This document shows, one piece after another, positions 1 to 64,000 of a stretch of DNA of 64,000 nt (position 1 is its first letter; the number at the start of each line of letters is the position of its first letter). The notes beneath the pieces are model-generated. The model was given only the letters and a program-made list of their open reading frames with translations. It was not told where the DNA came from and ran no database searches. The DNA is from Desulfobacteraceae bacterium (GTDB taxonomy: Bacteria; Desulfobacterota; Desulfobacteria; Desulfobacterales; SKZT01): assembly GCA_011389745.1 (NCBI GenBank), contig JAABTQ010000012.1, positions 1 to 64,000 on the forward strand, given 5' to 3'. Both the position numbers and the translations under genes were made by a program.

Positions 1-486
1 GGTCAGGACAGCGACCATGCTGCTTTTGTCGAGCGGAGCATTGGGGAGCTGAAGGCCCGAATGGACAAAGGCGGCCCCCCTGCGGCGGCGGTGCGCGCTC
101 TGATTTATGTGTGTCTGCCGGAGAACGCAGCCGACGAGCGGGGTTTCGAAATGCTCCGCCGCATCAGGGAGGAGCAAGGCGGGGAAGGGACCCTGGCTGA
201 ATTCAAGCAGTTCGTGCGGGAACAGTTTTCAACGCTACGGTTGAACGAAAAACGGGCCCTTGAGACGTTGCCCGCACTGCTCGAGGGACATGAAACAGAC
301 GGGCCCAAGCTGTTCGACTATGTCCGCAGGGTCGCCACGGCCGGAGGACCGCTGAGCGAGGAAGGGCAAAGGCGTCTGGCAAAAATGGAACGGATATTTA
401 AGGGCAAGCCACCTGCCGGACGCGGCCGGCGAGGCGCTAAAGTGACTTCCGCGCAGGAGGGGGTGCAGCATGAGGATCGACAATAA
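1..486 (+). CDS. C-terminal part of a DUF3141-like protein (5' end outside window)
   Basis: The frame is open from base 1 with no stop upstream, so this is the last ~161 codons of a longer gene; the first internal ATG is at 61. The visible part is alpha-helical and charged, with a TerB-like arrangement near LIYVCLPENA and FKQFVREQF, which I recall as typical of the tail of DUF3141 proteins (large alpha/beta-hydrolase-like, PHA-synthase-related). The next reading frame begins like a MaoC/phosphotransacetylase, the usual neighbour of DUF3141 genes, which supports the call. DNA here is markedly more GC-rich than the rest of the window. Function is unknown; family assignment is by memory of sequence and context. 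Confidence 0.5.
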   Translation, partial: GQDSDHAAFVERSIGELKARMDKGGPPAAAVRALIYVCLPENAADERGFEMLRRIREEQGGEGTLAEFKQFVREQFSTLRLNEKRALETLPALLEGHETDGPKLFDYVRRVATAGGPLSEEGQRRLAKMERIFKGKPPAGRGRRGAKVTSAQEGVQHEDRQ

Positions 487-568
487 GACCTTCGACGAAA
501 CCCGGGTAGGGGATTCCGCCCAAATGCAGTGCACGTTGACCAAAGAGGAATCCTTGAATCGAAATTAA
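470..568 (+). pseudogene. N-terminal remnant of a MaoC-type enoyl-CoA hydratase/phosphate acetyltransferase
   Basis: An ATG at 470, 17 bases inside the end of the previous gene and behind a GCAGGAGGGGG ribosome site, opens a 32-codon frame beginning MRIDNKTFDETRVGDSAQ and continuing to TLTKEE. This matches the start of bifunctional MaoC/phosphate acetyl-butyryl transferases (consensus roughly FDEI.VGD...TLTKEDIELFA), which follow DUF3141 genes in intact operons. After TLTKEE the reading is SLNRN and stop, and no further homology is seen before the GGDEF gene at 584. I read this as the leftover 5' end of a deleted gene, with the junction near 548-570. A contig misjoin is the main alternative. 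Confidence 0.6.
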
Positions 569-583
569 AGGGGACAAGGCGAA

Positions 584-2035
584 ATGAAGATAAACGATCA
601 AAAGATAGAGAACGGCCTGATCTTTGAGCTTCAGCACCAGAACGAATTTCTTATAAAACAGCTCGCCGGCTCTGAAGCCGCAAGAGAGCGCCTCGAGGAG
701 GCCGGAAAAGAAATACAGGAAAAGGAGCGGGCGCTTAGAGCAAGCGAGGAAAAATACAGGCGCATCGTGGAGACCACCGGAGAGGGATTCATATTTTTCG
801 ACGAGAATATTAAAATAACACATGTAAACTCGGCATATTGCGCGATGGTTGGCTACTCTCGCGAAGAAATCATAGGAAGAGATGTCCGTGAACTGACCAC
901 CGACGACTACATAGCATTACTTCTGAAAGACCGCGAGTATCTGCTGGGAAAGGATTACAGGAAATTCGAGGGAACGCTCGTAGCCCGAGATGGCCGAAAG
1001 GTGGCGATCCTCGTTCATGGCAGCACCCTTCGGGATGGCCGGGGGGAGTTCCTCGGCCACATGGCCTTCGTCACCGATCTTACAGAGATCAAGCTGTTGC
1101 AGACTCAGCTTGCCGATTCCGAAAGGCGCTACAGGGGAATGTTTGAAAACGCGGTTCAAGGAATGTTCATGGCTACTCTTTCAGGGGATATTCTCAGTGT
1201 GAATCCGGCTTACGTGCGCATGCTCGGGTATGATTTTCTGGAGGAGTTGATGGCATCGGGCAAAACGGCCGCTGATTTCTTCGAAGATCCCAATGATCTG
1301 AAACGCATGATAGAAGAGCTCAAAGAAAAAGGATCAGTAGTCAACCATGAATTGCCGGTCACGCGCCGTGACGGCTCTCCTTTGTGGGTCTTGGCCAATA
1401 TACACCTTATTCCGGAACAAGACGAGGGTGGACAGACGGTAATCGAGGGTATAGTGGTGGATAACACGGCCAGGAGGCTTGCAGAAGACGAACTTCGCCG
1501 AAGCCGGGAGATGTTCAGGCACATGGCCGTTCACGACAGCCTGACCGGCCTGTACAATACGCGCCATCTCTACAATGCTTTGGACGACCTCATTTTAGAG
1601 AGCCGGGCAGGAGCCTCGCCTTTTTCAATTATCTTTATGGATATGGATAACTTCAAACGCATTGTAGACACTTATGGTCACTTAAATGGAAGCCAGGCGC
1701 TGAAGGAGGTGGCCGAAACCATTCGGGAGTGCATCACCGATCCCCAGTTCGGTGTCGCATATGGGGGGGACGAATTCGTGGTTGTTCTTCCGGGGCTTGA
1801 CAGAGCAGCAGCGTTGAAGAAAGCCGGCCAGATCCGCTCCCGTATGAAAGAGACGGTTTACCTTTCAAGCGCCGGGCATGCCGTCAGGATGAGTGCAAGT
1901 CTCGGGCTTGCGACTTTTCCAGATGACGCTTCTGATCTGACGAGCCTTCTTGCATTGGCCGATAAAGCCATGTTTCGAATCAAGGAAGTGGGCAAGGATG
2001 CTATCGGCTTAACAGGAAATAGCAGAGGAGCGTGA
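584..2035 (+). CDS. PAS-PAS-GGDEF diguanylate cyclase
   Basis: Cytoplasmic 483-residue signalling protein predicted to make cyclic di-GMP from two GTP. An N-terminal coiled coil (about 10-55) is followed by PAS 1 (about 56-165, starting YRRIVETTGEGF), PAS 2 (about 180-300, starting ENAVQGMF) and a GGDEF domain (about 310-475). The active-site loop YGGDEF is intact at residues 393-398, so catalysis is plausible. No RxxD inhibitory site lies five residues before it, which suggests no classical product inhibition. There is no transmembrane segment, so the signal is probably intracellular. Both PAS domains are paralogous to those of the phosphatase at 3867-5480 but in reversed order. Confidence 0.9.
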   Translation: MKINDQKIENGLIFELQHQNEFLIKQLAGSEAARERLEEAGKEIQEKERALRASEEKYRRIVETTGEGFIFFDENIKITHVNSAYCAMVGYSREEIIGRDVRELTTDDYIALLLKDREYLLGKDYRKFEGTLVARDGRKVAILVHGSTLRDGRGEFLGHMAFVTDLTEIKLLQTQLADSERRYRGMFENAVQGMFMATLSGDILSVNPAYVRMLGYDFLEELMASGKTAADFFEDPNDLKRMIEELKEKGSVVNHELPVTRRDGSPLWVLANIHLIPEQDEGGQTVIEGIVVDNTARRLAEDELRRSREMFRHMAVHDSLTGLYNTRHLYNALDDLILESRAGASPFSIIFMDMDNFKRIVDTYGHLNGSQALKEVAETIRECITDPQFGVAYGGDEFVVVLPGLDRAAALKKAGQIRSRMKETVYLSSAGHAVRMSASLGLATFPDDASDLTSLLALADKAMFRIKEVGKDAIGLTGNSRGA

Positions 2036-2219
2036 GCGGTGCAGCATCTGCTGTGTATGCAAGTTCAAAAGTGCTGCCAAAAGAAAAATTTTCGGATAAG
2101 AAAAAAAAAGATAAGTTTTTGGCTTTTAATAAGTTCATCAAATTTATATTGAAAATCATAATTCCAGGGTATAGTGTCAATATTTTGGAAAAATTTGAAA
2201 ATAATCGGTGGAAACATCA

Positions 2220-3173
2220 ATGAAAAAGCACTTTGTAAATACGATAAAAGCTGGAAATGCTATTGATGAAGTATTCGTACTGGCTGAAAAATTTCTATCC
2301 CGGAAAAAAGACGGGAATAATTTTCTGAACGTGACACTATCGGACAAAACCGGCAGGATAAAGGGTGTGGTTTGGGACAATGTGGAAGACATCAGTTTAA
2401 ATGTATGTTCGGGAAAGTTTGTCAAGGTCAAGGCAAATGTTTCTGAGTACCGTGATACGCTTCAACTGGTAATCAAGAGCATGGAGGTCTGTCCCGCTGA
2501 ATCGGTGGATCCCGGGGATTTTCTTCCGGTAACCGCTTTAAATGTCGAGGACCTTTTTGATCGCTTGGTGAAAAAAACGGAGTCCCTGCAAAATGATCAT
2601 TTAAAACAATTATTTAATGCTTTTTGGAATGATAAGGACTTTGTAAGGGATTTTAAAAAAGCCCCTGCGGCAAAAAATATGCACCACGCCTATCTGGGGG
2701 GACTTTTGGTTCATACGGTATCCATGGTTTTTCTGGCGGATAAAATCGCCGAACATTATCGGGGCGGGGGAATCGATCGTGATTTGCTCATTGCCGGAAC
2801 CATTCTTCATGACATTGGAAAATTAAGGGAATTTGAATATCAATATAAAATTGATTATTCTGATGAAGGCCGATTATTGAGCCATATTGTTATTGGTCTG
2901 AAAATGATTGATGAAAAACTTGATAAACTTCAAAATTTTCCAAAAAAACTGGAGATCCTTCTCAAGCATCTGGTGGTCAGTCACCATGGTTCCAGAGAAT
3001 TCGGTTCTCCTGAGGTTCCAAAAACCATCGAAGCTTTTTTATTAAACTATGTGGATGAAATTGATTCCAAGGTCAACGGGATACGTGATTTTATTTCACA
3101 GGAAGATCCCTGTGAAAACTGGAGTTCTTATCATAAGCTGCTTGGACGTCATTTTTATATGGGAAATCAATAG
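2220..3173 (+). CDS. YhaM-like 3'-5' exoribonuclease (OB fold plus HD domain)
   Basis: 317 residues. An N-terminal OB-fold nucleic-acid-binding region (about 10-95, including DKTGRIKGVVWDN) precedes an HD metal-dependent domain. The HD ligand pattern is visible as the H of LLVHTVS, the HD pair in TILHDIGKL and the later HH in VVSHHGS. This OB-HD architecture is that of YhaM/Cbf1-type nucleases, which degrade RNA or single-stranded DNA from the 3' end. A GTG at 2208 is also in frame, but the ATG at 2220 behind GGTGGAAA gives the family-like start MKKHFV. It lies just upstream of tmk with a 36-base gap, so co-transcription is likely. Confidence 0.75.
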   Translation: MKKHFVNTIKAGNAIDEVFVLAEKFLSRKKDGNNFLNVTLSDKTGRIKGVVWDNVEDISLNVCSGKFVKVKANVSEYRDTLQLVIKSMEVCPAESVDPGDFLPVTALNVEDLFDRLVKKTESLQNDHLKQLFNAFWNDKDFVRDFKKAPAAKNMHHAYLGGLLVHTVSMVFLADKIAEHYRGGGIDRDLLIAGTILHDIGKLREFEYQYKIDYSDEGRLLSHIVIGLKMIDEKLDKLQNFPKKLEILLKHLVVSHHGSREFGSPEVPKTIEAFLLNYVDEIDSKVNGIRDFISQEDPCENWSSYHKLLGRHFYMGNQ

Positions 3174-3209
3174 GTTGTTTACATTAAACGCCTGGGACAA
3201 GTGATTCAT

Positions 3210-3845
3210 ATGTTTATTTCTATCTGCGGGGTGGAAGGTGCCGGTAAGACAACTCAACTTCGGCATATTGCCGGTTTTCTGAAAAGTACCGGGAGAAATT
3301 TTGTTATGACCCGCGAACCCGGCGGTACTGAAATCGGGATGAAAATACGTCGGATTCTCCTGGATCCGGAAAACCGCGATCTGACACCAAAAGCCGAACT
3401 TTTTTTGTATGCAGCGGATCGCATTCAGCACATTGAGCAGGTTATTTTGCCGGCTTTGAAGGAAGGAAAAATTGTGGTTACCGACCGATTCGTGGATAGC
3501 ACCACCGTGTACCAGGGGTATGCCCGCGGTATTGACCTCGAGTTGGTGGAAAAAATAAATGAGTTGGTTTTAAACGGATTAAAACCGGACCTTACCCTTT
3601 TATTGGACATATCCCCTACTTTGGGCCTTGCCAGAGTCAGAGATCAATTTCAATTGGGCGAAAGGGCTGAGTCAGAATCAAGATTCGAACGGGAAGAGCT
3701 GGTTTTTCACGAAAAAATCAGAAAGGGTTTTTTAACCCTTGCACAAAAAGAAACTAACAGGTTTCGTATAATAGATGCTGACCGTGATCCGGAAATGGTA
3801 AAACAAGATGTTATCAGTGTTTTGAAATCAGCATTAAACCTCTAG
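3210..3845 (+). CDS. tmk: thymidylate kinase
   Basis: Phosphorylates dTMP to dTDP with ATP for DNA synthesis. The 211-residue length is normal. The P-loop GVEGAGKTT lies at the N terminus, followed by the substrate-binding TREPGGT motif, the DRFVDST motif and the YQGYARG segment typical of the family; a LID-like arginine-containing segment follows near residue 150. The start could be GTG at 3201, but ATG at 3210 gives the canonical MFISICGVEG start. It is probably in one transcript with the HD nuclease gene upstream. Confidence 0.95.
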   Translation: MFISICGVEGAGKTTQLRHIAGFLKSTGRNFVMTREPGGTEIGMKIRRILLDPENRDLTPKAELFLYAADRIQHIEQVILPALKEGKIVVTDRFVDSTTVYQGYARGIDLELVEKINELVLNGLKPDLTLLLDISPTLGLARVRDQFQLGERAESESRFEREELVFHEKIRKGFLTLAQKETNRFRIIDADRDPEMVKQDVISVLKSALNL

Positions 3846-3866
3846 TGGTATAGACGGGGTAACTCC

Positions 3867-5480
3867 TCAGACAATTTTGACAATGACAAGGGTCAGGTCA
3901 TCCTCGGCCTTAAATTCGGATTGAAAATCCTGAATCTGATCAAAGACCGATTCCAGTATTGTTTTTGCATTCTTGTGTGCATTTTGTCGAAGAATTTCTT
4001 TGAATCTCTTTTTCCCGAACATCTCGAGGGACTTGTTTCGAGCCTCCCATATGCCGTCGGTGCCGATGGCGATTATTTGTCCTGATGAAAGCCCGGAATA
4101 ATGGTTTTCAACAAACTCCGTGTCTTCATCAATCCCCAAAACAACTCCGGGTCCCTGCAATTCTTCAAATAAATCGGTTTCAGGGTTATAAAGAAATGCA
4201 GGCTCATGCCCTGCTCGCACCCAGGAGATTCTGGAGTTTTCCGGATCGAATGACATGAATAACAAAGTCATGAATCTTCCGGTTTCAAAAATATCCAAGG
4301 TCAGGTGGCGATTCATTTCAGCAACAATATTTGAGGCAGTTCCCGGCTGTGATGCCCTCATGCGCAAAAAGGCTCTTGCAGTGGTCATCAATAATGCTGC
4401 GTCCACGCCATGCCCGGATATGTCGCCGACAACCACCGACAAGGGTTCTTGCATGTATTCCGGTCCAAAAAAATAGTCAAAGTAATCTCCACCGATTTCT
4501 TCGCAGGAGATACTCTTTCCGGCAACTTCCAGCCCAGGTATATCCGGGCTTTTTTGAGGAAGAAGATTTTTTTGGACTTCCCCGGCCAGTGACAGTGCTT
4601 TTTTTTGCTCACTCATATCCACCACAAATGCCACATGGCCGATGGCATTTTTTTGAGAATCTCTCAACGTATTACCGTGAATTAAAACAGGAATGTTTCT
4701 CCCGTCCTTTCGAACGACTTTGCCTTCCAACGTTCGGTAATCCTGATTGATAAAGTCATCCATGTTTGCAATGAGAAATCTCCTGAATTGATTATCGGCA
4801 ATATCAATAGGACTCTTTCCTAAAAGTTCCTCGCGGCTGTAGCCTGTCATCTTAAGGTAGGCCTTGTTGACTTCAACAATTTGAAAACCTTGATCCATGA
4901 GTAAAAAACCTTCACCTGCCGTTTCTACAATCCTTCGGTATTTTTCTTCGCTTTGGCGAAGCTTTTCTTCAGCCTTTTTACGGTTGGAAATATCAATGGC
5001 AATCCCGGCTATCAAGGGACTTCCGGAATACTTTTCTGTCATCCTGATATTGCCCAGCACCCAGAAGTCGGTGCCGTCTTTTCTTTTTAATCGGGTCTCC
5101 TTGTTAATAAAGAAACCTTTTTCGTTTAAAATCTGAATCATCACATCCCTGTCTTCAGGGTTGTAGTAGTGGTTGGCAACAAAATCAGACATTCCGATAA
5201 TCTCTTCGGGAGATTCATGACCGAGCATACGCGCAAATGCCGGATTGCAATCGATTAATTTTCCTTCGATGGAGCTGATAAAGACTCCCTGGACTGCATT
5301 TCGGAATAGTTCGCTATATTGGTCGAATCCTTTTTCAATGTATTTAAGTTGCTGTTCAATATGACAAACCAGTTCATTTATTTTTGAAGGACATTTCCGG
5401 ATTTCTTTTACTTTTTCCCGGCATTCACTTATTGCGGCTATGATTTCAGAAAACCTGAGCTTGTCGTAAATCGGTCCCAT
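3867..5480 (-). CDS. PAS-PAS-PP2C (SpoIIE/RsbU-type) serine phosphatase
   Basis: 537 residues from the ATG at 5480, chosen because AGGAGAAGC lies just upstream; a longer frame to 5576 would overlap the divergent gene. Domain order: N-terminal helical region, PAS 1 (starting FRNAVQGVF), PAS 2 (starting YRRIVETAGEGF), then a PPM/PP2C phosphatase domain with metal-binding motifs IGGDYFDYF and GDISGHG and the terminal DDLTLVIV. Such proteins dephosphorylate anti-sigma-factor antagonists in partner-switching pathways. No antagonist or anti-sigma gene is adjacent, so the partner is unknown. The PAS pair matches that of the GGDEF gene at 584 with order swapped. Confidence 0.88.
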   Translation of the reverse strand: MGPIYDKLRFSEIIAAISECREKVKEIRKCPSKINELVCHIEQQLKYIEKGFDQYSELFRNAVQGVFISSIEGKLIDCNPAFARMLGHESPEEIIGMSDFVANHYYNPEDRDVMIQILNEKGFFINKETRLKRKDGTDFWVLGNIRMTEKYSGSPLIAGIAIDISNRKKAEEKLRQSEEKYRRIVETAGEGFLLMDQGFQIVEVNKAYLKMTGYSREELLGKSPIDIADNQFRRFLIANMDDFINQDYRTLEGKVVRKDGRNIPVLIHGNTLRDSQKNAIGHVAFVVDMSEQKKALSLAGEVQKNLLPQKSPDIPGLEVAGKSISCEEIGGDYFDYFFGPEYMQEPLSVVVGDISGHGVDAALLMTTARAFLRMRASQPGTASNIVAEMNRHLTLDIFETGRFMTLLFMSFDPENSRISWVRAGHEPAFLYNPETDLFEELQGPGVVLGIDEDTEFVENHYSGLSSGQIIAIGTDGIWEARNKSLEMFGKKRFKEILRQNAHKNAKTILESVFDQIQDFQSEFKAEDDLTLVIVKIV

Positions 5481-5563
5481 GCTTCTCCTGACTTGTAAAA
5501 TTATTTTTTTTTCCGTATGATACGGTTTTTTCAAAAAATAGTACATAACAGAATGGAATTGAA

Positions 5564-7840
5564 ATGGGAAAATCAATACTGGACGCTATCGGCAACACAC
5601 CTCTTGTTGAAATCAGAAACCTAAACCCCAGTTCAAAAGTGCGTATCATGGCCAAGCTCGAATATTTCAATCCTGGCGGATCGATAAAGGACCGGGCAGC
5701 TCTTTCCATGATCGAAGCCGGAGAAAAATCAGGGGAACTGACATCTGATAAGATCGTTATTGAAGCCACCAGTGGTAATACGGGTATAGGGCTTGCCCTT
5801 GTGTGCGCTGTAAAAGGTTATCGCCTTTTGCTGGCCATGTCCGAGGCTGCCAGTATTGAAAGGCAAAAGATATTAAAGGCAAGGGGGGCGGATATTCTTC
5901 TTACACCAGGGCATCTGGGTACTGATGGAGCAATTGAAGAAGTTTACCGTCTGGTTCGTGAAAACCCGGATACCTATTTCATGACCGATCAGTACAACAA
6001 TGACGCCAACTGGATGGCCCATTACCATGGCACCGCAAAAGAAATCTGGGAAAAAACAAATGGAGAAATCTCTGTTCTTGTGGCAACGATTGGTACCAGC
6101 GGCACTGTTATGGGCATGGCACGGCGCCTTAAGGAATTTAACCCGAATATCCGAATTATCGGAGTGGAACCCTACCTGGGACATAAGCTTCAAGGGCTGA
6201 AAAATATGAAGGAGGCCTATCGTCCTGAAATATTCAACAAAAATTTGCTGGATGAAAAAGTCAATATTGATGATGAAGAGGCTTTCGAGATGACCCGTCG
6301 TCTGGCACGGGAGGAAGGCATATTTGTCGGAATGAGCAGCGGTGCGGCTATGGCAATCGCTTGTAAGGAGGCTGAGATCCTTCAGGAGGGAACTATTGTC
6401 GCAATCTTTCCCGATGGTGGAGAGCGCTACTTGAGCACGACACTTTTTAAGGTTCGAGAAAAAGTAGAATTGGTGCTTTTTAACACCTTAAGTCGCAGCA
6501 AGGAGCCATTCACACCTCTGGTTCCCGGTAAGGTATCAATGTATTCCTGCGGTCCGACAGTTCACGCCCGGATGCATCTTGCAGAATGTCGTCGTTTTGT
6601 TTTTTCGGATTTACTGGCCCGGTATTTAGAATTCAGAGGCTATGAAGTCACTCATATTATGAATATCACCGATTTAGATGATAAGACCATAAATGGCTCC
6701 GAGGCTGCAGGTATGGAATTGTCTGAATTTACCGAAGGGCATATTCAAAATTTCATGAAAGACCTGGAATTTTTAGGAATCAAGACAGCCACCCGGTATC
6801 CTAGAGCCAGCGAGCACGTGGATGACATGGTAAACCTTGCTGATAAACTCATAAAAAAGGGTTTTGCTTATGAGAAACTTCGGTCGCTTTATTTTAACAT
6901 TGCCCATTTTCCTAACTATGGCAGATTGTCCGGGGTCGATCTGAACAAAATAAGAATTGGATCAACCGTTGATCTTGATGAGTATGAGAAAGACAATCCG
7001 CGAGACTTTACGCTAATGAAGCGGGCAAAGCTTTCCGAACTCAAGCGAGGCATTTACACAAAAACCGAGTGGGGAAACGTCAGGCCCTCCTGGCACATTC
7101 AATGTGCCGCCATTGCCATGAAATATCTTGGGGAAAGTTTTGACATTCACACAGCGGGAAGAGAACTGATGTTTCCCCATCATGAAAATGAAATTGCCAT
7201 TTCTTCGGCTATTACGGGTAAGCCACTTGCTAAATACTGGATTCACAGTGATCGTGTCATGGTCGATGACAATTTGAACGTTAAAGACAGGGGCCTGTTG
7301 ACCCTTGAGCACCTTTCCAGTGAGGGATTTACAGGACGAGAAATTCGATATTGGCTTATTTCAGTCAATTATCGAAAACCGGTAATGTATTCTTTCGACA
7401 GACTCAAGGATGCACGAAATTCATTAAACCGTATCGATAGTTGCATTCAAAACCTTCTTCAAACAAAAAAAGGTAAGCCCTTTGCAGAACTGGACCAGCT
7501 TTTGTATGATATTAAAAGCGGATTTTTAAACGCCATGGATGATGATTTGAATATTTCCGCAGCCATGGCATCTGTTTTCATCAATATAAAAAAAATCAAC
7601 ATGTTAATCCAGGAGGAGCGCATTGATCCTGAGGGTGCCCAAAAAATTCTGGGTGCATTCAGAAATATCGATTCGGTGTTATGCATCTTTGACTTTCAGG
7701 ATAATTTTGCCGACCCGGAAGTGCAAAGACTCATTCGCAAAAGAGAAAAGGCCAGGGCAGAGAAAAACTGGGTGCTTTCAGACCAGCTCCGGGATGCGTT
7801 AAAAGCAAGAGGCATTACGGTTAGAGACCGGAAAGCCTGA
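5564..7840 (+). CDS. fusion of cysteine synthase with a CysRS-like domain lacking HIGH and KMSKS
   Basis: 758 residues. Residues 1 to ~300 form a complete PLP-dependent O-acetylserine sulfhydrylase: Lys42 in GGSIKDRAA, the substrate loop TSGNTG and a PLP-phosphate loop GTSGT. From ~303 the protein is collinear with a full cysteinyl-tRNA synthetase (LVLFNTLSRSKEPFTP...). Zinc/cysteine-site residues look retained: Cys329 in YSCGPTV, Cys in WHIQCAA, His and Glu in FPHHENE. The HIGH motif, however, reads HLAE (338-341) and the KMSKS loop reads LNVKD (571-575). DALR-like and C-terminal helical segments remain. I infer a cysteine maker joined to a cysteine-binding module unlikely to charge tRNA by the usual chemistry. 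No other cysS is in the window. Confidence 0.9.
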   Translation: MGKSILDAIGNTPLVEIRNLNPSSKVRIMAKLEYFNPGGSIKDRAALSMIEAGEKSGELTSDKIVIEATSGNTGIGLALVCAVKGYRLLLAMSEAASIERQKILKARGADILLTPGHLGTDGAIEEVYRLVRENPDTYFMTDQYNNDANWMAHYHGTAKEIWEKTNGEISVLVATIGTSGTVMGMARRLKEFNPNIRIIGVEPYLGHKLQGLKNMKEAYRPEIFNKNLLDEKVNIDDEEAFEMTRRLAREEGIFVGMSSGAAMAIACKEAEILQEGTIVAIFPDGGERYLSTTLFKVREKVELVLFNTLSRSKEPFTPLVPGKVSMYSCGPTVHARMHLAECRRFVFSDLLARYLEFRGYEVTHIMNITDLDDKTINGSEAAGMELSEFTEGHIQNFMKDLEFLGIKTATRYPRASEHVDDMVNLADKLIKKGFAYEKLRSLYFNIAHFPNYGRLSGVDLNKIRIGSTVDLDEYEKDNPRDFTLMKRAKLSELKRGIYTKTEWGNVRPSWHIQCAAIAMKYLGESFDIHTAGRELMFPHHENEIAISSAITGKPLAKYWIHSDRVMVDDNLNVKDRGLLTLEHLSSEGFTGREIRYWLISVNYRKPVMYSFDRLKDARNSLNRIDSCIQNLLQTKKGKPFAELDQLLYDIKSGFLNAMDDDLNISAAMASVFINIKKINMLIQEERIDPEGAQKILGAFRNIDSVLCIFDFQDNFADPEVQRLIRKREKARAEKNWVLSDQLRDALKARGITVRDRKA

Positions 7841-7872
7841 TAAAACAAATTACATTTGATAAAAGAGGTACC

Positions 7873-8895
7873 ATGAACCCGATCTATTTTCCTTTTACAT
7901 TTATTTCAGAGCCGGTTTTAAAAGAAATTAGTATATTTTTCCCACAGACCGTCATATACCAGCCAACATCCGGTAAAATCCCTGAATACATAAAAAAATC
8001 AGCTGATAAAGGGCTATTGAAAATTCATGCCACTTTTGGCGGTGACGAAACAAGGTTCGACCAACTCGTGAGAGAATATCGTGACTGGATAGAGCGCCAC
8101 AAAGGGAGTGAGACTTCATTTGTTAAAACCAGAATTTTTGACAGGGTTGATATGGAAACTATTCCCATGTACAGCGATAACTCCACCTCCCAGATCAAAT
8201 ATGACATAAAAAAAGGTCATATTGAAAACCAAACTCAAAAGCCTGATGCTGAATTTACAGCTCGCCTGTTTCTTTTAATCGCACAGGAATTCGACATTCA
8301 ACAAGACGAATTCAAAAGGGATTTGGAGCACTTTCAACTAATGGAGAATAATCTTTTTTCTGATATCCGGGGAGAAGATCAATTTTCCGGTTCCAGTATT
8401 AACGATCCCGATACAATAATCTCTGATGATTTGGGCAGACATAAAACCGGACAAAGACTTTCTGCCTGGCTGAAAATTTTTGAACAAGACCCGGTTGCTC
8501 CTGATGAATTCGGATCAGGGTTATTTATAACCTCCAGCCAGTCTGTCCTGGAGCACATTATGGAGCTTTGCCCGGAGAGCGAACTGATTTTATCCACGGG
8601 TCCGGTCCCTGTCGGTGGTCAAAATCCAAAAAAAATCAAAGAATTCCAAGAGATCCTGAAAGAAAACCTGATAAGGCTTTCCAAAAATCGATTTGAGAAA
8701 GACCTGACCCCTTTTCCTGAGCTGACCCCGGCAAACAACATTTTTTCTTGTTTGAATATATTTTGTTTCTCTCAAAAATCTCCCCGGATGCTTTTTAAAG
8801 AAACGATAAAGCAACCCGATGATTTCCCCCCCAATAAAGATGTTTTGAATTTTCAAAACATCTTTATTGGAATTGTAGAACGTGTGAGGAGTTGA
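7873..8895 (+). CDS. hypothetical protein, 340 residues, co-directional with the CysK-CysRS fusion
   Basis: I do not recognise the family. The start ATG at 7873 has a GAGGTACC ribosome site and lies 32 bases after the fusion gene, so the two probably share a transcript. The protein is soluble, with no signal peptide or membrane segment, mixed alpha/beta and rich in charged residues. It has an N-terminal hydrophobic beta segment (IYFPFTF) and an Asp-rich middle part around FDIQQDEF. No catalytic motif is apparent. Codon use resembles the neighbours, which argues for a real gene. It may be a lineage-specific conserved hypothetical. Confidence 0.75.
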   Translation: MNPIYFPFTFISEPVLKEISIFFPQTVIYQPTSGKIPEYIKKSADKGLLKIHATFGGDETRFDQLVREYRDWIERHKGSETSFVKTRIFDRVDMETIPMYSDNSTSQIKYDIKKGHIENQTQKPDAEFTARLFLLIAQEFDIQQDEFKRDLEHFQLMENNLFSDIRGEDQFSGSSINDPDTIISDDLGRHKTGQRLSAWLKIFEQDPVAPDEFGSGLFITSSQSVLEHIMELCPESELILSTGPVPVGGQNPKKIKEFQEILKENLIRLSKNRFEKDLTPFPELTPANNIFSCLNIFCFSQKSPRMLFKETIKQPDDFPPNKDVLNFQNIFIGIVERVRS

Positions 8896-8980
8896 ATAAT
8901 ATATATTATATTGTTATTATTATATATTGAAATAAAGTCATTCTGTAAGAAAGGTTTTCCAGAAAAAATTACAGAAAGGC

Positions 8981-9007
8981 TTGACGGAATATTTCAATTG
9001 GTATAAG
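8981..9007 (+). promoter_or_regulatory. possible sigma-70 promoter for the ferredoxin gene
   Basis: TTGACG at 8981-8986 and TATAAG at 9002-9007 resemble -35 and -10 boxes, but the spacer is only 15 bases, shorter than the usual 16-18. The site lies about 85 bases upstream of the ferredoxin start in an AT-rich intergenic stretch (8896-9092) with no other visible feature. It is a candidate only. Confidence 0.3.
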
Positions 9008-9092
9008 CCCTTTTTTTGCGGTGAATTTCCCTGGTGAGTTTTCATCGTGTTATTTAATATATGATCTTTATTGTATGAAAGGAGGCTAGTTC

Positions 9093-9281
9093 ATGGCTTT
9101 TATTCCAACAGTTGATGAGGACAAATGTGAAGGTTGCGAAGAGTGCGTTGATGTTTGTCCAACCGAGGTATTCGAGATGGTAGACGACAAATCCAGCCCG
9201 GTTAATGCGGATGAGTGCCTTGGCTGCGAAAGCTGTATAGAAGTTTGCGAACCCGGTGCCATTACCGTGGAAGAAACTTAA
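9093..9281 (+). CDS. 2[4Fe-4S] ferredoxin
   Basis: A 62-residue cytoplasmic electron carrier. Two cysteine clusters are complete: CEGCEECVDVCP and CLGCESCIEVCEP, each giving C-x2-C-x2-C-x3-C, and together they bind two [4Fe-4S] clusters. The start is fixed by a strong AAAGGAGG site seven bases upstream. The gene stands alone between an AT-rich region and a clear intrinsic terminator, so it is probably a monocistronic, well-expressed ferredoxin. It could serve the ferredoxin-dependent indolepyruvate oxidoreductase at 45922-48425, but nothing here proves the partner. Confidence 0.95.
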   Translation: MAFIPTVDEDKCEGCEECVDVCPTEVFEMVDDKSSPVNADECLGCESCIEVCEPGAITVEET

Positions 9282-9302
9282 TTATTATTTACACTACAAT
9301 TT

Positions 9303-9343
9303 GCCCGGGAAGCTTCTTCCATGGAGCCCCGGGCATTTTTTTT
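9303..9343 (+). terminator. Rho-independent terminator after the ferredoxin gene
   Basis: GCCCGGG at 9303-9309 pairs with CCCGGGC at 9328-9334, followed by A and eight T residues (9336-9343). It sits 21 bases after the ferredoxin stop codon. Confidence 0.9.
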
Positions 9344-9395
9344 GGATAGGACCTAAAAATTTTCATTCCAACAGGATAGGAAATAAGGTGTGGAA

Positions 9396-9944
9396 ATGGA
9401 AATTCAACATCGGAATATGGTATTTGAAACCCTTTTTGGGTATTGTGCTGTTTTATTTCGGGAAAATCCTTTTTTTCTGGTTAGGGTATTGCTACCCACC
9501 GACAAAAAAGATCTTTTAAAAAAAAAGGTGCAAAAGGACGTTTGGGGGAATTCCGGTGTCCATCCGGATGCAACTGCCATATCATTGGCAATTACGGATT
9601 ACTTTGCCGGAAAGTTTCCTGTCTCAAAAGCCCCGCCATGGGATCTGTTGGATATGAAATATCTGACACCGCTTCATCAACAGGTGTTACGAATTACTTC
9701 TGAAATTCCTTATGGGCAGGTTTGTTCCTACAAAGAAATTGCACACACTTTAAACCGGCCCCGGGCTTATCGATTTGTAGGGTCCTGCCTGGCAAAAAAC
9801 CCGTTTCCGATTATAATCTCATGTCATCGTGTTGTGAGAAGTGATTTATCAGTAGGCAAATTCGGAGGAGGTTCGGAAATGAAAAAGAAAATGATCGAAC
9901 TGGAAGCCGGGCGCGCCTCCGAATATATGACTTGCAAGCAATAA
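9396..9944 (+). CDS. methylated-DNA--protein-cysteine methyltransferase family protein
   Basis: Predicted repair protein that removes alkyl groups from O6-alkylguanine by transfer to its own cysteine. The C-terminal DNA-binding/active domain runs from TPLHQQVL through IPYGQVCSYKEIA to GKFGGG. The acceptor motif reads SCHRVV, so the cysteine and CHRV core are kept but the usual preceding proline is serine. An N-terminal alpha/beta half is present, so it is Ogt-like in length (182 residues). The start is either GTG at 9390 or ATG at 9396; I chose ATG because AAGGTG lies at good spacing. Confidence 0.85.
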   Translation: MEIQHRNMVFETLFGYCAVLFRENPFFLVRVLLPTDKKDLLKKKVQKDVWGNSGVHPDATAISLAITDYFAGKFPVSKAPPWDLLDMKYLTPLHQQVLRITSEIPYGQVCSYKEIAHTLNRPRAYRFVGSCLAKNPFPIIISCHRVVRSDLSVGKFGGGSEMKKKMIELEAGRASEYMTCKQ

Positions 9945-9966
9945 TAAACTATGGTAGCAGAAAATT

Positions 9967-10299
9967 ATGAAACAATATGTGATCGATCAGTTCAGCCCTG
10001 AAGATTACGATAGGGTAAAGGACTATCTTGATAAGCATTTTTCAAATTCCGGAATTGATGGGATCTACTGGATACCGATCAATGATGATTTGCTCAATGA
10101 TGTACAAAAAGACCATAAGGATTGCAGCCCGTTTTTTTTCGCTATTGAGATTGTTCCAAACAAGATGAGCTGTGAACTTTTGGTCAGAACCCAAAAAACT
10201 ATGCGTTGCAATTGTATACAGCATGCCACTGAATTACAGCGAAATTGGTTCATTGAGTTTGCAGATTCTATTTTTGACAGGCTGAATATAAAAATTTAG
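9967..10299 (+). CDS. conserved-looking hypothetical protein, 110 residues
   Basis: Not recognised. A small soluble protein with a mixed alpha/beta pattern, three cysteines including the CNC in MRCNCIQH, and no membrane segment. It starts 22 bases after the alkyltransferase gene with only a weak AGCAG upstream and shares its orientation, so the two may be co-transcribed. Codon use is like that of flanking genes. No function can be assigned. Confidence 0.6.
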   Translation: MKQYVIDQFSPEDYDRVKDYLDKHFSNSGIDGIYWIPINDDLLNDVQKDHKDCSPFFFAIEIVPNKMSCELLVRTQKTMRCNCIQHATELQRNWFIEFADSIFDRLNIKI

Positions 10300-10346
10300 T
10301 TACGCTCATTTCGGTCCGGCAGAAATAAACGCTTTCTTGACTAAAA

Positions 10347-11099
10347 ATGCCGGACAAAACAGGAGTATTTGGTAAAAGCATGTTTCGAACCACCATTGTC
10401 CTGACGTGGATAATATTAGCCACCATCTTTTTCGGTATCAGTTCCATTTTGGCCTCTTTTTTAGACGGAACAGGCAATATCGCTCATAGAGTTGCCCGTA
10501 TCTGGGCGGCATCCATATTGAGAGCCAGCGGCATTCGGGTCAAATTAAGAGGATTGAAAAACATTGATCCATCAAAATCTTATATTTACATGGCAAATCA
10601 CCAGAGCAATTTTGACATACCTGTACTGCTTGCCCATCTTCCGGTGCAGTTTCGCTGGTTAGCCAAAGCGGAACTTTTTAAAATTCCGTTATTTGGCCTG
10701 GCCATGAAAAGAGTGGGATATATAAGCATTGATCGCAGCGATTTCAGGTCTGCGGTGAAAAGTTTGAAAAAAGCCGCTGAAACTATCAGAAAAGGGACCT
10801 CGGTTGTTATATTTCCCGAAGGTACGCGAAGCCTGGATGGCAAAATCCACGATTACAAAAAAGGCGGTTTTATTATGGCTATTGATTCTCAGGTTCCCAT
10901 TGTTCCTGTAGTGATACATGGTACCCGGGCAATTATGCCAAAAGCGACCCTTCGCATACGGACCAATAACAATGTCCTGGTTGAGGTTAAGAAGCCAATA
11001 CCGACTTTGGACTTCACCCGAAAAAGAAAAGATACTCTCATGGCGCATGTGCGAAAATCAATGTGTGAATCCTTTAATAAACAAGAATTGAGCGTGTGA
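10347..11099 (+). CDS. plsC: 1-acyl-sn-glycerol-3-phosphate acyltransferase
   Basis: Makes phosphatidic acid by acylating lysophosphatidic acid at the inner membrane. The 250-residue protein has an N-terminal hydrophobic segment (about 10-35), then the catalytic HX4D motif in NHQSNFD, the FPEGTRS motif that binds glycerol phosphate, and the later VPIVPVVIHGT block. It overlaps the RNase J gene at its stop: the TGA at 11097-11099 shares its A with the next ATG, indicating translational coupling. Confidence 0.92.
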   Translation: MPDKTGVFGKSMFRTTIVLTWIILATIFFGISSILASFLDGTGNIAHRVARIWAASILRASGIRVKLRGLKNIDPSKSYIYMANHQSNFDIPVLLAHLPVQFRWLAKAELFKIPLFGLAMKRVGYISIDRSDFRSAVKSLKKAAETIRKGTSVVIFPEGTRSLDGKIHDYKKGGFIMAIDSQVPIVPVVIHGTRAIMPKATLRIRTNNNVLVEVKKPIPTLDFTRKRKDTLMAHVRKSMCESFNKQELSV

Positions 11100-12748
11100 T
11101 GTTAAAAATAATTCCCCTGGGTGGTTTAGGTGAAATCGGCCTGAACATGATGGTCTTTGAATACGGGGAATCATTACTGGTAGTTGATGCGGGACTTATG
11201 TTTCCCGAAGACTACATGCTGGGCATTGATTATGTTATTCCCGATATGGGGTATCTGAAAAAAAATCGTTCCAAATTAGTCGGTATTGTTTTGACCCATG
11301 CCCATGAAGACCATATCGGCGCCATCCCGTATCTCCTTCGGGAAATCAATGTTCCTGTTTATGGCACTTCTTTTACCTTGGGCATGGTCCGCCACAAACT
11401 CGAAGAACACGATCTCCTGGCCAATGCCAAACTTATTAAGATTGCCCCAAGATCTAGGCTTAGGCTGGGAGCTTTTGAATTGGATTTCATCCGTGTCGCC
11501 CATAGTGTGGTCGATGGTGTGGGCATTGCGTTCAGGACTCCTGAAGGTCTTATCGTGCATACGGGCGATTTTAAAATCAGCCATAGCAGCATAAACAGCA
11601 TGGATACGGACGTGAGTCGGTTTGCTCAACTTGGAGAGGAAGGTGTTCTGGCACTGTTATCCGATTCCACCAATGTTGAAAAAGATGGTTATACCATATC
11701 GGATAAACAGGTGGGTGAAACCTTAGCCAATATTGCGGTGGAAAGCCAGGGCCGCATTATTATCGCCCTTTTTGCTTCCAGTATTTCGCGCATTCAGCAG
11801 ATCATAAACATCGCATCCAAAACCGGCAGAAAAGTCGTCGTTAATGGAAAAAGTATTGAATTCAGCACTCAACTTGCCAAAGAATTGGGGTTTCTTCATG
11901 TCCCTGTAAATACAGAGATCGATATTGGTGAACTTGATGCCTATTCGGAAGAAGAAACCCTTATCATCACCACCGGAAGCCAGGGAGAACCCATGTCGGC
12001 GCTGGCCAGAATGGCCGGAGGAAATCATAAGTATATCAAAATCCAGCCCGGCGATACGGTAATTTTATCCTCCAAGTTTATTCCCGGAAATGAAAAGGCC
12101 ATCACCAATATCATCAATAACCTTTACCGGTTAGGGGCAAATGTCATTTACGAAAAAATTTCCGCGATCCATGTTTCCGGACATGCTTTTCGTGAAGAAC
12201 TCAAAATGATGATTCAATTAACCAGACCAAAATATTTTATTCCTATCCATGGAGAATACCGTCATCTGTTTCACCATTCCCGCATAGCAAAGGATTTAGG
12301 CATTCCCGACGATAGGGTCCTTTTAGCGGAAAACGGTCAAATTATCCAATTTGATGAAACCGGGGGGAAAATAGGTCAAAATATTACTACAGGCCGTGTG
12401 CTTATTGATGGAAAAGGGGTTGGTGATGTGGGCAGAAGCGTTCTTAAGGAGCGTCGATTGCTATCCGAAGAGGGCCTGGTAATGGTAAGCATGGTTTTTG
12501 ACGAAGATACCGGGATTGTGATATATGGCCCTGAGATTGTTTCCCGAGGATTTGTATTTGAAACAGAAACAGGCCATTTGGTCGACGATGCCATATGCGT
12601 TGTGCTTGAAATTGTGGAAGAAGTCGGTCCTGATGAGCCCAATCGTATTCATCGGATTCGAACCATGGTTCAGAGCGCATTAAAGAAATATTTTTATTTT
12701 ACCATCGGACGCCGTCCCGTAATCCTAGCCTTTATTCAGGAAATATAA
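11099..12748 (+). CDS. rnj: ribonuclease J
   Basis: 549-residue beta-CASP metallo-beta-lactamase nuclease with 5'-3' exo- and endonuclease activity on RNA. The zinc motif LTHAHEDHIGAIP (HxHxDH) follows the N-terminal LGGLGEIG, and later conserved parts include DSTNVE, TTGSQGEP and the C-terminal HVSGHA and IPIHGEYRH segments. A GTG at 11096 is also in frame, but the ATG at 11099 gives the family start MLKIIPLGG and overlaps the plsC stop by one base. Together with the YhaM-like protein and RtcB it suggests RNA turnover unlike the RNase E model. Confidence 0.93.
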   Translation: MLKIIPLGGLGEIGLNMMVFEYGESLLVVDAGLMFPEDYMLGIDYVIPDMGYLKKNRSKLVGIVLTHAHEDHIGAIPYLLREINVPVYGTSFTLGMVRHKLEEHDLLANAKLIKIAPRSRLRLGAFELDFIRVAHSVVDGVGIAFRTPEGLIVHTGDFKISHSSINSMDTDVSRFAQLGEEGVLALLSDSTNVEKDGYTISDKQVGETLANIAVESQGRIIIALFASSISRIQQIINIASKTGRKVVVNGKSIEFSTQLAKELGFLHVPVNTEIDIGELDAYSEEETLIITTGSQGEPMSALARMAGGNHKYIKIQPGDTVILSSKFIPGNEKAITNIINNLYRLGANVIYEKISAIHVSGHAFREELKMMIQLTRPKYFIPIHGEYRHLFHHSRIAKDLGIPDDRVLLAENGQIIQFDETGGKIGQNITTGRVLIDGKGVGDVGRSVLKERRLLSEEGLVMVSMVFDEDTGIVIYGPEIVSRGFVFETETGHLVDDAICVVLEIVEEVGPDEPNRIHRIRTMVQSALKKYFYFTIGRRPVILAFIQEI

Positions 12749-12787
12749 CAGCGACCTGGGGAAGGTTCAGAAAATTGATATCAATTT

Positions 12788-14995
12788 ATGCGTAAGGAAA
12801 TCGCCGGAATACTTCTTTTTTTTCTAGTTGTTCTGACGCTGGTCAGCCTGCTGTCTTACAACCCGGAAGACCCATCAATCCATAATGCCACTGCCACCAG
12901 CCAAATCCATAATCTTTTTGGTCTGATAGGATCACACCTTGCCGGTTTTTTGATTGGACTGTTCGGTCTTGGAGCTTTTTGGATACCGGCGCTTTTAATG
13001 TTGGGAAGTATTCACCTTTTTGGCCGTCAACCTGTCAAAAATATCTATATTCTCATTACGCTGATCGGAAGCCTCATGCTGGTGATTACTTCAGGAAGCT
13101 TATTTTCCATCAAACAGGATCACTATTTACTCTTTGGAAATGCGTTTTCTTCGGGAGGCATGATTGGTATACCCATGAAGTCCTTATTGTTTAAATACGC
13201 CAACCCTGTCGGAGGGATGCTTATTCTGGTAGTTCTGTGGATTATCGGATTGATCATGGCGACCGGCTTGTCGTTGTATTCTTTTTTCAAATTCTTTTTA
13301 CGTACCTTGGCAACTGTAAGTTCCAGGATAAATGGCGCATCAAATATTCTGAGAGAAAAGATAAAAAAGGCAAAAAAGCTTAATAAGACCAAAGAAAAAC
13401 AAAAACCAGGTAAAATCAAAAATGATCCGCAGGCCCCTCAGAATGATCCGATTCAGATCATAACAACACCCCCGCAACCGATTAAACCAAAGCTCCAGGC
13501 CAGGCAGGAAATCTTTGATTTTATGAAATCCAACGATGAATTTCGGCTACCATTGCTTGAATTTCTTGACGATCCGGATTCTCCATTGTCAAGCGCAGAT
13601 GATGAAAACCTTCTGATGCAATCCCGGTTACTGGAAAAAAAGCTGGAAGATTTCGGGGTCAAGGGAAAAGTTGTGGCGATCACACCTGGGCCTGTAATTA
13701 CCACATTTGAATACGAGCCTGCACCGGGAGTCAAAATCAACAGAGTCGTTAATTTATCAGACGATTTGGCGCTTGCACTTCGTGCCATGAGTATCCGAAT
13801 CGTGGCTCCCATTCCCGGAAAAGCCGTCATTGGAATCGAAATTCCCAATACGGTAAGGGAAGTTGTTTGTTTCAAAGATATGGTCAATGTAAGCAGTTTC
13901 GAAAAGTCCAAATCCAAACTTACCTTATGCCTGGGAAAAGATATTGTTGGAAATCCGGTATTAGCTGATCTGGCCAGAATGCCGCATTTGCTCATTGCAG
14001 GAGCTACCGGGACAGGAAAAAGCGTAGGCTTGAACGCCATGATTTCCAGCATTCTATATAAAGCCAGACCCGATGAAGTCAAATTCATTATGATCGACCC
14101 AAAACGAATTGAGCTTTCTTCTTATGATGGCATTCCACATCTGATAACTCCTGTAGTCACCGATGTTAAAAAAGCCACAAACGCACTTTTTTGGGCGGTC
14201 AAAGAGATGGAGAGACGCTATGAGCTACTCTCGGAAAAGCGTGTTCGTAACATCTCACAATACAATCAGAAAATTACCAAAGGAAAAAAGGCCCCTGCGG
14301 ATTTATCTAAGGCTTCATCCGACGTTGATCAATCTTTCGATATCCTGCCCTTTATTGTCATTATCATCGATGAGCTGGCAGACCTTATGATGGTCACATC
14401 AAAAGATGTGGAGTTTGCTTTAACACGACTTGCCCAGATGGCTCGTGCATCGGGTATTCACCTGATTTTGGCCACCCAAAGGCCATCCGTCGATGTACTT
14501 ACAGGCATTATCAAAGCCAATTTTCCAACACGATTGACATTTCAGGTGTCATCCAGGACAGATTCGCGAACAATCATTGATTCAAATGGGGCTGAACAAC
14601 TTTTAGGCAACGGCGATATGCTGTTTCTTCCCCCCGGCACCGCACGTCTTCAACGGATTCACGGTTCTTTTATTTCAGAGGAGGAAATCAACCTCATTAC
14701 AGAATTTTTAAAAAGCCAGAAACCCCCGGAATATGATACATCTGTGACTGAAACTCCTTCCGAAGAAAAAGATGAATTAAGCGAAGAGGATTACGATGAG
14801 CGTTATGATGATGCGGTGGCCCTTGTTACGAAAAATGGTCAGGCGTCCATATCTATGATTCAACGGCACTTGCGGATTGGCTACAATCGTGCCGCCCGGA
14901 TTATAGAAGTCATGGAAAAAGAAGGAATCGTCGGCCCTTCGGATGGCGCAAAACCCCGGGAAGTATTGGCTCGCAGTTATGAAGGAATGCCATGA
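12788..14995 (+). CDS. ftsK: FtsK/SpoIIIE-type DNA translocase
   Basis: Inner-membrane motor that pumps chromosomal DNA at division and aids dimer resolution. The 735 residues comprise about four N-terminal membrane segments (within ~1-165), a short lysine-rich linker (~180-230), and the motor with Walker A GATGTGKS and Walker B-like FIVIIIDELADLMM. A C-terminal winged-helix gamma domain (about 670-735, with the QRHLRIGYNRAARI helix) recognises polar KOPS-like DNA. The linker is much shorter than in E. coli FtsK, closer to SpoIIIE length. The start ATG lies 39 bases after rnj. Confidence 0.95.
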   Translation: MRKEIAGILLFFLVVLTLVSLLSYNPEDPSIHNATATSQIHNLFGLIGSHLAGFLIGLFGLGAFWIPALLMLGSIHLFGRQPVKNIYILITLIGSLMLVITSGSLFSIKQDHYLLFGNAFSSGGMIGIPMKSLLFKYANPVGGMLILVVLWIIGLIMATGLSLYSFFKFFLRTLATVSSRINGASNILREKIKKAKKLNKTKEKQKPGKIKNDPQAPQNDPIQIITTPPQPIKPKLQARQEIFDFMKSNDEFRLPLLEFLDDPDSPLSSADDENLLMQSRLLEKKLEDFGVKGKVVAITPGPVITTFEYEPAPGVKINRVVNLSDDLALALRAMSIRIVAPIPGKAVIGIEIPNTVREVVCFKDMVNVSSFEKSKSKLTLCLGKDIVGNPVLADLARMPHLLIAGATGTGKSVGLNAMISSILYKARPDEVKFIMIDPKRIELSSYDGIPHLITPVVTDVKKATNALFWAVKEMERRYELLSEKRVRNISQYNQKITKGKKAPADLSKASSDVDQSFDILPFIVIIIDELADLMMVTSKDVEFALTRLAQMARASGIHLILATQRPSVDVLTGIIKANFPTRLTFQVSSRTDSRTIIDSNGAEQLLGNGDMLFLPPGTARLQRIHGSFISEEEINLITEFLKSQKPPEYDTSVTETPSEEKDELSEEDYDERYDDAVALVTKNGQASISMIQRHLRIGYNRAARIIEVMEKEGIVGPSDGAKPREVLARSYEGMP

Positions 14996-14998
14996 AAA

Positions 14999-15763
14999 CT
15001 ATACCGGAAGAACTGTGGTAACCCGGTTTCCTTTACCCTCTTGCCTGTCTGTGAATAATGTGCCTCCATGCAATTCCACCAGGTTTCTTGTCAGGCTTAA
15101 TTCCAGGCCGGAGTGAGGAGTATGATTTTTTTTACCCGCCTCAGCTTCTAAAGACTCTTCCAATATATTCCCATGATATTCGGCATCGATCCCGGTTCTA
15201 TTGTCTATAATTGAAATAACCACTAATTCACGATTTTCGATCATAAGTTTTTCAGCTATGACTCCCACCTGACCGCCATCCGGAGTCAAATTCAAGGCGT
15301 TTGAAAGCAGGTTGAACAAAATTTGTTTCATTTTTCTCTTATCCAGATTCATTTTCAGGTGACGCAGGTCGTCAGACATCGAAAAACGGATGTCTATATT
15401 GTGCTTAAAAGCTTTTTGCCGAATAAAATTCAAGCTGCCCCGGATAATATCACCGATGTTCACATGGCGAAGATCCAGATTATCATCGTCGTTATCCGGA
15501 CTGGTCAGATCCAGAATGTCGTTTATTAAAGCCAGGAGCTCCTGGCCGCTTTCATGAATATCTTTAACATAACGTTCCTGTTTTGCATTCAGAGGGCCGA
15601 AATATTTTTCCAGGAGAACCTGTGAAAAACCCAATATGGAGTTAAGAGGGTTTCGAAGCTCATGGCTCATATTGGCGAAAAAATTACTATTGATCAGGCT
15701 TGTCATCTCTATGGATTCTTTCATTTTACGTAAGTTATCCGAAGCCTTATTTTTTTCATCCAT
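14999..15763 (-). CDS. histidine kinase with degenerate ATP-binding boxes
   Basis: 254 residues from the ATG at 15763, chosen for its AGGAAAG ribosome site; a longer frame runs to 15874. A short coiled N terminus leads to a HisKA domain with an intact phospho-acceptor motif FFANMSHELRNPLNS. In the HATPase domain the N box is NLLSNAL, but the G1 box reads DNRTGID rather than DxGxG and the G2 box reads HSGLELS rather than GxGLGL. No membrane segment or sensor domain is seen. It may be a weak kinase, a phosphatase or a phosphotransfer partner. It is convergent with ftsK, with a 3-base gap. Confidence 0.85.
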   Translation of the reverse strand: MDEKNKASDNLRKMKESIEMTSLINSNFFANMSHELRNPLNSILGFSQVLLEKYFGPLNAKQERYVKDIHESGQELLALINDILDLTSPDNDDDNLDLRHVNIGDIIRGSLNFIRQKAFKHNIDIRFSMSDDLRHLKMNLDKRKMKQILFNLLSNALNLTPDGGQVGVIAEKLMIENRELVVISIIDNRTGIDAEYHGNILEESLEAEAGKKNHTPHSGLELSLTRNLVELHGGTLFTDRQEGKGNRVTTVLPV

Positions 15764-15958
15764 TTTTATCTTTCCTGTTCCGGAAACCTGTGAAAGTTTT
15801 TTCCCGATTAAAACTGAATCACAAATAGTATAAAAATAATCCGGCAGTATGATACAAATCGTATCAAATGGCAACGAATTGAGATTCTTGACTGTAAGTT
15901 TTGATTATAATATGGTTTAATCATTATTGGAAAATTTTCAACAATTTGGACCCTATTG

Positions 15959-16786
15959 ATGATGACCACTACATTTCACGTTAATATTGCCGGACGCAGA
16001 TTAAGAGTTCAAAGAATTTCGGTATCCTCTTCAGCTGATCAACCGGACAGCCCGACCCTGGTTTTTTTGCACGAAGGACTTGGATGTATCGAGCATTGGA
16101 AAGGTTTTCCCAAAATGCTGTGCAGGACCACGGGAATCAACGGTCTGGTTTATGACCGAAAAGGTTACGGAGGCTCAGATACATGCGATAAATGGCAAAA
16201 AGATTATTTGATTGAAGAAGCCAACGTAGACCTTCCCAGGCTGATAAAATCTTGCGGTATCCGAAATGTTATTTTGATAGGCCACAGTGACGGAGGCTCC
16301 ATTGCGCTTTTGGCGGCGGCTACACACAAGCATCTTGTAAAAGGAGTAATTACCGAGGCAGCACACATTTTTGTCGAAAACGAAACTGTCAACGGAATTC
16401 GCAAATTTATGGGACTCTATGATAATGATGATAAATTAAAAAAAAAGCTTTCACGTTATCACGGAGAAAATACTGATAAAGTGGTACGAAGATGGGCGGA
16501 TACCTGGTTGGCACCGGAATTTCGGGACTGGAATATGGAATCTTTTTTACCCTGGATTTCCTGTCCGCTTCTGGTCCTGCAAGGGGTAAACGATGAATAT
16601 GCCACGATCAGGCAAATCAAAGGAATTGTTGATCAGGTCAAGGGGCCTGTTTCATGGGAAATAATTTCCAAATGCGGCCATGTACCCCATTTTCAGGCGA
16701 CTGATCAGGTAGTGGTTCTGATGTCCTCTTTTATATTGTCCATTGTACAAAAAGAGAAAGCTAATCCATGTCAGTTGAAAAGTTAA
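15959..16786 (+). CDS. alpha/beta-fold hydrolase
   Basis: Predicted cytoplasmic serine hydrolase of about 275 residues. Visible elements are the oxyanion segment FLHEGLG, the nucleophile elbow GHSDGGS, an acid residue in GVNDEYA and the histidine in CGHVPHF, so the triad looks complete. The sequence resembles the proline iminopeptidase/carboxylesterase-like group, but the substrate cannot be told. The start is uncertain among a TTG and two ATGs (15956-15964). Its 3' end overlaps the REC-kinase gene by 19 bases, tying it to the signalling operon. Confidence 0.85.
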   Translation: MMTTTFHVNIAGRRLRVQRISVSSSADQPDSPTLVFLHEGLGCIEHWKGFPKMLCRTTGINGLVYDRKGYGGSDTCDKWQKDYLIEEANVDLPRLIKSCGIRNVILIGHSDGGSIALLAAATHKHLVKGVITEAAHIFVENETVNGIRKFMGLYDNDDKLKKKLSRYHGENTDKVVRRWADTWLAPEFRDWNMESFLPWISCPLLVLQGVNDEYATIRQIKGIVDQVKGPVSWEIISKCGHVPHFQATDQVVVLMSSFILSIVQKEKANPCQLKS

Positions 16787-17925
16787 AAATCCTTGTGGTA
16801 GATGATGATCTTTTTTTCAGAAAAATGCTCCCGAAAAAGCTTTCATCAAAAGGATTCATATTTGATACCGCTGAAAATGGGGTTGAAGCTCTGGAAAAAT
16901 TGCATGCGAATCCGGATGTCGAGCTGATCATTTCGGATATGGCAATGCCGGAGATGAATGGGCTGGAGTTGATCAAAAAAATCCGTAGCACCGGCAAAGA
17001 TGTTCCATTTATTTTCCTGACAGCCAGTGACCAGTTGAACACTGCCATCGAGGCCATGACATGCGGGGCTAGTGATTATCTTCTAAAAGATGAAAACATT
17101 TTAAGAACCCTATCGATATCTGTTGACAAGGTACTGGAAAAACATCAGCTGAAAAAAAGCAATCAAAAGCTTTTGCAAGATCTTGCCGCAAAAAACAAAG
17201 ACCTGGAAAAGTCCAATAAGCAACTGCTGAAATTAAACGAGCTTAAAAACAAATTTCTGGGTATGGCAGCCCATGATCTGAGGAGTCCTCTTGCTTCCAT
17301 TCGTGGTTTGAGTGAGTTTTTGCTGAGTGAAATCTTTGGTTACCTGACGGAAGAACAAAAAGAATATATCAACATTATTAACAAGACTTCTGATGAAATG
17401 CTTACTCTCGTCAACGACCTGCTGGATGTTTCGGTTATCGAAAGTGGAAACCTTGACATAAAGCCCTTAAAAACATCCCTGATCAGTCTTATAAAGGACA
17501 GAATAAAACTGTATCGCATGTCCGCGGAAAAAAAAGACACCAGGATAAATTTTATCCCGGAAGACATTCCGGAAATATTTTTTGATCCTTCAAAAATAGC
17601 TCAGGTTATTGACAATCTGGTCAGCAATTCCGTCAAATTTTCGCCACCTGGTTCTGCGATATACATACATGCGGATGTGGATAAGGCTATGGTCAAAGTG
17701 AGCATTCGTGATGAAGGTCCTGGTATTTCCGAAGAGGAACAATCCAGGCTTTTTGGAGAATTTCAGCGTTTAAGTGCCAGGCCTACGGCTGGTGAAAAGA
17801 GCACGGGTCTGGGGCTTGCAATTGTGAAAAAAATCATAGATGCTCATCATGGGATACTGGAAGTGAACAGCCGTTTAGGGGTGGGGTCGACATTTAGCTT
17901 CAAGTTACCGATCAGCAACGATTAA
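16768..17925 (+). CDS. response-regulator/histidine-kinase hybrid (REC-HisKA-HATPase)
   Basis: 385-residue cytoplasmic protein. The N-terminal receiver (about 7-125) has the acidic pocket VVDDD, the phospho-accepting aspartate in IISDMAMP, and the conserved Thr (FLTAS) and Lys (LLKDE). A coiled coil (about 130-165) links to HisKA with MAAHDLRSPL and a HATPase domain with all boxes: NLVSNSVKF, DEGPGI and GLGLAIVKK. It likely receives phosphate from another kinase and passes it on; the CheY-like gene 22 bases downstream is a natural target. The start overlaps the hydrolase gene. Confidence 0.92.
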   Translation: MSVEKLKILVVDDDLFFRKMLPKKLSSKGFIFDTAENGVEALEKLHANPDVELIISDMAMPEMNGLELIKKIRSTGKDVPFIFLTASDQLNTAIEAMTCGASDYLLKDENILRTLSISVDKVLEKHQLKKSNQKLLQDLAAKNKDLEKSNKQLLKLNELKNKFLGMAAHDLRSPLASIRGLSEFLLSEIFGYLTEEQKEYINIINKTSDEMLTLVNDLLDVSVIESGNLDIKPLKTSLISLIKDRIKLYRMSAEKKDTRINFIPEDIPEIFFDPSKIAQVIDNLVSNSVKFSPPGSAIYIHADVDKAMVKVSIRDEGPGISEEEQSRLFGEFQRLSARPTAGEKSTGLGLAIVKKIIDAHHGILEVNSRLGVGSTFSFKLPISND

Positions 17926-17947
17926 TGAAATCAATCCGGAGGTATCT

Positions 17948-18337
17948 ATGACACAAAAAAGAAAACCGAGGGTTTTGCTCGCAGATGATGAATTGCATAT
18001 CAGGGCGCTGATGAAAGCTGTTATAAAAAGCATTAATGGGGAGATCGTTGCAGAGGCCACAACCGGTCAGGACGCAGTCGATCTTTTCAATGAACACAAG
18101 CCTGATTTGATGCTGTTGGATATCAACATGCCGATCAAAACCGGGGAAGAGGCCCTGGAGGAGGTCATCAGGAAGTATCCCAATGCTCTTGTTATCATGT
18201 TGACATCCCTATCGGATGCCAAAAGTGTGGAAAAGTGCATGAAACTCGGTGCGGCTAATTTTATTCGTAAAGATACCCCCATTGATAAAATGAAAGATAT
18301 CATCAAACAGACCTGGCGTGAATTTCGATTGTCCTGA
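17948..18337 (+). CDS. stand-alone CheY-like response regulator
   Basis: 129 residues forming one receiver domain and no output domain. The acidic pair is in LLADDE, the phosphorylation aspartate in LMLLDINMP, the switch threonine in MLTSLS and the conserved lysine in IRKDTP. The start has GGAGG upstream and follows the hybrid kinase by 22 bases. It probably acts by protein contact; the degenerate GspE-like ATPase in the same operon is a candidate partner by position only. Confidence 0.92.
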   Translation: MTQKRKPRVLLADDELHIRALMKAVIKSINGEIVAEATTGQDAVDLFNEHKPDLMLLDINMPIKTGEEALEEVIRKYPNALVIMLTSLSDAKSVEKCMKLGAANFIRKDTPIDKMKDIIKQTWREFRLS

Positions 18338-18356
18338 AATTCTACGGAGAAATGTT

Positions 18357-18506
18357 ATGACTGAAAAATTCAACCTCAAACAAATGCTTTTGGAAATTCA
18401 GGAAGATGAAAAACTTGGTGATAATGAAAATATCGAACTTTCTCAGGACAGAATTAATCAGATCATGATGGAAAGACTTCAGAAGAGAAAGGCAAAAAAA
18501 GAATGA
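18357..18506 (+). CDS. small hypothetical protein, 49 residues
   Basis: Not recognised. A highly charged, probably helical polypeptide starting MTEKFNLKQ and ending in the lysine-rich RKAKKE. The start ATG at 18357 has CGGAGA eight bases upstream; a longer frame from 18318 overlaps the receiver gene and lacks a ribosome site. The stop overlaps the start of the next gene by four bases (ATGA), so it is translationally coupled to the GspE-like ATPase. That coupling and the good ribosome site are the reasons to accept it as a gene. Confidence 0.65.
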   Translation: MTEKFNLKQMLLEIQEDEKLGDNENIELSQDRINQIMMERLQKRKAKKE

Positions 18507-20224
18507 GCAATGTAACAGGCTTACCGGAAATTAGTAACCCAGAGTTTTTTAACATTCTGATTTCAAGGGAATTTTTAAACGAACACGAAGTTCAGGAATT
18601 GCGTAAAAAATTTCCGGAAAATGCCTTTGCCGCGCTGTTTTTTCTGATTAAACAACAGCCCTCCGCGCAGGGTCGGTTATGCAGGTTCTGGGCTGACTCT
18701 TTGGGTGTTGCTTATATCGAGCTTGAAAAGACCATTTTTCAGCAGAATGTTGTTGAAAAAATTCCAGAAGAAATTGCCCAAAAATATAAAGTCATCCCAA
18801 TATATCAATTGGGCGAAACCATTACCGTGGCCACATTTGATCCCACCAATCAAGAACTTGCAAAGCAACTGCAGGATGCCATCGGGGTGCTTGTCAGCCT
18901 TGTTTTTTCGCTTCCCGAAGAAATAGATGACGCAATCAGTAAAGCTTATCATTTCGCGGAAACTTTGAAAAAATTTATCGACAAAATTTCTTCCAGCACC
19001 CTGTTTCAAAAATATGATCTCCTGACAGCTGAAAAACTTTTTGAAGTTGCCGGAAATCAGGCCGTTGTTGAACTTCCAATCTGTATTATCCTATTTGCCG
19101 TAAAAGAAAAGGCTACCGATATTCACATTGAACCAGGGCGTGAGACGACCAGGATCCGATTTCGTATCGACGGTGTTTTAAAAAACCGGATGCAACTGGA
19201 ACTTTCATTACATTCTCGCCTTATTGACAGGCTGAAAACTTTGGCCAAAATCGAAGAGAAAGAAACGAACAAACCCCATCAGGGACGAATAATTTTTCCC
19301 TTGCCTGACCAGCGGGTAGAGCTGGATTTTTCGACCATACCGACCATGTCCGGCCAGAAAGCGACTTTAAAAGTTATTGCAAAAACAAGACTTGAAGAAG
19401 TTGAAAGTCTGGATCGGATTTTTCTCTCCAAAAAAAATTATGACCAAATCACAAAACTTATCGGAGTTCCTTATGGTCTGCTTCTGGTGGCCGGGGCTTA
19501 TGGTAGTCAAAAATCCGGCTTAATTTATTCAGCGCTAAAATATATGAACACTGATGAAATAAATATTACCACTGTGGAAAATACCCTCAAATATCGGCTT
19601 GACGGCCTCAACCAGATCCAGGTTGATTTTTCGAACGGTTTGGATCCGGTCTCCGCGATTCGGTGTTGTCTTTCACAGGATACCCAGGTTTTGGCAATTG
19701 ATGAAATAAGAAACAAGGATGAAGCTGTCGAGCTTTTTGAAGCAGCTCGGGCAGGGCACCTGGTTGTGTCGGGAATCAATGCCAATAATGTATTTCAGGC
19801 AATCCTCCGATTATTTCAAATGGGCCTTAATACTGACGATGTCTTACCGTTACTTCTTGGTATTATTGCTACCCGAAGCGCCAGAAAACTGTGCCCGCAA
19901 TGCAAAGAAAAATATCGCGCTTCAAAAGAAGAAATTAAGACCTATTTTGACACGGATGGCGAGTTCAAAATCAATCTGTATAAACCAAAAGGATGCCGGT
20001 TTTGTAATGATACCGGATACTCCGGCCGGATTGCTTTGCACGAGCTATTAATTTTAAACAATACGATTAAAAAACTTGTTTATTCAGACATCTCCCTGAT
20101 GTCGTTGATCACATCGGCTGAAAAAGAGAATTTCCAGAATTTGCGTTATGATGGAATGAAAAAAGTGCTTCGTGGTTTGACCACTTTTGATGAAATCAAC
20201 CGTGTGACCATGCCGCAATTATAG
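18503..20224 (+). CDS. degenerate GspE/PilB-type secretion ATPase homologue
   Basis: 573 residues. An N-terminal MshEN/GspE_N-like domain (about 30-165) precedes a domain collinear with type II secretion/type IV pilus ATPases. The nucleotide site is altered. Walker A reads GAYGSQKS where GxxGSGKT is usual, the Asp-box region reads VENTLKY, and the His-box reads SGINANN where STLHTND is usual. The Walker B-like segment reads AIDEIRN. The zinc-binding cysteines CPQC and CRFC are intact. No other pilus or secretion gene is nearby; its operon is regulatory. I infer a non-motor or weak ATPase with a signalling role, but this is unproven. Confidence 0.85.
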   Translation: MSNVTGLPEISNPEFFNILISREFLNEHEVQELRKKFPENAFAALFFLIKQQPSAQGRLCRFWADSLGVAYIELEKTIFQQNVVEKIPEEIAQKYKVIPIYQLGETITVATFDPTNQELAKQLQDAIGVLVSLVFSLPEEIDDAISKAYHFAETLKKFIDKISSSTLFQKYDLLTAEKLFEVAGNQAVVELPICIILFAVKEKATDIHIEPGRETTRIRFRIDGVLKNRMQLELSLHSRLIDRLKTLAKIEEKETNKPHQGRIIFPLPDQRVELDFSTIPTMSGQKATLKVIAKTRLEEVESLDRIFLSKKNYDQITKLIGVPYGLLLVAGAYGSQKSGLIYSALKYMNTDEINITTVENTLKYRLDGLNQIQVDFSNGLDPVSAIRCCLSQDTQVLAIDEIRNKDEAVELFEAARAGHLVVSGINANNVFQAILRLFQMGLNTDDVLPLLLGIIATRSARKLCPQCKEKYRASKEEIKTYFDTDGEFKINLYKPKGCRFCNDTGYSGRIALHELLILNNTIKKLVYSDISLMSLITSAEKENFQNLRYDGMKKVLRGLTTFDEINRVTMPQL

Positions 20225-20242
20225 AAAACGGCCATTTTTAAC

Positions 20243-20266
20243 CCCGCATATCATGCGGGTTTTATT
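20243..20266. terminator. intrinsic terminator between convergent genes
   Basis: CCCGCAT (20243-20249) pairs with ATGCGGG (20253-20259) around a three-base loop, followed by TTTTATT. It lies between the stops of the GspE-like gene and rtcB and best serves the + strand transcript. Confidence 0.75.
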
Positions 20267-20281
20267 GCCGGTTGTTTCAGA

Positions 20282-21733
20282 TTAACCTTTAATAACTGCC
20301 AGGGGTTCAAGGCGAGCCACTTTTGTGGCAATTCCTGCTCCGTGAACCACCTCGACAACCCGGTCAACATCCTTATAAGCTATTGGAGCTTCTTCAGCCA
20401 AACCAGCCATGCTTCCCGCCAGAATATGGATACCTTTTGCTTTTAACTGTTCGAGAAGCTGCGTTCCGCGCACATTTTTTTTGGCTTGAGAACGACTCAG
20501 GGTCCTTCCTGCACCATGACAACAGGAACCGAATGTTTGATCCATGGATTTTCGGGTTCCCACCAGCACCCAGCTGGATGTTCCCATGGATCCGGGAACA
20601 AGGACCGGTTGGCCGATGTCTCTGTATTGGTCAGGAATTTCAGGGCTTCCAGGACCAAATGCTCTTGTCGCTCCTTTTCGATGGACACAGACCTTTACCT
20701 GCTTGCCGTCAATATGGTGCTCTTCGATTTTAGCCATATTATGGGCAATATCATATATCTGATAGACATGACGATTTTTAACCTTCCCGGCCAAAGCCTG
20801 ATCAAAGCTTTGTCGGATATTATAGGTAAGAACCTGTCTGTTGGCGAATGCATAATTTGCAGCTGCTTTCATGGCTGCCAGATATTCTTTTCCCTCCGGG
20901 CTGCTTAACGGCGCACAGACCAGCTCGCGATCCGGAAGTTTCAAATCATATTTTTTAATGCATTTCTGGAATTTTTTGACATAATCGGTACAGATTTGAT
21001 GTCCGAACCCTCTCGATCCACAGTGGATTTGGACAACAATTTGTCCTTGAAAAAGCCCGATACGTCCTGCCGTGTGTTCATCAAACACGCTTTGTACGAC
21101 ATCGACCTCAATAAAATGGTTGCCTGCCCCGAGTGTCCCCACCTGCCCTTGTCCCCTGTCCAGAGCTCTCTGGCTGATAACACCGGCATCAGCCCCATCA
21201 AGACACCCGCTTTCCTCGGTTTTTTCAAGATCCTCCTCGGTAGCATATCCATTTTTTAAAGCCCACCTGGAACCCATTTCCGCCAACCGTTCCAGTTCCC
21301 CTTTTTTTAATTTGACATGACCTCCTTTACCGACTCCGCTTGGACAATTGTTATAAAGGCTCGCTGTCAGCAGTTCAATATGAGGCGTCAATTCCTCACG
21401 GTCAATTTTTGTAGCTAAAAGCCTGACACCGCAGTTGATATCATATCCCACCCCTCCCGGCGATATGACACCGTCCGGAAGTTCCGTGGCTACAACCCCA
21501 CCGATAGGAAACCCATATCCCTGATGGATGTCCGGCATAGCCAGAGCATATTTGAGAATACCGGGAAGTGTTGCCGTGTTGACCAGTTGCTCCAGGCTTC
21601 GATCTCCCATGATATTTTTGATCAGTTCCGGTTCTGAAAAAAAACGTGCGGGTACTCTCATGTCGGACCTGAAAGTTTGGGGAATCTCGTAAACATGCTT
21701 GCTTATTCTGATTAGGTTACTGCTGTCAATCAT
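20282..21733 (-). CDS. rtcB: RtcB-type RNA 3'-phosphate/5'-hydroxyl ligase
   Basis: Joins RNA ends carrying 2',3'-cyclic phosphate or 3'-phosphate to 5'-OH ends using GTP and Mn2+. 483 residues from the ATG at 21733, chosen for the strong ACAGGAGGTATACC site upstream. Conserved motifs are [26 protein letters not shown] (metal ligands), GTLGAGNHF and the guanylylated histidine region CCHGAGR near the C terminus. The archease gene lies 68 bases upstream in the same orientation, a known functional pairing, which implies true multiple-turnover ligation in RNA repair or tRNA maturation. Confidence 0.96.
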
Positions 21734-21801
21734 TGGTATACCTCCTGTGGGGTATCTGAACCCGGGCTCTGTCATAATTAGCGGCAAGGCGATTAAGATT
21801 T

Positions 21802-22242
21802 TTAAATGTCAAATACCACAGTGGCTTCAAGCCCATTTTCAGTCTTTTCAATTTTTAGATTGTGATAAGTCACTGCCTTGATATGCACTTTCAGCTCACG
21901 GGCGATTTTTCCATAAACCTTTGCCTTGAAATAAGTTTCAGAAATGGCTTGAATATCAGCTCTTTGAAATATGAAAGATTTGACTTCAATCATGAAAACC
22001 AGCTCACTCAGCCATTCTACCAAAAGGCCTTCTGTATCATCAGCCCTGATTTCGACAGGCTGTAGGTCATAATCATCGGATAAGAAAGTTTCTTCACAAA
22101 TAAGGTGCGCCATACCCATGGCGGCGTTTTGCAGCAGCTCCTTTAAATCCCTTCCATGCACACGAAGCGCCACATCTGCGGTGTGTTCAATTTCTTCAAA
22201 ACGAAACAGGGGAACCGGCTTTTCTTGGGTTTTTGGGACCAT
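21802..22242 (-). CDS. archease, RtcB-activating protein
   Basis: 146-residue protein of the archease family, which helps RtcB form its guanylate intermediate and gives multiple turnover. The family signature is seen in [13 protein letters not shown] near the N terminus, the [12 protein letters not shown] helix in the middle, and the C-terminal strand ending VVFDI. The metal-binding Asp in HTAD is present. The start ATG has AAGG at seven bases. It is the first gene of a two-gene operon with rtcB. Confidence 0.93.
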
Positions 22243-22354
22243 GGGTCAACCTTGTTTTCTTTTTACGGGTTCATCAATACCATATCTCTTTTAATATATA
22301 CATTATTCTGGAATTGCCTCGAAAGGCCTTCATTAATGTTTTAACATGGGTATC

Positions 22355-23758
22355 TCAGGACCTGAAAGGATCGGCTTTGATGTCATAGCGCCTCATAATT
22401 TGCTGAAGTGCCTGACGTTCAAGCCCGCAAAGCTTTGCAGCATGGGTGACATTTCCATCGCAAATTTTCAGATAATGTCCTATATATTGGCCATTAAACC
22501 TTTTTAGGATTTCTTCTTTGGCTGTTTTATAAGGCTTTTCCTCAATGCCGATATTTGCTGCCGTGTCAGATCGGACTTCTTTTTTAATCCCCACATCCCG
22601 AGGTTTGATTTCATCTGTGGTGGAAAAAAGAATACCCTGAAGAATCACATTTTCCAACTCACGAATATTCCCTTCCCAGGTTCTTTTTAGAAAAATGTCC
22701 ATAAGTTCCGCGGAAATTTTTTTTATTGGTTTGTTAAGATCCTCACAGTGTTTTTCCAGCAAATGGTTTGCAATAATCGGTATATCTTCTTTTCTCCGGC
22801 GAAGAGGAGGCAACTCGATAGGCAACACATTAATCCGGTAATAAAAATCCTCTCTGAATTGACCGATCCTTATTTTTTCTTTGAGGTTCTGGTTGGTGGA
22901 AGATATGATTCGAACATCCACATGAATGGATTTTGTATCACCCAAAGGTTTAATTTCTTTTTCCTGAAGAACCCGCAGAAGTTTGGTCTGAATGGCAGGG
23001 GTGACATCACCGATTTCATCCAGAAAAATACTTCCCTGGTCGGCCTCTTGAAAAAGGCCGATTTTGTTGGTTGTGGCATGGGTAAAAGCCCCTTTTTTGT
23101 ACCCGAAAAGTTCACTTTCCAGGATATTTTCGGGAACTGTGGGACAATTGACCGCCACCCAGGGTTTATCCCTGCGGGAACTCAGGGCATGAATTGCTCG
23201 TGCGGTCAGATCTTTTCCCGTGCCTGATTCACCGGTAATTAAAACCGTGAGATCATTTTTGGCAACCATCCGGATTGTCTCGTAAACACGCTGCATGGCT
23301 GTGGACTTGCCTACCATGTCCTGAAATGTGGCATGCCCCCGGCAAGCTTTCTGGAGTCTTTGATTTTCCTTGAGCAAAGTGCTTCTTTCCAGAGCTTTTT
23401 CCATCCGAAGCACAAGTGCATCGTGATCAAAAGGCTTTGTGATAAAGTCGTATGCCCCGCTTTTCATCGCCTCAACAGCAGAGTCTATACTTCCGAAAGC
23501 CGTCATCATAATCACGGTTTGATCATAAGATTTTCTTTTGATAATTTCCAAAAGTTCAAGACCGTCCATGCCGGGCATTTTTATATCCATGAGCACAAGG
23601 TCAAAATGATTTTCATTATAAATTTTGAGAGCTTCTTCCGCAGAAGAAGCGGTAGTGACATGGCATTTCAGGTCCGGTTCCAGACTCCGTTTTAATAACA
23701 TGAGCATGTCTTTTTCATCATCTACGACCAATATGCTTCTGCTTATTATGTTCATCAC
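22355..23758 (-). CDS. sigma-54-dependent NtrC-family response regulator
   Basis: 467 residues: receiver (about 8-120, phospho-Asp in LVLMDIKMP), AAA+ domain (about 145-375) and a Fis-type helix-turn-helix (about 420-460, HAAKLCGLERQALQQ). Walker A is GESGTGKD and Walker B is SIFLDEIGD. The sigma-54 contact loop reads GAFTHA rather than GAFTGA. The kinase gene ends two bases upstream, forming one operon. The sigma-54 promoter at 25789 is the obvious candidate target. Ready to act on phosphorylation by the linked kinase. Confidence 0.95.
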   Translation of the reverse strand: MMNIISRSILVVDDEKDMLMLLKRSLEPDLKCHVTTASSAEEALKIYNENHFDLVLMDIKMPGMDGLELLEIIKRKSYDQTVIMMTAFGSIDSAVEAMKSGAYDFITKPFDHDALVLRMEKALERSTLLKENQRLQKACRGHATFQDMVGKSTAMQRVYETIRMVAKNDLTVLITGESGTGKDLTARAIHALSSRRDKPWVAVNCPTVPENILESELFGYKKGAFTHATTNKIGLFQEADQGSIFLDEIGDVTPAIQTKLLRVLQEKEIKPLGDTKSIHVDVRIISSTNQNLKEKIRIGQFREDFYYRINVLPIELPPLRRRKEDIPIIANHLLEKHCEDLNKPIKKISAELMDIFLKRTWEGNIRELENVILQGILFSTTDEIKPRDVGIKKEVRSDTAANIGIEEKPYKTAKEEILKRFNGQYIGHYLKICDGNVTHAAKLCGLERQALQQIMRRYDIKADPFRS

Positions 23759-23760
23759 AA

Positions 23761-24864
23761 TTAGGTATTGATTGGTAAAACTACTGTAAATGTAGTCTCT
23801 TGCCCGGGTTCGCTTTTCACAAAGATGTGTCCGCCATGGTTTTTAATGATGCCGTAACCGACTGAAAGTCCTAACCCGGTTCCTTCTCCTGTGGGTTTGG
23901 TTGTAAAAAAAGGGTCAAAAATGCACGATAAATTTTTCTGCTCAATGCCGTACCCCGTATCCCTGACTTCAATAATAACCTGTTTGTCATCAGAGCAATA
24001 CCGGGTTGAAATCGTTATGGTTCCATTTTGACCAACCGCATGCCTGGCATTCATGGTCAAATTCATGATCACCTGACGGATTTTTTTTTCATCCAGAAAC
24101 ATGGACGGAATACTTTGATCATAATCCCTGATAATCTGAATTTTTTCAAGTTTAGAATGTTGCTGAATAAAAGAGACCACATCTTCTATTACATCATTTA
24201 ACCTTACCACATCTTGAGATGGCTTGGAAGTTCGCGCAAAGTTCAGCAAATCTTCCACGATTGATTTGCAGGTGCGAACATGCTTTTCAATGGTTTTGAG
24301 ATCCTGGTATTTTTCGGATTCAGGATTTTCTCCCCTCATTAAAAGTTGTGTATACCCAAGAATAATACCCAATGGGTTATTGATCTCATGGGCAATTCCT
24401 GAAGAGAACTGCCCTATTGAAGCCAGTTTATCCGCCTGTGACATCTGATGTTCCATCATCTTTCGCTGGTCGATATCCCTGGCCAGGTTGTGTGCGGATT
24501 CGATAGCTTGTTTGTCCGATAAAATTTGTTCATATATTTTCCAGCTTCTTTCAAAATAAAGGGTAAAAGATCCGACAGCTATAAACATCAGGGTGTTTAT
24601 GGATCCGCTCAATGGACGAATAAATTCCCAAACTTTTTGATATTCAGCCATTAGCAGTAAATGTTTTAACAAATGGCCTGCCGAACGGGAAATGGCAAAT
24701 CCCGCAATGGCAAAACAAACCCAATAGAGATAAATCCATATAACATTGCTGGAATCCCGTGTTCTAAGGATGGCCACCTGGTGAATGCATGCAAAGGCCA
24801 GAAAAATCATTGATATGGAGCCGATAACATCAACAATGACAATAGGTGTGCCTGATATAATCAT
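23761..24864 (-). CDS. membrane-bound sensor histidine kinase
   Basis: 367 residues. The N-terminal ~130 residues hold about four hydrophobic segments with little periplasmic domain, so sensing may be in or near the membrane, or through the partner protein encoded just upstream. The cytoplasmic part has HisKA with SSGIAHEINNPLG and a HATPase with MNLTMNARHAV, DTGYGI, FTTKPTGEGTGLGLS. Its start overlaps the stop of the upstream membrane-protein gene by four bases, and the regulator gene follows by two bases, so the three form a tightly coupled sensing operon. Confidence 0.93.
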   Translation of the reverse strand: MIISGTPIVIVDVIGSISMIFLAFACIHQVAILRTRDSSNVIWIYLYWVCFAIAGFAISRSAGHLLKHLLLMAEYQKVWEFIRPLSGSINTLMFIAVGSFTLYFERSWKIYEQILSDKQAIESAHNLARDIDQRKMMEHQMSQADKLASIGQFSSGIAHEINNPLGIILGYTQLLMRGENPESEKYQDLKTIEKHVRTCKSIVEDLLNFARTSKPSQDVVRLNDVIEDVVSFIQQHSKLEKIQIIRDYDQSIPSMFLDEKKIRQVIMNLTMNARHAVGQNGTITISTRYCSDDKQVIIEVRDTGYGIEQKNLSCIFDPFFTTKPTGEGTGLGLSVGYGIIKNHGGHIFVKSEPGQETTFTVVLPINT

Positions 24865-25325
24865 CGAAGACCTTCCTCCGTTGATTTTTCGGTTTCAGCG
24901 ACCAGCCTTTTTAATCCTAAAAGAAGAAATAAGAGAGCCGGCACGCAGATAAGATGGTCCAGCCTGGCAACATAGTAAGTTATTCCGGCCCATTTTCCCA
25001 AAGAAGATGACACTTTGATCTGCCAGGTGCTGATTTTTTCCACCGTTATTAGCATGGCCTGCTCATCTAAAAAATGAACAAGCATGACGTTTACATTCCA
25101 TAAAATAAAGAAAAAGGCGGCGTACTGAATATATCTCCAGCCGGTGTGCCTGGCGAGTTTTCTTTGTCTGAGCCAATATATGAGAATCACCATGGACAAC
25201 ATGAAAAAAAGGTGTGCAAACTGGTGAGCATATATGCCTTCAGGATCACCATGAGCCTGGGTGGCCAATGCTGTGCCCGTAAAAGGCAAAAAACATATTA
25301 TAATTAAAAATAACAGGATCTTCAT
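24861..25325 (-). CDS. small histidine-rich membrane protein, possible sensor accessory subunit
   Basis: 154 residues from the ATG at 25325, preceded by CGGAG; a longer frame to 25382 lacks a site. A signal sequence (about 1-20, ending TALATQA) is followed by about three further membrane segments. Histidines cluster in AHGDPEGIYAHQFAHLFFM, with more in LVHFLDEQ and RLDHLICVP, next to or within membrane segments. This could bind metal or heme, but no known motif is complete. The four-base overlap with the kinase gene implies a shared job, perhaps delivering the signal. Family not recognised. Confidence 0.75.
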   Translation of the reverse strand: MKILLFLIIICFLPFTGTALATQAHGDPEGIYAHQFAHLFFMLSMVILIYWLRQRKLARHTGWRYIQYAAFFFILWNVNVMLVHFLDEQAMLITVEKISTWQIKVSSSLGKWAGITYYVARLDHLICVPALLFLLLGLKRLVAETEKSTEEGLR

Positions 25326-25536
25326 TTTTTCTCCGATAAATGAAAAGTCCATGATTGGATAGGCTTGCGACGAAATATGCAAAATATGTTCCTGTAATAA
25401 ACCCCTAAGACACAGGGGATTTCCTTTTGGTTCAAATTAAGGACAGCACTTGCGCGCCATGGATTATGATGATGATGATGATTATTTTAAACCAATTGCT
25501 TTTTGGGATATAAAAAATTGCGGATTCAGGGAAAAA

Positions 25537-25644
25537 GTGCATTATATTTTTTGCACCGCAAGTATTTTATTTCTATTATATATCTATCTGTAAATACAAT
25601 ATGATTGGAGCGAATAAGTTTTGTGCGCATATTTTATATTGCAT
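25537..25644. promoter_or_regulatory. candidate upstream activator sites (two related inverted repeats)
   Basis: GTGCA (25537-25541) and TGCAC (25552-25556) form a 5-10-5 inverted repeat. A related element at 25623-25644 begins GTGCGCATATTTTATATT and ends GCAT. Their starts are 86 bases apart, about eight helical turns, and they lie roughly 145-250 bases upstream of the sigma-54 promoter, a normal enhancer distance for an NtrC-type activator. Binding is inferred, not shown. Confidence 0.4.
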
Positions 25645-25788
25645 TATGTCATGCATGATCCAGAGTTTAGAACCTATGGATAAACCTGCACATGATCACG
25701 GATCAATCCCGACAAAACCTTATTAACCCTTTGAAAAACTGTGATATTGTCAAGACCAGTGCTTTTATACAAATGATCAGAAAGCATG

Positions 25789-25804
25789 TGGCACATGATT
25801 TGCT
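25789..25804 (+). promoter_or_regulatory. sigma-54 promoter for the exporter/redox operon
   Basis: TGGCACATGATTTGCT matches the -24/-12 consensus TGGCAC-N5-TTGC(A/T) at every specified position, with GG and GC ten bases apart. Transcription should begin near 25815, about 80 bases before the exporter start at 25894. The sigma-54 activator gene at 22355-23758 lies on the other side of the same region, so regulation by it is a strong inference. Confidence 0.85.
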
Positions 25805-25893
25805 TCGAAAAATATCAAAATCAATGCTGATGATGAATTTTGCGGCGTGGAATAATTGCATTACACAAAATTTTATTTATTTGGAGGCATGTT

Positions 25894-27066
25894 ATGATAC
25901 AGAAAAAAAGAGTTGTTTTAACCTTGCTGTTGATGTCATTCCTGATTGCAGCGCCATTGATGTTTTCGGATGTTGCTTTTGCCGACAACTTGAGCGAAGC
26001 CATATCAAAGGCGCCCGTGGGTACTGAAAAAGGGCAAATCGATCCAACAGCGGAGCCGGGATATCTGGGAATACCGGGTGGGCTCCAGGTTAATTTACTG
26101 GTGGGTTTTTTGTGGGCTGTCTGGGTCGGCTGGATATTTTCCACTGTAGGTGCTTTTGGGGGCATCATGGCGGGTGTGGGACACATTACTATCTTTGGTA
26201 TCGGAAAACATGCCGGAGAATTCAGGGAAACCGCGCCCATGCTCAACAAGGTCATTACCGATTCCGTGAGGGTGTCCAACCAGTTTTTGGTGGGGATGAG
26301 CGCTTTGATTTCATCTTTTAACTACTACCGTATGGGACGCCTGGTACTGCCTTTGGGGCTCGCATTGGCTTTTGGGTCCATGTTCGGAAGCTACCTGATT
26401 CCCTGGCTTACAGCCGGAAAAATCAGCTTCAAGGCATACATCGGCTATTTTGGTATTTTTGTTCTGGCTTTAGGATTTGTGATGTTGTATGAAACAACAC
26501 CCAAGGGCAGGGCCGGCAAGAAAAAAGCCAAACAGGCCGCCGATGCTTTTGAAACCACCATGCGCCGCCAGCGAAGCGGCGAAAAGGTCGACACAAGCCA
26601 GTTGGGAGTAAAAGTCACCGGCATTACCGCCACACGCTTCACCTTTACCTTTTACGGGGTCGAGTTTTCATTCAATCCCTTTTATCCGGTTCTCGGTGGT
26701 TTTGTTATCGCGGCTATTTCTTCTTTTATCGGTGTGGGCGGCGGTTTTCTGCTTGTTCCTTTTTTGACCAGCATTTCAGGCCTTCCCATGTACCTGTCCG
26801 CCGGAACTTCCGCATTTGCCGTACTGGTAGGCATGATCGTAAGTATCTTCAGCTATTTACAACAAGGTGTCATTGTCCATTGGCCTTTGATCGGTATCGA
26901 ACTGGTCGGTATTGTTGTGGGTTCCATCATTGGTCCGCGTACCTCCAAGTATATCCCCGATCTCTGGCTGAAGAGACTGTTTATTATTCTGGCATTTTAT
27001 GTCGGTATCGACTATGTATGCAGAGGCTTTCTCGGCAAAGGAATAATAGCGCTTTTTGGATTATAA
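25894..27066 (+). CDS. TauE/SafE-family membrane exporter
   Basis: 390 residues from the ATG at 25894 (TTTGGAGG upstream). A cleavable-looking signal sequence (about 1-31, ending VAFADN) precedes two TauE-type bundles: one about residues 60-205 and one about 270-385. They are separated by a ~60-residue lysine/arginine-rich cytoplasmic loop (GRAGKKKAKQAADAFE). The repeated glycine-rich GAFGGIMAGVGH and SFIGVGGGFLLVPFL segments mark the family. Members move sulfite, sulfoacetate or other small sulfur/carboxylate anions. As the first gene after the sigma-54 promoter, it probably handles a substrate or product of the redox enzymes downstream. Confidence 0.88.
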   Translation: MIQKKRVVLTLLLMSFLIAAPLMFSDVAFADNLSEAISKAPVGTEKGQIDPTAEPGYLGIPGGLQVNLLVGFLWAVWVGWIFSTVGAFGGIMAGVGHITIFGIGKHAGEFRETAPMLNKVITDSVRVSNQFLVGMSALISSFNYYRMGRLVLPLGLALAFGSMFGSYLIPWLTAGKISFKAYIGYFGIFVLALGFVMLYETTPKGRAGKKKAKQAADAFETTMRRQRSGEKVDTSQLGVKVTGITATRFTFTFYGVEFSFNPFYPVLGGFVIAAISSFIGVGGGFLLVPFLTSISGLPMYLSAGTSAFAVLVGMIVSIFSYLQQGVIVHWPLIGIELVGIVVGSIIGPRTSKYIPDLWLKRLFIILAFYVGIDYVCRGFLGKGIIALFGL

Positions 27067-27073
27067 AACCAAA

Positions 27074-27103
27074 AGCCCTGGTGGTATTTTTTCCATCAGG
27101 GCT
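27074..27103. terminator. hairpin after the exporter gene
   Basis: AGCCCTG (27074-27080) and CAGGGCT (27097-27103), extended by TGG/CCA, form a stem around a T-rich loop. The following bases on + are GAAAAAA, not a T run, so it may be an RNA-stabilising or partial attenuating hairpin rather than a full terminator. Confidence 0.4.
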
Positions 27104-27244
27104 GAAAAAATTCATCCATTCCGAGGAATACGGATTTAACCAACTGAGAACCCATTATCCGAACCGTCTGAGAAGTATCCAGGGTAGTTCCGATCATTTT
27201 GTCGCTGCCCTTTTGCCTTTTGCAGTAACAGGGGAGAGAATCCA

Positions 27245-27850
27245 ATGAAAATTTTATATGCTGTCTATGACTGGATGGATCCCCTGCTGATTTTTTTTTA
27301 CCGGTTGCCGGAAAATCCGGTGGCGGGTTTTTTTCTGGGAACCTTTTTTCTGTGTTTGCTTTGCGTGATCATTGGTGAGATAACCATCATCACCATGTAC
27401 CGTTTGAATAGAAAATATTACAGAAAACTTAAAAAAGAAACCGTCAGGATGCACAATCTTTCCATAAAAGCCATCCTGGCCAAGGATAAAGACAGCTATC
27501 GGGCCTGCAACCGACAAGCGAATGAGGCATTTGGACGTTATTTTTTTGCTCAGCTCGGTCTGGGAGCTTCAGGCCTGTGGGCGCTTCCATTTGCCCTGGG
27601 CTGGATGAGCCAGCGATTTCATGATGTTTCCATGGATCTGTTTTTTTCCCTTCCCGGCATCGGTAAGACCATGGGCTATATCCCCATTTTTATTTTAAGC
27701 TATATACTGGTGAGAATCCTTTTCGGCAAATTAAAACCATGGTTACCCTGGGTGTACCGTTTTGACTTTCGCCGTGAAACAGACAATGAAGGTGAAAAAA
27801 TGGTCAGTTGGACAGATGTTGAAAAACATGGAGGCTTTCCTGATCGCTAA
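27245..27850 (+). CDS. small integral membrane protein linked to the exporter
   Basis: 201 residues; ATG at 27245 with GGGGAGAG upstream. It has a hydrophobic segment near 30-55, a basic, probably coiled cytoplasmic stretch (about 55-95), then two membrane segments near 100-120 and 145-165. The pattern of one segment, a basic helical loop and a later segment pair loosely recalls the DUF106/YidC-like insertase fold, but I see no diagnostic motif and do not assign it. Its place between exporter and oxidoreductase suggests an operon-specific role. Confidence 0.7.
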   Translation: MKILYAVYDWMDPLLIFFYRLPENPVAGFFLGTFFLCLLCVIIGEITIITMYRLNRKYYRKLKKETVRMHNLSIKAILAKDKDSYRACNRQANEAFGRYFFAQLGLGASGLWALPFALGWMSQRFHDVSMDLFFSLPGIGKTMGYIPIFILSYILVRILFGKLKPWLPWVYRFDFRRETDNEGEKMVSWTDVEKHGGFPDR

Positions 27851-27923
27851 TGCCTCACAGAGATCGCAGGTTTGACGAAAATTCCGAATTTGGTTATGCT
27901 GTTAAAAATACGGAGGAAAAATA

Positions 27924-30008
27924 ATGAATAAAGAAGTTTACAGCTTATGTTTCATGTGTTCGATCAGATGCCCGATTCGGGTGCTGGCCAAAGACGGACA
28001 GGTGGAATGGATCGAAGGAAATCCGCATGTGCCCGGCATGGAAGGAAGTCTGTGTCCTCGCGGGTCAGCCGGAATTTCATTGCTCTATGATCCGGAAAGG
28101 GTTCAGACTCCCATGATCAGGGTCGGTGAGCGCGGTTCGGGTAACTGGCGTAAGGCAAGCTGGGATGAAGCCCTTGATTTTGTTGCCGATAAACTTAAGG
28201 ATATTATCGAAAAAAACGGACCTCACAGTATTGTTTTGGGAGAGCGTACCCAGTTGGCTACCCATGTCAGTAAAACCTTTTTGAAAGCCCTGGGTTCACC
28301 CAATCATTTTACTCATGACGCACTGTGCAAAGGATCGGTCAACACCGCATGCCGGTCGTTGTTCGGATACACCGATGCGCAGATGGCCATGGACTATAAA
28401 AACACCAAACATATTGTTTTGTACGGAAGAAATATTTTCGAAGCTGTTTCGGTCAAAGAAGTCAACAACTTAATGGATGCGCTGGAGAACGGTGCGAAAC
28501 TGACCTACATCGATCCCAGGGTGACCGTGACAGCTACAAAAGCTCACCGGTACTGGATGATTCGTCCCGGCACCGACCTGGCCCTGAATTATGCCCTGAT
28601 CCATGTGATTTTAAAAGAACGACTGTATGATGCCGACTTTGTTGATCGATGGGTGAGTGATATGGCCGACCTCCGGGAGTTTGTGGCTTCCTATACACCC
28701 GAATGGGCTGAAAAGGAAACCGGTATTCCCGCAGATGAAATCGTAACCCTTGCCCGCGAGATGAGCAAGGATAAGCCGTCGGTTATTTTTCACTTTGGAT
28801 ATCGCGGAGCCAATCAGGTCAACGAGATATACATTCGAAGATCGATCCTGATACTCAATTGTCTCATGGGTTCCATAGAAACAAAAGGCGGTCTGTTTTT
28901 CAAAAAAGGTCCTGGTGAAGTGGGGGGAAAGCCCGCCAGAAAACTGACCGAACAGCAGTTTGACACAAAAATCGAGGTACCCCGGTTCGATAAGGTGGGA
29001 ACAAAAGATTTCCCGCTACCCGACCCCAACCATGGCGCTCCGCAGATGCTTCCGCAGGCCATCTTAAATGAAGATCCATATCCGATCAAAGCTTTGATCA
29101 ACTACCGGTTCGAGCCGCTCATGTCCATTCCCGACACGACCACCACCTTAAAGGCTTTGGACAAGCTGGATTTGATTGTGACCATCGATATCAATTACAG
29201 CGATATTGCCTGGTACTCGGATGTGATACTGCCGGAAAGCATTTATCTTGAGCGGACCGATTGTGTACAACAAGCCAATGGTCTGAAACCTCAGATATTT
29301 CTGAGGCGACAGGTGGTGGCACCCCGTTACGATACCAGGGAAGGTGCCATGATTCTTAAACAGCTGGCCGAAAAATTAGGCATCAGCAAATATTTCCCCT
29401 ATGAGAGCATGGAAGACCTTGTAAAATGGCAGCTGGAAGGCACCGGATTTGCCCTGGAGGATTTTGATAAAAAAGGTTTTGTGGCCTATTGCAAGGACCC
29501 AATTTTCTGGGATCGCACCAAGTTGAAAATAAAAACGCCTTCGGGTAAAATCGAGCTTCGTTCTTCACTCCTCGAAAATGCGGGGTTCTCATCCTTTCCA
29601 GAGTATGAGCCCATACCGAAACCGGAAAAAGATCATTTCAGGTTGGTTACCGGACGATGTGCATTACACACCCATTGTTCCACCCAGAATAACCCATATC
29701 TCAATGAGCTTCTTTCTGAAAACAGGCTTTGGATAAATTCCCAAAAAGCGGCGGAATTGGGGATTTCAAATAACGCCATGGTGGAGATTTCTTCAAAAAG
29801 AGGCTCCGGAATCATCAAAGCATCCGTGACCGAGCTAATTCATCCGGAATCGGTTTTCATGCTCCACGGATTCGGCCATCAGGCCAAACGGGCTACCCGA
29901 TCTTACAACAAGGGGGTTTCAGACAGCCTTCTGGAGGAAAACGTATCGGATATGGTTGGTGGAAGCCCTGCATTTCACGAAACATTTGTCAAAGTCAAAG
30001 CTGCATAA
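27924..30008 (+). CDS. cytoplasmic molybdopterin oxidoreductase (PhsA/PsrA-like catalytic subunit)
   Basis: 694-residue DMSO-reductase-superfamily enzyme. The N-terminal [4Fe-4S] site is C-x2-C-x3-C (LCFMCSIRC) with a fourth Cys in SLCPRG. A cysteine in HDALCKGSVN is a candidate Mo/W ligand, as in thiosulfate/polysulfide reductases. Molybdopterin-binding blocks follow, such as YIDPRVT and RPGTDLAL, with a C-terminal dinucleotide-binding domain near residue 575 on. No twin-arginine signal is present, unlike periplasmic PhsA/PsrA, so it should work in the cytoplasm. The ferredoxin subunit gene follows. The substrate is not determinable; a sulfur oxyanion or polysulfide fits the exporter. Confidence 0.88.
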   Translation: MNKEVYSLCFMCSIRCPIRVLAKDGQVEWIEGNPHVPGMEGSLCPRGSAGISLLYDPERVQTPMIRVGERGSGNWRKASWDEALDFVADKLKDIIEKNGPHSIVLGERTQLATHVSKTFLKALGSPNHFTHDALCKGSVNTACRSLFGYTDAQMAMDYKNTKHIVLYGRNIFEAVSVKEVNNLMDALENGAKLTYIDPRVTVTATKAHRYWMIRPGTDLALNYALIHVILKERLYDADFVDRWVSDMADLREFVASYTPEWAEKETGIPADEIVTLAREMSKDKPSVIFHFGYRGANQVNEIYIRRSILILNCLMGSIETKGGLFFKKGPGEVGGKPARKLTEQQFDTKIEVPRFDKVGTKDFPLPDPNHGAPQMLPQAILNEDPYPIKALINYRFEPLMSIPDTTTTLKALDKLDLIVTIDINYSDIAWYSDVILPESIYLERTDCVQQANGLKPQIFLRRQVVAPRYDTREGAMILKQLAEKLGISKYFPYESMEDLVKWQLEGTGFALEDFDKKGFVAYCKDPIFWDRTKLKIKTPSGKIELRSSLLENAGFSSFPEYEPIPKPEKDHFRLVTGRCALHTHCSTQNNPYLNELLSENRLWINSQKAAELGISNNAMVEISSKRGSGIIKASVTELIHPESVFMLHGFGHQAKRATRSYNKGVSDSLLEENVSDMVGGSPAFHETFVKVKAA

Positions 30009-30057
30009 CAGGCCCCCCGAGCATAACAATGCAGTCTTCTTCATTTGGAGGATTATA

Positions 30058-30576
30058 ATGAGTAAATACTTTCTATTTCAGGATACCAAAAAGTGCATTG
30101 GATGCCATTCCTGTGAAATTGCATGCAAAAGCAGTAAGTCGCTTCCACTGGGCCCCAGGATTTGTCAGATCGTCGAGGTCGGCCCTAAATTTATCGGAGG
30201 GCTCCCCCGGGCTTCTTATGTATTCATGCCCTGTTTTCACTGTGAAGATCCGTGGTGTGTTGCAGCCTGTCCCACAGGAGCAATGCAAAAACGCTCTAAA
30301 GACGGGATCGTATCTGTGGATCCGGCCTTGTGTGTCGGATGTAAATCCTGCATTTCCGCCTGCCCGTGGGGAGCTCCCCAATGGAATCCCGAGACCGGAA
30401 AAGTTGTCAAGTGTGATTATTGCAAAGACCGGGTAGACCAGGGTTTAAAACCGGCCTGTGTGACCATTTGCACATCTCACTGCCTTCATTTCGGCAGAGT
30501 TGAAGATATGACCCAGATTCGCAGGCAACGTCACGCCAGGACCGTTGCAGCCCTGGAGCACAGCCATCTTGGTTGA
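30058..30576 (+). CDS. DmsB/PhsB-like four-cluster ferredoxin subunit
   Basis: 172 residues; ATG at 30058 with TTTGGAGGATT upstream. Cysteine groups typical of DmsB/PsrB subunits are visible in order: CIGCHSCEIAC, CFHCEDPWCVAACP, CVGCKSCISACPWG and CDYCKDR...CVTIC, enough for four [4Fe-4S] clusters. It is the expected electron-transfer partner of the upstream molybdopterin subunit. No membrane anchor gene of the DmsC/NrfD type is present, so electrons probably pass to the flavoprotein encoded next. Confidence 0.92.
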   Translation: MSKYFLFQDTKKCIGCHSCEIACKSSKSLPLGPRICQIVEVGPKFIGGLPRASYVFMPCFHCEDPWCVAACPTGAMQKRSKDGIVSVDPALCVGCKSCISACPWGAPQWNPETGKVVKCDYCKDRVDQGLKPACVTICTSHCLHFGRVEDMTQIRRQRHARTVAALEHSHLG

Positions 30577-30604
30577 TAGTCATTAAGCACAAAGGAGTGG
30601 TTTT

Positions 30605-32743
30605 ATGAACAGGTGCCCGGTCAACGAAACCATCAAAGGACTTGAAAAATCCATCGAGTCAGGCGCCTTGAAAGATCCCCGGCTTCGGCGAATCGGCGAG
30701 GAAATTCTGGAGCTAATGCAGGATGTGGCATGGGGACGCGCCGGCAAGGATCATATTCCGGCTATCCATAACCTTTCTCAAACTATTTCAGAAGATGCCG
30801 GGGACAATGAAGCTAAGCAGGTCGGACAGATGGTGGCATCTGCCGTCAAAGAGCACAAGGAAATTTTTAACAGCCATGTTGATACCCACAATTGTGCGAC
30901 AGGAGACTGTGTTCGTCTTGCTCCCGCACCTTGCCAAATGGCCTGCCCCGCCGGAATCGATGTTCCGACTTATGTTTCTTTAATCGGCATGGGCCGCGAT
31001 GCCGAAGCCATCGAGGTCATCAGAAAGGACAATCCGTTTCCCTGGGTATGCGGGCTTGTTTGCACCAGGCCCTGCGAGTTCATGTGTGTTCGCGGAAGAA
31101 TCGACAAGCCCGTTTCCATTAAGTTTTTAAAAGCTTTTGCTGCGGAAAAAGCGCTTTCGGATCGTGAATATAAAAATCCCGAAAAAGCTCCTGATAAAAA
31201 CAAAAAAGTCTGTGTTATCGGTGCAGGCCCCGGAGGGATGAGTGCGGCATATTTTCTGGCATTAAAAGGTTATCAGGTCAGGGTACTGGAAGCTCAGCCG
31301 GTGGCCGGTGGTATGATGATGCTGGGTATTCCCCGGTATCGCCTTCCAAGGGAAGTGATTGACCGTGAAGTCGCCATGATTGAAGACCTGGGTGTTGAAT
31401 TTCGGTTTAATACCCGATTTGGCAAAGATGTGACCATGGACCAGCTCAGAGCCGAGGGTTTTGAAGCTTTTTTCTTTGCAATCGGCGCACATAAAGCCTT
31501 TAACCTGAATATTCCGGGTGAGAAAGATTTTCCCCAGGTTGTGGAAGCCATTGATCTGTTAAGAAAAGTGGCTTTAGGAGACCGGAAAGCGCCGGGAAAG
31601 CGCGTGGTGGTTATCGGCGGCGGCAATGTGGCCATAGATACCGCCAGAACCAGTCTTCGCCTTGGAAGCGAAGAGGTCATTATTGCTTACCGACGCACCC
31701 GCCATGAGATGCCTGCGGATATCGAAGAAGTTGAACAGGCCGAGGAAGAAGGCATCCGCTTTTCATTTTTAACAATTCCCGTTGAAATTGTCGGAGAAAA
31801 CGACAAACTCTCGGGTCTGAAATGCCTTCGCGCCGACCTGGTGGCCAAGGAAGGAAGCAACCGGAAAATTCCCGTACCTATGCTTGGAAGTGATTTTCTG
31901 ATGGAGGTCGATTCGGTCATTTGCGCTATCGGCCAGCGGGTCGACCATGAGTGTATGGAGAGCGTTCCCGATTTGAAATGGTCTCGCCGGACAACCATCG
32001 ATGTCGATATGGCCAGCATGGAAACCTCGATAGCCGGTGTATTTGCCGCAGGCGATGCGGTTACTGGGCCGGCAACGGCTGTTGAGGCCATCGGAGGCGG
32101 TAAAAGAGCGGCAGAGGCTATTGACAGGTATCTTTCGGGCATACCTCAGCCCAAAATGCCTCCTCTTCCGGTTCGCCGAAAACGTGTCGACTGGCTCGAA
32201 GTTCCGGCTGCCACAAAAATGGTGCTTAAGAAACCTGAAATGCCATTGCTGAATATCGAACGACGCCGAACCACATTCCAGCAGGTGGAACTGGGATATT
32301 CAGAAAACCAGGCCCGTGAGGAGGCACGAAGGTGTCTCAGGTGTGATATTTGTCTGAGATGCGGAAAGTGTGTGGAAATCTGCCGTGATAAAATGGAAAT
32401 CAATGCACTGAAGTTTGGTTATCTTGATTTTGATCACCCGGTGGAGACGGATTTCAGGGTCACTGAAGAAAAGTGTATTCTGTGCGGTGCCTGCGCTGCC
32501 AACTGTCCCAACAATGCCATAAAAATTGAGGATCGAAAAGGAGAACGGGTGCTGAACATGTGCGGTACGATCCTTAACCGCCAAAAACTTCTATATTGCG
32601 AATCCTGTGGCGCTGTGATCGGCCCGGCGAGATATCTTGATTTTGTTAATGGAAGGCTTAACACGCTCACACCCAAAACCGGAAAAGAAAGACTCTGTGA
32701 AGTCTGTGCCCGAAAAAAATCGGCTAAGGCTTTAGGTAGTTAA
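30605..32743 (+). CDS. GltD/NfnB-like FAD-dependent NAD(P) oxidoreductase with extra Fe-S and CxxC modules
   Basis: 712 residues. After a ~100-residue N-terminal region come the Fe-S segment APCQMACPAGIDVPTYV and CGLVC...CEFMC, as in the glutamate synthase small subunit. An FAD fold follows (VIGAGPGGMSAAY), then an NAD(P) fold (VVIGGGNVAIDTAR) and the FAD-closing GVFAAGDAV. The C-terminal part carries two ferredoxin-type clusters (CLRCDICLRCGKCVEIC and CILCGACAANCP) and a final CxxC pair (CESCG, CEVC). It likely couples NAD(P)H to the ferredoxin and molybdopterin subunits. The start has AAAGGAGTGG upstream. Confidence 0.9.
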   Translation: MNRCPVNETIKGLEKSIESGALKDPRLRRIGEEILELMQDVAWGRAGKDHIPAIHNLSQTISEDAGDNEAKQVGQMVASAVKEHKEIFNSHVDTHNCATGDCVRLAPAPCQMACPAGIDVPTYVSLIGMGRDAEAIEVIRKDNPFPWVCGLVCTRPCEFMCVRGRIDKPVSIKFLKAFAAEKALSDREYKNPEKAPDKNKKVCVIGAGPGGMSAAYFLALKGYQVRVLEAQPVAGGMMMLGIPRYRLPREVIDREVAMIEDLGVEFRFNTRFGKDVTMDQLRAEGFEAFFFAIGAHKAFNLNIPGEKDFPQVVEAIDLLRKVALGDRKAPGKRVVVIGGGNVAIDTARTSLRLGSEEVIIAYRRTRHEMPADIEEVEQAEEEGIRFSFLTIPVEIVGENDKLSGLKCLRADLVAKEGSNRKIPVPMLGSDFLMEVDSVICAIGQRVDHECMESVPDLKWSRRTTIDVDMASMETSIAGVFAAGDAVTGPATAVEAIGGGKRAAEAIDRYLSGIPQPKMPPLPVRRKRVDWLEVPAATKMVLKKPEMPLLNIERRRTTFQQVELGYSENQAREEARRCLRCDICLRCGKCVEICRDKMEINALKFGYLDFDHPVETDFRVTEEKCILCGACAANCPNNAIKIEDRKGERVLNMCGTILNRQKLLYCESCGAVIGPARYLDFVNGRLNTLTPKTGKERLCEVCARKKSAKALGS

Positions 32744-32748
32744 GGTTT

Positions 32749-32796
32749 AAAATCCCCCGGCCCTCTTTGCCAAAGGGGGATTTAGGGGGATTTTTC
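32749..32796. repeat. dispersed GGGGGATTTAGGGGGATTT-type hairpin repeat
   Basis: AATCCCCC, then CCTCTTTGCCAAAGG, then GGGGATTTAGGGGGATTTTT form nested hairpins followed by a short T run, so it may also act as a terminator or processing site within the operon. The same family recurs at 48487-48579 and 56854-57032. Confidence 0.75.
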
Positions 32797-32842
32797 TTAA
32801 GTTATGGCATCGATTTAAAAAACAAAACTAAGGAGCAAATCC

Positions 32843-33058
32843 ATGGTAATATTTCGAAAAGGCCGGCGAGTCGCCATTTTTAGAAAATCCGATGATGAAG
32901 CGTGGGAAAGTTACATGGATTCTTTCATCGGCTCACACGGAATCATTACTGATCCGGACACGACCAAAAACGACCCTGATGATCTCGTGGAAGTTTCCGT
33001 GGATGGTAAGGGCACCCACAGGTTTCCGCAGGATAGTTTGAAAGTGCTTGAAGATTAA
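32843..33058 (+). CDS. small hypothetical protein, 71 residues
   Basis: Not recognised. It starts with ATG at 32843 after AAGGAG and has a short basic beta-hairpin-like N terminus (VIFRKGRRVAIFRK), then an acidic middle (DPDTTKNDPDD) and a beta-strand end. No cysteines, no membrane segment. It overlaps nothing and sits between the flavoprotein and CBS genes, 31 bases before the latter, so it is probably part of the redox operon. Function unknown. Confidence 0.6.
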   Translation: MVIFRKGRRVAIFRKSDDEAWESYMDSFIGSHGIITDPDTTKNDPDDLVEVSVDGKGTHRFPQDSLKVLED

Positions 33059-33089
33059 TCGATCACCCATAGTTGCCGGAGTTGATACA

Positions 33090-33539
33090 ATGAATATTTC
33101 TCAGTTGTTAAAAAAACACGGCAAACATGTGCATACTGTTTCCAGGGATTGCAGTGTGGTCGATGCCATCGAAAAAATGACACTCACCAAATCCGGTGCT
33201 TTAATTGTAATGGAAAATGACCATCCAGTGGGAATTTTTACCGAACATGATGTTTTTCGCTGCCACATTGTGGACAAAACCGGTTTATTTTCCGATATGA
33301 AAGTTGCCGATGTGATGAGCCAAAATCTGATTTTTGCTTCACCCGATGAAAGTAGCGGTCATGCGTTAAACAGAATGCTTAATGCGCAAATCCATCATCT
33401 GCCCGTGGTCGAATCGGATAAAATTTCAGGAGTGCTGTTGATTAATGATATTATCAGACAGCACATGGAAGCATTGAACGCTGAACTGCAATATCTGCAC
33501 GAATACATCTTACGGCTCCAGGATGCCGGTAATGACTGA
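33090..33539 (+). CDS. CBS-pair domain protein
   Basis: 149 residues from the ATG at 33090 (CCGGAG upstream). Two CBS motifs fill the protein: one with VSRDCSVVDAIEKM...GIFTEHD and one with MSQNLIFASPDES...GVLLINDI. CBS pairs bind adenine nucleotides, S-adenosylmethionine or NAD(P)H and act as energy or redox sensors. No enzyme domain is attached, so it may tune the neighbouring oxidoreductase. Its last bases overlap the Fe-S gene downstream, indicating coupling. Confidence 0.88.
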   Translation: MNISQLLKKHGKHVHTVSRDCSVVDAIEKMTLTKSGALIVMENDHPVGIFTEHDVFRCHIVDKTGLFSDMKVADVMSQNLIFASPDESSGHALNRMLNAQIHHLPVVESDKISGVLLINDIIRQHMEALNAELQYLHEYILRLQDAGND

Positions 33540-34365
33540 TCAGCCGCCAAAAGGACTGAAAATCATGAACCCTTCACCATCATCGGAAAGTGAACCCATT
33601 GAAATTATAGTCAATGGTAAGCTCTACCCGGCCGACCCTCATATGACGGTCCTGGAAGCACTGAAATCAAACAATTTTGATATACCGACCCTGTGTTTTC
33701 ACCCATCGCTGAGACCATCCGGAGCCTGCCGGTTATGTGTTGTGGAAATGGCTGCAAAGTCAGGAAAAGCTATCGCCATGCTCTCATGCATTCTTCCGGT
33801 CAAAAATGGTCTGGAAATCAAAACCCAGGGCGAATTGGTGAAACAGTCCAGAGTCCGTGCTTTTGGGAATATGATTCAAATGGCCCCCCAGTCCCGGAAA
33901 ATTCGTGATCTGGCAGAGAACTACGGGATCGATCTGGGTCCCCCACCGGATGGTTGCATACGATGCCGCCTTTGTATTCGTGTCTGCAGAGAAATTGTCG
34001 GGCCAAGGGCTTTAAAAATGGAAAAAAGGAAAGGAACCGGTTTCGTGGTTCCTATACCCGATGCCTGCATCGGGTGCGGTACATGCGCCAACCTTTGTCC
34101 AACCCAGGTCATCAAAGTCGAAGATATAGATAATGTCCGTACCATATCAATCCGTGATGAAGTCATCGGACGTCATCCATTGGAAACCTGTGAAGGCTGC
34201 GGAAAACGCTTTGCAACACCCAAATTTTTAAAACATATCGCCGAACGCACAGCACCTCATCCGGATGTGAAATTGCACCACCGATATTGCCCGACTTGTT
34301 CCAAGCTTTTTTCAGACCGGATTAAATCCTTTACAAATCTTAAGGAACGCATGATTATCCATTGA
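33532..34365 (+). CDS. HoxU/NuoG-like [2Fe-2S]/[4Fe-4S] protein with C-terminal CxxC module
   Basis: 277 residues; start ATG at 33532 behind CAGGATG (an ATG at 33523 is in frame too). The N-terminal plant-type ferredoxin fold has cysteines in PTLCFHP, GACRLC and MLSC. The middle has two ferredoxin-like clusters, CIRCRLCIRVC and CIGCGTCANLCP, the arrangement of hydrogenase HoxU or NuoG N-terminal parts. The C terminus has two CxxC pairs, CEGCG and CPTC, resembling the tail of the flavoprotein at 30605. It is a likely electron link between NAD(P)H and the molybdopterin enzyme, but no flavin NuoF-type partner is in the window. Confidence 0.85.
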   Translation: MTDQPPKGLKIMNPSPSSESEPIEIIVNGKLYPADPHMTVLEALKSNNFDIPTLCFHPSLRPSGACRLCVVEMAAKSGKAIAMLSCILPVKNGLEIKTQGELVKQSRVRAFGNMIQMAPQSRKIRDLAENYGIDLGPPPDGCIRCRLCIRVCREIVGPRALKMEKRKGTGFVVPIPDACIGCGTCANLCPTQVIKVEDIDNVRTISIRDEVIGRHPLETCEGCGKRFATPKFLKHIAERTAPHPDVKLHHRYCPTCSKLFSDRIKSFTNLKERMIIH

Positions 34366-34374
34366 AGAGGGAAA

Positions 34375-34971
34375 ATGGAAATTTTAGCCATTTACGGAAG
34401 CCCCAGGAGAATAGGAAATACCTCGACACTTCTGGATCATGCAGTTAAAGGGGCCGAAGACGCCGGCGCCCTGGTTGACAAAATCGTATTAAGAGACTGC
34501 AAAATGTCTCCCTGTCTTGAAATATACGGGTGCAAAAAAACAGGGCGTTGTGTCATTAAAGACGACTTTCAGGAAGTTATTGACAAATTGCTCTCCTGCA
34601 AAGGCATCATGCTGGCCTCCCCTATCTTTTTCTACACTGTAAGCGCGCATACAAAGATCCTCATGGACCGGTGCCAATCCCTGTGGGTAAAAAAATATTG
34701 GGTTGATCAAACACCTTACAGAAAAACCATTTCCTCCAGAAAGGGGCTTTTCATTTCAGCTGGTGCCACAAAAGGAAAAAAGCTTTTTGACGGCACTCTG
34801 CTGACCGTAAGATATTTTTTCGATGTTTTGGATATAGATCTCTGGAAATCACTTCTGTATCGTCAACTCGATTTTGAACAGGATATTCTAAAGCACCCCG
34901 AATATCTTCATGAAGCATATGAAACCGGAAAAGAATTCGCTCTGGCGACAAAAAAGAGTCAATCATCATAA
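34375..34971 (+). CDS. NADPH-dependent FMN reductase/flavodoxin-fold protein
   Basis: 198 residues. The N-terminal FMN phosphate-binding loop is IYGSPRRIGNTSTLL, followed by the second conserved strand segment ASPIFFYTVSAHTK that holds the isoalloxazine ring. Cysteines near 40-58 (CKMSPCLEIYGCKKTGRC) match the iron-sulfur-flavoprotein/multimeric-flavodoxin subgroup, though the spacing is not diagnostic. It begins 9 bases after the Fe-S gene and is the last gene of the redox operon. The next gene is convergent and overlaps its stop by six bases. Confidence 0.85.
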   Translation: MEILAIYGSPRRIGNTSTLLDHAVKGAEDAGALVDKIVLRDCKMSPCLEIYGCKKTGRCVIKDDFQEVIDKLLSCKGIMLASPIFFYTVSAHTKILMDRCQSLWVKKYWVDQTPYRKTISSRKGLFISAGATKGKKLFDGTLLTVRYFFDVLDIDLWKSLLYRQLDFEQDILKHPEYLHEAYETGKEFALATKKSQSS

Positions 34972-35967
34972 ATCATAATCAACACCGCGAATCACTTCTA
35001 CCCCTGATGCGGCCATCTCCCGGACTGCGGATTCAACCGAAGACAATCCCCCAAACATGTCTGATCGCCGGTAGTTCTCTAAGCGTGCACCGCATATGCT
35101 CAGGTCTGCAACAACCCGTAAGTTTTTGCTTTTGAAAAATGTCAGGGTCTCGATTGCAGACACCCTCACACAGGAATTTAAGGTGCATCCTCCCATAACC
35201 AATATGTTTTTACCTTTTTCCATAACTCGCTCCACCCATTGCCGGTAACCGTTAGTGGGCGGAAACAGAATGCTGTTTCCCGGTTTGATGAAATAAAGCT
35301 GCATTGGGTCAATTATTCCTTTGAAATGGTCATCCCAATCATAGCTATCGGGCGGAAAAGGACATCTGGAAAACATGGTCTCGATTACATTGCCATATTG
35401 ACGGATAAACTGTGCACAATGTTTGAAGCCCGATTCAATTAATCGGATGTCCTGTTGAGCTTGTGAACCGATAGATTTCATCCATGCGCCCTTTGTAAAA
35501 GAGCGCTGAGGGTCGATAATCAGCAAAGCTGAATCTTCGGGATGAATCCTTGCGAAATCAAGAGTGCCCAAAAGCTTTTTATAATCATCGGCAGTACCCC
35601 TGCCTGCTGATTGTTCTAAAATCTGTATAATTTGATTTTCAGTATTTTTTTGCAGGATATTTTCTTTTTTGCTTTTTTGAGGAAAAAAGTTTTCAGCAAC
35701 GGATTTAGTGAGCAATGAATCGTATTTTACATTCAAAAGCACACTGCCATAAGGCCCATAGGAATCTTTGGAAATTTGATCCATAAAAGAATTGAATGTT
35801 TTTCGAGAAATGGGGCAAAGCAGGGTCAAAAGATCAAAAACGGCGAAAAAAGAGGCTTCATGCCAGTGCCAGCCCATCTGTTTTGCGGCACGATGAAGCT
35901 CTTTTCTCGAAAGTTTTTCATCCCGGTCAAGATCAAGTATGTCAAAAAGCTCATTAAATTCCATCAT
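34966..35967 (-). CDS. EF-hand/isochorismatase-family hydrolase fusion
   Basis: 333 residues from the ATG at 35967, chosen because a longer frame would run into the subtilase gene. The N terminus carries one EF-hand loop with Ca-ligand spacing, DLDRDEKLSRKE; a second hand is weak. From about residue 145 there is an isochorismatase-like cysteine hydrolase: Asp in LLIIDPQRSF, Lys in FIKPGNS and nucleophile Cys in GGCTLNSCVRVSA, so the triad is complete. The family includes nicotinamidases and other amide or enol hydrolases; the substrate is unknown. Calcium control of a cytoplasmic hydrolase is the unusual inference. Confidence 0.82.
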   Translation of the reverse strand: MMEFNELFDILDLDRDEKLSRKELHRAAKQMGWHWHEASFFAVFDLLTLLCPISRKTFNSFMDQISKDSYGPYGSVLLNVKYDSLLTKSVAENFFPQKSKKENILQKNTENQIIQILEQSAGRGTADDYKKLLGTLDFARIHPEDSALLIIDPQRSFTKGAWMKSIGSQAQQDIRLIESGFKHCAQFIRQYGNVIETMFSRCPFPPDSYDWDDHFKGIIDPMQLYFIKPGNSILFPPTNGYRQWVERVMEKGKNILVMGGCTLNSCVRVSAIETLTFFKSKNLRVVADLSICGARLENYRRSDMFGGLSSVESAVREMAASGVEVIRGVDYDL

Positions 35968-35986
35968 CCAATCTTGCTGTGGTTTT

Positions 35987-38263
35987 TTACCACACACCTG
36001 CCACAGGCAGATCACCCGAAAACCCGAAAGGCCCTAAACAGAAATCGATTCCACAACCATCCCAGGTACCATTACCAGTATCCAGATACCACATGCCTGT
36101 ACCGGAACGATACACACCAATCGTTGTTTGCCCGGTATTGGTCCAGTCCCCGGCAACAGGAATATCACCTGATGAGCCAAAAGGCCCTATGCACAGATCG
36201 GTTCCACAACCATCCCACTTGAAATTACCATCATCCAGATACCACATCCTTGTACCTGGACGATACACACCAATCGTTGTTTGCCCGGTATTGGTCCAGT
36301 CCCCGGCAACAGGAATATCACCTGATGAGCCAAAAGGCCCTATGCACAGATCGGTTCCACAACCATCCCACTTGAAATTACCATCATCCAGATACCACAT
36401 CCTTGTACCTGGACGATACACACCAATCGTTGTTTGCCCGGTATTGGTCCAGTCCCCGGCAACAGGAATATCACCTGATGAGCCAAAAGGCCCTATACAC
36501 AGATCGGTTTCACAACCATCCCAGATGCCATTACCATTATCCAGATACCACATCCCTGTACTGGGACGATACACACCAATCGTTGTTTGCCCTGATTTGG
36601 TCCAGTCCCCGGCAACAGGAATATCACCCGATGAGCCAAAAGGCCCGCTAATGCACAGATCGGTTCCACAACCATCCCAGATGCCATTACCATTATCCAG
36701 ATACCACATCCCTTTGCTGGGACGGAATACCCCGATTCTTGATTTATCTTGCCCATCCCATTGTCCTGCGACCGGCAAGTCGCCTGGTGAGCCAAATACT
36801 CCCCAACACCCATCAGGACCACATCCACTCCAGGTTCCATTCCCATCCAGATCAATATACCATCTCCCTGTATTTGGCCGAAACACGCCGATTACTGGAT
36901 CGCTGACAGGGCTAATAAATGAATTCAGAGCCTGATTAATACGGATTCGAGGTGTGGTGACGCTGTTTGTACCGGTGATCGGTAAACCAGTTGTTTTCAA
37001 GGCACTGAGCACCAAATCAACGGTAGCTGACGGAGTCTTTTGTTTCATAATTGCCCAGGTACCGGCCACATGGGGAGTTGCCATCGATGTACCACTTTTC
37101 AACCCAAACCCTCCACCTGGAATCGATGAATTAATAGATTGGCCTGGAGCCAAAAGTGATAAAAAGGACGCTGAATTTGAGAAGCTAGAAACCTGATCGG
37201 TTTTGGAAGTAGATCCGACACTCACAGCCGAGGAAATGCAGGCAGGAAAGCTAATAGCACTTGAGTAACCATTGTTACCGGAAGCAGCAACCAGTGCAAT
37301 TTCACCAGACCGAAGATAATCAATAGCAGCCTTTGCAGATGGGCTTAAAGTATCACAAAATGCCTGGAAACCACCTACACCGAGGCTCATGTTGGCAGCG
37401 GCTATCTGAAAAGAACTGCGCAAATTATAGACATGCATGAGTGCGGCAATCCAATCAGAAGTGTATGTCAAAGCACATGGATCTTCCGCATCACCGCAAA
37501 TATCGCCGGTAAACTCAGAGAAAACCTGAATAGCGATGATGTTTGCTCCTTTTGCAACCCCGGAAAAAGATGACCCACTTCCTGCAGCAATCCCTGCCAC
37601 ATGGGTGCCATGCGTGCACGAGCCTGCTGCATAGGTACACGGAATGCCGGCTCCGGAACCGATCTGCGTAATCTCTCCATTGGGACAATTCCCGTTACCC
37701 GAAAAACAAGCTTCCGCCACTACTTTGCCGGACAGGAATGGATGGGTTTTATCCACGCCGGTATCCAGAACAGCTACTGTCCAACCATTTCCATCAAAAC
37801 CTTTTGCCCAGGCCTGATGGCCTTCCACTATCGGTACGCTTTCGAATAACATTGGTGAAGACAAACGATCTTCCTCCACACTTATAACAAGCCCGGATTG
37901 TTCCACCGCGGCTAAAGCCTGAATTCCTGCTTCAAGGGCCACGAATGGAATGGTTTCGAACCGGCGGGTAATCCGATAGTTTGTACTGCGCAATTCTTGA
38001 AGAAGCCGGTCCTGTGCCGTTGTGATTCCTTTGCGCTGGGATGCAACCGCCAGGGAATTTATCAAATTACCCTCCGCCTTAAACGGTACGCTAACTTGCA
38101 CGATCACTCGGACTGATCCTTCTTTTTGGGCTTTCAGAATCAACTGGTCAGAAACGACCGGAATCGAAATGTTCTGAGATACTGCATTGACTGCCCAGAA
38201 AACCCCTATGAAGGCGAGAAAAAAACTCCATCGTTGCCAGGCCGATCTCCATGTTAGTCTCAT
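35987..38263 (-). CDS. secreted subtilisin-like protease (S8) with C-terminal repeats
   Basis: 758 residues. A signal sequence (about 1-28) is followed by an I9-type propeptide (about 45-135, VRVIVQV...FETIPFVALEA), then the S8 domain with Asp167 (AVLDTGVD), His218 (HGTHVAG), oxyanion Asn330 (AASGNNG) and Ser393 (GTSMATP). From about 455 to the end are six ~51-residue repeats of the form GVYRP.TGMWYLD.GNG.WDGC and GDIPVAGDW. The repeats resemble calcium-binding FG-GAP/beta-propeller-like blades and probably form a surface or substrate-binding domain. The upstream gene encodes a free propeptide-like protein. Confidence 0.93.
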   Translation of the reverse strand: MRLTWRSAWQRWSFFLAFIGVFWAVNAVSQNISIPVVSDQLILKAQKEGSVRVIVQVSVPFKAEGNLINSLAVASQRKGITTAQDRLLQELRSTNYRITRRFETIPFVALEAGIQALAAVEQSGLVISVEEDRLSSPMLFESVPIVEGHQAWAKGFDGNGWTVAVLDTGVDKTHPFLSGKVVAEACFSGNGNCPNGEITQIGSGAGIPCTYAAGSCTHGTHVAGIAAGSGSSFSGVAKGANIIAIQVFSEFTGDICGDAEDPCALTYTSDWIAALMHVYNLRSSFQIAAANMSLGVGGFQAFCDTLSPSAKAAIDYLRSGEIALVAASGNNGYSSAISFPACISSAVSVGSTSKTDQVSSFSNSASFLSLLAPGQSINSSIPGGGFGLKSGTSMATPHVAGTWAIMKQKTPSATVDLVLSALKTTGLPITGTNSVTTPRIRINQALNSFISPVSDPVIGVFRPNTGRWYIDLDGNGTWSGCGPDGCWGVFGSPGDLPVAGQWDGQDKSRIGVFRPSKGMWYLDNGNGIWDGCGTDLCISGPFGSSGDIPVAGDWTKSGQTTIGVYRPSTGMWYLDNGNGIWDGCETDLCIGPFGSSGDIPVAGDWTNTGQTTIGVYRPGTRMWYLDDGNFKWDGCGTDLCIGPFGSSGDIPVAGDWTNTGQTTIGVYRPGTRMWYLDDGNFKWDGCGTDLCIGPFGSSGDIPVAGDWTNTGQTTIGVYRSGTGMWYLDTGNGTWDGCGIDFCLGPFGFSGDLPVAGVW
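35990..36901 (-). repeat. 153-bp in-frame tandem repeats in the subtilase gene
   Basis: The same segment begins at 36121, 36274 and 36427, giving an exact 153-base (51-codon) period; two neighbouring copies are nearly identical, while outer copies are diverged. About six units in all. Because the unit is a multiple of three, copy-number change keeps the frame. Confidence 0.9.
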
Positions 38264-38277
38264 TTTACTTCCTTTCT

Positions 38278-38694
38278 CTACTGCGAATGCGTCCGGGATA
38301 GCGTGTCCTTTTCTATCCCTGCTACAAAGGACGATTTTTTGAGTGCTTTGAACGCTGCAGGCGAAACCTCCAGCCCGACGAACGGAATCGTCTCATAGAC
38401 CCGGGTCACCCGATATACTGTGGAGCCAAGATCCTGGAATAACCCTGTCCGTGCTTTAGCGATGGCATGCCGTTTTTTTGCGTCATCCTCATTAATCAGA
38501 GAATCGATATGTAACTGTACGATGACACGGGCAAAAGGCATGCGAATTTCTTCATCAGGGGTCCCGCCGGTCTTACCACCCTCCATCGTCATATTTTTTC
38601 CGCCTGCACAGCTGAGGGATATCCCGGAAACCCAAACAATTACAAACAGTATAAAAAAAAATGTAGAACATTTGTAGGATTCATAAAACGTCAT
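38278..38694 (-). CDS. stand-alone subtilase propeptide/inhibitor-like (I9) protein
   Basis: 138 residues from the ATG at 38694; a longer frame runs through an eroded repeat. An N-terminal hydrophobic signal (about 8-30, ending SLSCAGG, possibly lipoprotein-like but not a standard lipobox) precedes a domain close to the subtilase propeptide next door: RVIVQLHID, YRVTRVYETIPFVGLEV and FVAGIEKD match RVIVQVSVP, YRITRRFETIPFVALEA and LVISVEED. No protease domain follows; it stops 14 bases before the subtilase start. It is likely a dedicated inhibitor or folding helper made with the protease. Confidence 0.72.
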   Translation of the reverse strand: MTFYESYKCSTFFFILFVIVWVSGISLSCAGGKNMTMEGGKTGGTPDEEIRMPFARVIVQLHIDSLINEDDAKKRHAIAKARTGLFQDLGSTVYRVTRVYETIPFVGLEVSPAAFKALKKSSFVAGIEKDTLSRTHSQ

Positions 38695-38697
38695 GAC

Positions 38698-38760
38698 TTT
38701 CGTCACTCCTGCGAAAGCTGGTGTCCGAAACGAACTGGGAATATTGGAATCCTGCCGCAC
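38698..38760. repeat. eroded REP-like dispersed repeat
   Basis: CGTCACTCCTGCGAAAGCTG and the nearby AATCCTG/CAGGATCC arms look like a decayed copy of the common palindromic intergenic repeat whose translation gives TPAFAGVT. It lies just upstream of the I9-like gene. Only one copy is seen here. Confidence 0.4.
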
Positions 38761-39194
38761 CAGGATCCGGGACGAGATGGAATGCCATTGAATGAGGATT
38801 TAGGCCTTCCAGAAAATTTCCTTGAAAATCACTTTCCATAACCTGGCCAAAAGCAAAATGGTCGTTTTTTTAAGAGTTAACTAAGGGAAAGTCAGGTATA
38901 AAAAACATACGTTTCCATTATCTGTACTTTAATAATTCCATGAAACTGTGACAACTGGAATTTGGGAAAATTATTTGCGAAAATGTCATTAACTGGAAAG
39001 AATATAACATTATTTAAGAAAAATGTATTTTCAAATTTTCGATTTTATGTTTAACAAACAGAGCATTGGTAATCAGACTTTTTGGGTTAAACAAGATTCA
39101 TAGAGTCGGCTTCAAATTATAAGCAGGAGTTTGAACCAGAGGATTGAATGGAAATTTATGTATTTGCAGTGGGAATCTTTTTCGGAGACCCAAA
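38761..39194. other. AT-rich intergenic region
   Basis: About 430 bases between the divergent I9-like gene and the dipeptidase gene. It presumably holds promoters for both, but I see no convincing -35/-10 pair, RNA gene or strong hairpin. Confidence 0.5.
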
Positions 39195-40646
39195 ATGAAA
39201 AATAAAGTTCAAAAAGTTTTCGACATATTTCAGCAAATCACTGCCATTCCGCGATGTTCGAAAAAGGAAGAAAAAATTTGTTCGTGGATCAGTCAATGGG
39301 TGATTGAAAAGGGTTTTGATTTCAAAAAGGACTCCGCTGGTAATCTTCTGATATGGGTTCCCGCTTCTGAAGGGTATGAAACAAGTCCCGGGATTGTTAT
39401 CCAGGGACACATGGACATGGTGTGCGAAAAAACACCGGATTCCAGGCATGATTTTTCAAAGGATCCCATACAACTGATTTTTGAGGAAGAATGGGTCCGT
39501 GCCAAAGACACCAGCCTCGGTGCGGATAATGGTATCGGCCTCGCCCTTGCCCTGGCGATTGCTTCGGACAAATCATTGAATCATCCTTTGCTGGAGCTTT
39601 TATTCACCGTAGATGAAGAAACCGGATTGACAGGTGCCGGACGTCTCAAAGAGGGATGGCTGAAAGGAAAAATTCTGTTAAACATCGATTCGGAAGACGA
39701 AGGTACTTTTACTGTGGGTTGTGCCGGAGGCAAAGATACCCGTATCCAATTGCCCGTAACTTTTGATATGATTCCGGAAAATGCGATATATTATCAATTA
39801 AAAGTTCACGGTCTGCGGGGCGGTCATTCCGGCGTTGATATCCATGAGCAGCGGGCCAACGCCATCAAAATCATGGCCCGAGGACTTCTTCTGCTTTTAG
39901 AAAAGTATCCGATCCACATCGTGTCGATAAATGGTGGGAGCGCCCATAATGCCATCCCCCGGGAGGCCGTTGCAACCTTGGCTTCAAACTCTGATGTCGG
40001 CAATTTACTTTGCAACCGCATCCGGGAATTAGAAAAAACCGTGCGGGAGGAATTCGATGCTATCGAACCCGGATTGGAAATCAGGCTGGAAAAATCAGAT
40101 ATCAACGCGGACGCTTCAGGAAAAATAATTTCGGAAAAGCACGCCCTTGCGGCAGTTCGCCTTTTGTCCGGCATTCCTCACGGAGTTTATGGAATGTCCT
40201 ACCAGATTCCGGGTCTGGTGGAGACATCAAGCAACCTTGCGACGGTTAACACCCAAAAGTCAATGATTGAAATCGTCACAAGCCAAAGAAGCAGCATCAT
40301 GTCAAGGCTTTCCGAAATTACCGGGCAAATTAAAGCCATATCCGATCTGGCCGGAGCTGAAACTGGGGATGAAAACGCCTACCCTGCCTGGAAACCTCGA
40401 ATGGACTCCCCGCTTCTTTCACGTTGTGTCGATATCTACACTGATTTTTATGGATACAAACCCAAAATCGAAGCCATTCATGCCGGGCTTGAATGCGGGG
40501 TTATCGGCGCAAAATATCCCGATATGGACATGATCTCTTTCGGTCCCACAATAAAAGGCGCTCACTCACCCGATGAAAAACTCCACGTTCCCTCGGTGGA
40601 AAAAATATTGACTTTTTTGACGGCATTGCTGAAATCGTACAAGTAA
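39195..40646 (+). CDS. pepD: aminoacyl-histidine dipeptidase (Xaa-His dipeptidase, M20C)
   Basis: Cytoplasmic zinc dipeptidase that cleaves Xaa-His and related dipeptides. 483 residues, normal length, starting at the ATG at 39195 after CGGAGACCC. Metal and catalytic motifs: VIQGHMDMV (His, Asp), LGADNGIGLALAL (bridging Asp), DEETGLTGA (Glu pair), IDSEDEG and the C-terminal HAGLECG. The dimerisation lid domain occupies roughly 200-390. Nearby genes are unrelated, so it is probably a single transcript. Confidence 0.95.
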   Translation: MKNKVQKVFDIFQQITAIPRCSKKEEKICSWISQWVIEKGFDFKKDSAGNLLIWVPASEGYETSPGIVIQGHMDMVCEKTPDSRHDFSKDPIQLIFEEEWVRAKDTSLGADNGIGLALALAIASDKSLNHPLLELLFTVDEETGLTGAGRLKEGWLKGKILLNIDSEDEGTFTVGCAGGKDTRIQLPVTFDMIPENAIYYQLKVHGLRGGHSGVDIHEQRANAIKIMARGLLLLLEKYPIHIVSINGGSAHNAIPREAVATLASNSDVGNLLCNRIRELEKTVREEFDAIEPGLEIRLEKSDINADASGKIISEKHALAAVRLLSGIPHGVYGMSYQIPGLVETSSNLATVNTQKSMIEIVTSQRSSIMSRLSEITGQIKAISDLAGAETGDENAYPAWKPRMDSPLLSRCVDIYTDFYGYKPKIEAIHAGLECGVIGAKYPDMDMISFGPTIKGAHSPDEKLHVPSVEKILTFLTALLKSYK

Positions 40647-40708
40647 AATGGTTTTAAGTTTGTTTTATGGTCCGGTTCCGGCGGTTTTGCAAAGTTTTTC
40701 AACCTTTG

Positions 40709-41392
40709 TCAGGAATAAAATTTTGAAAGTTTTTCAGCAGGCACTCCTATAAAGTAAAGTAAAATCAATGTCCAGTTCCTAAGAGTGCAAAAAATGACCC
40801 CCTCTTTTTCCCATCGCCGGGGTGAGGTGAATATTTTCCGGTTAACAAGAGCGATTTTTCCGCCGGCTTTTTTCACACGCCGCATCAGGTCGACATCTTC
40901 CATGAGAGGCATAGGGTTGTACCCGCCAAGTATTTCAAAAAATTGTCTTTTAATAAAGACTCCCTGGTCTCCGTAAGGTATTCGGGTCAATCGCGATCGA
41001 AAATAAACCATTTTTTCGATCAACCGAAAAATGGCTTTGTCTGAACGGATCCCCAAATCAAAGGCTCCGGCAACAGCACTTTGATCCTGAAGTGTTTTGA
41101 TGATAAGCTCCGGTGCGTTATCAATAAGATAAGTATCCGCGTGTAAAAAAAGAAGAATCTTACCGGAAGCTGCCTTTGCACCGGCATTCATTTGAATGCC
41201 TCTTCCTTTGGGAGACGAGATCTTTTGGACTGTTTTGTCTTTAACAGCTTTTAGTGTGGTTTGCGATATGTGGCCGTCCACAAGGATAATTTCGGTCCTT
41301 ATTGTGGTACGCAAAAAATTTAGATGTTCAATGGTGTTATTTATGATATAAGGCTCATTAAAAACAGGAATGATGATTGAAATTTGAAAGTC
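40709..41392 (-). CDS. family 2 glycosyltransferase of the TIGR04283 type
   Basis: About 227 residues from the ATG at 41392; a longer frame to 41422 overlaps the divergent gene. GT-A fold motifs: IIIPVFNEPYIINN at the N terminus, VDGHISQTT, the FLHADTYL nucleotide-sugar/metal segment, and GDQGVF with EDVDLMRR. This arrangement fits the TIGR04283 group often linked to lipid or arsenosugar-type glycosylation, though acceptor and donor are unknown. One hydrophobic C-terminal segment (LILLYFIGV) may associate with the membrane. Confidence 0.85.
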   Translation of the reverse strand, partial: DFQISIIIPVFNEPYIINNTIEHLNFLRTTIRTEIILVDGHISQTTLKAVKDKTVQKISSPKGRGIQMNAGAKAASGKILLFLHADTYLIDNAPELIIKTLQDQSAVAGAFDLGIRSDKAIFRLIEKMVYFRSRLTRIPYGDQGVFIKRQFFEILGGYNPMPLMEDVDLMRRVKKAGGKIALVNRKIFTSPRRWEKEGVIFCTLRNWTLILLYFIGVPAEKLSKFYS

Positions 41393-41410
41393 CATAATTA
41401 TTGTTGCCAA

Positions 41411-42397
41411 ATGATGATTCAATACAGTTCAAAATTTAAAAAAGGAGTCAAAGAAGGCATTAAAAAGGGATGGAACGGATATGTCTGGCTGTTAAAGATT
41501 CTGATTCCAATTTCCTTTTTTACAGCGCTTCTGGAATACAGCGGATGGCTCGGCCATCTGGATTTTATTCTTAATCCCGTCATGAGCTTGATTCATCTTC
41601 CATCCATGGCAGCCCTGCCGATTCTTGCAGGCATGCTTACAGGAATTTATGGAGCTGTTGCGGCATTGACAGTCCTTGATCTCACCCAGGCACAGATAAC
41701 CCTTGTGGCGATATTTGTACTTATCTCACATGCCCTTATACAAGAAGGCGCGGTTCAGGGCAAGAGCGGTTTAAATGCCGTGAAAGCCACCCTTATCCGC
41801 CTTTCAGCATCCATGGTAACCGTATGGGTAGTGGGTTTCTTTTTTATTGATGCCGGCACTAATTTGACGGCAAACCCTTCAGGTTTTTTTGCCAACAACC
41901 AGACTTTTTTTACCATGCTCAAAACCTGGTCTGTGGCAACCTTTTGGTTAAGTGCCAAAATTCTTGCCATCATTATGGCCTTGATGATCCTTTTAGAAAA
42001 TTTAAAAGCATTCCAACTGATTCCATTGATTGTAAAAGTTTTGAGCCCGCTGTTAATGGTCCTGGGGCTGAATCGCGAAGTTGGGCTGATGTGGGTGGCG
42101 GCTGTTTTTTTTGGCGTTTCCTACGGGGCGGCCTTCATTGTTGAGGAAGCCAAAGAGGGTCATTTTGATTCGATGGTATTGGAAAAACTACACATTTCAA
42201 TTGGTATCAATCATTCCATGGTAGAGGATCCGGCCTTATTTTTACCGTTCGGCATCAACCTTTTCTGGTTGTGGATTCCACGGATCATTACGGCCATTGT
42301 CGCTGTCCAACTCTATAATATGTGGGTTCGGGTATGTTCCAGGGAAGAAGTCAAATGGAAATTAAACAGCCAGGGACCCGGCAAGCAACAGTCTTGA
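41411..42397 (+). CDS. nucleoside recognition (Gate)-domain membrane protein
   Basis: About 328 residues with roughly eight membrane segments in two halves, each starting with a Gate-like segment: GWNGYVWLLKILIPISFF and TWSVATFWLSAKILAII. This matches the SpmA/SpmB-like group of nucleoside recognition proteins whose transport substrate is uncertain. ATGs at 41411 and 41414 are possible starts; ribosome signals are weak. It is divergent from the glycosyltransferase and convergent with recN. Confidence 0.8.
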   Translation: MMIQYSSKFKKGVKEGIKKGWNGYVWLLKILIPISFFTALLEYSGWLGHLDFILNPVMSLIHLPSMAALPILAGMLTGIYGAVAALTVLDLTQAQITLVAIFVLISHALIQEGAVQGKSGLNAVKATLIRLSASMVTVWVVGFFFIDAGTNLTANPSGFFANNQTFFTMLKTWSVATFWLSAKILAIIMALMILLENLKAFQLIPLIVKVLSPLLMVLGLNREVGLMWVAAVFFGVSYGAAFIVEEAKEGHFDSMVLEKLHISIGINHSMVEDPALFLPFGINLFWLWIPRIITAIVAVQLYNMWVRVCSREEVKWKLNSQGPGKQQS

Positions 42398-42426
42398 TTT
42401 GCGCCCTTGTCGCGGAAGAAAATAAA

Positions 42427-44133
42427 TTATTCTTTACGCATTTTGAGCATTTCGGCGGCATGGTCTAAAGTAGCCCTGGTAATTTCCACCCCGCCGAGCA
42501 TTCTGGCCAGTTCACGGACACGGTCATTTTCCGGAATAGGTTCTATGGTCGTGCGGGTACGTCCATCCCGAACCTGTTTGGATATTCGAAAATGATGATC
42601 TCCGAATTTTGCTATTTGTGGAAGGTGTGTGATGCAGATGATCTGGTGATGCTTGGAAAGGGTAAGAAGTTTTTTGCCGACCATTTCGGCGACATCACCC
42701 CCGATACCGGCGTCCACTTCGTCAAAAACAATCGTTTCCACCGAATCATTTTTGGCAAGGATCGCTTTTAATGCCAGCACAACCCTGGAAAGCTCTCCAC
42801 CCGATGCAATGTTTGCCAGGGGTTTAAGATCTTCTCCCACGTTTGGGGCGATCATGAACTCAGCCCGATCCAGGCCGTTTTCCGAAACAGATGAGTTGTT
42901 GATATAAAGATATGGAGATGGTGGATTTTCAGTTGCCGGTTGGAAGATAGCAACCACAAATCGAGTGCCGGACATTTTCAGGTCGGCCAGCTCAGATTCT
43001 ACTTTCTGAGAAAGTTTTTGGGCGGCCTTTTTTCTTTCTTCTGAGAGCAAAAGAGCTTTGGCAATGATTTTTTGATTTAAATTATCAAGTTCTTCCTTCA
43101 GATACTCAATATTTTCAGAAATATTTTCGATGTTAGACAGTTCCCTTTCAATGGTTTGCAAATGTGAAACCACCGATTCAATGGACCCCCCATACTTTCG
43201 TTTAAGCTTCCTGATCATTTCCAGGCGTGCCTCTATTTGTTCCAGTCGCTTTTCGTCCATTTCGATATTTTCCATGTAAGATCTCAACTCATGGCTGATG
43301 TCTTCAATCTGAAAGGCAGCATCAGTCAAGCCTTTGACTTTTGGAACAAGTTTCGGATCGATTTCCGAGATTTTTTGCAGGTCTTTGGAGATCTCAACCA
43401 AAGATTCCACAACAGCGCCCTGCATACCATAAAGCAAGTCATGGCTTCTGATAATCGTCTGTAAAATTAACCCGGCGTTTTTGAGGCGCAGAAGTTCCTG
43501 CTCCAAAGTGTCATCTTCACCGGGCTTGAGAGAGGCGTCGATAATTTCTTTTTTCTGGAAATTTAAAAGTTCCCGGTGTTCAAGCTGATGGTGTTGTTGT
43601 GAGGTCAGTTTTTTTAATTTTGCGATCAAAGGAAGTATCTGGTGATAGAGTTGCCCGACTTTTTGCCGTTTTGGCACCAATCCCGCGAACTGGTCTATGA
43701 TATGCAAATGAAGATCATCTTTTAGGAGTCCCTGGTGTTCATGCTGTCCGGATATGCTTGCCAGGTTCTCGGCAATTTCGGTGAGTGCCTGCATGGTGGA
43801 TAGGCGGCCGTTGATATATATTTTGTGTCGGTCGGTATTTGAAATGATTCTTCTGACAATCAGGCCTTCTGAGGGGTCGAAGCCTTGTTCAGCTATGATT
43901 TTTGCGGTATCACTTTCCGGGCTGACTTCAAATAGAGCTTCCAGTTCGGCAGTTTCGGAGCCGGTACGAATCAGCTTCGCATTGGCTCTTGAGCCCAAAA
44001 GCAAATTCATGGCGTTGACGATGATCGATTTTCCGGCCCCGGTTTCACCGCTCAGGATAGTGAGTTTATCGGAGAACGTTATCCGAAGGTCATCAATAAT
44101 GGCAAAATTTCGAATGGAAAGTTCGGTAAGCAT
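42427..44133 (-). CDS. recN: DNA repair protein RecN
   Basis: SMC-like ATPase for double-strand-break repair. 568 residues: N-terminal Walker A in GETGAGKSIIVNAM, two coiled-coil arms with a central hinge (about 150-370), and a C-terminal ABC signature LASGGELSRVVLALK with Walker B IVFDEVDAGIGG and the H-loop CITHLPQIA. The start reads MLTELSIRNFAIID, typical of the family. Monocistronic by appearance, with about 150 bases to the divergent panP-like gene. Confidence 0.97.
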   Translation of the reverse strand: MLTELSIRNFAIIDDLRITFSDKLTILSGETGAGKSIIVNAMNLLLGSRANAKLIRTGSETAELEALFEVSPESDTAKIIAEQGFDPSEGLIVRRIISNTDRHKIYINGRLSTMQALTEIAENLASISGQHEHQGLLKDDLHLHIIDQFAGLVPKRQKVGQLYHQILPLIAKLKKLTSQQHHQLEHRELLNFQKKEIIDASLKPGEDDTLEQELLRLKNAGLILQTIIRSHDLLYGMQGAVVESLVEISKDLQKISEIDPKLVPKVKGLTDAAFQIEDISHELRSYMENIEMDEKRLEQIEARLEMIRKLKRKYGGSIESVVSHLQTIERELSNIENISENIEYLKEELDNLNQKIIAKALLLSEERKKAAQKLSQKVESELADLKMSGTRFVVAIFQPATENPPSPYLYINNSSVSENGLDRAEFMIAPNVGEDLKPLANIASGGELSRVVLALKAILAKNDSVETIVFDEVDAGIGGDVAEMVGKKLLTLSKHHQIICITHLPQIAKFGDHHFRISKQVRDGRTRTTIEPIPENDRVRELARMLGGVEITRATLDHAAEMLKMRKE

Positions 44134-44284
44134 TGCATCTGAATTTTTATGTTATTGTTTTTTCAAATTTTGACATATATTCCACAGTCGTTCATTTTTG
44201 TAAACCCCGATGTTGCATTGGAATTCACTCATTTCAAAGATCCTCATTTCAATATTGGTTTCTGTATGATACAGGAAAAACATT

Positions 44285-45925
44285 ATGCTAAAAGATATCA
44301 AATCAAACCCCAAAAAACTGGTGGCTGACTGGCAATCGTTGATGCGCACATTCATCCGTCCTGAAGATGACGCAGCCAGGAGCACATTGTTAAAATACAT
44401 GGAGCAGATTCTGTTCGGGCTTCATGAGTTTTTAAGAACCAAGGTGGGCTTTACCGAGGAACAACCCTTAAAAGAGTTGGGTTACCGTTTTACCGATACC
44501 TGCCTGAATGAAAATCCCGAAAAAAAACTGGCGGATGTTATCACCGATCTGATCGAAGACATCGCACCTTACGCAGTTAATGTTGCCTCTCCTTATTTTG
44601 TCGGGCATATGACATCGGCCATTCCCTTTTTTATGGTACACCTGAAAACAATCGTGGCGGCCCTTAACCAGAATGTGGTTAAGCTGGAAACATCCAAAGT
44701 GGTGTCGGTGGTTGAAAAACAGTTACAGGCCAAAATTCACAGGCTTATTTTTCAAAAAAGTGAGGACTTTTACCGGGAACATGTTCAAAATGCTGAAACC
44801 ACGCTGGGTACATTTATTGAGGATGGTACCCTGGCCAATGTCACGGCGCTCTGGGTAGCCAGAAACAAGCTGTTGTCACCCAAACCGGGTTTTGGCGGCG
44901 TTGAGGCGGAAGGTATCCATGCCGCATACAAAGCCTATGATATCGACCGTCTGATCGTGATAGTTTCGGCACTTCACCATTATTCCATCAAGAAGGCCTG
45001 CGGTGTATTGGGAATCGGAAATGAAAACGTGATTGCAGTGGATATGGATGACAACAACCGTATCGATATGGAGGCCCTTGAAAAGGTCATCTCACAAATC
45101 CGGGAAAACAATAGAACGGGAATATTGGCCGTTATAGGTATTGCCGGAGCCACAGAGACCGGGACGGTTGATCCTTTGAAACAAATGGCAATGGTTTGTT
45201 CCCGTTACCGAGTGCATTTCCATGTAGATGCTGCCTGGGGAGGGCCGACGCTTATGTCGGCCAAATACCGGCATATCCTTGATGGCATCGAGCTTGCCGA
45301 TTCTGTGACAATCGATGGGCACAAGCAGTTTTATATGCCCATGACATGCGGTATGGTCTATTTTCGTGATCCAACGCATATGGATTCGGTCCGATACCAC
45401 AGCAACTATGTGATTCGTCCGGGGTCTGCGGACCTTGGAATAAAATCCCTTGCCGGATCCCGTGAAGCCGTATCCCTGGTTTTGGACAGCGCTTTAAAAA
45501 TCATGGGTACTCAAGGATATGCCTTGCTTATTGAGCATGGTATTGAAACCGCCCATGAATTTGCTGATGAGATTCGTTCTCGAAAACTTTTTCAGTTGGT
45601 AACCCCTCCGGAATTGAATATCCTCACCTACCGGATTTGTCCTGAACCGATGGCTGAAAAACTGGTCAGGACAAAAGTTGAAGAACGCTATGAAATCAAC
45701 GAGAGGTTGAACCACATCAATATGAGTGTTCAGCGAATGCAGCGGGAGGCCGGAAAGAGTTTTGTATCCAGGACCACACTGACCAAGGGCAGAAGGAATG
45801 GGGAAAAAATAATTGTCCTCAGGTCCGTCATCATGAATCCCATGACGACTATTGAGATACTGCGTCAAATTCTGGATGAACAGGAGGATATCTTTTTTTC
45901 ATCTTTCCGAAGCCTTGATATCTAA
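44285..45925 (+). CDS. panP: PLP-dependent aspartate 1-decarboxylase of the PanP type
   Basis: 546-residue group II decarboxylase, predicted to make beta-alanine from aspartate for pantothenate and CoA synthesis where the usual PanD is missing. It is collinear over its length with Vibrio-type PanP as I recall it: SPYFVGHMTSAIPFF, ALNQNVVKLETSK, NVTALWVARN, HFHVDAAWGG and RESGKSFVSRT-like REAGKSFVSRT. The PLP lysine is in TIDGHKQFYMPM. Glutamate decarboxylase is the main alternative, but the length and whole-protein pattern favour PanP. Confidence 0.82.
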   Translation: MLKDIKSNPKKLVADWQSLMRTFIRPEDDAARSTLLKYMEQILFGLHEFLRTKVGFTEEQPLKELGYRFTDTCLNENPEKKLADVITDLIEDIAPYAVNVASPYFVGHMTSAIPFFMVHLKTIVAALNQNVVKLETSKVVSVVEKQLQAKIHRLIFQKSEDFYREHVQNAETTLGTFIEDGTLANVTALWVARNKLLSPKPGFGGVEAEGIHAAYKAYDIDRLIVIVSALHHYSIKKACGVLGIGNENVIAVDMDDNNRIDMEALEKVISQIRENNRTGILAVIGIAGATETGTVDPLKQMAMVCSRYRVHFHVDAAWGGPTLMSAKYRHILDGIELADSVTIDGHKQFYMPMTCGMVYFRDPTHMDSVRYHSNYVIRPGSADLGIKSLAGSREAVSLVLDSALKIMGTQGYALLIEHGIETAHEFADEIRSRKLFQLVTPPELNILTYRICPEPMAEKLVRTKVEERYEINERLNHINMSVQRMQREAGKSFVSRTTLTKGRRNGEKIIVLRSVIMNPMTTIEILRQILDEQEDIFFSSFRSLDI

Positions 45926-46545
45926 TTCTTTTGTGCACTCTGAAATCCCAAATCGAAAGCTTTTAAATTTATTTTCACAAAAGCTGCTTTGATTCGCGTT
46001 TTGATGGCCTCTTTTACATTGTCGATGGTGACCGGAAGAATACCTGTCTGAATCAAGGCTCCTAGCAACACCATGTTTACTGCCAGGACGTTTCCGGCTT
46101 CTTTAGCCAATTCAACGGCGTTGATAGCGATGAGCTTTTTGGTTTTCCGCCTTATGATGGACTGAACCAGATGAAGGTCCGGGTATTGTCCTTTCCCGAT
46201 AGCAACCGTAAACGGCGGCAGGGGTGAAAGGTTGGTGATGACCACCGTGTTCGGATTGCATTTGTTCATGGCACGCAGTGTTTCTGAAGGCTCGAATCCA
46301 AGAAGGATGTCAGCCTCACCATCTGAAATGATCGTGCTCCGGGCATTACCGAATACAATGGCCGACTCCACCACGCCGCCTCTTTGAGCCATGCCGTGGA
46401 TTTCACTCATGCGAACCGGAATATCGGCCAAAAGTGCTGCTTCCCCTAAAACTCTGGAGGCCAGAAGGTTTCCCTGGCCTCCCACCGCAACTATTATCAG
46501 TCTGGTAACATTCATATGTCTCATATCCATTTTTGCCGGATTCAT
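45922..46545 (-). CDS. iorB: indolepyruvate:ferredoxin oxidoreductase beta subunit
   Basis: About 207 residues; several in-frame ATGs exist (46545, 46530, 46515). The one giving MNVTRLIIVAVGGQGN at 46515 may be the true start, and 46545 is the first after the iorA stop. Motifs of the gamma-type 2-oxoacid oxidoreductase subunit are clear: AVGGQGNLLASRVLGEAA and SEIHGMAQRGGVVES. With IorA it converts aryl pyruvates to aryl acyl-CoA and reduced ferredoxin in amino-acid fermentation. Convergent with panP; the stops overlap by four bases. Confidence 0.93.
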   Translation of the reverse strand: MNPAKMDMRHMNVTRLIIVAVGGQGNLLASRVLGEAALLADIPVRMSEIHGMAQRGGVVESAIVFGNARSTIISDGEADILLGFEPSETLRAMNKCNPNTVVITNLSPLPPFTVAIGKGQYPDLHLVQSIIRRKTKKLIAINAVELAKEAGNVLAVNMVLLGALIQTGILPVTIDNVKEAIKTRIKAAFVKINLKAFDLGFQSAQKN

Positions 46546-46556
46546 GTTGGTTAAAT

Positions 46557-48425
46557 TTATCTGATTTTCGATTTTTCTTTCAGAGGTAAAATCGCGTGCT
46601 CTGGGCAAATCTGTGCACACAAGGTACATCCTACACAAGTGTCCGGATCGATTTTGACTTTTTCATTTTCAATGAAAAATGCCGGGCATGCCAGTTCATT
46701 GATACAATCCCTGTGGTTCTTGCATTTATCGCTCACATAAAAGGGTTTTCCCATAGCCATTTTCAAGCCTTTTGCATACAAAGGGCAAACCTCCTGGGCG
46801 ATAATGACCGATACGCCTTCGAAATCAATGGCTTTCCGGACAGCTTCGATGCTTTTTTTGATTCGAAATGGCCGGATCATTTCCACATGGCATACCCCAA
46901 TGGCGCGGACTATACTTTCGATTGATACTCTTCCGTAACCGCTGCATTTGAGCTGATCCATATCCACTCCCGGGTTGGGCTGATGACCGGTCATGGCGGT
47001 GGTGCCGTTGTCTAAAATAACAAGAGTGAAATTATGGTTATTAAATACCGCATTGATCAATGGCGGTATGCCTGAATGAAAAAATGTGGAGTCGCCTATA
47101 AAAGAGATCACTTTTTTGTTGGTGGTTTTTGAAAATCCACAGGAAGTTCCCACAGAGGACCCCATACAGATCAAAAAATCCGCCATGGAAAGAGGTGGAA
47201 GCAACCCCAATGTATAGCATCCGATGTCGGTCGGATAAATGGTGGCTTTACCCTCTGCGGCTTTTTTCACCGCATAATATGTCGCCCTGTGAGAACACCC
47301 TGCGCACAGGTTGGGGGGGCGCTGGGCAATATCAGGAATGTCGGAAAGATCAATCGGGGTGACGGGGGTGTAGGAAATGTCAAAATATCGTGCAATATTT
47401 TTCCGTACCATTCCGGGGTCGAATTCGAAAAGGCGGGAAAAAAGGTCTTCAGCTTTTCCCTTAATCGGAATTGTCAACCCGGCTTCCTGGGCGATTGCCT
47501 TGATGTTTTCCTCCATATAAGGCTCGCCTTCTTCGATAATCAGCACTTTTTCGCAACCTTTAAGAAAATCGGTAACCAAGCGGGAAGGCATGGGATGGGA
47601 AAATCCGATACGCAAAAGCCTGACACGATCTTCTATTTTCAGATCCCTGATAGCATCACGGGCGTAATTATAACTGACTCCGTTTGCCACAATACCCCAT
47701 GGACCGTTATTACCTTCAATAAAGTTGTATTGGCTTGCTTCTGAGGTTTTGGCTGCCGCCGCCAGATTTTTTAAAAGCTTTTTATGCAGGTTTCTCGATA
47801 CCGCAGGCACAGTGACATAATTAAAAGGGTCTTTGGGGAAATCACCTGTTGTGACCGGTGTAATAATGTCTCCCAGCGTTACAATTTCATTGGAATGGTT
47901 TATTCGTGTGGTGGTTCGAAAAAGAACCGGTTCTGCCAATTTCTCCGACAACTCAAATGCATAGGCCACCATTTCCTTGGCTTCGGCAACGGATGAGGGT
48001 TCCAGCATGGGAAGTCCGGAAAGTTTGGCGTAATATCGATTGTCCTGTTCGTTCTGGCTGGAAAACATGAAAGGGTCATCCGCGGTAAGAATTACCAGCC
48101 CGGCTTTGACACCCACGTAAGCCAGAGTCATAAGCGCATCTGCAGCCACATTCAGCCCTACATGTTTCATCACGCACATGCTTCGAACACAGGCGTTGGC
48201 TGCAGCAGCCGCTACTTCCAGGGCCACTTTCTCGTTTATGCTGTACTCGAAATAGAGAGGGGACTCCTTGGCTATATTGAAAAAGTTGGCTGATATTTCA
48301 GACGATGGTGTTCCCGGATATGTTGTGGCCAGGGCCACACCAGCTTCGACAGCTCCTCTGGCAATGGCCTCGTTTCCCAGCAGAAGCAGTTTTTTGCCGG
48401 GTTCCTGGGTAAGTAGTTTATGCAT
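46557..48425 (-). CDS. iorA: indolepyruvate:ferredoxin oxidoreductase alpha subunit
   Basis: 622 residues, TPP-dependent. The N-terminal pyrimidine-binding part has TTYPGTPSSEI, the middle is the transketolase-like linker, and the TPP-diphosphate motif is GDSTFFHSGIPPLINAV with DNGTTAMTGHQPNPG. The C-terminal ferredoxin domain has the cluster CVGCTLCAQICP, with an upstream cysteine group (CKNHRDCINELACPAF) whose spacing is atypical for a second cluster. It catalyses CoA-dependent oxidation of indolepyruvate and related 2-oxo acids. iorB lies immediately downstream. Confidence 0.95.
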   Translation of the reverse strand: MHKLLTQEPGKKLLLLGNEAIARGAVEAGVALATTYPGTPSSEISANFFNIAKESPLYFEYSINEKVALEVAAAAANACVRSMCVMKHVGLNVAADALMTLAYVGVKAGLVILTADDPFMFSSQNEQDNRYYAKLSGLPMLEPSSVAEAKEMVAYAFELSEKLAEPVLFRTTTRINHSNEIVTLGDIITPVTTGDFPKDPFNYVTVPAVSRNLHKKLLKNLAAAAKTSEASQYNFIEGNNGPWGIVANGVSYNYARDAIRDLKIEDRVRLLRIGFSHPMPSRLVTDFLKGCEKVLIIEEGEPYMEENIKAIAQEAGLTIPIKGKAEDLFSRLFEFDPGMVRKNIARYFDISYTPVTPIDLSDIPDIAQRPPNLCAGCSHRATYYAVKKAAEGKATIYPTDIGCYTLGLLPPLSMADFLICMGSSVGTSCGFSKTTNKKVISFIGDSTFFHSGIPPLINAVFNNHNFTLVILDNGTTAMTGHQPNPGVDMDQLKCSGYGRVSIESIVRAIGVCHVEMIRPFRIKKSIEAVRKAIDFEGVSVIIAQEVCPLYAKGLKMAMGKPFYVSDKCKNHRDCINELACPAFFIENEKVKIDPDTCVGCTLCAQICPEHAILPLKEKSKIR

Positions 48426-48823
48426 TTCATACCTTAATGTTTAGGGTTTTGATTTTTATGATGCTTTTTCTAAGTAACTCCTCACAAGTCCCCCTTTGAA
48501 AAAGGGGGATTTAGGGGGATTTTTAAAACGGCATCAGCTTGTCAAATCCCCCCCGGCCCCCCTTTTTCAAAGGGGGGAGCAGTTACCTGACGGTTTAGGC
48601 CCGCCCACGCCGAATCAATCTGTAAGGAAGATATAACAGCGGCTCTTTGCATGTAAAGTACTTTTTTGAATACATCCCCTCAACCTTGTTTCTTGTGATA
48701 TTAAAGCTTGAATTTATAATCTTTACAAAGCATTTTCCATAATCTATTATTAAAAATTTTAAAAAATATGAATTCAGGAGGCTCCTGAAACCCTGATAAA
48801 AATGAATATATGGAGATTTATTA
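48426..48823. other. intergenic region with repeat pair
   Basis: Divergent spacer between iorA and rdgB. It holds the inverted repeat listed next; the remainder (48580-48823) is AT-rich near rdgB with no gene or RNA that I can support. Confidence 0.6.
48487..48579. repeat. inverted pair of the GGGGGATTT dispersed repeat
   Basis: A copy reading CCCCCTTTGAAAAAGGGGG then ATTTAGGGGGATTT (48490-48522) is followed by its inverse, AAATCCCCCCC then CCCCCCTTTTTCAAAGGGGGG (48544-48578). Together they can fold into one long cruciform or two hairpins. Same family as 32749-32796 and 56854-57032. Confidence 0.8.
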
Positions 48824-49453
48824 ATGGAACCACCTATCAATTTAGTCATTGCCACCAGAAATAAAGGGAAATCTTCTGAAATAAAATCGCTTTTATCGGG
48901 ATTTCCGGTAATTATAAAAAACCTGCATGATTTTGGTCCTATTCCGGAGGTTAAAGAAGACGGAGAAACCTTTGACGATAATGCTTACAAAAAAGCCTCT
49001 TTTTCTGCAAAAATCCTGGGGTTTCCCGCCCTGGCTGATGATTCGGGACTTATTGTGGAAGCCCTTGGAGGTGCGCCCGGTGTTCATTCCGCCCGATATG
49101 CGGGAGAAAATGCTTCCGATGAAGAGCGCTGTTTGAAACTACTGCATGAAATGAACGGCAAAAGCAATCGAATGGCTGCTTTTGAATGTGTGATTTCTAT
49201 AGCCGTTCCCACGGGTGTGGCCCTGACGTATGAAGCCCGCTGCGAAGGGCTTATCACTGAAAAAATGAGAGGCTCAAATGGTTTTGGGTATGATCCGATC
49301 TTTTATTATCCTCCTTTAAAAAAAACATTTGCGGAAATGACACGAGAAGAAAAAAATCGGGTCAGCCACCGTGGCAAAGCCTTCAAAGAACTCAAAGAAG
49401 AATTTGACAAGATAATGGTCTGGATTCGACAGCAAACACCCAAAATTTTTTAG
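48824..49453 (+). CDS. rdgB: XTP/dITP pyrophosphatase (RdgB/HAM1 family)
   Basis: Removes noncanonical purine triphosphates (dITP, XTP) by cleavage to the monophosphate. 209 residues, normal length. Family motifs: LVIATRNKGKSSEIK at the N terminus, ALADDSGLIVEALGG with the metal-binding Asp residues, and GFGYDPIF near the C terminus. The start ATG follows a weak GGAG. No co-transcribed partner is evident; the nitroreductase gene lies 124 bases downstream. Confidence 0.95.
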   Translation: MEPPINLVIATRNKGKSSEIKSLLSGFPVIIKNLHDFGPIPEVKEDGETFDDNAYKKASFSAKILGFPALADDSGLIVEALGGAPGVHSARYAGENASDEERCLKLLHEMNGKSNRMAAFECVISIAVPTGVALTYEARCEGLITEKMRGSNGFGYDPIFYYPPLKKTFAEMTREEKNRVSHRGKAFKELKEEFDKIMVWIRQQTPKIF

Positions 49454-49577
49454 ATTCATTACGTTTCCTTTGATTTTTTATGATTTAAGGCAAGTTATGG
49501 GGGTCCTGGGATTTTTACAAAAAGGTTGAATTTTAAAGATAATTTAATTATTTGCTGAAATAAGAGGGTGGATGTAA

Positions 49578-50159
49578 ATGATAGAAAATCTGATTCGAAA
49601 AAACAGGAGCTGCAGAAGGTTTTATCAGAATACTTCGGTGGATATGCAGACACTTGAAGGACTTGTGAATTTGGGAAGACTTTCCGCATCAGCAGGGAAT
49701 TTACAGCCATTGACTTATGCTCTGTCCTGCAATGCAAAAAAAAATGATGAGATTTTTTCTTGTCTGGCCTGGGCCGCCTACCTTAAGGACTGGCCGGGAC
49801 CCGAGGAAGGAGAACGTCCTGTGGCCTATATTGTGGTTTTGCTGGATATGGTAATTTCTAAAGATCCGGGATGTGACCATGGAATTGCCTGCCAAAGTAT
49901 TATGCTTGGGGCCAGGGAAAAAGGACTTGCCGGTTGTATGATCGGTGCCATTGACCGGGAAAGATTAAAGATTATTCTCAAAATTCCCGACCAGTATAAA
50001 ATTTTACTGGTAGTAGCACTAGGAACTCCGAAAGAAACGGTGGTCATTGAATCTGTGCTTGGACCAGATAAGAGCATTAAGTACTGGAGGGATGAAAAGG
50101 GAATCCATCATGTTCCCAAAAGAAGTTTGCAGAATATTATTGTTGGGGCATTCAAGTAA
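49578..50159 (+). CDS. nitroreductase-family flavoprotein
   Basis: 193 residues. The FMN-binding N terminus NRSCRRFYQN and the ASAGNLQPLTYAL segment are typical of nitroreductases, as are the middle GIACQSIMLGAREKGLAGC and the C-terminal IPDQYKILLVVALGTPKE. These enzymes form FMN dimers and reduce nitro, quinone or other substrates with NAD(P)H; the physiological substrate is unknown. GAGGG lies upstream of the ATG at 49578. Confidence 0.9.
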   Translation: MIENLIRKNRSCRRFYQNTSVDMQTLEGLVNLGRLSASAGNLQPLTYALSCNAKKNDEIFSCLAWAAYLKDWPGPEEGERPVAYIVVLLDMVISKDPGCDHGIACQSIMLGAREKGLAGCMIGAIDRERLKIILKIPDQYKILLVVALGTPKETVVIESVLGPDKSIKYWRDEKGIHHVPKRSLQNIIVGAFK

Positions 50160-50188
50160 ATAAGGTTTTGGACGGGGGGAATTTTTGT

Positions 50189-52156
50189 ATGTTTGAAAAA
50201 AAAATCGGTGTAGATATTGTAGCAGAGTTAGGTGGCATCAAAGACTTTGAAAGTGCCGGAAATCTTTTTAAAAATAAGATGGATTCAGTGCATTTTCAAC
50301 GAATTAATCAAATTAGAAACCAGGAGGCAATTTTAAAAATCGCAAATGCCATTGCCATGTGTGATCCGGACTCGGTATTTATTAACACCGGATCGGAAGC
50401 TGACCGCCATTTCATACGCGAATTAAGCCTTAAAAAGAGCGAAGAAGCCAAACTGGCCATGGAAAATCATACTGTCCATTATGATTTGAAAGAGGAACAA
50501 GGAAGAATTATAGACCGGACTTTTTACATCGCCAACGAAAATGAAATGATCAGTTCCCTGGCCAATCAAATGAACCGCAAAAAAGCACTGGATGAGATTC
50601 GCCAAATTATGACCAGTATCATGAATGGCAAAATCATGATTGTCGGTTTTTATCTGAGAGGTCCGGTGGGATCGCCGGTATCAAACCCCGCTTTGGAAAT
50701 TACAAGCTCGGCTTATGTTACCCACAGTGCGGAAATTTTATATAGAAATATTTTTGATGTTTTTGATCGGGAGGTCGACAGGCTGGGCCATTTTTACACC
50801 AATATTCACAGTCAGGGCTTAAACAGATCACAGGATCTCATCCATGCAAGGGTTTTTATGGACCGAAGTCATTGGACCACTTATAGCATGAACTGTACCT
50901 ATGCTGGAAATACTCTTTTATTGAAAAAAGGCAACCACCGTTTCTCTGTAGACAAAGCAGTATACGGAAAACGTGGTAGCGAACTGTCGGAACATATGTT
51001 TATCAGCGGAATCAAAGGTTCGGCCGGCCGTGTGACATGGTTTGCCGGGGCTGCCCCCAGCGGATGCGGGAAAACCACCACGGCAATGGCAGGAGACCAT
51101 TTTATCGGAGATGACCTGGCCCAGATGTGGATTGCCGATGATGGATTTGTTCGCTCGGTAAATCCTGAAATCGGTATTTTCGGTATCGTTGAGGATGTTA
51201 ATTGGGACGGAGATCCCGAGCTGATGAAAGTGCTGCGCAATCCCGGCACTGAAGTTATCTGGTCCAATGTCTTGGTCGATAAGGATGGTGTACCCCACTG
51301 GACTGGAAACGGTGAAAAACAACCTGAAAAAGGTATTAATTTTCAGGGAGAATGGTGGGAAGGCAAAACCGATGAAAAGGGCAAACCCATCCCTGTTTCC
51401 CATCCAAATGCCCGGTGTACTATATCTTCCAAAGCTTTAAGCAATTATTCAGAATATAGTGAAGACTCCCAGGGCGTTCAGGTCCGAGTGATTACCTACA
51501 GCGGACGGGACAGCGACACCATGCCTCCTGTCTGGGTAGCCGAAACTGCGGATCAAGGGGTGGTTATCGGTGCCTGTATTGTTTCCGCTGCCACCGCAAC
51601 CGAGGTGGGCGCTACAGGAATCAAGCGATCGCCCTGGGCCAATGCACCTTTTATCCCAGGTGCTCTCGGTGATTATATGGATGCACAGTTCAAGTTTTTT
51701 AACAGTCCGAAAATCCATACTGATAAACGCCCTGTTATGGCTGGATTGAACTATTTTCTGACGGATCAGGCCAGGGGGGGTGCCTCTTCGAACCTTCTGG
51801 GTGAGAAAAAAGATGTCAAAGTCTGGCTATCCTGGATAGAAGGCCTTGTTTATGAAGAAATGAATTTTATTTGGTCTCCTATAGGTTTATTGCCTGAATA
51901 CGAAGATTTAAAAACGCTTTTCGAGGAGATCATCCAAAAAAATTACGCTAATAGCTTATACCAAAAACAGTTTTCACTATATATCGATAAAATTATCACG
52001 CGGGTTCATCTTCAGTTGGAATCTTATCGCAAAGAGCCAAACATTCCCGAAAAATTGTTTGAAGTGTTGAACAAACAAAAAAAAGACCTTTTGCGATTGC
52101 AAGAAAGTTTTGGACCCATCGTGACACCTGATCAGTTGAAACAATATAAGGCTTGA
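50189..52156 (+). CDS. pckG: phosphoenolpyruvate carboxykinase (GTP family, divergent)
   Basis: 655 residues from the ATG at 50189 (GGGGGGAA upstream; an earlier in-frame TTG at 50168 lacks a site). Interconverts oxaloacetate and PEP with a nucleotide. The kinase-1a loop reads APSGCGKTTTAM where typical GTP enzymes have FPSACGKTN, and a kinase-2-like segment reads FIGDDLAQMW. The DRSHWTTYSM segment and the G-rich FAGAAPSG are consistent with the family, which is why GTP is inferred. In an anaerobe it could serve gluconeogenesis or fermentation. Confidence 0.85.
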   Translation: MFEKKIGVDIVAELGGIKDFESAGNLFKNKMDSVHFQRINQIRNQEAILKIANAIAMCDPDSVFINTGSEADRHFIRELSLKKSEEAKLAMENHTVHYDLKEEQGRIIDRTFYIANENEMISSLANQMNRKKALDEIRQIMTSIMNGKIMIVGFYLRGPVGSPVSNPALEITSSAYVTHSAEILYRNIFDVFDREVDRLGHFYTNIHSQGLNRSQDLIHARVFMDRSHWTTYSMNCTYAGNTLLLKKGNHRFSVDKAVYGKRGSELSEHMFISGIKGSAGRVTWFAGAAPSGCGKTTTAMAGDHFIGDDLAQMWIADDGFVRSVNPEIGIFGIVEDVNWDGDPELMKVLRNPGTEVIWSNVLVDKDGVPHWTGNGEKQPEKGINFQGEWWEGKTDEKGKPIPVSHPNARCTISSKALSNYSEYSEDSQGVQVRVITYSGRDSDTMPPVWVAETADQGVVIGACIVSAATATEVGATGIKRSPWANAPFIPGALGDYMDAQFKFFNSPKIHTDKRPVMAGLNYFLTDQARGGASSNLLGEKKDVKVWLSWIEGLVYEEMNFIWSPIGLLPEYEDLKTLFEEIIQKNYANSLYQKQFSLYIDKIITRVHLQLESYRKEPNIPEKLFEVLNKQKKDLLRLQESFGPIVTPDQLKQYKA

Positions 52157-52172
52157 AAAAACCATAGCTGGT

Positions 52173-53438
52173 TTGCGGGAAAAAGTGCCCCTTTTAAAAA
52201 AAATATTCAGCCGCCAAATGTTTGTTTCTCTGATCATGGGTTTTGCCTGTGGCCTTCCCTTGCTGCTGACCATGTCCGTACTTCAGGCTCGAATGAAAGA
52301 AGATGGTATCGACCTGACAGTCATCGGTCTGGTCAACCTTGTTCAGATTCCCTATACATGGAAATTTTTATGGGCGCCGTTTCTGGATCGTTTCATTCCG
52401 CCTTTTCTTGGACGTCGTAAGGGATGGCTGGCAATGGCTCAATTGGCGTTAATTCTGGCCATAGTAGGTTTAGGTTACAGTGATCCGGTAAATCATTTTG
52501 GATGGATGGTTTTCACCGCGATTTGCGTTGCTTTTTTCAGTGCTACCCAGGATATCGTAGTGGATGCCTACCGTCGTGAGGACCTTTCCGATGAAGAGTT
52601 GGGATTGGGCTCTTCTTTTTATATCTATGGGTATCGGATGGGAACTCTTCTGGCATCCGGCGGCGGCCTTATTATGGCCGATTATATGCCATGGTCCCAG
52701 GTCTATCTGGTCATGTGCGCATGCATGGTTCCGGCTGTCATCACAACACTTCTTACACCTGAGCCGCATGTGGCCGAGGGGTCACCTAAAACCCTGAAAG
52801 ATGCAGTAATCCAGCCGCTTGCAGAATACTTCAAGAGAAAACATGCATTATGGATTCTGGCATTTATCTTATTTTATAAAATAGGAGATACCATGGCCAG
52901 CGCCATGACCATGCCTTTTTATCTTGAAATCGGATTCACAAAAACTCAGATAGGCGCTGTTGTGAAAATATTCGGCACATGGGCCATAATCGGCGGGGCT
53001 GTTGCCGGCGGAGTGATCATGCTTCGGTTAGGTATCCACAAAAGTCTTTGGATTTTCGGAGTGCTGCAGGGCTTATCTACAGCTTGTTTCGTTATTCTTG
53101 CCAGGTTAGGAGACAACGTTGCGGTATTATCGGGTGTCATCGCATTTGAAAATGTCAGCAGTGGCATGGGTACCGCAGCATTCGTGGCATTCATGGCAAG
53201 CATCACCAACAAAAAATTTACCGCAACTCAATATGCCATGCTCTCAAGCCTGATGGCATTTCCCAGGGTTCTGGCCTCTGCCCCGACCGGTTTTCTTGCC
53301 AAGTACTTAGGGTGGGAAACTTTTTTTATTGTCTGTACCCTGATTGCCATACCAGGAATGCTGATGCTGTTCAAAGTTGCATCATGGCAAGCAAACCCAT
53401 CAAAAACGGAAATTTCGACAAGCCGGAGAAAAGTTTGA
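52173..53438 (+). CDS. AmpG-like MFS permease
   Basis: About 421 residues with roughly 12 membrane segments. The AmpG-type N terminus SRQMFVSLIMGFACGLPL and LGRRKGWLAMAQ between segments two and three mark the subgroup that imports anhydromuropeptides for cell-wall recycling. The start is probably TTG at 52173 or GTG at 52185 (GCGGGA nearby); both give a plausible lead. It starts 16 bases after pckG but a functional link is doubtful. Confidence 0.85.
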   Translation: MREKVPLLKKIFSRQMFVSLIMGFACGLPLLLTMSVLQARMKEDGIDLTVIGLVNLVQIPYTWKFLWAPFLDRFIPPFLGRRKGWLAMAQLALILAIVGLGYSDPVNHFGWMVFTAICVAFFSATQDIVVDAYRREDLSDEELGLGSSFYIYGYRMGTLLASGGGLIMADYMPWSQVYLVMCACMVPAVITTLLTPEPHVAEGSPKTLKDAVIQPLAEYFKRKHALWILAFILFYKIGDTMASAMTMPFYLEIGFTKTQIGAVVKIFGTWAIIGGAVAGGVIMLRLGIHKSLWIFGVLQGLSTACFVILARLGDNVAVLSGVIAFENVSSGMGTAAFVAFMASITNKKFTATQYAMLSSLMAFPRVLASAPTGFLAKYLGWETFFIVCTLIAIPGMLMLFKVASWQANPSKTEISTSRRKV

Positions 53439-53471
53439 AATATCAAATTGATTATCCTTGTTTGTTAATGC

Positions 53472-53535
53472 GCATTGTCAACCTGGTTCAGATGAAATGT
53501 TGTTGATTGACAATGCTTGTTGTACCTTATATAAA
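53472..53535 (+). promoter_or_regulatory. near-consensus sigma-70 promoter with an inverted repeat over the -35
   Basis: TTGACA (53507-53512), a 17-base spacer and TATAAA (53530-53535) form a strong promoter for the DUF6178-like/gatB operon. A perfect 10-base inverted repeat, GCATTGTCAA (53472-53481) and TTGACAATGC (53507-53516), covers the -35 box, suggesting an operator, or a hairpin ending the ampG-like transcript. Confidence 0.7.
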
Positions 53536-53625
53536 ATCAAATCCATAGTCGGACATTTTTAAGATACAGACTGTGCAGAAAGATGAAAAGCGGGCTGTTG
53601 GAACAATTTACCAAGATTAAAACCA

Positions 53626-55389
53626 ATGACATTAATTAAAGATACCCATACCAGAGAAGCCATGCAGAGGGCCGAAGAGCTTTATGAGCAAAGAAAGCAA
53701 CTTATGAAGCTTTCCCCCGAACAAGCCATGGAAAAAATTCTGGAGTATAAACACCCGGCTGCGTTAGTCCACTCTTTTGTCGAACAGGATTTTTATTTTC
53801 TGATACATGAAATCGGTCCTGAAGACTGCAACCCGCTGCTGGCCATGGCATCACAAAAACAGTGGGAATATGTCCTTGACATGGAAATCTGGAATCAAGA
53901 CCGGATTGCAACCGGGGATATGACCCGATGGCTTTATTTATTTTTCAACGCTGATTCCAAAAGGCTCATCCAATGGTTTCTTTCCGAAAAAACTGAAATA
54001 ATCGAGTTTTATCTTCATAAATTTTTGAATATCATCATTAGAATTCATGACCAGGACCCATCTGATTTCGGGGACGATTTTTTTACCCTGGATGATACTT
54101 TTTATGTTCGTATTGTCGATTCTGATGAGGAGTCAGACTCTGACATGTTAGATAAGGAGCTTAAGCATCAGTTCCTGAAACATTTTTTGGAAAAACTGGC
54201 TGATTACGACTTTATCCAATACCAGAAAGTACTTTTGGAAACGATCCATGTACTTCCCGCCGAAAGCGAAGAAGAGGCCTATCGTTTAAGAACATTGAGG
54301 CTTGCTGAAAAAGGGTTTCTTCCTTTCAGTGAAGCCATCGGTGTTTACCAGCCCATGACACCCGAAGAGATTGAAAAAAAATTAATTCAATTGAGGCGTG
54401 GCATTAAAGGACCGGAGGATATCATTTTATATCGCATACGTTCTCCTATTTCTCCATCAGAGCTGGCGGATGCTCAGGAAAGCGTATTTTCCCGATCTTT
54501 GAAATCCGTTTCCATTAATGATATGTTGCCCCTGGTTCAATCTGAATTTGCAGCCCTTTGTAATCAGCTGATATCAGCCGATCGGAAGGCTGTTCAAAAC
54601 AGGGATCAGCTGAAAGATGTGGTCAAAAAGGCATGCGGGTATTTAAGCATCGGCATGGAGCATCTATCCGGATTGAGGCAAAAAATGTCTTCCGACCAAA
54701 TGGCGGCGATTATAGAACGGTATCCGATAAAATGGATATTTCGGGCTGGATACGGGCGCGTTTTAATGCTTAAATGGCGTGTTCAAAGATGGCAGCGGAG
54801 CAGTTGGTATCATTCCAAAGGACTTCCCCTCACTTTCTGGGATGAATTACGAATGGGGGTTTTGGGAGGCCTGATGATTAAAAAACCCCTTTTTTTCGAC
54901 AACTACGAAACCGGCGTTCTTTACAGGGAGTTTGAATCAACTGAGGATATAGAAAAAACGGCCGATGCATTAGCAAAGATAATGGCAATGGACAGCTTGC
55001 TTTCCTTAATAAAAATTGATGATCCTTTGCTTGCTTCTGAACATCTTTTGACATACAAAAACACGTTATTGACCCTTTGGACCCGGAATTTTCTCGGGTT
55101 ACCAGAAACACTTACGCCCATATCGGTCGAAAAATTCGGAACTTTTTACCGGAAATTATTTGACCGGAGACCGGACCTTCAACATGATGCTTATCCTGAG
55201 GTTCCAGCCGAAATGAAAAGGAATTTTATCAACTGGTTAATTCAGACAACCGGTCTGGATCGCGATGAAATGTCAAAGAGTCTTGAGGATATGCTTGAAG
55301 AGCTTTTTAACGAAATTGAAAATGAATACACAATGGTTACCCAAAAGGATTTGGATCCAAGATTCGTGAATCTTTTTTTACTGGAGTAG
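53626..55389 (+). CDS. DUF6178-like conserved protein of unknown function
   Basis: 587 residues, soluble, acidic and largely helical, with no signal or membrane segment. The N-terminal half (e.g. [18 protein letters not shown] and [16 protein letters not shown]) matches my recollection of the DUF6178 family found in Desulfobacterales and relatives; no catalytic motif is visible. It lies behind a strong promoter and ends four bases before gatB, so it is co-expressed with the tRNA amidotransferase subunit, though a role in translation is only a positional inference. Confidence 0.6.
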
Positions 55390-55393
55390 GTCG

Positions 55394-56827
55394 ATGGTAT
55401 TTGAAAGTGTTATCGGGCTGGAAGTCCACGCACAGCTTAAAACGGAAAGCAAAATTTTCTGCGGTTGTTCCACCCGGTTCGGGGCTCCTCCCAATACCCA
55501 TACCTGTCCGGTATGTCTTGGTATGCCGGGTGTGCTTCCGGTATTAAATAAAAAAGTGGTGGAATATACCATAAAAATGGCCCTTGCCACCAATTGCCGG
55601 ATTGCTTCGGAAAGCCGCTTTGCCCGAAAGAACTATTTTTATCCGGATCTTCCAAAAGGATACCAGATATCCCAGTATGAGTTGCCCATTGCCCAAAGCG
55701 GCTATATCGATATTGAGCCTGAGGGAAAAGAAAAAAAACGGATCGGTATCACACGGATTCATATGGAAGAAGACGCCGGAAAGCTGACCCATGATCCCAT
55801 AAGGCCGGTCAGCTTTGTGGATTATAACCGGACCGGAGTTCCCCTGATGGAGATTGTCAGTGAACCCGACATTCGTTTTCCGGAAGAAGCCGGAGCTTAT
55901 TTGCGGCACCTTCGTGCCATTTTGCAATACCTGGATATTTGCGATGGAAATATGGAGGAGGGAAGTTTCCGATGTGACGCCAACATATCCATTCGTCCCA
56001 GGGGTGCCGAAGTTTTCGGAACCCGAGCGGAAATAAAAAATCTTAACTCCTTTAAACATGTGGAAAAAGCTTTGGAGTATGAAATCATCAGGCAAAAGGA
56101 ATTGATTGCCGATGGGGATCAGGTGATCCAGGAAACACGGTTGTGGGATCCGGATAAAAACATCACCACCTCCATGCGGGGCAAGGAAGAAGCCCATGAT
56201 TACCGATATTTCCCTGATCCGGACCTTCTCCCACTGGTCATATCGGATCATTGGATCGAAGATATCAGAAAAAACCTCCCGGAACTCCCCAATGAAAAAA
56301 AAGAACGGTTTGTCACGGATTACCGGCTTCCCGCCATTGATGCGGAGGTGTTGATATCCAGCAGGGAACTGGCTGATTATTTTGAAGCCTGTGTCCAAAA
56401 TATCAACAATCCCAAACAGGTTTGCAACTGGGTCATGGGACCCCTTTTAGGGCTTTTAAATACTGAAAATAAAACCATTGAAGATTCACCTGTGGACACT
56501 GAACAATTGGCTGGTCTGCTAAAATTGATTGACGAAGGCGTTATTTCAGGAAAAATGGGAAAAACCGTTTTTGATGAAATGGCAAAAACCGGAAAATCTG
56601 CAAAAACAATCATCGAGGAAAAGGGTTTGGTTCAGGTTTCAGATGTTGCGGTTATTGAGGCCATAGTGGCTGAAATCCTTTCGGAGGCCCCGCAGCAGGT
56701 TGAACAATACAAAAACGGTAAAACAAAGGTGGTCGGCTTTTTTGTGGGTCAGGTCATGAAAAAAACCAAGGGGAAGGCAAACCCCCAGGTGGTCAATGAT
56801 GTATTAAAAAAAGCGTTGGAGTCTTAA
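55394..56827 (+). CDS. gatB: Asp/Glu-tRNA amidotransferase subunit B
   Basis: Subunit of GatCAB, which converts Glu-tRNA(Gln) and Asp-tRNA(Asn) to the amidated forms. 477 residues. The kinase-like N-terminal domain has [18 protein letters not shown] with zinc-type cysteines and CPVCLGMPG; central motifs include [17 protein letters not shown] and [11 protein letters not shown]; the C-terminal YqeY-like tail ends [13 protein letters not shown]. gatA and gatC are not in the window. It follows the DUF6178-like gene by four bases. Confidence 0.97.
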
Positions 56828-56853
56828 AGTTGAATAGTCCAAAACTATCTGAG

Positions 56854-57032
56854 AAATCCCCCCTATCCCCCCTTTTCCAAAAGGGGGAAGCAAAAAAAGT
56901 CTCCCTTTTCCAAAGGGGGGAAGCAAAAAAAGTCTCCCTTTTCCAAAGGGGGGAAGCAAAAAAAGTCTCCCTTTTCCAAAGGGGGAAAGCAAAAAAATTC
57001 TCCCTTTTCCAAAGGGGGATTTAGGGGGATTT
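56854..57032. repeat. 33-bp tandem amplification of the dispersed hairpin repeat
   Basis: Bordered by AAATCCCCCC and GGGGGATTTAGGGGGATTT of the dispersed family, the interior contains about five units with a 33-base period: starts at 56901, 56934, 56967 and 57000 plus one before. Each unit has CTCCCTTTTCCAAAGGGGG followed by AAGCAAAAAAAGT and can form a small hairpin. There are no spacers, so it is not a CRISPR. Confidence 0.88.
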
Positions 57033-57112
57033 CCAAAGTTTCCCATCAGTACAGTGGGAATTGGATGTCGAGTTAATCTAATTTTTTGCATTTAATTTTT
57101 AAGGAGGAATTC

Positions 57113-58780
57113 TTGAAAAACCAGACCCTGATATATCGTAAGATTAAAACAATAAGCTTTTTTCTTTTATTTATCATATTTTTTTTTATTCCTTTAGTAT
57201 CGGCAGCAGATCCGGTTCGGGTCGTTGTGATTCCATTCAAAATGCATTCCGACCAGGATCTGGGTTTTTTACAAAACGGCATTTTTGATATGCTTTCCAC
57301 TCGCCTCTCCCATCCGGGTGAGGTCGAGGTCGTTACCAAGGAAAAAACCGAAGAATCTTTAAAAGATGTTTCAGGTTCAATAGATGATGCTTTTGCCAAA
57401 ACGGTCGGGGCAAAACTTGATGCCGACTATGTGCTTTTCGGAAGTCTGACGGTCTTTGGCAATAGTGTCAGTATGGATGCAAAAATGGTGGACATGGCCG
57501 GAATAAAACAGCCACTGACCTTTTATCAGCAAAGTCAGGGCATGGATGACGTCATACCCGCGATTAATGAGTTTGCCTCTGAAATTAACCAGAAGGCATT
57601 CGGCAAACAAGTTTCGGTTCAAGCACCCTCCACAGTTCCTGCGCCGGGTCAGACTCAGACACAGTCCATTTATGTCCATCCGGAACGAATGTGGGAAGAA
57701 GATGCCGGCCGGGGAGGAATGATACCGGGATCAGGAAGCCCGTTTATTGTCAGTGGGGCAGGTGGTTTTCAAAAAAGCCGGAATTTTAATTTCGAGGCTG
57801 AAGGTCTCGCTATTGGGGATTTGACCGGTGACGGGTTGAATGAAACAGTAATCATGGCCGGCCGGTCGCTCCATATTTTTCGCAATCAGGGTGGACGAAT
57901 GGCCGACCTGAAAGAAATCAAGGGAGAAAAGTACCATAATTATATCTCCGTGGATGTGGCCGATATCAACAAAAACGACCGGTCTGAAATTTTTGTCACA
58001 TGCCTGAACGTAAATACCAAACTCCTGGATAGTTTCGTATTGGAATGGAGCGGAACCGATTTTGTGCCGATTGCCCAGGGAGAAAAATGGTATTTCAGGG
58101 TTATCACCCATCCGATCGATGGCAAAATGCTGGTGGGTCAGAAAAGAGGCATCGGTACTCTGTTTATGGAAGGTGTTTTCCAACTGGTGTGGGATGGTCA
58201 GGGCTATATAGATCAGGATAAACTTCCTCTTCCAAAAGGAACGGTCCTTTATGGTTTTGCCATGGGAGATCCCACGAACGAGGGATCTGATATGGTTGTT
58301 TCCATGGATGCCGAGGGTCATTTACGGATTTATAATTCCGCCGGAGGCCGGGAGTGGAAAAGCGAGGAACGTTATGGCGGAAGTGAAAAAAATCTCCGGT
58401 TCATAGGTCCGGACAGGTCGGAATCCGAGAGCCGGCTGTTTTTGCCTCATAGAGTTTTTCTTGTGGACTCCAATAAGGACAATAAAAATGAAGTGCTTGT
58501 GGTTAATAATGAGGCGTTTACGGGAAGGCTTTTAAAAAACTATCGGAGATACGGAAGCGGAACTTTTCAGGCCCTGACATGGGATGGTCTCGGGCTGAAC
58601 CCTTTATGGCAGACACAAAAGATATCCGGATATGTCAGCGATTATTACCTGGCGGATATGAACAATGATGGAAACCAGGAATTGGTTGCCACGGTAGTCA
58701 GCCGGCGCGATTCCATTATTACTTCGCCCAAAAGCACGGTGATCTGGTACGATTTGAGCATGCTGGCCCCTTCCAATTAA
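57113..58780 (+). CDS. periplasmic protein with TolB/FlgO-like N-terminal and FG-GAP-type C-terminal domain
   Basis: About 555 residues starting at the TTG at 57113, which is fixed by an AAGGAGG six bases upstream; an ATG at 57086 has no site. A signal peptide (about 15-35, ending VSAADP) leads to a domain with VVVIPFKM, VVTKEKT and ADYVLFGSLTVFGN, as in TolB-N/FlgO/CsgG-like proteins. After a Pro/Gln linker come integrin/VCBS-type calcium repeats: DLTGDGLNE, DINKNDRSE, DSNKDNKNE and DMNNDGNQE. Probably an envelope protein; the substrate is unknown. Confidence 0.82.
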   Translation: MKNQTLIYRKIKTISFFLLFIIFFFIPLVSAADPVRVVVIPFKMHSDQDLGFLQNGIFDMLSTRLSHPGEVEVVTKEKTEESLKDVSGSIDDAFAKTVGAKLDADYVLFGSLTVFGNSVSMDAKMVDMAGIKQPLTFYQQSQGMDDVIPAINEFASEINQKAFGKQVSVQAPSTVPAPGQTQTQSIYVHPERMWEEDAGRGGMIPGSGSPFIVSGAGGFQKSRNFNFEAEGLAIGDLTGDGLNETVIMAGRSLHIFRNQGGRMADLKEIKGEKYHNYISVDVADINKNDRSEIFVTCLNVNTKLLDSFVLEWSGTDFVPIAQGEKWYFRVITHPIDGKMLVGQKRGIGTLFMEGVFQLVWDGQGYIDQDKLPLPKGTVLYGFAMGDPTNEGSDMVVSMDAEGHLRIYNSAGGREWKSEERYGGSEKNLRFIGPDRSESESRLFLPHRVFLVDSNKDNKNEVLVVNNEAFTGRLLKNYRRYGSGTFQALTWDGLGLNPLWQTQKISGYVSDYYLADMNNDGNQELVATVVSRRDSIITSPKSTVIWYDLSMLAPSN

Positions 58781-58816
58781 TCGTGGGGGTTTAGATAAAA
58801 AATTAAATAAAATATC

Positions 58817-58845
58817 TTGACAAGCCATTTATATTCGAGTATGTG
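58817..58845 (+). promoter_or_regulatory. possible promoter for the porin gene
   Basis: TTGACA (58817-58822), a 17-base spacer, then TATGTG (58840-58845), a weak -10. It lies ~240 bases upstream of the porin start, so the TTTAGG array would be in the 5' untranslated region. A second TTGACT abuts the array. Confidence 0.4.
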
Positions 58846-58950
58846 TTCTAAAAAATTGGCAGAAGAAAGCGCTTCGTAAAATGCGTTTGTGGCTATTAAG
58901 CATAACCTGAAAGGAGGGACAAATACCGTCATTTCAGGGTTGACTGCCCG

Positions 58951-59055
58951 TTTAGGTTTAGGTTTAGGTTTAGGTTTAGGTTTAGGTTTAGGTTTAGGTT
59001 TAGGTTTAGGTTTAGGTTTAGGTTTAGGTTTAGGTTTAGGTTTAGGTTTAGGTTT
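58951..59055 (+). repeat. hexanucleotide TTTAGG microsatellite, 17 units
   Basis: Seventeen uninterrupted TTTAGG units plus TTT, ending 31 bases before the porin start codon and about 17 bases before its ribosome site. Array length is a classic substrate for slippage, so expression of the downstream porin could vary between cells. The units are a multiple of three, so an effect on the downstream gene would act through the promoter or leader, not the frame. Confidence 0.97.
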
Positions 59056-59086
59056 CTAATGATTATTCATTAAGGAGGAAAAAAAG

Positions 59087-60394
59087 ATGAAGAAATGTTT
59101 ATCAGCAGTGGTGGCTGTATGCCTGGTGGTTCTGCTTGCGGTTCCGGCAATGGCGTTAGACACTAAATTCAGCGGCCAGTATCGTGTCAGAGGTTTTCAT
59201 AACAGTAACCAAACTCTCAACGATAATGATGCCAGTGATTCCTGGCTGGACATGCGGTTTAGACTTCAGACCGATTTCATGGTATCCGATCATTTAACAG
59301 TCACCGCCCGATTTGATGCTCTGGACAACAAAAGATTCGGAAATTCCGATCTGGGTGATTCGGGTGGCAGGGACCGGGATAATATTGATTTTGACCGGGC
59401 TTATATGACCATCAAAACGGAAATGGGTACGTTCATGGCAGGCCGCATGCAGGGTGGAACATGGGGTACCTTGTTCAACGATACGGAAGGTGAAAGAGAC
59501 AGGCTCAGATGGCACAATAGTTTTGGGGACCTGACCTTGTACACCATCTATGAGAAAAATTCTGAAGGTGACGGAAACAACCCGGTCAGGGGAATCCAGG
59601 GCAATGAGGTCAATGACGAGGATTTCGACATCTATTATCTTGGTGCTGCTTACAAGATGGAAAACATATCCGCGGGTCTTCTCTATGGGTATGTTAATGA
59701 CAAAAGAGGTGTTATATATAGTGATAAATATCATCTGTTCATCCCCTTTGTTATCGGTCAGTTCGGACCTTTCGGGTTCCAGGGTGAATTGAGATATAAT
59801 GGACTGGGTGAAAGAGACCACGATGTTCTTGAAGACCAGGATTTTGATCAGTTGGCCTTTAATGTTGAGGGTACTTTCACCATGGATATGTTCCAGTTTG
59901 AGTTGGGTTATGTCCATGTGGGTGGGCAGGGAAATGAGCCTACAGATGGTAAATTTAAAGGTTATGGCGGGGCTATCGGTGATGACTGGCAAAAAGCCTG
60001 GATTCTTACCAATTCCGAGGATGACGGTATTGCCGAAAATCTTGGCGGAGTGGGTAACCTTTCCACCACCGGTTCCGGTGCGGGCGGACCTCTTCCAATA
60101 TACGGCGCCAATCTTTATTATGGTGGTTTAACGGTTATGCCCATGGAAAAACTGGATGTGAAGTTCATGGCCACCTATGCCAGAACCAACAATTCATTTA
60201 ACAACGTAGATAGCGCTTATGGCGTGGAATATGATATGTTTCTGAACTACAAGATTTTCGATAATCTGACATACTCCTTTATCGCCGCTTACCTGGATGC
60301 CGGAGCATTCTGGAGAGACGTAGCAGATGGACCCGACAGAGACAATCTGGAAGATAACTTCCACCTGTTCAATCAGTTGAGCTTAAGATTCTAA
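59087..60394 (+). CDS. outer-membrane porin-like protein
   Basis: 435 residues. A cleavable signal (MKKCLSAVVAVCLVVLLAVPAMA) is followed by beta-strand-rich sequence with alternating polar/aromatic residues, starting TKFSGQYRVRGFHN and ending in the terminal phenylalanine signature NQLSLRF, typical of outer-membrane barrels. Loops are rich in Asp, Gly and Asn (e.g. GDSGGRDRDN). The substrate is unknown. Ribosome site TTAAGGAGG is strong, and a microsatellite lies in the leader. An intrinsic terminator follows. Confidence 0.88.
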   Translation: MKKCLSAVVAVCLVVLLAVPAMALDTKFSGQYRVRGFHNSNQTLNDNDASDSWLDMRFRLQTDFMVSDHLTVTARFDALDNKRFGNSDLGDSGGRDRDNIDFDRAYMTIKTEMGTFMAGRMQGGTWGTLFNDTEGERDRLRWHNSFGDLTLYTIYEKNSEGDGNNPVRGIQGNEVNDEDFDIYYLGAAYKMENISAGLLYGYVNDKRGVIYSDKYHLFIPFVIGQFGPFGFQGELRYNGLGERDHDVLEDQDFDQLAFNVEGTFTMDMFQFELGYVHVGGQGNEPTDGKFKGYGGAIGDDWQKAWILTNSEDDGIAENLGGVGNLSTTGSGAGGPLPIYGANLYYGGLTVMPMEKLDVKFMATYARTNNSFNNVDSAYGVEYDMFLNYKIFDNLTYSFIAAYLDAGAFWRDVADGPDRDNLEDNFHLFNQLSLRF

Positions 60395-60414
60395 ATTTAG
60401 TATCATAATAAATA

Positions 60415-60454
60415 AAAAAGCCCCGGGGGTTAATATGCCCGGGGCTTTTTATTT
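60415..60454 (+). terminator. Rho-independent terminator after the porin gene
   Basis: GCCCCGGG (60420-60427) pairs with CCCGGGGC (60438-60445), flanked by AAAAA and TTTTTATTT, so it could work in both directions. It lies 20 bases after the porin stop. Confidence 0.92.
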
Positions 60455-60623
60455 ATTAGTACGCCAGTACAATGTTTCGAATTTCAGAAAGCTTCTCCTC
60501 ATACCTGTGAAGGTCCGTTAGCCTCATTTAAGGTTATTTCGAATACGGATTTATTGAGGGTTTTCAACCTGTGCCTGTCATTCTGAGGGAGTAAGTCGCA
60601 GTGGCTTAATTAAAAATTTCACT

Positions 60624-61412
60624 ATGATACCTTTTCCTGAAATCGATCCTGACATTTTTAGTATCGGCCCCATTCGTGTTCGGTGGTATGGCCTGATGTA
60701 TATCCTGGGCTTTCTGGCCTCCTATTTTCTCATTCAAAAGCAAAAGCGTTCTCAAGAGATAGGTCTAAAAGGGGAGCTCGTTCAGGACCTCATGCTCTAT
60801 CTGGTGATCGGGTTGGTTCTGGGAGCCCGCATCGGGTTTTTGCTGTTTTACCAATATTCGGATTGGGGGTATTACCTGTCCAATCCCATAGAGATTATTG
60901 CCGTGTGGCATGGGGGTATGTCATTTCATGGAGGACTTCTGGGAGCAATGGCATCCGGCTGGTGGTTTTGCCGGAAAAAAGGATTGCCTGTTCCGGCTGT
61001 GGCGGACTGTGTAACAGTTACAGTACCGGTGGGTTTGGGATTGGGAAGGATTGGAAACTTTATCAACGGGGAGTTGTACGGGCGTGCCACGGATGTGCCC
61101 TGGGCCATGGTATTTCCTCATGGGGGAGATGTTCCCAGGCATCCGTCTCAGCTTTATGAGGCCATATTGGAAGGCCTGGTTTTATTTCTGATCCTCTGGT
61201 TTTTAAGAAAAAAAGCCTTCAGAGACGGCATGATGGTGGTCTTTTTTCTTTTGTTTTACGGGATATTCCGGTTTTTTATAGAATTTTTCCGGGAGCCTGA
61301 TCCTCAACTGGGACTCCTGTTAGGACACAACTTCAGTATGGGGCAGATTTTATGTTTTTCCATGATGGCAACGGCAGGAATTCTGGCCTTTTTTATTTAT
61401 CGCAAGCAGTAG
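60624..61412 (+). CDS. lgt: prolipoprotein diacylglyceryl transferase
   Basis: Inner-membrane enzyme that adds diacylglycerol to the cysteine of prolipoproteins. 262 residues with about seven membrane segments. Signature motifs: RVRWYGLMYILGF, the catalytic histidine in GGMSFHGGLLGA, and GLGLGRIGNFINGELYGR, followed by the C-terminal PSQLYEAILEG. The start ATG at 60624 has only a weak ribosome signal. It is preceded by a 229-base spacer with a dispersed-repeat fragment (TGTCATTCTGAGGGAG at 60578) and followed by repeats. Confidence 0.96.
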   Translation: MIPFPEIDPDIFSIGPIRVRWYGLMYILGFLASYFLIQKQKRSQEIGLKGELVQDLMLYLVIGLVLGARIGFLLFYQYSDWGYYLSNPIEIIAVWHGGMSFHGGLLGAMASGWWFCRKKGLPVPAVADCVTVTVPVGLGLGRIGNFINGELYGRATDVPWAMVFPHGGDVPRHPSQLYEAILEGLVLFLILWFLRKKAFRDGMMVVFFLLFYGIFRFFIEFFREPDPQLGLLLGHNFSMGQILCFSMMATAGILAFFIYRKQ

Positions 61413-62052
61413 TATTTCCCCTTTAAATCAGCACCGAAGCGACTGTCGTTTCCATCCACAGAATCTTATTTTGGTTACTTTCGATGTCATTCTGAGGAGG
61501 CCAAGAATATCGATTGTTGGTTGGCACGGACACATCGGCCGACGAAGAATCTTCCATCCCTAAGCCCACGGGCTGACATGTATCCCCTCCGTTGTCATTC
61601 TGAGGAGGCCAATAATTTCGATTGTTGGTTGGCATGGACACATCGGTCGACGAAGAATCTTTCATCCCTAAGCCCACGGACTGCCTTATATTCTCCTCCT
61701 TTGTCATTCTGAGGAGGCCAATAATACCGATTCTTGATTGGCACGGACACATTGGCCGACGAAGAATCTCTCGTTTCCGAAAGCTTAGGCCATCTTTTTG
61801 CCATCTAAAGTCAGATCTGATAATCATTGCCGATTTGAGACCTTAGATTCGTCGGTCGCCGTGGTTTCAATCAATAAATCAGAAAATATTTTCTTTTAGG
61901 TATCAAATCGCTGCGAGTCGCTCCCTCAGAATGACAGGTAAAGGATGACTACCAAACCACTCTTTCCATTTCCAGCTTGCCATTTTCCTGATAGTTCCTA
62001 TTTTTTATAAATTCAATGGTCCTGTTTTCGAAAAAAAAAAGTGCTAAAAATA
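61413..62052. other. 640-bp intergenic repeat region
   Basis: Holds the 108-bp tandem repeats listed separately and, near 61904-61933, an inverse copy (CTCCCTCAGAATGACAGGT) of the element upstream of lgt. I see no gene, tRNA or credible promoter; the start of the metallopeptidase at 62053 has no clear ribosome site. Confidence 0.6.
61485..61771. repeat. three tandem ~108-bp TGTCATTCTGAGGAGGCC repeats
   Basis: Units begin TGTCATTCTGAGGAGGCCAA at 61485, 61593 and 61702, a period of 108-109 bases. Each continues through ATTG.TTGGCA.GGACACAT.GG.CGACGAAGAATCT. They are slightly diverged. The family resembles common bacterial dispersed elements with the TGTCATTCTGAG core. Confidence 0.9.
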
Positions 62053-64000
62053 ATGGAAAACCAAAACGTTATAAAAAGCCCCCTGTCAAATAAAATCATT
62101 GTTTTGTTTTTTCTTGCCATCTTAATAACATTTGCAGAAGTCTCGTCGGTTCAGGCATATGAAATACATCATCGTCTTTTCATCGAGCTGATTCCGGAAA
62201 ACCAAAAACTCAAAGCGGTGGATCATATCCGAATAGTCAAAGAGAAATCCGATGATCTCCGTTTCCGGCTCTCAGAACGTGCAGTAATTAATAGGGTATT
62301 ACTTGAAGGTAAAAAAATTCCATTTCAATTTATCAGAGGAATTCTTCAGGTGCCTGTCAAAAAATCTAATACCGGACCAATGGATCTTCTCATTGATTAT
62401 GAAGTAGTATTTGATGATCCTGTCCCGGAGCTTCCGGCAAATACCGATAATCCGGGATTTGGTGTTACCGGCACGATTTCTGAAAAAGGAACTTTTCTTT
62501 TGAACGGGTCCGGATGGCGTCCTGTAATGCCGAATCATGACTCATCCTGCTCACTAACAGTCAAAGCACCAAAAGGAGTCATTGCGGTTACGGCCGGACA
62601 ACGTTTGGGGGAAACTACCGAGGGCGACCATACGATTTCCCGATGGGAAATCGAGCAGCCTGTGCGAGGTCTTTCACTTTCCGCCGGAAACTATCAGGTT
62701 TTTGAAAAACAGGCAGACAAGGTCGCTATCTATGCTTTTTTATTCCCTGAAAGTGCCTACCTGGCAAAGGATTATATGGATGCCACTGCAAAATATATCC
62801 GCATGTATGAATCCATGTTCGGTATGTACCCTTTTCCCAAATTCGCAGTGGTGGAAAATTTTTTCCCGACAGGGTATGGTTTTGCATCTTATACATTGCT
62901 TGGAAGTCAGGTGCTTCGATTACCCTTTATCATCGATACTAGCCTGGGCCACGAAATCGCCCATTCCTGGTGGGGAAACGGTGTATACCCTGATTATTCC
63001 CAGGGCAATTGGAGCGAGGGATTAACAACCTATGTAGCCGACTATCTTTTCAAGGAAAGGCAATCCGAAAAAGAGGGTCGAAGTTACCGGCTTCAAATGC
63101 TCAGAAACTATGCCACCCTGGTGAAACCTTTAAATGATTTTCCTCTGTCCGATTTTACCGGCCGGACCGATCCGGTGACAAAAGTCATCGGCTATGACAA
63201 AGGGGCCATGTTTTTTCACATGCTCCGAAAAAAGGTGGGAGAAGCAAACTTCTGGACCTCACTCAGGCAAATATACTCCCGGCAACTGTTCCAAAATACC
63301 TCCTGGGATGATTTCAGGGAAATTTTTGAAGAAATCAGCGGAAAACCATTGACACTGTTTTTTGAACAGTGGATAAAACGCCCGGGATCGCCTCAGTTAA
63401 TCTTGGAGGATGTCGGCTTCACCCAATTTGCAAATGGTGGCCGGATCACAGGAAAACTTGTTCAAAGCCCCCCTTTTTATGATCTACGGGTGCCCATGAA
63501 ATTGGAGACCGACCGTGAGATAATAGCAAAAACAATATCGCTTTACGGGGAAAAAACATCATTTGAATTTGCAATACAGGGTACTCCCAAAATACTTACG
63601 GCAGATCCGGATATTGATATATTTCGTAAAATGTATCTTTCTGAAATCCCACCGACCATCAACAGCCTGAAAGTTTCCGATTCAATGCTGGTGGTATTGG
63701 CCGACAGCCTGAATATTGAGGTGGACGGGATTGCAAAATTGCTGATGGAAGGCTTGGGCATTAAAAACTATCAAATTGTTGATGAAAAGACTTTGCAGCG
63801 ACCCAAAATGACCCATCATGACATTTTGTGGATAGGGGTGCCGTCAAAGCATGAAATTTTTAGATCTTTGCCTGAAACTGTATTTTTTGAACAAGATGGA
63901 TTTTTGCTTAATAATGTCGGATATTTTGAGCAAGAAGATGTTTTTTTCGCAGTTTTTTCCAATCCTGAAGCAACAGACCACGTAGTGGGCCTTTTTTTAC
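62053..64000 (+). CDS. M1-like secreted metallopeptidase (3' end outside window)
   Basis: Open from ATG at 62053 to the last base with no stop; at least 649 residues. An N-terminal hydrophobic signal (about 13-33, ending SVQAYE) points to secretion or periplasmic location. A gluzincin motif HEIAHSWWGN is followed by GNWSEGLTTYVADYL; the third ligand Glu is 17 residues after the second His, one fewer than in typical M1 enzymes. This GNWSEGL form is known from M1-related families. No GAMEN motif is evident, so aminopeptidase specificity is uncertain. The tail from about 540 is unassigned. Confidence 0.85.
   Translation, partial: MENQNVIKSPLSNKIIVLFFLAILITFAEVSSVQAYEIHHRLFIELIPENQKLKAVDHIRIVKEKSDDLRFRLSERAVINRVLLEGKKIPFQFIRGILQVPVKKSNTGPMDLLIDYEVVFDDPVPELPANTDNPGFGVTGTISEKGTFLLNGSGWRPVMPNHDSSCSLTVKAPKGVIAVTAGQRLGETTEGDHTISRWEIEQPVRGLSLSAGNYQVFEKQADKVAIYAFLFPESAYLAKDYMDATAKYIRMYESMFGMYPFPKFAVVENFFPTGYGFASYTLLGSQVLRLPFIIDTSLGHEIAHSWWGNGVYPDYSQGNWSEGLTTYVADYLFKERQSEKEGRSYRLQMLRNYATLVKPLNDFPLSDFTGRTDPVTKVIGYDKGAMFFHMLRKKVGEANFWTSLRQIYSRQLFQNTSWDDFREIFEEISGKPLTLFFEQWIKRPGSPQLILEDVGFTQFANGGRITGKLVQSPPFYDLRVPMKLETDREIIAKTISLYGEKTSFEFAIQGTPKILTADPDIDIFRKMYLSEIPPTINSLKVSDSMLVVLADSLNIEVDGIAKLLMEGLGIKNYQIVDEKTLQRPKMTHHDILWIGVPSKHEIFRSLPETVFFEQDGFLLNNVGYFEQEDVFFAVFSNPEATDHVVGLFL

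Follow-up and report, generated by a model that had tools for sequence, protein, structure and literature searches.

The window, a stretch of 64,000 nucleotides of Desulfobacteraceae DNA, contains a genuine operon for a REC-kinase, a CheY-like protein, a 49-aa protein (49-mer) and a PilB/GspE-type ATPase, and this operon is an instance of a conserved cassette. We document the cassette and its conservation, motif losses in its ATPase together with a shift in where that protein is conserved, and a fusion of the 49-mer module to another pilus-type ATPase. With moderate confidence, we propose a signal path that starts at the kinase, passes through CheY~P and the 49-mer and ends at the N-domain of a PilB-family protein with type IV pili as its target; the window ATPase is probably a regulatory pseudo-motor.

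Table 1. Position of the operon genes and associated features in the window, with the evidence for each.
Feature	Position	Strand	Evidence
REC-HisKA-HATPase_c histidine kinase, 385 aa	16768..17925	+	Pfam PF00072, PF00512, PF02518
CheY-like single-domain response regulator, 129 aa	17948..18337	+	PF00072
49-aa microprotein	18357..18506	+	42-member family alignment; motif statistics
PilB/GspE-family protein, 573 aa	18503..20224	+	PF00437 (T2SSE), PF05157 (MshEN)
ATPase N-terminal domain, residues 12-157, proposed (putative) docking site	18536..18973	+	
Walker A region GAYGSQKS, residues 331-338	19493..19516	+	Sequence, alignments
Terminator-like hairpin 3' of ATPase gene	20243..20259	+	Pattern scan only

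The original prediction had read four coupled genes here, and all four were found at the predicted positions, with gaps of 22 nt (kinase to CheY) and 19 nt (CheY to 49-mer) and an overlap of 4 nt between the 49-mer and ATPase genes. The CheY-like protein has the acidic pocket, phospho-Asp, Thr/Ser and Lys of a response regulator; D14, E15, D58, S87 and K108 are invariant and T86 is conserved at 98% across 43 homologues.

A profile search with the 49-mer gave matches in 41 of 389 genomes, all from the taxonomic order to which the window belongs. The orthologous operons whose search had been suggested as a check on the prediction thus exist: a CheY homologue lies directly upstream of the 49-mer gene in 42/42 loci and an ATPase directly downstream in 41/42, a recurrence of the CheY-49-mer-ATPase order that is not due to chance. 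A REC-HisKA-HATPase kinase homologue scoring above 200 bits was present in 28 of the 42 loci, window included, while one locus (L058) has the CheY and ATPase genes without a microprotein gene. The distribution of the cassette is patchy. In two relatives of the window's family, only homologues at 31-36% identity were found, and a single-sequence scan of genome contigs returned four relatives (28-35% identity), all with ordinary motifs, two of which (L014, L015) served as ordinary rows in the ATPase tree. Three weaker search matches (G298, G081 and G331; E 0.0066-0.0094) were left out, L121 (E 0.0019) was dropped as having neither CheY nor ATPase, and L061 was rejected as a cassette ATPase since it groups with ordinary PilB.

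The 49-mer is made up of an N-box, KFNLKQMLLEIQEDE, and a FliM-N-like C-box, LSQDRINQIM, and matched no Pfam family, the FliM domain PF02154 included. Its C-box fits the core LSQ-x-x-[IV]-x-x-[LMI]-[LMIF], which is found in 22/42 microproteins in its Ser-only form and in 35/42 in its Ser/Pro form. The LSQxxIxxLL-like pattern thus recurs in 35/42 microproteins vs 0.00017 per shuffle, and 25 of 200,000 shuffles of the window microprotein match the core, both figures being read with the pattern having been written after the family was inspected. The acidic-I-acidic part of FliM (EID; [ED]-I-[DE]) is carried by 0/42 microproteins. When the microprotein family was aligned by hhalign with all 12 FliM N-termini, a profile for which every FliM locus was used with no pattern in the choice, P was 0.0019, none of 200 column-shuffled controls scored as high, and the probability was low (14.5). 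With six pattern-picked FliM sequences P was 9e-4 and the probability 22.5 (1/200 shuffled controls as high), a profile that favours likeness because its loci were picked by the LSQ pattern. These sequence comparisons lend modest support to a putative FliM-N-like CheY-docking motif in the 49-mer. Homology to FliM beyond this short motif was rejected, as the Pfam search gave no support and a search of the microprotein profile against PDB sequences gave no FliM up to E 10. In an AF2 model of CheY with the microprotein, the docking helix reached a pLDDT of ~80 with no interface in the output; mixed alignments were left out of the folding because their microprotein-only rows were misplaced. Foldseek matched the CheY-microprotein chain, among the best 50 matches listed, mostly to receiver-type structures, a comparison that does not address docking.

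In three genomes of another family, the microprotein module forms the N-terminal part of a PilT-type ATPase, the fusions scoring 324.6, 313.9 and 314.2 bits on TIGR01420 (cut-off 319.1). The fusion adjoins CheY and the cassette ATPase in two of the three loci, one of which (L139) has the order fusion, ODP, HK, CheY, cassette ATPase; in the third (L141), fusion and ATPase are present and CheY was not found within 14 kb. A 224-aa frame around one microprotein (L079/L097) was rejected as a further fusion, being the upstream open frame.

The window ATPase has the T2SSE core (PF00437, 266.6 bits), an MshEN-type N-domain (PF05157, 54.5 bits) and the tetra-Cys motif. Its AF2 model (pLDDT 86.4, pTM 0.56) shows a complete fold, which the nine top-ranking solved PilB/GspE/PilF structures match at Z 34-36, and its N-domain resembles the MshE N-domain 5htl_B (Z 16.0) and the PilB N-domain of the PilZ complex (Z 13.6-14.1). 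The Walker A sequence GAYGSQKS had been read correctly and departs from GxxxxGK[ST] by a Gln in place of the Gly before Lys; the ASP box EDPxE has become ENTLK and the Walker B GEIRD has become DEIRN. The His-box histidine, which the original prediction took to be missing, is indeed lost at the second position (LHTN to INAN), whereas the first His (GH) is kept. Since this first His, the Walker A Lys, the catalytic Glu (DEIRN) and the ASP-box Glu (VENTLKY; E359, invariant across 41 aligned cassette ATPases) are retained, the protein may still bind or hydrolyse ATP. It falls below the cut-offs of both the PilB equivalog TIGR02538 (353.3 vs 675.65) and GspE TIGR02533 (335.7 vs 630.25); the first of these is strict, as an 827-aa PilB-like protein of the same genome also falls below it (502.5). 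Thus, PilB/MshE/GspE assembly ATPases share its domains, tetra-Cys motif and fold, and differ from it in Walker A, ASP box, Walker B, His box, equivalog scores and neighbours, which here are HK, CheY and microprotein rather than pilus genes.

The window ATPase further differs from them in having no MshEN c-di-GMP motif, given in the available text of PMC11731258 as two copies of (R/K/L)LGxx(LVI)(LVI)xxG(LVI)(LVI)xxxxLxxxxLxxQ. Its best score was 4/11 key positions, so that a role as c-di-GMP receptor was rejected, and all 45 cassette ATPases scored at most 6/11 over their first 120 residues. This is not special to the cassette: 14 ordinary homologues scored 5 to 9 of 11 by the same measure, with at least 7 in six and at most 6 in eight.

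All cassette ATPases, 45 in number, fall into a single clade (support 100/100), separate from 14 sampled ordinary PilB/GspE proteins; within this clade, the window ATPase is sister to a 24-member family. One locus cut by its contig end (L093) was left out of this tree. All four ATP-site motifs are kept in 13/45 cassette ATPases vs 14/14 sampled ordinary relatives, the other cassette members being 31 non-canonical ATPases and one counted as unresolved because Ns hide its His box (L059). In the sister family, 24/24 ATPases lack the complete ASP box along with Walker B GExR and the second His, and conservation peaks in the N-terminal domain (0.67-0.70) and the RecA core (0.43) is among the least conserved parts. 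In seven degenerate pairs from this family, which are not independent, dN/dS was 0.125-0.183, and 0.046-0.092 for the N-domain. The ATPase thus seems to have lost parts of its catalytic machinery in several branches, the window's included, while still being kept by evolution. These motif losses, the shift in conservation and the dN/dS values bear out the predicted degeneracy, in that the ATPase of this lineage evolves as if catalysis matters less. The overall interpretation was partly upheld: the pilus-ATPase fold linked to a two-component system stands, and the suggested role as dominant partner of another motor is hypothetical. The prediction had foreseen neither the conserved cassette and the relatives with intact motifs nor the 49-mer family, with its FliM-like motif and its fusion elsewhere to a PilT-type ATPase.

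Those intact relatives, the retained catalytic residues and the complete modelled fold are what speaks for the closest alternative, in which the protein would be a motor devoted to pilus extension and switched by CheY, its ATP site unusual yet functional and the motif changes tolerated variation. The concerted loss of three motifs throughout the sister clade, next to which the window protein branches, and the poorly conserved RecA core there argue against such a motor, which we regard as unlikely.

Consistently with the original prediction, no pilus or secretion genes were recognised beside the window operon, and the tie of a pilus-ATPase fold to a two-component system thus stands with no pilus operon alongside. 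Elsewhere in the same genome lie a pilMNOPQ-like run, two PilT-family genes, a PilB-like gene and a T2SS-like operon including a GspE above the cut-off. Of the 45 cassette genomes, 44 showed PilM homology, over the full length in 38, and FliM was found in only 12. None of the pilus genes sought was seen near the cassette in 41 of 42 loci (4.6-19.5 kb in length); a pilus locus beside the cassette in relatives, which had been named as counting against the prediction, appeared weakly, in the one remaining locus (L099), where two PilT-like genes lie downstream.

An output other than extension, such as exopolysaccharide (EPS) control by a PilB-like signalling protein, has a precedent in Myxococcus xanthus, where a PilB that is defective in hydrolysing ATP can still sustain the production of EPS (PMC5544727, available text), and catalysis motifs are gone from several cassette ATPases that keep the family domains. 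We judge it quite improbable, given that no EPS genes were recognised among 20 annotated neighbour proteins from eight loci and that the fusion links the 49-mer to a PilT-type motor. Lower still is the probability that the target is a type II secretion system instead of type IV pili: the genome has its own above-cut-off GspE, a close relative of PilB, but family f155 has the microprotein module joined to a PilT-type ATPase, and PilT-like genes adjoin the cassette in L099. That the ATPase is a decaying paralogue turning pseudogene, in an operon with no present function, would fit its altered motifs, the patchy distribution and the distant homologues (31-36% identity) of two family relatives, but is highly improbable and already disfavoured by the open frames, by dN/dS well below 1 in the seven degenerate pairs (relatives rather than the window protein), by the N-domain being the best conserved part of degenerate ATPases, and by retention of the cassette ATPase in 24 genomes of one family.

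In the pathway that we favour, the kinase would phosphorylate the CheY-like protein, and CheY~P would dock on the adaptor's C-terminal helix, LSQDxIxxMM, like CheY~P on the FliM N-terminal peptide. The adaptor would itself sit on the MshEN-like ND0/ND1 domain at the N-terminus of the PilB-family protein, a placement supported by its fusion elsewhere to another pilus-type ATPase; as this domain has no c-di-GMP motif, protein input may replace nucleotide input. As its output, the cassette would control type IV pilus motors whose genes lie elsewhere in the genome. The PilB-family protein keeps all motor motifs in some lineages; in the window it would be a weakened or inactive motor, most likely a regulatory subunit, e.g. 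in or against PilB/PilT assemblies. A wider and more tentative proposition, which we consider doubtful as a whole, is that the pilus motor family repeatedly became a catalytically dead, CheY-gated regulatory subunit, with CheY~P acting via a FliM-like microprotein on the N-domain of a PilB pseudo-ATPase that joins or caps real motors, as a pilus "switch", the counterpart of the flagellar one, in bacteria mostly seeming to have no flagella.

CheY-type control of PilB is already known, with direct binding by EmvR and PixE in the available text of the sources, from which the following comparisons are also drawn. EmvR of Xanthomonas oryzae, a single-domain response regulator, binds PilB and represses its ATPase (PMC11973254), as the cassette's CheY-like protein may act on a PilB-family ATPase; EmvR is called an orphan there, with no adaptor microprotein in that text, and its PilB is active. 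The Synechocystis PATAN-CheY regulator PixE interacts with the pilus motor ATPase PilB1 (PMC7690835); it carries a PATAN domain, whereas the cassette CheY is a bare receiver that the separate 49-mer may couple. In PilB-PilZ-FimX of Xanthomonas citri, a small protein sits on a PilB ND0-ND1 domain without c-di-GMP motif (PMC8389850), an arrangement that may also hold for the cassette; PilZ and FimX have other folds, and no phosphorylated CheY takes part in the system as that text describes it. In archaea, CheY~P is taken to the archaellum by the adaptor CheF, and with CheF as with FliM-N, CheY~P reaches a motor via an adaptor or short docking helix (PMC9126983); the motor is another one, CheF docks on another face of CheY, and the microprotein C-box is LSQ-x-x-I without FliM's EID. 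The Myxococcus PilB variant without ATPase activity that can signal to EPS (PMC5544727) is similar, but that PilB is the pilus machine's own, and the window protein is a distinct paralogue that comes with a two-component system of its own. Among the literature matches listed, we found neither a description of the cassette nor a switch of bacterial pili that works through an adaptor.

The route by which signals of the CheY type get to pilus motors is a matter of current interest, and the cassette offers a small, testable candidate switch (129-aa receiver, 49-aa adaptor, motor homologue), along with ATP sites that range naturally from intact to broken and a natural adaptor-motor fusion. If the window ATPase is a pseudo-motor, it would be a case of a pilus ATPase co-opted for regulation, comparable to pseudokinases.

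At the borders of the operon, the kinase start overlaps by 19 nt an upstream alpha/beta hydrolase gene, but the hydrolase was found in none of the other loci among the 49 scanned. Downstream, the terminator call is suggestive only, since the scanned region holds nine terminator-like hairpins vs a mean of 4.4 in shuffles. The T2SS-like operon of the window's own genome is a possible target, which counts against the pathway that we favour.

Gene coordinates confirmed the four-gene arrangement that the original prediction had placed at 16768-20224, in which a kinase, a CheY-like protein, a 49-residue protein (hereafter the micro) and a PilB/GspE-type ATPase follow one another.

Genes and terminator-like element of the operon in the window
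Feature	Coordinates	Assignment
Kinase	16768-17925	Pfam Response_reg + HisKA + HATPase_c
CheY-like protein	17948-18337	Pfam Response_reg
49-aa protein (micro)	18357-18506	no Pfam match
ATPase	18503-20224	Pfam T2SSE + MshEN
Terminator-like hairpin	20243-20259	after ATPase gene

Neighbouring genes for an RtcB RNA ligase and an archease (PF01139 and PF01951; 20282-22242, minus strand) are convergent with the operon. Another two-component pair, a sigma-54 activator response regulator and a histidine kinase, lies at 22355-24864 (minus strand), and an extra HisKA/HATPase kinase without a receiver match at 14999-15874 (minus strand) is divergent from a hydrolase gene.

Orthologous operons were sought and found. 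The ATPase, used as query against 146 genomes of the window's order, yielded full-length relatives (31-42% identity) standing above the ordinary PilB background; a CheY homologue preceded the ATPase in 13 of 15 wider loci, and 12 of these carried, between the two, a small gene whose product has an N-box (KYDLxxMLxEIxxDE) and a C-box (LSQDxIxxML). A first profile of this micro family matched 45 of 389 genomes (E ≤0.01). Thirty more loci were then examined, three weak matches being left out; of the thirty, L121 was rejected as a false match. The enlarged profile matched 41 of the 389 genomes drawn from the class (E ≤0.001), all from the window's order, giving a set of 42 loci in 41 genomes. CheY lies upstream of the micro in all 42 and a same-strand ATPase downstream in 41, while a kinase related to that of the window (>200 bits) occurs within 28; intergenic gaps are mostly short or overlapping, four of them exceeding 100 nt. 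The sole locus without a neighbouring ATPase, L118, has CheY and micro, and its genome (G026) carries a cassette-type ATPase on a different contig (L060). Downstream of the L118 micro lies a 1089-aa frame that matches a kinase. At L058, CheY and ATPase are separated by 4 nt, with no micro gene. The distribution of the cassette is patchy, since two other genomes of the window's family have only ATPase homologues of 31-36% identity and no match to the micro profile.

The window ATPase scored well under the cut-offs of the PilB (353.3 vs 675.65) and GspE (335.7 vs 630.25) models. In Geobacter PilB, as described in PMC5424180, Mg is held by the ASP-box Glu, the Glu past Walker B acts in catalysis, and the gamma-phosphate is contacted by the second histidine of the His box. 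In the window protein, the Walker A Lys and both of these Glu remain; Gln replaces the Gly preceding the Lys, the ASP box reads ENTLK in place of EDPxE, and the Walker B region DEIRN in place of GEIRD. The predicted absence of the His-box histidine held for the second histidine, which is Asn, and not for the first, which is still present. Judged from these residues, the ATP site is damaged, not erased, and we infer a loss of activity. An AlphaFold2 model (41-sequence alignment; pLDDT 86.4, pTM 0.56) matched its nine best solved PilB/GspE/PilF structures at Z 34.3-35.8, the first spanning two domains (rmsd 27.2) and the others having rmsd 4.4-5.7. Its N-terminal part resembled the MshE N-domain (5htl_B; Z 16.0, rmsd 2.9, 135 aligned) and the PilB N-domain in the PilZ complex (7lkm_A, Z 14.1; 7lko_A, Z 13.6).

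In a tree of 59 rows (45 cassette ATPases and 14 sampled ordinary PilB/GspE), a 100/100 branch separated the two sets, and the window ATPase was sister (100/99) to 24 proteins of family f59. All four motifs were intact in 13 of 45 cassette ATPases vs 14 of 14 ordinary ones, implying at least four events of motif change, with L059, whose motif is masked by Ns, scored as changed. None of the 24 f59 proteins has the full ASP box, Walker B GExR or the second His, and eight retain the Walker A pattern. Averaged per column, pairwise identity in f59 was 0.67 for residues 1-66, 0.70 for 67-153, 0.43 for the RecA core (318-455) and 0.48 for 456-573; the corresponding values for the 13 canonical, motif-intact ATPases were 0.37, 0.45, 0.73 and 0.53. 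dN/dS was measured in seven f59 pairs, drawn from eight sequences and hence not independent, and in two canonical pairs: whole protein, 0.125-0.183 vs 0.064-0.075; N-domain, 0.046-0.092 vs 0.083-0.124; RecA part, 0.135-0.303 vs 0.045; C-terminal part, 0.128-0.288 vs 0.097-0.098. Thus, the degenerate ATPases of f59 are maintained, with the N-domain most constrained.

The phosphorylation site is conserved in the CheY homologues. Of the 42 micros, 35 carry a C-box pattern drawn up after the family was seen, [LIMV][SP]Q..[IV]..[LMI][LMIF] (0.00017 per protein in shuffles), and 22, including that of the window, carry its Ser-only form. FliM proteins of the 12 cassette genomes possessing one start with MSEILSQDEVDSLL, MSEILTQEEVDSLL, MERILNQEEIDELL and similar sequences; the EIDALL helix of FliM binds the CheY alpha4/alpha5 groove (PMC9126983). 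Aligned by hhalign with all 12 FliM N-termini, the C-box gave P 0.0019 (probability 14.5), a score reached by 0 of 200 column-shuffled controls; with six pattern-picked FliM, P was 9e-4 and one of 200 controls scored equally high. Against a FliM-like C-box, the EID part of the FliM motif is absent from all 42 micros, and the micro profile found no FliM among PDB sequences. In an AlphaFold2 model of the L118 CheY-stop-micro read-through, pLDDT was ~80 for the C-box helix, ~60 for the N-box and ~46 for the linker, and the model is compatible with a putative docking of the C-box on CheY.

At the N-domain, the c-di-GMP motif is lacking from all 45 cassette ATPases, none of which matches more than 6 of its 11 key positions, and by the same score it is likewise missing in 8 of 14 ordinary ones. 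Because the motif is also missing in X. citri PilB, where PilZ binds that N-domain (PMC8389850), protein input at the cassette ATPase N-domain is plausible by analogy. Two CheY-like proteins, EmvR (PMC11973254) and PixE (PMC7690835), are known to control PilB, and in M. xanthus a PilB lacking ATPase activity is known to signal (PMC5544727); PMC11656802 reviews paired ATPases, among them PilB/TfpB and PilT/PilU; a description of the cassette was not found among the matches listed from the open-licence PMC literature.

As to the machine addressed, FliM was detected in 12 of 45 cassette genomes, some of them incomplete, and not in that of the window, while PilM homology was present in 44 (full length in 38). 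A PilM-PilN-PilO-PilP-PilQ-like run (family models for PilM and PilQ, position for N, O and P), two PilT-family genes and a GspE scoring over cut-off occur in the window's genome. Given these counts and pilus genes, type IV pili are the likely but unproven target. An 827-aa PilB-like ATPase, possibly the main extension motor of this genome, has a long N-terminal extension and is encoded beside a Ras-like small GTPase (L156:832-4054, C77). A pilus locus beside the cassette in relatives, as raised by the original prediction, was approached at L099 alone, where PilT-like genes adjoin it, and not at the other 41 of 42 loci; no homologues of PilM/N/O/P/Q or GspF (E ≤1e-8 against those of the window's genome) occurred in the 42 loci, over stretches of 4.6-19.5 kb. 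At L099 (G246; minus strand, 2-2141), a gene for a DUF6812 protein and two for PilT-like ATPases come after the cassette.

A phylum search with the micro profile matched 5 of 395 genomes, two known before and three new, the latter from one other family (f155), in which a longer ATPase begins with the micro module. Against the PilT-family cut-off of 319.1, these fusions scored 324.6 (L140), 313.9 (L139) and 314.2 (L141); of the L140 and L141 fusions, an MshEN domain was detected in the former and not in the latter. The C-box of the fusion is VSQNEIKTML at L139 and ISQEEIKMLL at L140; L141 has lost it. The f155 fusion links the micro with motor ATPases of the pilus type. At L139, the fusion is followed by an ODP-family protein, a HisKA/HATPase kinase, CheY and a cassette-type ATPase; L140 has, among its annotated genes, fusion, ODP, CheY and ATPase; L141 has fusion and ATPase, with no CheY found within its 14 kb.

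ODP-family proteins are of the oxygen-binding diiron type. They occur in 6 of 49 scanned loci (L054, L049, L107, L114, L139 and L140; PF19583 match shown for L054, L139 and L140), all six with a canonical, motif-intact ATPase. In the chemotaxis of Treponema, ODP senses oxygen (PMC7666581); those near the cassette could provide an oxygen input.

Follow-up and report, generated by a model that had tools for sequence, protein, structure and literature searches.

Most of the enzymes that turn over thiosulfate and sulfite in sediments have been named by distant similarity, and for thiosulfate reduction in sulfate reducers a quinone-linked PhsC is usually assumed. PhsAB pairs from which PhsC is absent have been annotated as thiosulfate reductase in the genomes and proteomes of sulfate reducers (PMC9751629, PMC4046663, PMC7117923). 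The locus described here, which pairs a Tat-less molybdopterin subunit with a PhsB-like ferredoxin and has no C subunit, fits this anchor-less type. It lies in a 64-kb window comprising positions 1–64,000 of the forward strand of contig JAABTQ010000012.1 (Desulfobacteraceae bacterium, GCA_011389745.1). We tentatively favor reading this predicted operon as one for an inducible PhsAB-type oxidoreductase that acts on sulfur oxyanions, is soluble in the cytoplasm and is linked to NADP(H), with thiosulfate reduction as its most likely reaction.

Gene organization and conservation of the locus

ORF calls combined with Pfam and NCBIfam searches placed all genes between positions 25894 and 34971 on one strand, downstream of a strong sigma-54 site, with successive gaps of 178, 73, 49, 28, 99, –11, –17 and 9 bp from tauE through the flavodoxin gene. 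The coordinates and domains agreed with the one-direction cluster, sigma-54 site and genes that a sequence-only reading of the window had listed, although that list had overlooked a conserved 71-aa gene (32843–33058) and did not count the divergent kinase/regulator set as part of the system. Rfam and tRNA scans of the 64-kb window gave no match.

The cluster was found to be conserved across sulfate reducers, with the ferredoxin gene present in 96/97, gltD in 59/67 and tauE in 25/30 loci, and these genome-neighbourhood counts exclude that the genes are not conserved together. An orthologue occurred in 35 of the 116 genomes of the order (~30%), and dsrA was present in 38/39 orthologue-bearing genomes versus 190/395 overall, which supports the earlier assignment to sulfur metabolism. 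Cultured carriers of an orthologue include Desulfosarcina widdelii, Desulfatibacillum alkenivorans and Desulfacinum hydrothermale. The last gene of the run, encoding a flavodoxin-fold (FMN_red) protein (34375–34971, + strand; PF03358), was missing near all 30 well-flanked orthologous loci and therefore falls outside the conserved system; having been proposed as a reductase of this system, it was rejected as a member and is probably a local passenger.

The molybdopterin subunit and its ferredoxin

The catalytic subunit gene moA (27924–30008, + strand) encodes a PhsA/PsrA-like protein with Molybdop_Fe4S4, Molybdopterin and Molydop_binding domains, and is immediately followed in 96/97 loci by fdB (30058–30576, + strand; Fer4_11), which encodes a four-cluster ferredoxin subunit of the DmsB/PhsB type. 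Unlike Tat-type PhsA and PsrA, which carry RRxFLK-type leaders, MoA starts with MNKEVYSLCFMCSIRC and shows no Tat signal, and Pfam and NCBIfam searches found no gene for an NrfD-type or C-subunit membrane anchor in the cluster, so that both absences noted by the sequence-only reading were borne out. An NrfD-like gene was located near just 1 of 30 orthologous loci. In the tree, MoA falls in a cytoplasmic clade of Tat-less Mo subunits (support 100), and we predict from its sequence that the protein is cytoplasmic.

MoA matched the PhsA model PRK15488 at 3e-186 (620.7 bits, under the curated cut-off of 694), and the closest solved structure was PsrA (2vpw; 1.6e-111), while matches to ArrA and to DmsA/Ynf were far weaker. 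The second NCBIfam match, to the formate dehydrogenase alpha subunit (TIGR01591; 8.6e-82), raised the option of a cytoplasmic NADP-linked formate dehydrogenase, and a Tat-less Mo enzyme of Thermosulfurimonas has been named Fdh (PMC4911364). That identity is extremely unlikely given the 620 bits for PhsA versus 275 for Fdh, and it was rejected on the active site: the ligand Cys of MoA sits in DALCKGS and is followed by Lys (CKGS) rather than by the His of formate dehydrogenases, and no conserved Arg aligns to Arg333 of FdhF. The MOLY cluster, a marker of sulfur disproportionation in which Tat-exported molyAB accompany a TorD-type molyC (PMC12998232), was likewise dismissed, as the present cluster contains neither TorD nor Tat.

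Within the window clade the active-site motifs DA[LI]CKGS, GERTQ/N and H[FY]GYRG are invariant, whereas the sister clade and the Tat-type PhsA/PsrA proteins display other motifs. Because of these distinct motifs, thiosulfate activity cannot safely be transferred to MoA, and they also speak for NADPH-linked reduction of another compound, such as polysulfide or sulfur, tetrathionate, selenate, arsenate or a sulfonate-derived substrate. The PsrA-type family spans many substrates, the patchy spread (35/116) suggests an accessory substrate, and oxyanion-type PhnD-like binding proteins stand beside the kinase in several loci. We nevertheless regard a different substrate as somewhat unlikely, since the near-exclusive occurrence in dsrA genomes and the TauE linkage point to sulfur oxyanions, and PhsA/PsrA are matched far better than ArrA and DmsA/Ynf.

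The electron module

The gltD gene (30605–32743, + strand; 59/67 loci) encodes a FAD- and NADP(H)-type flavoprotein of the GltD/NfnB/DsrL type that scored above the cut-off of PRK12771 and was most similar to the GltD subunit of Sporomusa-type Nfn. It carries GGGNVAIDAART and a near-invariant YRR motif, which support the NAD(P)H-linked electron module proposed earlier, as well as two C-terminal 4Fe-4S sites and a Cys-rich tail. The YRR motif also occurs in NADP-specific DsrL-2 (PMC7596348), but identity with DsrL was rejected on its neighbourhood: gltD is not linked to dsrAB and instead adjoins moA and fdB, the dsrA of the source genome being on a different contig (G000:C34). The second component is a 2Fe-2S and 4Fe-4S electron-entry protein (33523–34365, + strand; Fer2_4 and Fer4_7; 38/67 loci) that resembles HoxU, NuoG and HydA6. 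Between them, s71 (32843–33058, + strand) encodes a 71-aa SH3-like protein with 20 invariant columns across 36 sequences, whose AlphaFold2 model (pLDDT 84.6) gave PetP (2n5u; E 4.8e-3) as best fold, with the FTR variable chain weaker; it is probably a small subunit of the complex.

In the proposed mechanism, MoA and FdB, with Mo-bisPGD, a Cys ligand and a four-cluster ferredoxin, would trade electrons with the GltD flavoprotein and the NuoG-like ferredoxin, and this route would replace the quinone link via an NrfD anchor. A bifurcating or confurcating machine resembling Stn or Nso, in which NADPH together with NADH or ferredoxin drives the low-potential thiosulfate couple, is suggested by some relatives, in which NuoE and NuoF genes or a NuoF-GltD fusion adjoin MoA-FdB. 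Pfam and NCBIfam searches found no NuoF/NfnA or NuoE domain in the window cluster, which therefore lacks a second pyridine-nucleotide flavin site, and this argues that such a machine is quite improbable here, even if the NuoG-like protein could carry a ferredoxin site. In the sister clade, MoA-FdB is paired with an 11-subunit complex I that is devoid of NuoEFG. This variety might indicate a modular anchor-less Mo family, in which one catalytic pair is mounted on GltD plus NuoG, on NuoEF plus GltD or on an 11-subunit complex I, and in which the window clade catalyses a reaction without an assigned enzyme, for example that of the long-sought sulfite oxidoreductase of sulfur disproportionation; taken as a whole, we consider this proposal doubtful.

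Regulation and transport

The promoter sequence TGGCACATGATTTGCT (25789–25804, + strand) was the sole full-score sigma-54 match in the 64-kb window. Similar sites were present upstream of tauE in 37/59 related loci (~1.5 in shuffles) and upstream of moA in 62/110 (~4 in shuffles), and this recurrence argues that the window site did not arise by chance. As only 2 of 108 related loci had such a site upstream of the internal gene gltD, the distribution suggests that transporter and enzyme are under common control. The divergent set at 22355–25382 (– strand) is part of the system and consists of a sigma-54-dependent response regulator (22355–23758; Response_reg, Sigma54_activat and HTH_8 in Pfam; 20/30 well-flanked MoA loci), a membrane histidine kinase (23761–24864; HisKA and HATPase_c; 22/30 orthologous loci) and mem173 (24861–25382), a 173-aa membrane protein of no Pfam family that is found beside the kinase in 18/30 loci and is probably its sensor partner. 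The kinase and the regulator would turn on the operon. A CBS-domain pair protein (33048–33539, + strand; PF00571), present in some loci only (10/30), is predicted to be regulatory and may gate the system according to nucleotide status.

The first gene of the predicted operon encodes a TauE/SafE (TSUP) anion transporter (25894–27066, + strand; PF01925, 1.2e-24), and a TauE of either type was found in 25/30 loci, in keeping with the association with an exporter that had been proposed. It is followed by mem201 (27245–27850, + strand), a membrane protein of 201 aa that contains a coiled-coil hairpin and whose family is conserved with TauE; its AlphaFold2 model (pLDDT 92.8) gave no match at E ≤ 0.001 in a fold search. 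A weak EMC3/TMCO1 profile match was seen for mem201 in a few relatives. Members of the TauE family are best known for sulfite or sulfonate export, a role that, taken alone, is a poor fit for a thiosulfate reductase. TauE and mem201 might import the substrate, or export sulfite when it builds up.

Substrate and direction of the reaction

In the favored reading, NADPH would reduce thiosulfate or a closely related sulfane-sulfur oxyanion, yielding sulfide and sulfite, and DsrAB would pull the reaction by using up sulfite. The standard potential of thiosulfate is –402 mV, lower than that of NADPH; our Nernst estimates indicate that NADPH-driven reduction is feasible when sulfite is low. This potential was counted against the thiosulfate reading, as were the 35/116 distribution, the clade's own motifs and the export role of TauE. 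What bears on thiosulfate reductase activity is indirect and comes from relatives or namesakes (PMC10989961, PMC4215793), including fitness values of –0.79 and –0.30 on thiosulfate for the PhsAB genes Dde_1076 and Dde_1075 of Desulfovibrio alaskensis G20 (PMC4215793). The Desulfolithobacter locus GF1_30490–30520 has the gene order MoA-FdB-Nuo, and its Nuo proteins were detected solely in thiosulfate-disproportionating cells (PMC9751629). Moreover, Oceanidesulfovibrio PhsA increased H2S production from thiosulfate when expressed in E. coli; the host itself produced background H2S, and only the catalytic subunit was assayed. The assayed protein is probably of the sister-clade type, judging from the genome that is probably the Oceanidesulfovibrio strain (G442), which has a single MoA match (42%, sister clade) and carries an SQR gene at the place expected from locus-tag spacing.

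The main alternative is the oxidative direction, in which a cytoplasmic SoeAB-like sulfite dehydrogenase would convert sulfite to sulfate and pass electrons to NADP+, or to complex I in the sister clade. TauE is a classic sulfite exporter, the sulfite/sulfate couple, at –0.40 to –0.49 V for the conditions assumed, could reduce NADP+, and a donor of low potential fits a complex I without NuoEFG. Furthermore, disproportionator genomes are listed without a predicted sulfite oxidoreductase, and Desulfocapsa has a reported activity of this kind, with no assigned gene, for which the enzyme would be a candidate. Sulfite oxidation would, however, reverse the ATP-costly activation of sulfate in a sulfate reducer unless tightly controlled, and the sister-clade PhsA probably produced H2S from thiosulfate in E. 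coli, leading us to judge this direction unlikely. A search of plasmid records for a SoeA reference returned PhsA, nitrate reductases, formate dehydrogenases and unrelated Mo enzymes.

Comparison with known systems

PhsABC and PsrABC (PhsA of Salmonella and E. coli; 2vpw of Thermus) share the catalytic fold, the Cys ligand and the B subunit with MoA-FdB, but possess Tat signals, work in the periplasm, are linked to quinol via the C subunit, and differ in active-site motifs at 35% identity. SoeABC likewise combines a cytoplasm-facing Mo subunit with a ferredoxin and acts on a sulfur oxyanion (PMC8076601), but by its description it is set apart by the NrfD-type SoeC and the use of quinone, there being no SoeC-like anchor here. 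Sporomusa-type Nfn (StnABC), NfnAB and Nso of Thermococcus litoralis, an NADPH-dependent sulfur oxidoreductase (PMC7483475), share the GltD-type NADP(H) flavoprotein and NuoE/F/G-type modules; these systems lack a separate PhsA-type Mo subunit, whereas the window lacks NuoE and NuoF. DsrL has the GltD-like core, the YRR motif, a C-terminal Fe-S domain and a place in sulfur metabolism in common with the flavoprotein, but works with DsrAB, and classical deltaproteobacterial sulfate reducers do not have it (PMC7596348).

The published anchor-less PhsAB pairs (Desulfolithobacter GF1_30490/30500; Desulfotignum Dpo_3c03810/20), which were matched to clades by gene order or genus rather than by sequence, show the same PhsA-like subunit and ferredoxin without PhsC, in hosts that are likewise sulfate-reducing or disproportionating. 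The window differs from them in its own active-site motifs and in a GltD plus NuoG-like partner instead of complex I, and adds TauE, the SH3-like and CBS proteins and the sigma-54 switch. The claim that no known pathway has this gene set thus holds in part: the Mo/ferredoxin pair had already been annotated as PhsAB, but we found no description in the open-access literature of PhsAB paired with GltD/NuoG, NuoEF or an 11-subunit complex I. The enzyme pair is of a known type, but its apparent NADPH wiring seems undescribed. If true, a soluble PhsAB linked to NADPH or complex I would alter the energy balance that is assumed when sulfate reducers reduce or disproportionate thiosulfate, would point to a gene set that can be tested and that about one-third of the sampled genomes of the order carry, and would explain the electron source of the published anchor-less PhsAB, a gap raised in PMC9751629.

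Gene content and conservation of the cluster

The window lies on contig C4 of G000, a 3.6-Mb genome from a sulfate reducer of the Desulfobacterota that carries dsrA and whose closest named relatives are Desulfobacteraceae and Desulfosarcina. The cluster at 25894-34971 comprises nine + strand genes with gaps of 178, 73, 49, 28, 99, -11, -17 and 9 bp. Divergently upstream lie genes for a membrane protein of 173 aa, a histidine kinase and a response regulator of the sigma-54-dependent type. Pfam and NCBIfam agreed with the gene names of the sequence-only reading, and its observation as a whole was confirmed with three corrections. Its gene list had overlooked a 71-aa gene (s71, 32843-33058, + strand). 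No NrfD-type gene was found in the cluster, and MoA, the molybdopterin subunit (27924..30008), lacks a Tat leader at its N-terminus (MNKEVYSLCFMCSIRC), unlike the Tat PhsA/PsrA proteins compared. Beyond the cluster, 35987-38263 encodes a subtilase-family protease with a near-identical repeat array at its C-terminus (GVYRPGTRMWYLDDGNFKWDGCGTDLCIGPFGSSGDIPVAGDWT), and an opposite-strand ORF at 34966-36015, not conserved with the cluster, has a weak EF-hand match and a C-terminal half that appears isochorismatase-like by eye.

A species-genome scan yielded at least 576 related stretches, of which the best 80 were retained; orthologous loci were de-duplicated and shared at least 56% identity to MoA. 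In counts that vary with BLAST thresholds and come from related, non-independent loci, the ferredoxin gene fdB directly followed moA in 96/97 orthologous loci, gltD lay within 8 kb downstream of moA in 59/67, TauE (either of two types) was found within 10.5 kb in 25/30, and the kinase occurred near moA in 22/30. Further members were s71 (40/67), nuoG (38/67) and cbs (10/30), and the flavodoxin gene, previously taken as part of the cluster, had an orthologue in 0/30. Among 395 genomes sampled across the phylum, 39 carried a strong MoA orthologue; dsrA was present in 38 of these versus 190/395 overall (Fisher p 3e-12, shared ancestry ignored), and the one orthologue-bearing genome without it is 80% complete. 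Because only 35/116 genomes of the order had an orthologue at a strict threshold, MoA is accessory and not core to sulfate reduction.

Sigma-54 control

The sole full-score sigma-54 match in the window, TGGCACATGATTTGCT, is located at 25789-25804. Counting matches up to 450 bp upstream of tauE or moA, good sites preceded tauE in 37/59 related loci (shuffled sequence, ~1.5) and moA in 62/110 (shuffled sequence, ~4); the internal gene gltD had an upstream match in just 2/108. Several loci (e.g. L055, L071 and L203) transcribe tauE and moA apart, each with its own site. Judged from sequence, sigma-54 control of the cluster is real, and the sites before both genes place transporter and enzyme in one regulon. 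We infer that the neighbouring regulator acts on the 25789-25804 promoter. A gene for a PhnD-like (phosphonate-type) periplasmic binding protein, a candidate for the system's oxyanion sensor, adjoins the kinase and regulator in L081, L084, L189, L191-L195, L219-L221, L226, L228, L230 and L234-L236.

A distinct catalytic subfamily

PsrA (2vpw) is the closest solved structure to MoA (1.6e-111), and PhsA is its top family, with a score under the family cut-off. In a quick-method tree of 101 sequences, with long outgroup branches and no SoeA included, Tat-less MoA proteins split from Tat PhsA/PsrA with support 100, and the window clade (support 99) split from its Tat-less sister group at 38-53% identity. 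The window clade has near-invariant Mo-site motifs (CFMC, GERTQ/N, DA[LI]CKGS and H[FY]GYRG), whereas the sister group has CGMC, SDRGGP, mostly C[AG]RN, and HPGWMxxRY at these positions, and the PhsA/PsrA motifs are also different. The window enzyme thus represents a distinct subfamily, to which names should not be transferred without a test. Formate dehydrogenase is disfavoured: Lys follows the ligand Cys, and the stretch that aligns with FdhF Arg333 has no conserved Arg.

A variable electron module

GltD carries GGGNVAIDAART and a YRR motif, which is tied to NADP specificity in DsrL-2 (PMC7596348); among solved structures it is closest to the GltD-bearing subunits of Sporomusa-type Nfn. The earlier interpretation is borne out in part: a cytoplasmic, anchor-less, NADP(H)-linked enzyme is well supported at the level of sequence.

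The electron module differs among relatives. NuoE and NuoF genes are added in L015, L023, L029, L038 and L063, and in L081 (12803-16201) a NuoF-type domain (Complex1_51K, SLBB, NADH_4Fe-4S) is followed by a fused GltD. Part of the N-terminal region of the L080 GltD (aa 25-92) still matches NADH_4Fe-4S, a hint that unfused GltD proteins may have descended from a NuoF-GltD-type fusion. In the sister clade, MoA-FdB adjoins an 11-subunit-type complex I in 22/61 loci (subunits verified by Pfam in L103), as if it were the electron-input or output module of complex I. The moA gene lies beside the complex I operon in L100-L103, L106, L126-L131, L133, L136, L137, L155, L156, L167, L170 and L174, and the order is reversed in L158, L165, L171, L217, L218, L225, L231 and L232.

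AlphaFold2 predicted s71 to be an SH3-like barrel; PetP and the FTR variable chain are among its best, albeit weak, fold matches. Both are small subunits of redox complexes, and the simplest guess is that s71 would be a structural subunit. In Desulfofundulus, GltD ends in a chemoreceptor (MCP) signalling domain, and a dCache-HAMP-MCP gene comes after it. The stretches concerned are L080:12652-17413, L088:5319-6461 and L079:3679-5352, which also take in two other loci with MCP genes beside MoA-FdB; this association suggests redox or energy taxis linked to the MoA enzyme.

Thiosulfate or sulfite as possible substrate

The potentials are ~ -0.35 V for NADPH versus, at assumed concentrations, -0.23 to -0.33 V for thiosulfate, and NADPH would be able to reduce thiosulfate if DsrAB keeps sulfite low. 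The same arithmetic also permits sulfite-driven NADP+ reduction, and since the association with TauE and complex I fits as well, a cytoplasmic sulfite dehydrogenase passing electrons to NADP+ is the main rival. In disproportionators, the gene for sulfite oxidoreductase is still among those listed as missing.

As for thiosulfate, Oceanidesulfovibrio marinus CS1 PhsA is thiosulfate-induced and, in E. coli, raised the H2S formed from thiosulfate. G442 probably represents the CS1 genome, because an SQR gene (1.222 Mb) lies where CS1 locus-tag spacing predicts it from phsA; its one MoA-type match, at 1.435 Mb, is of the sister clade. In Candidatus Desulfobulbus rimicarensis, marked transcripts include PhsAB, NuoABCDHIJKLM and a TauE permease. 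Anchor-less PhsAB has been recognised in sulfate reducers but, by the account of one paper, had not been analysed functionally; in the organism of that paper PhsA-1, PhsB-1, Nuo and NuoB are numbered consecutively, and the Nuo proteins were found solely in thiosulfate-disproportionating cells (PMC9751629). This PhsAB-Nuo gene order is that of the sister-clade loci. The published PhsAB evidence points to thiosulfate as the sister-clade substrate and, more weakly, as that of the window clade. Set against the open-access literature, the claim of a new system is better put as one of new wiring, together with a distinct subfamily, for a kind of enzyme already known.
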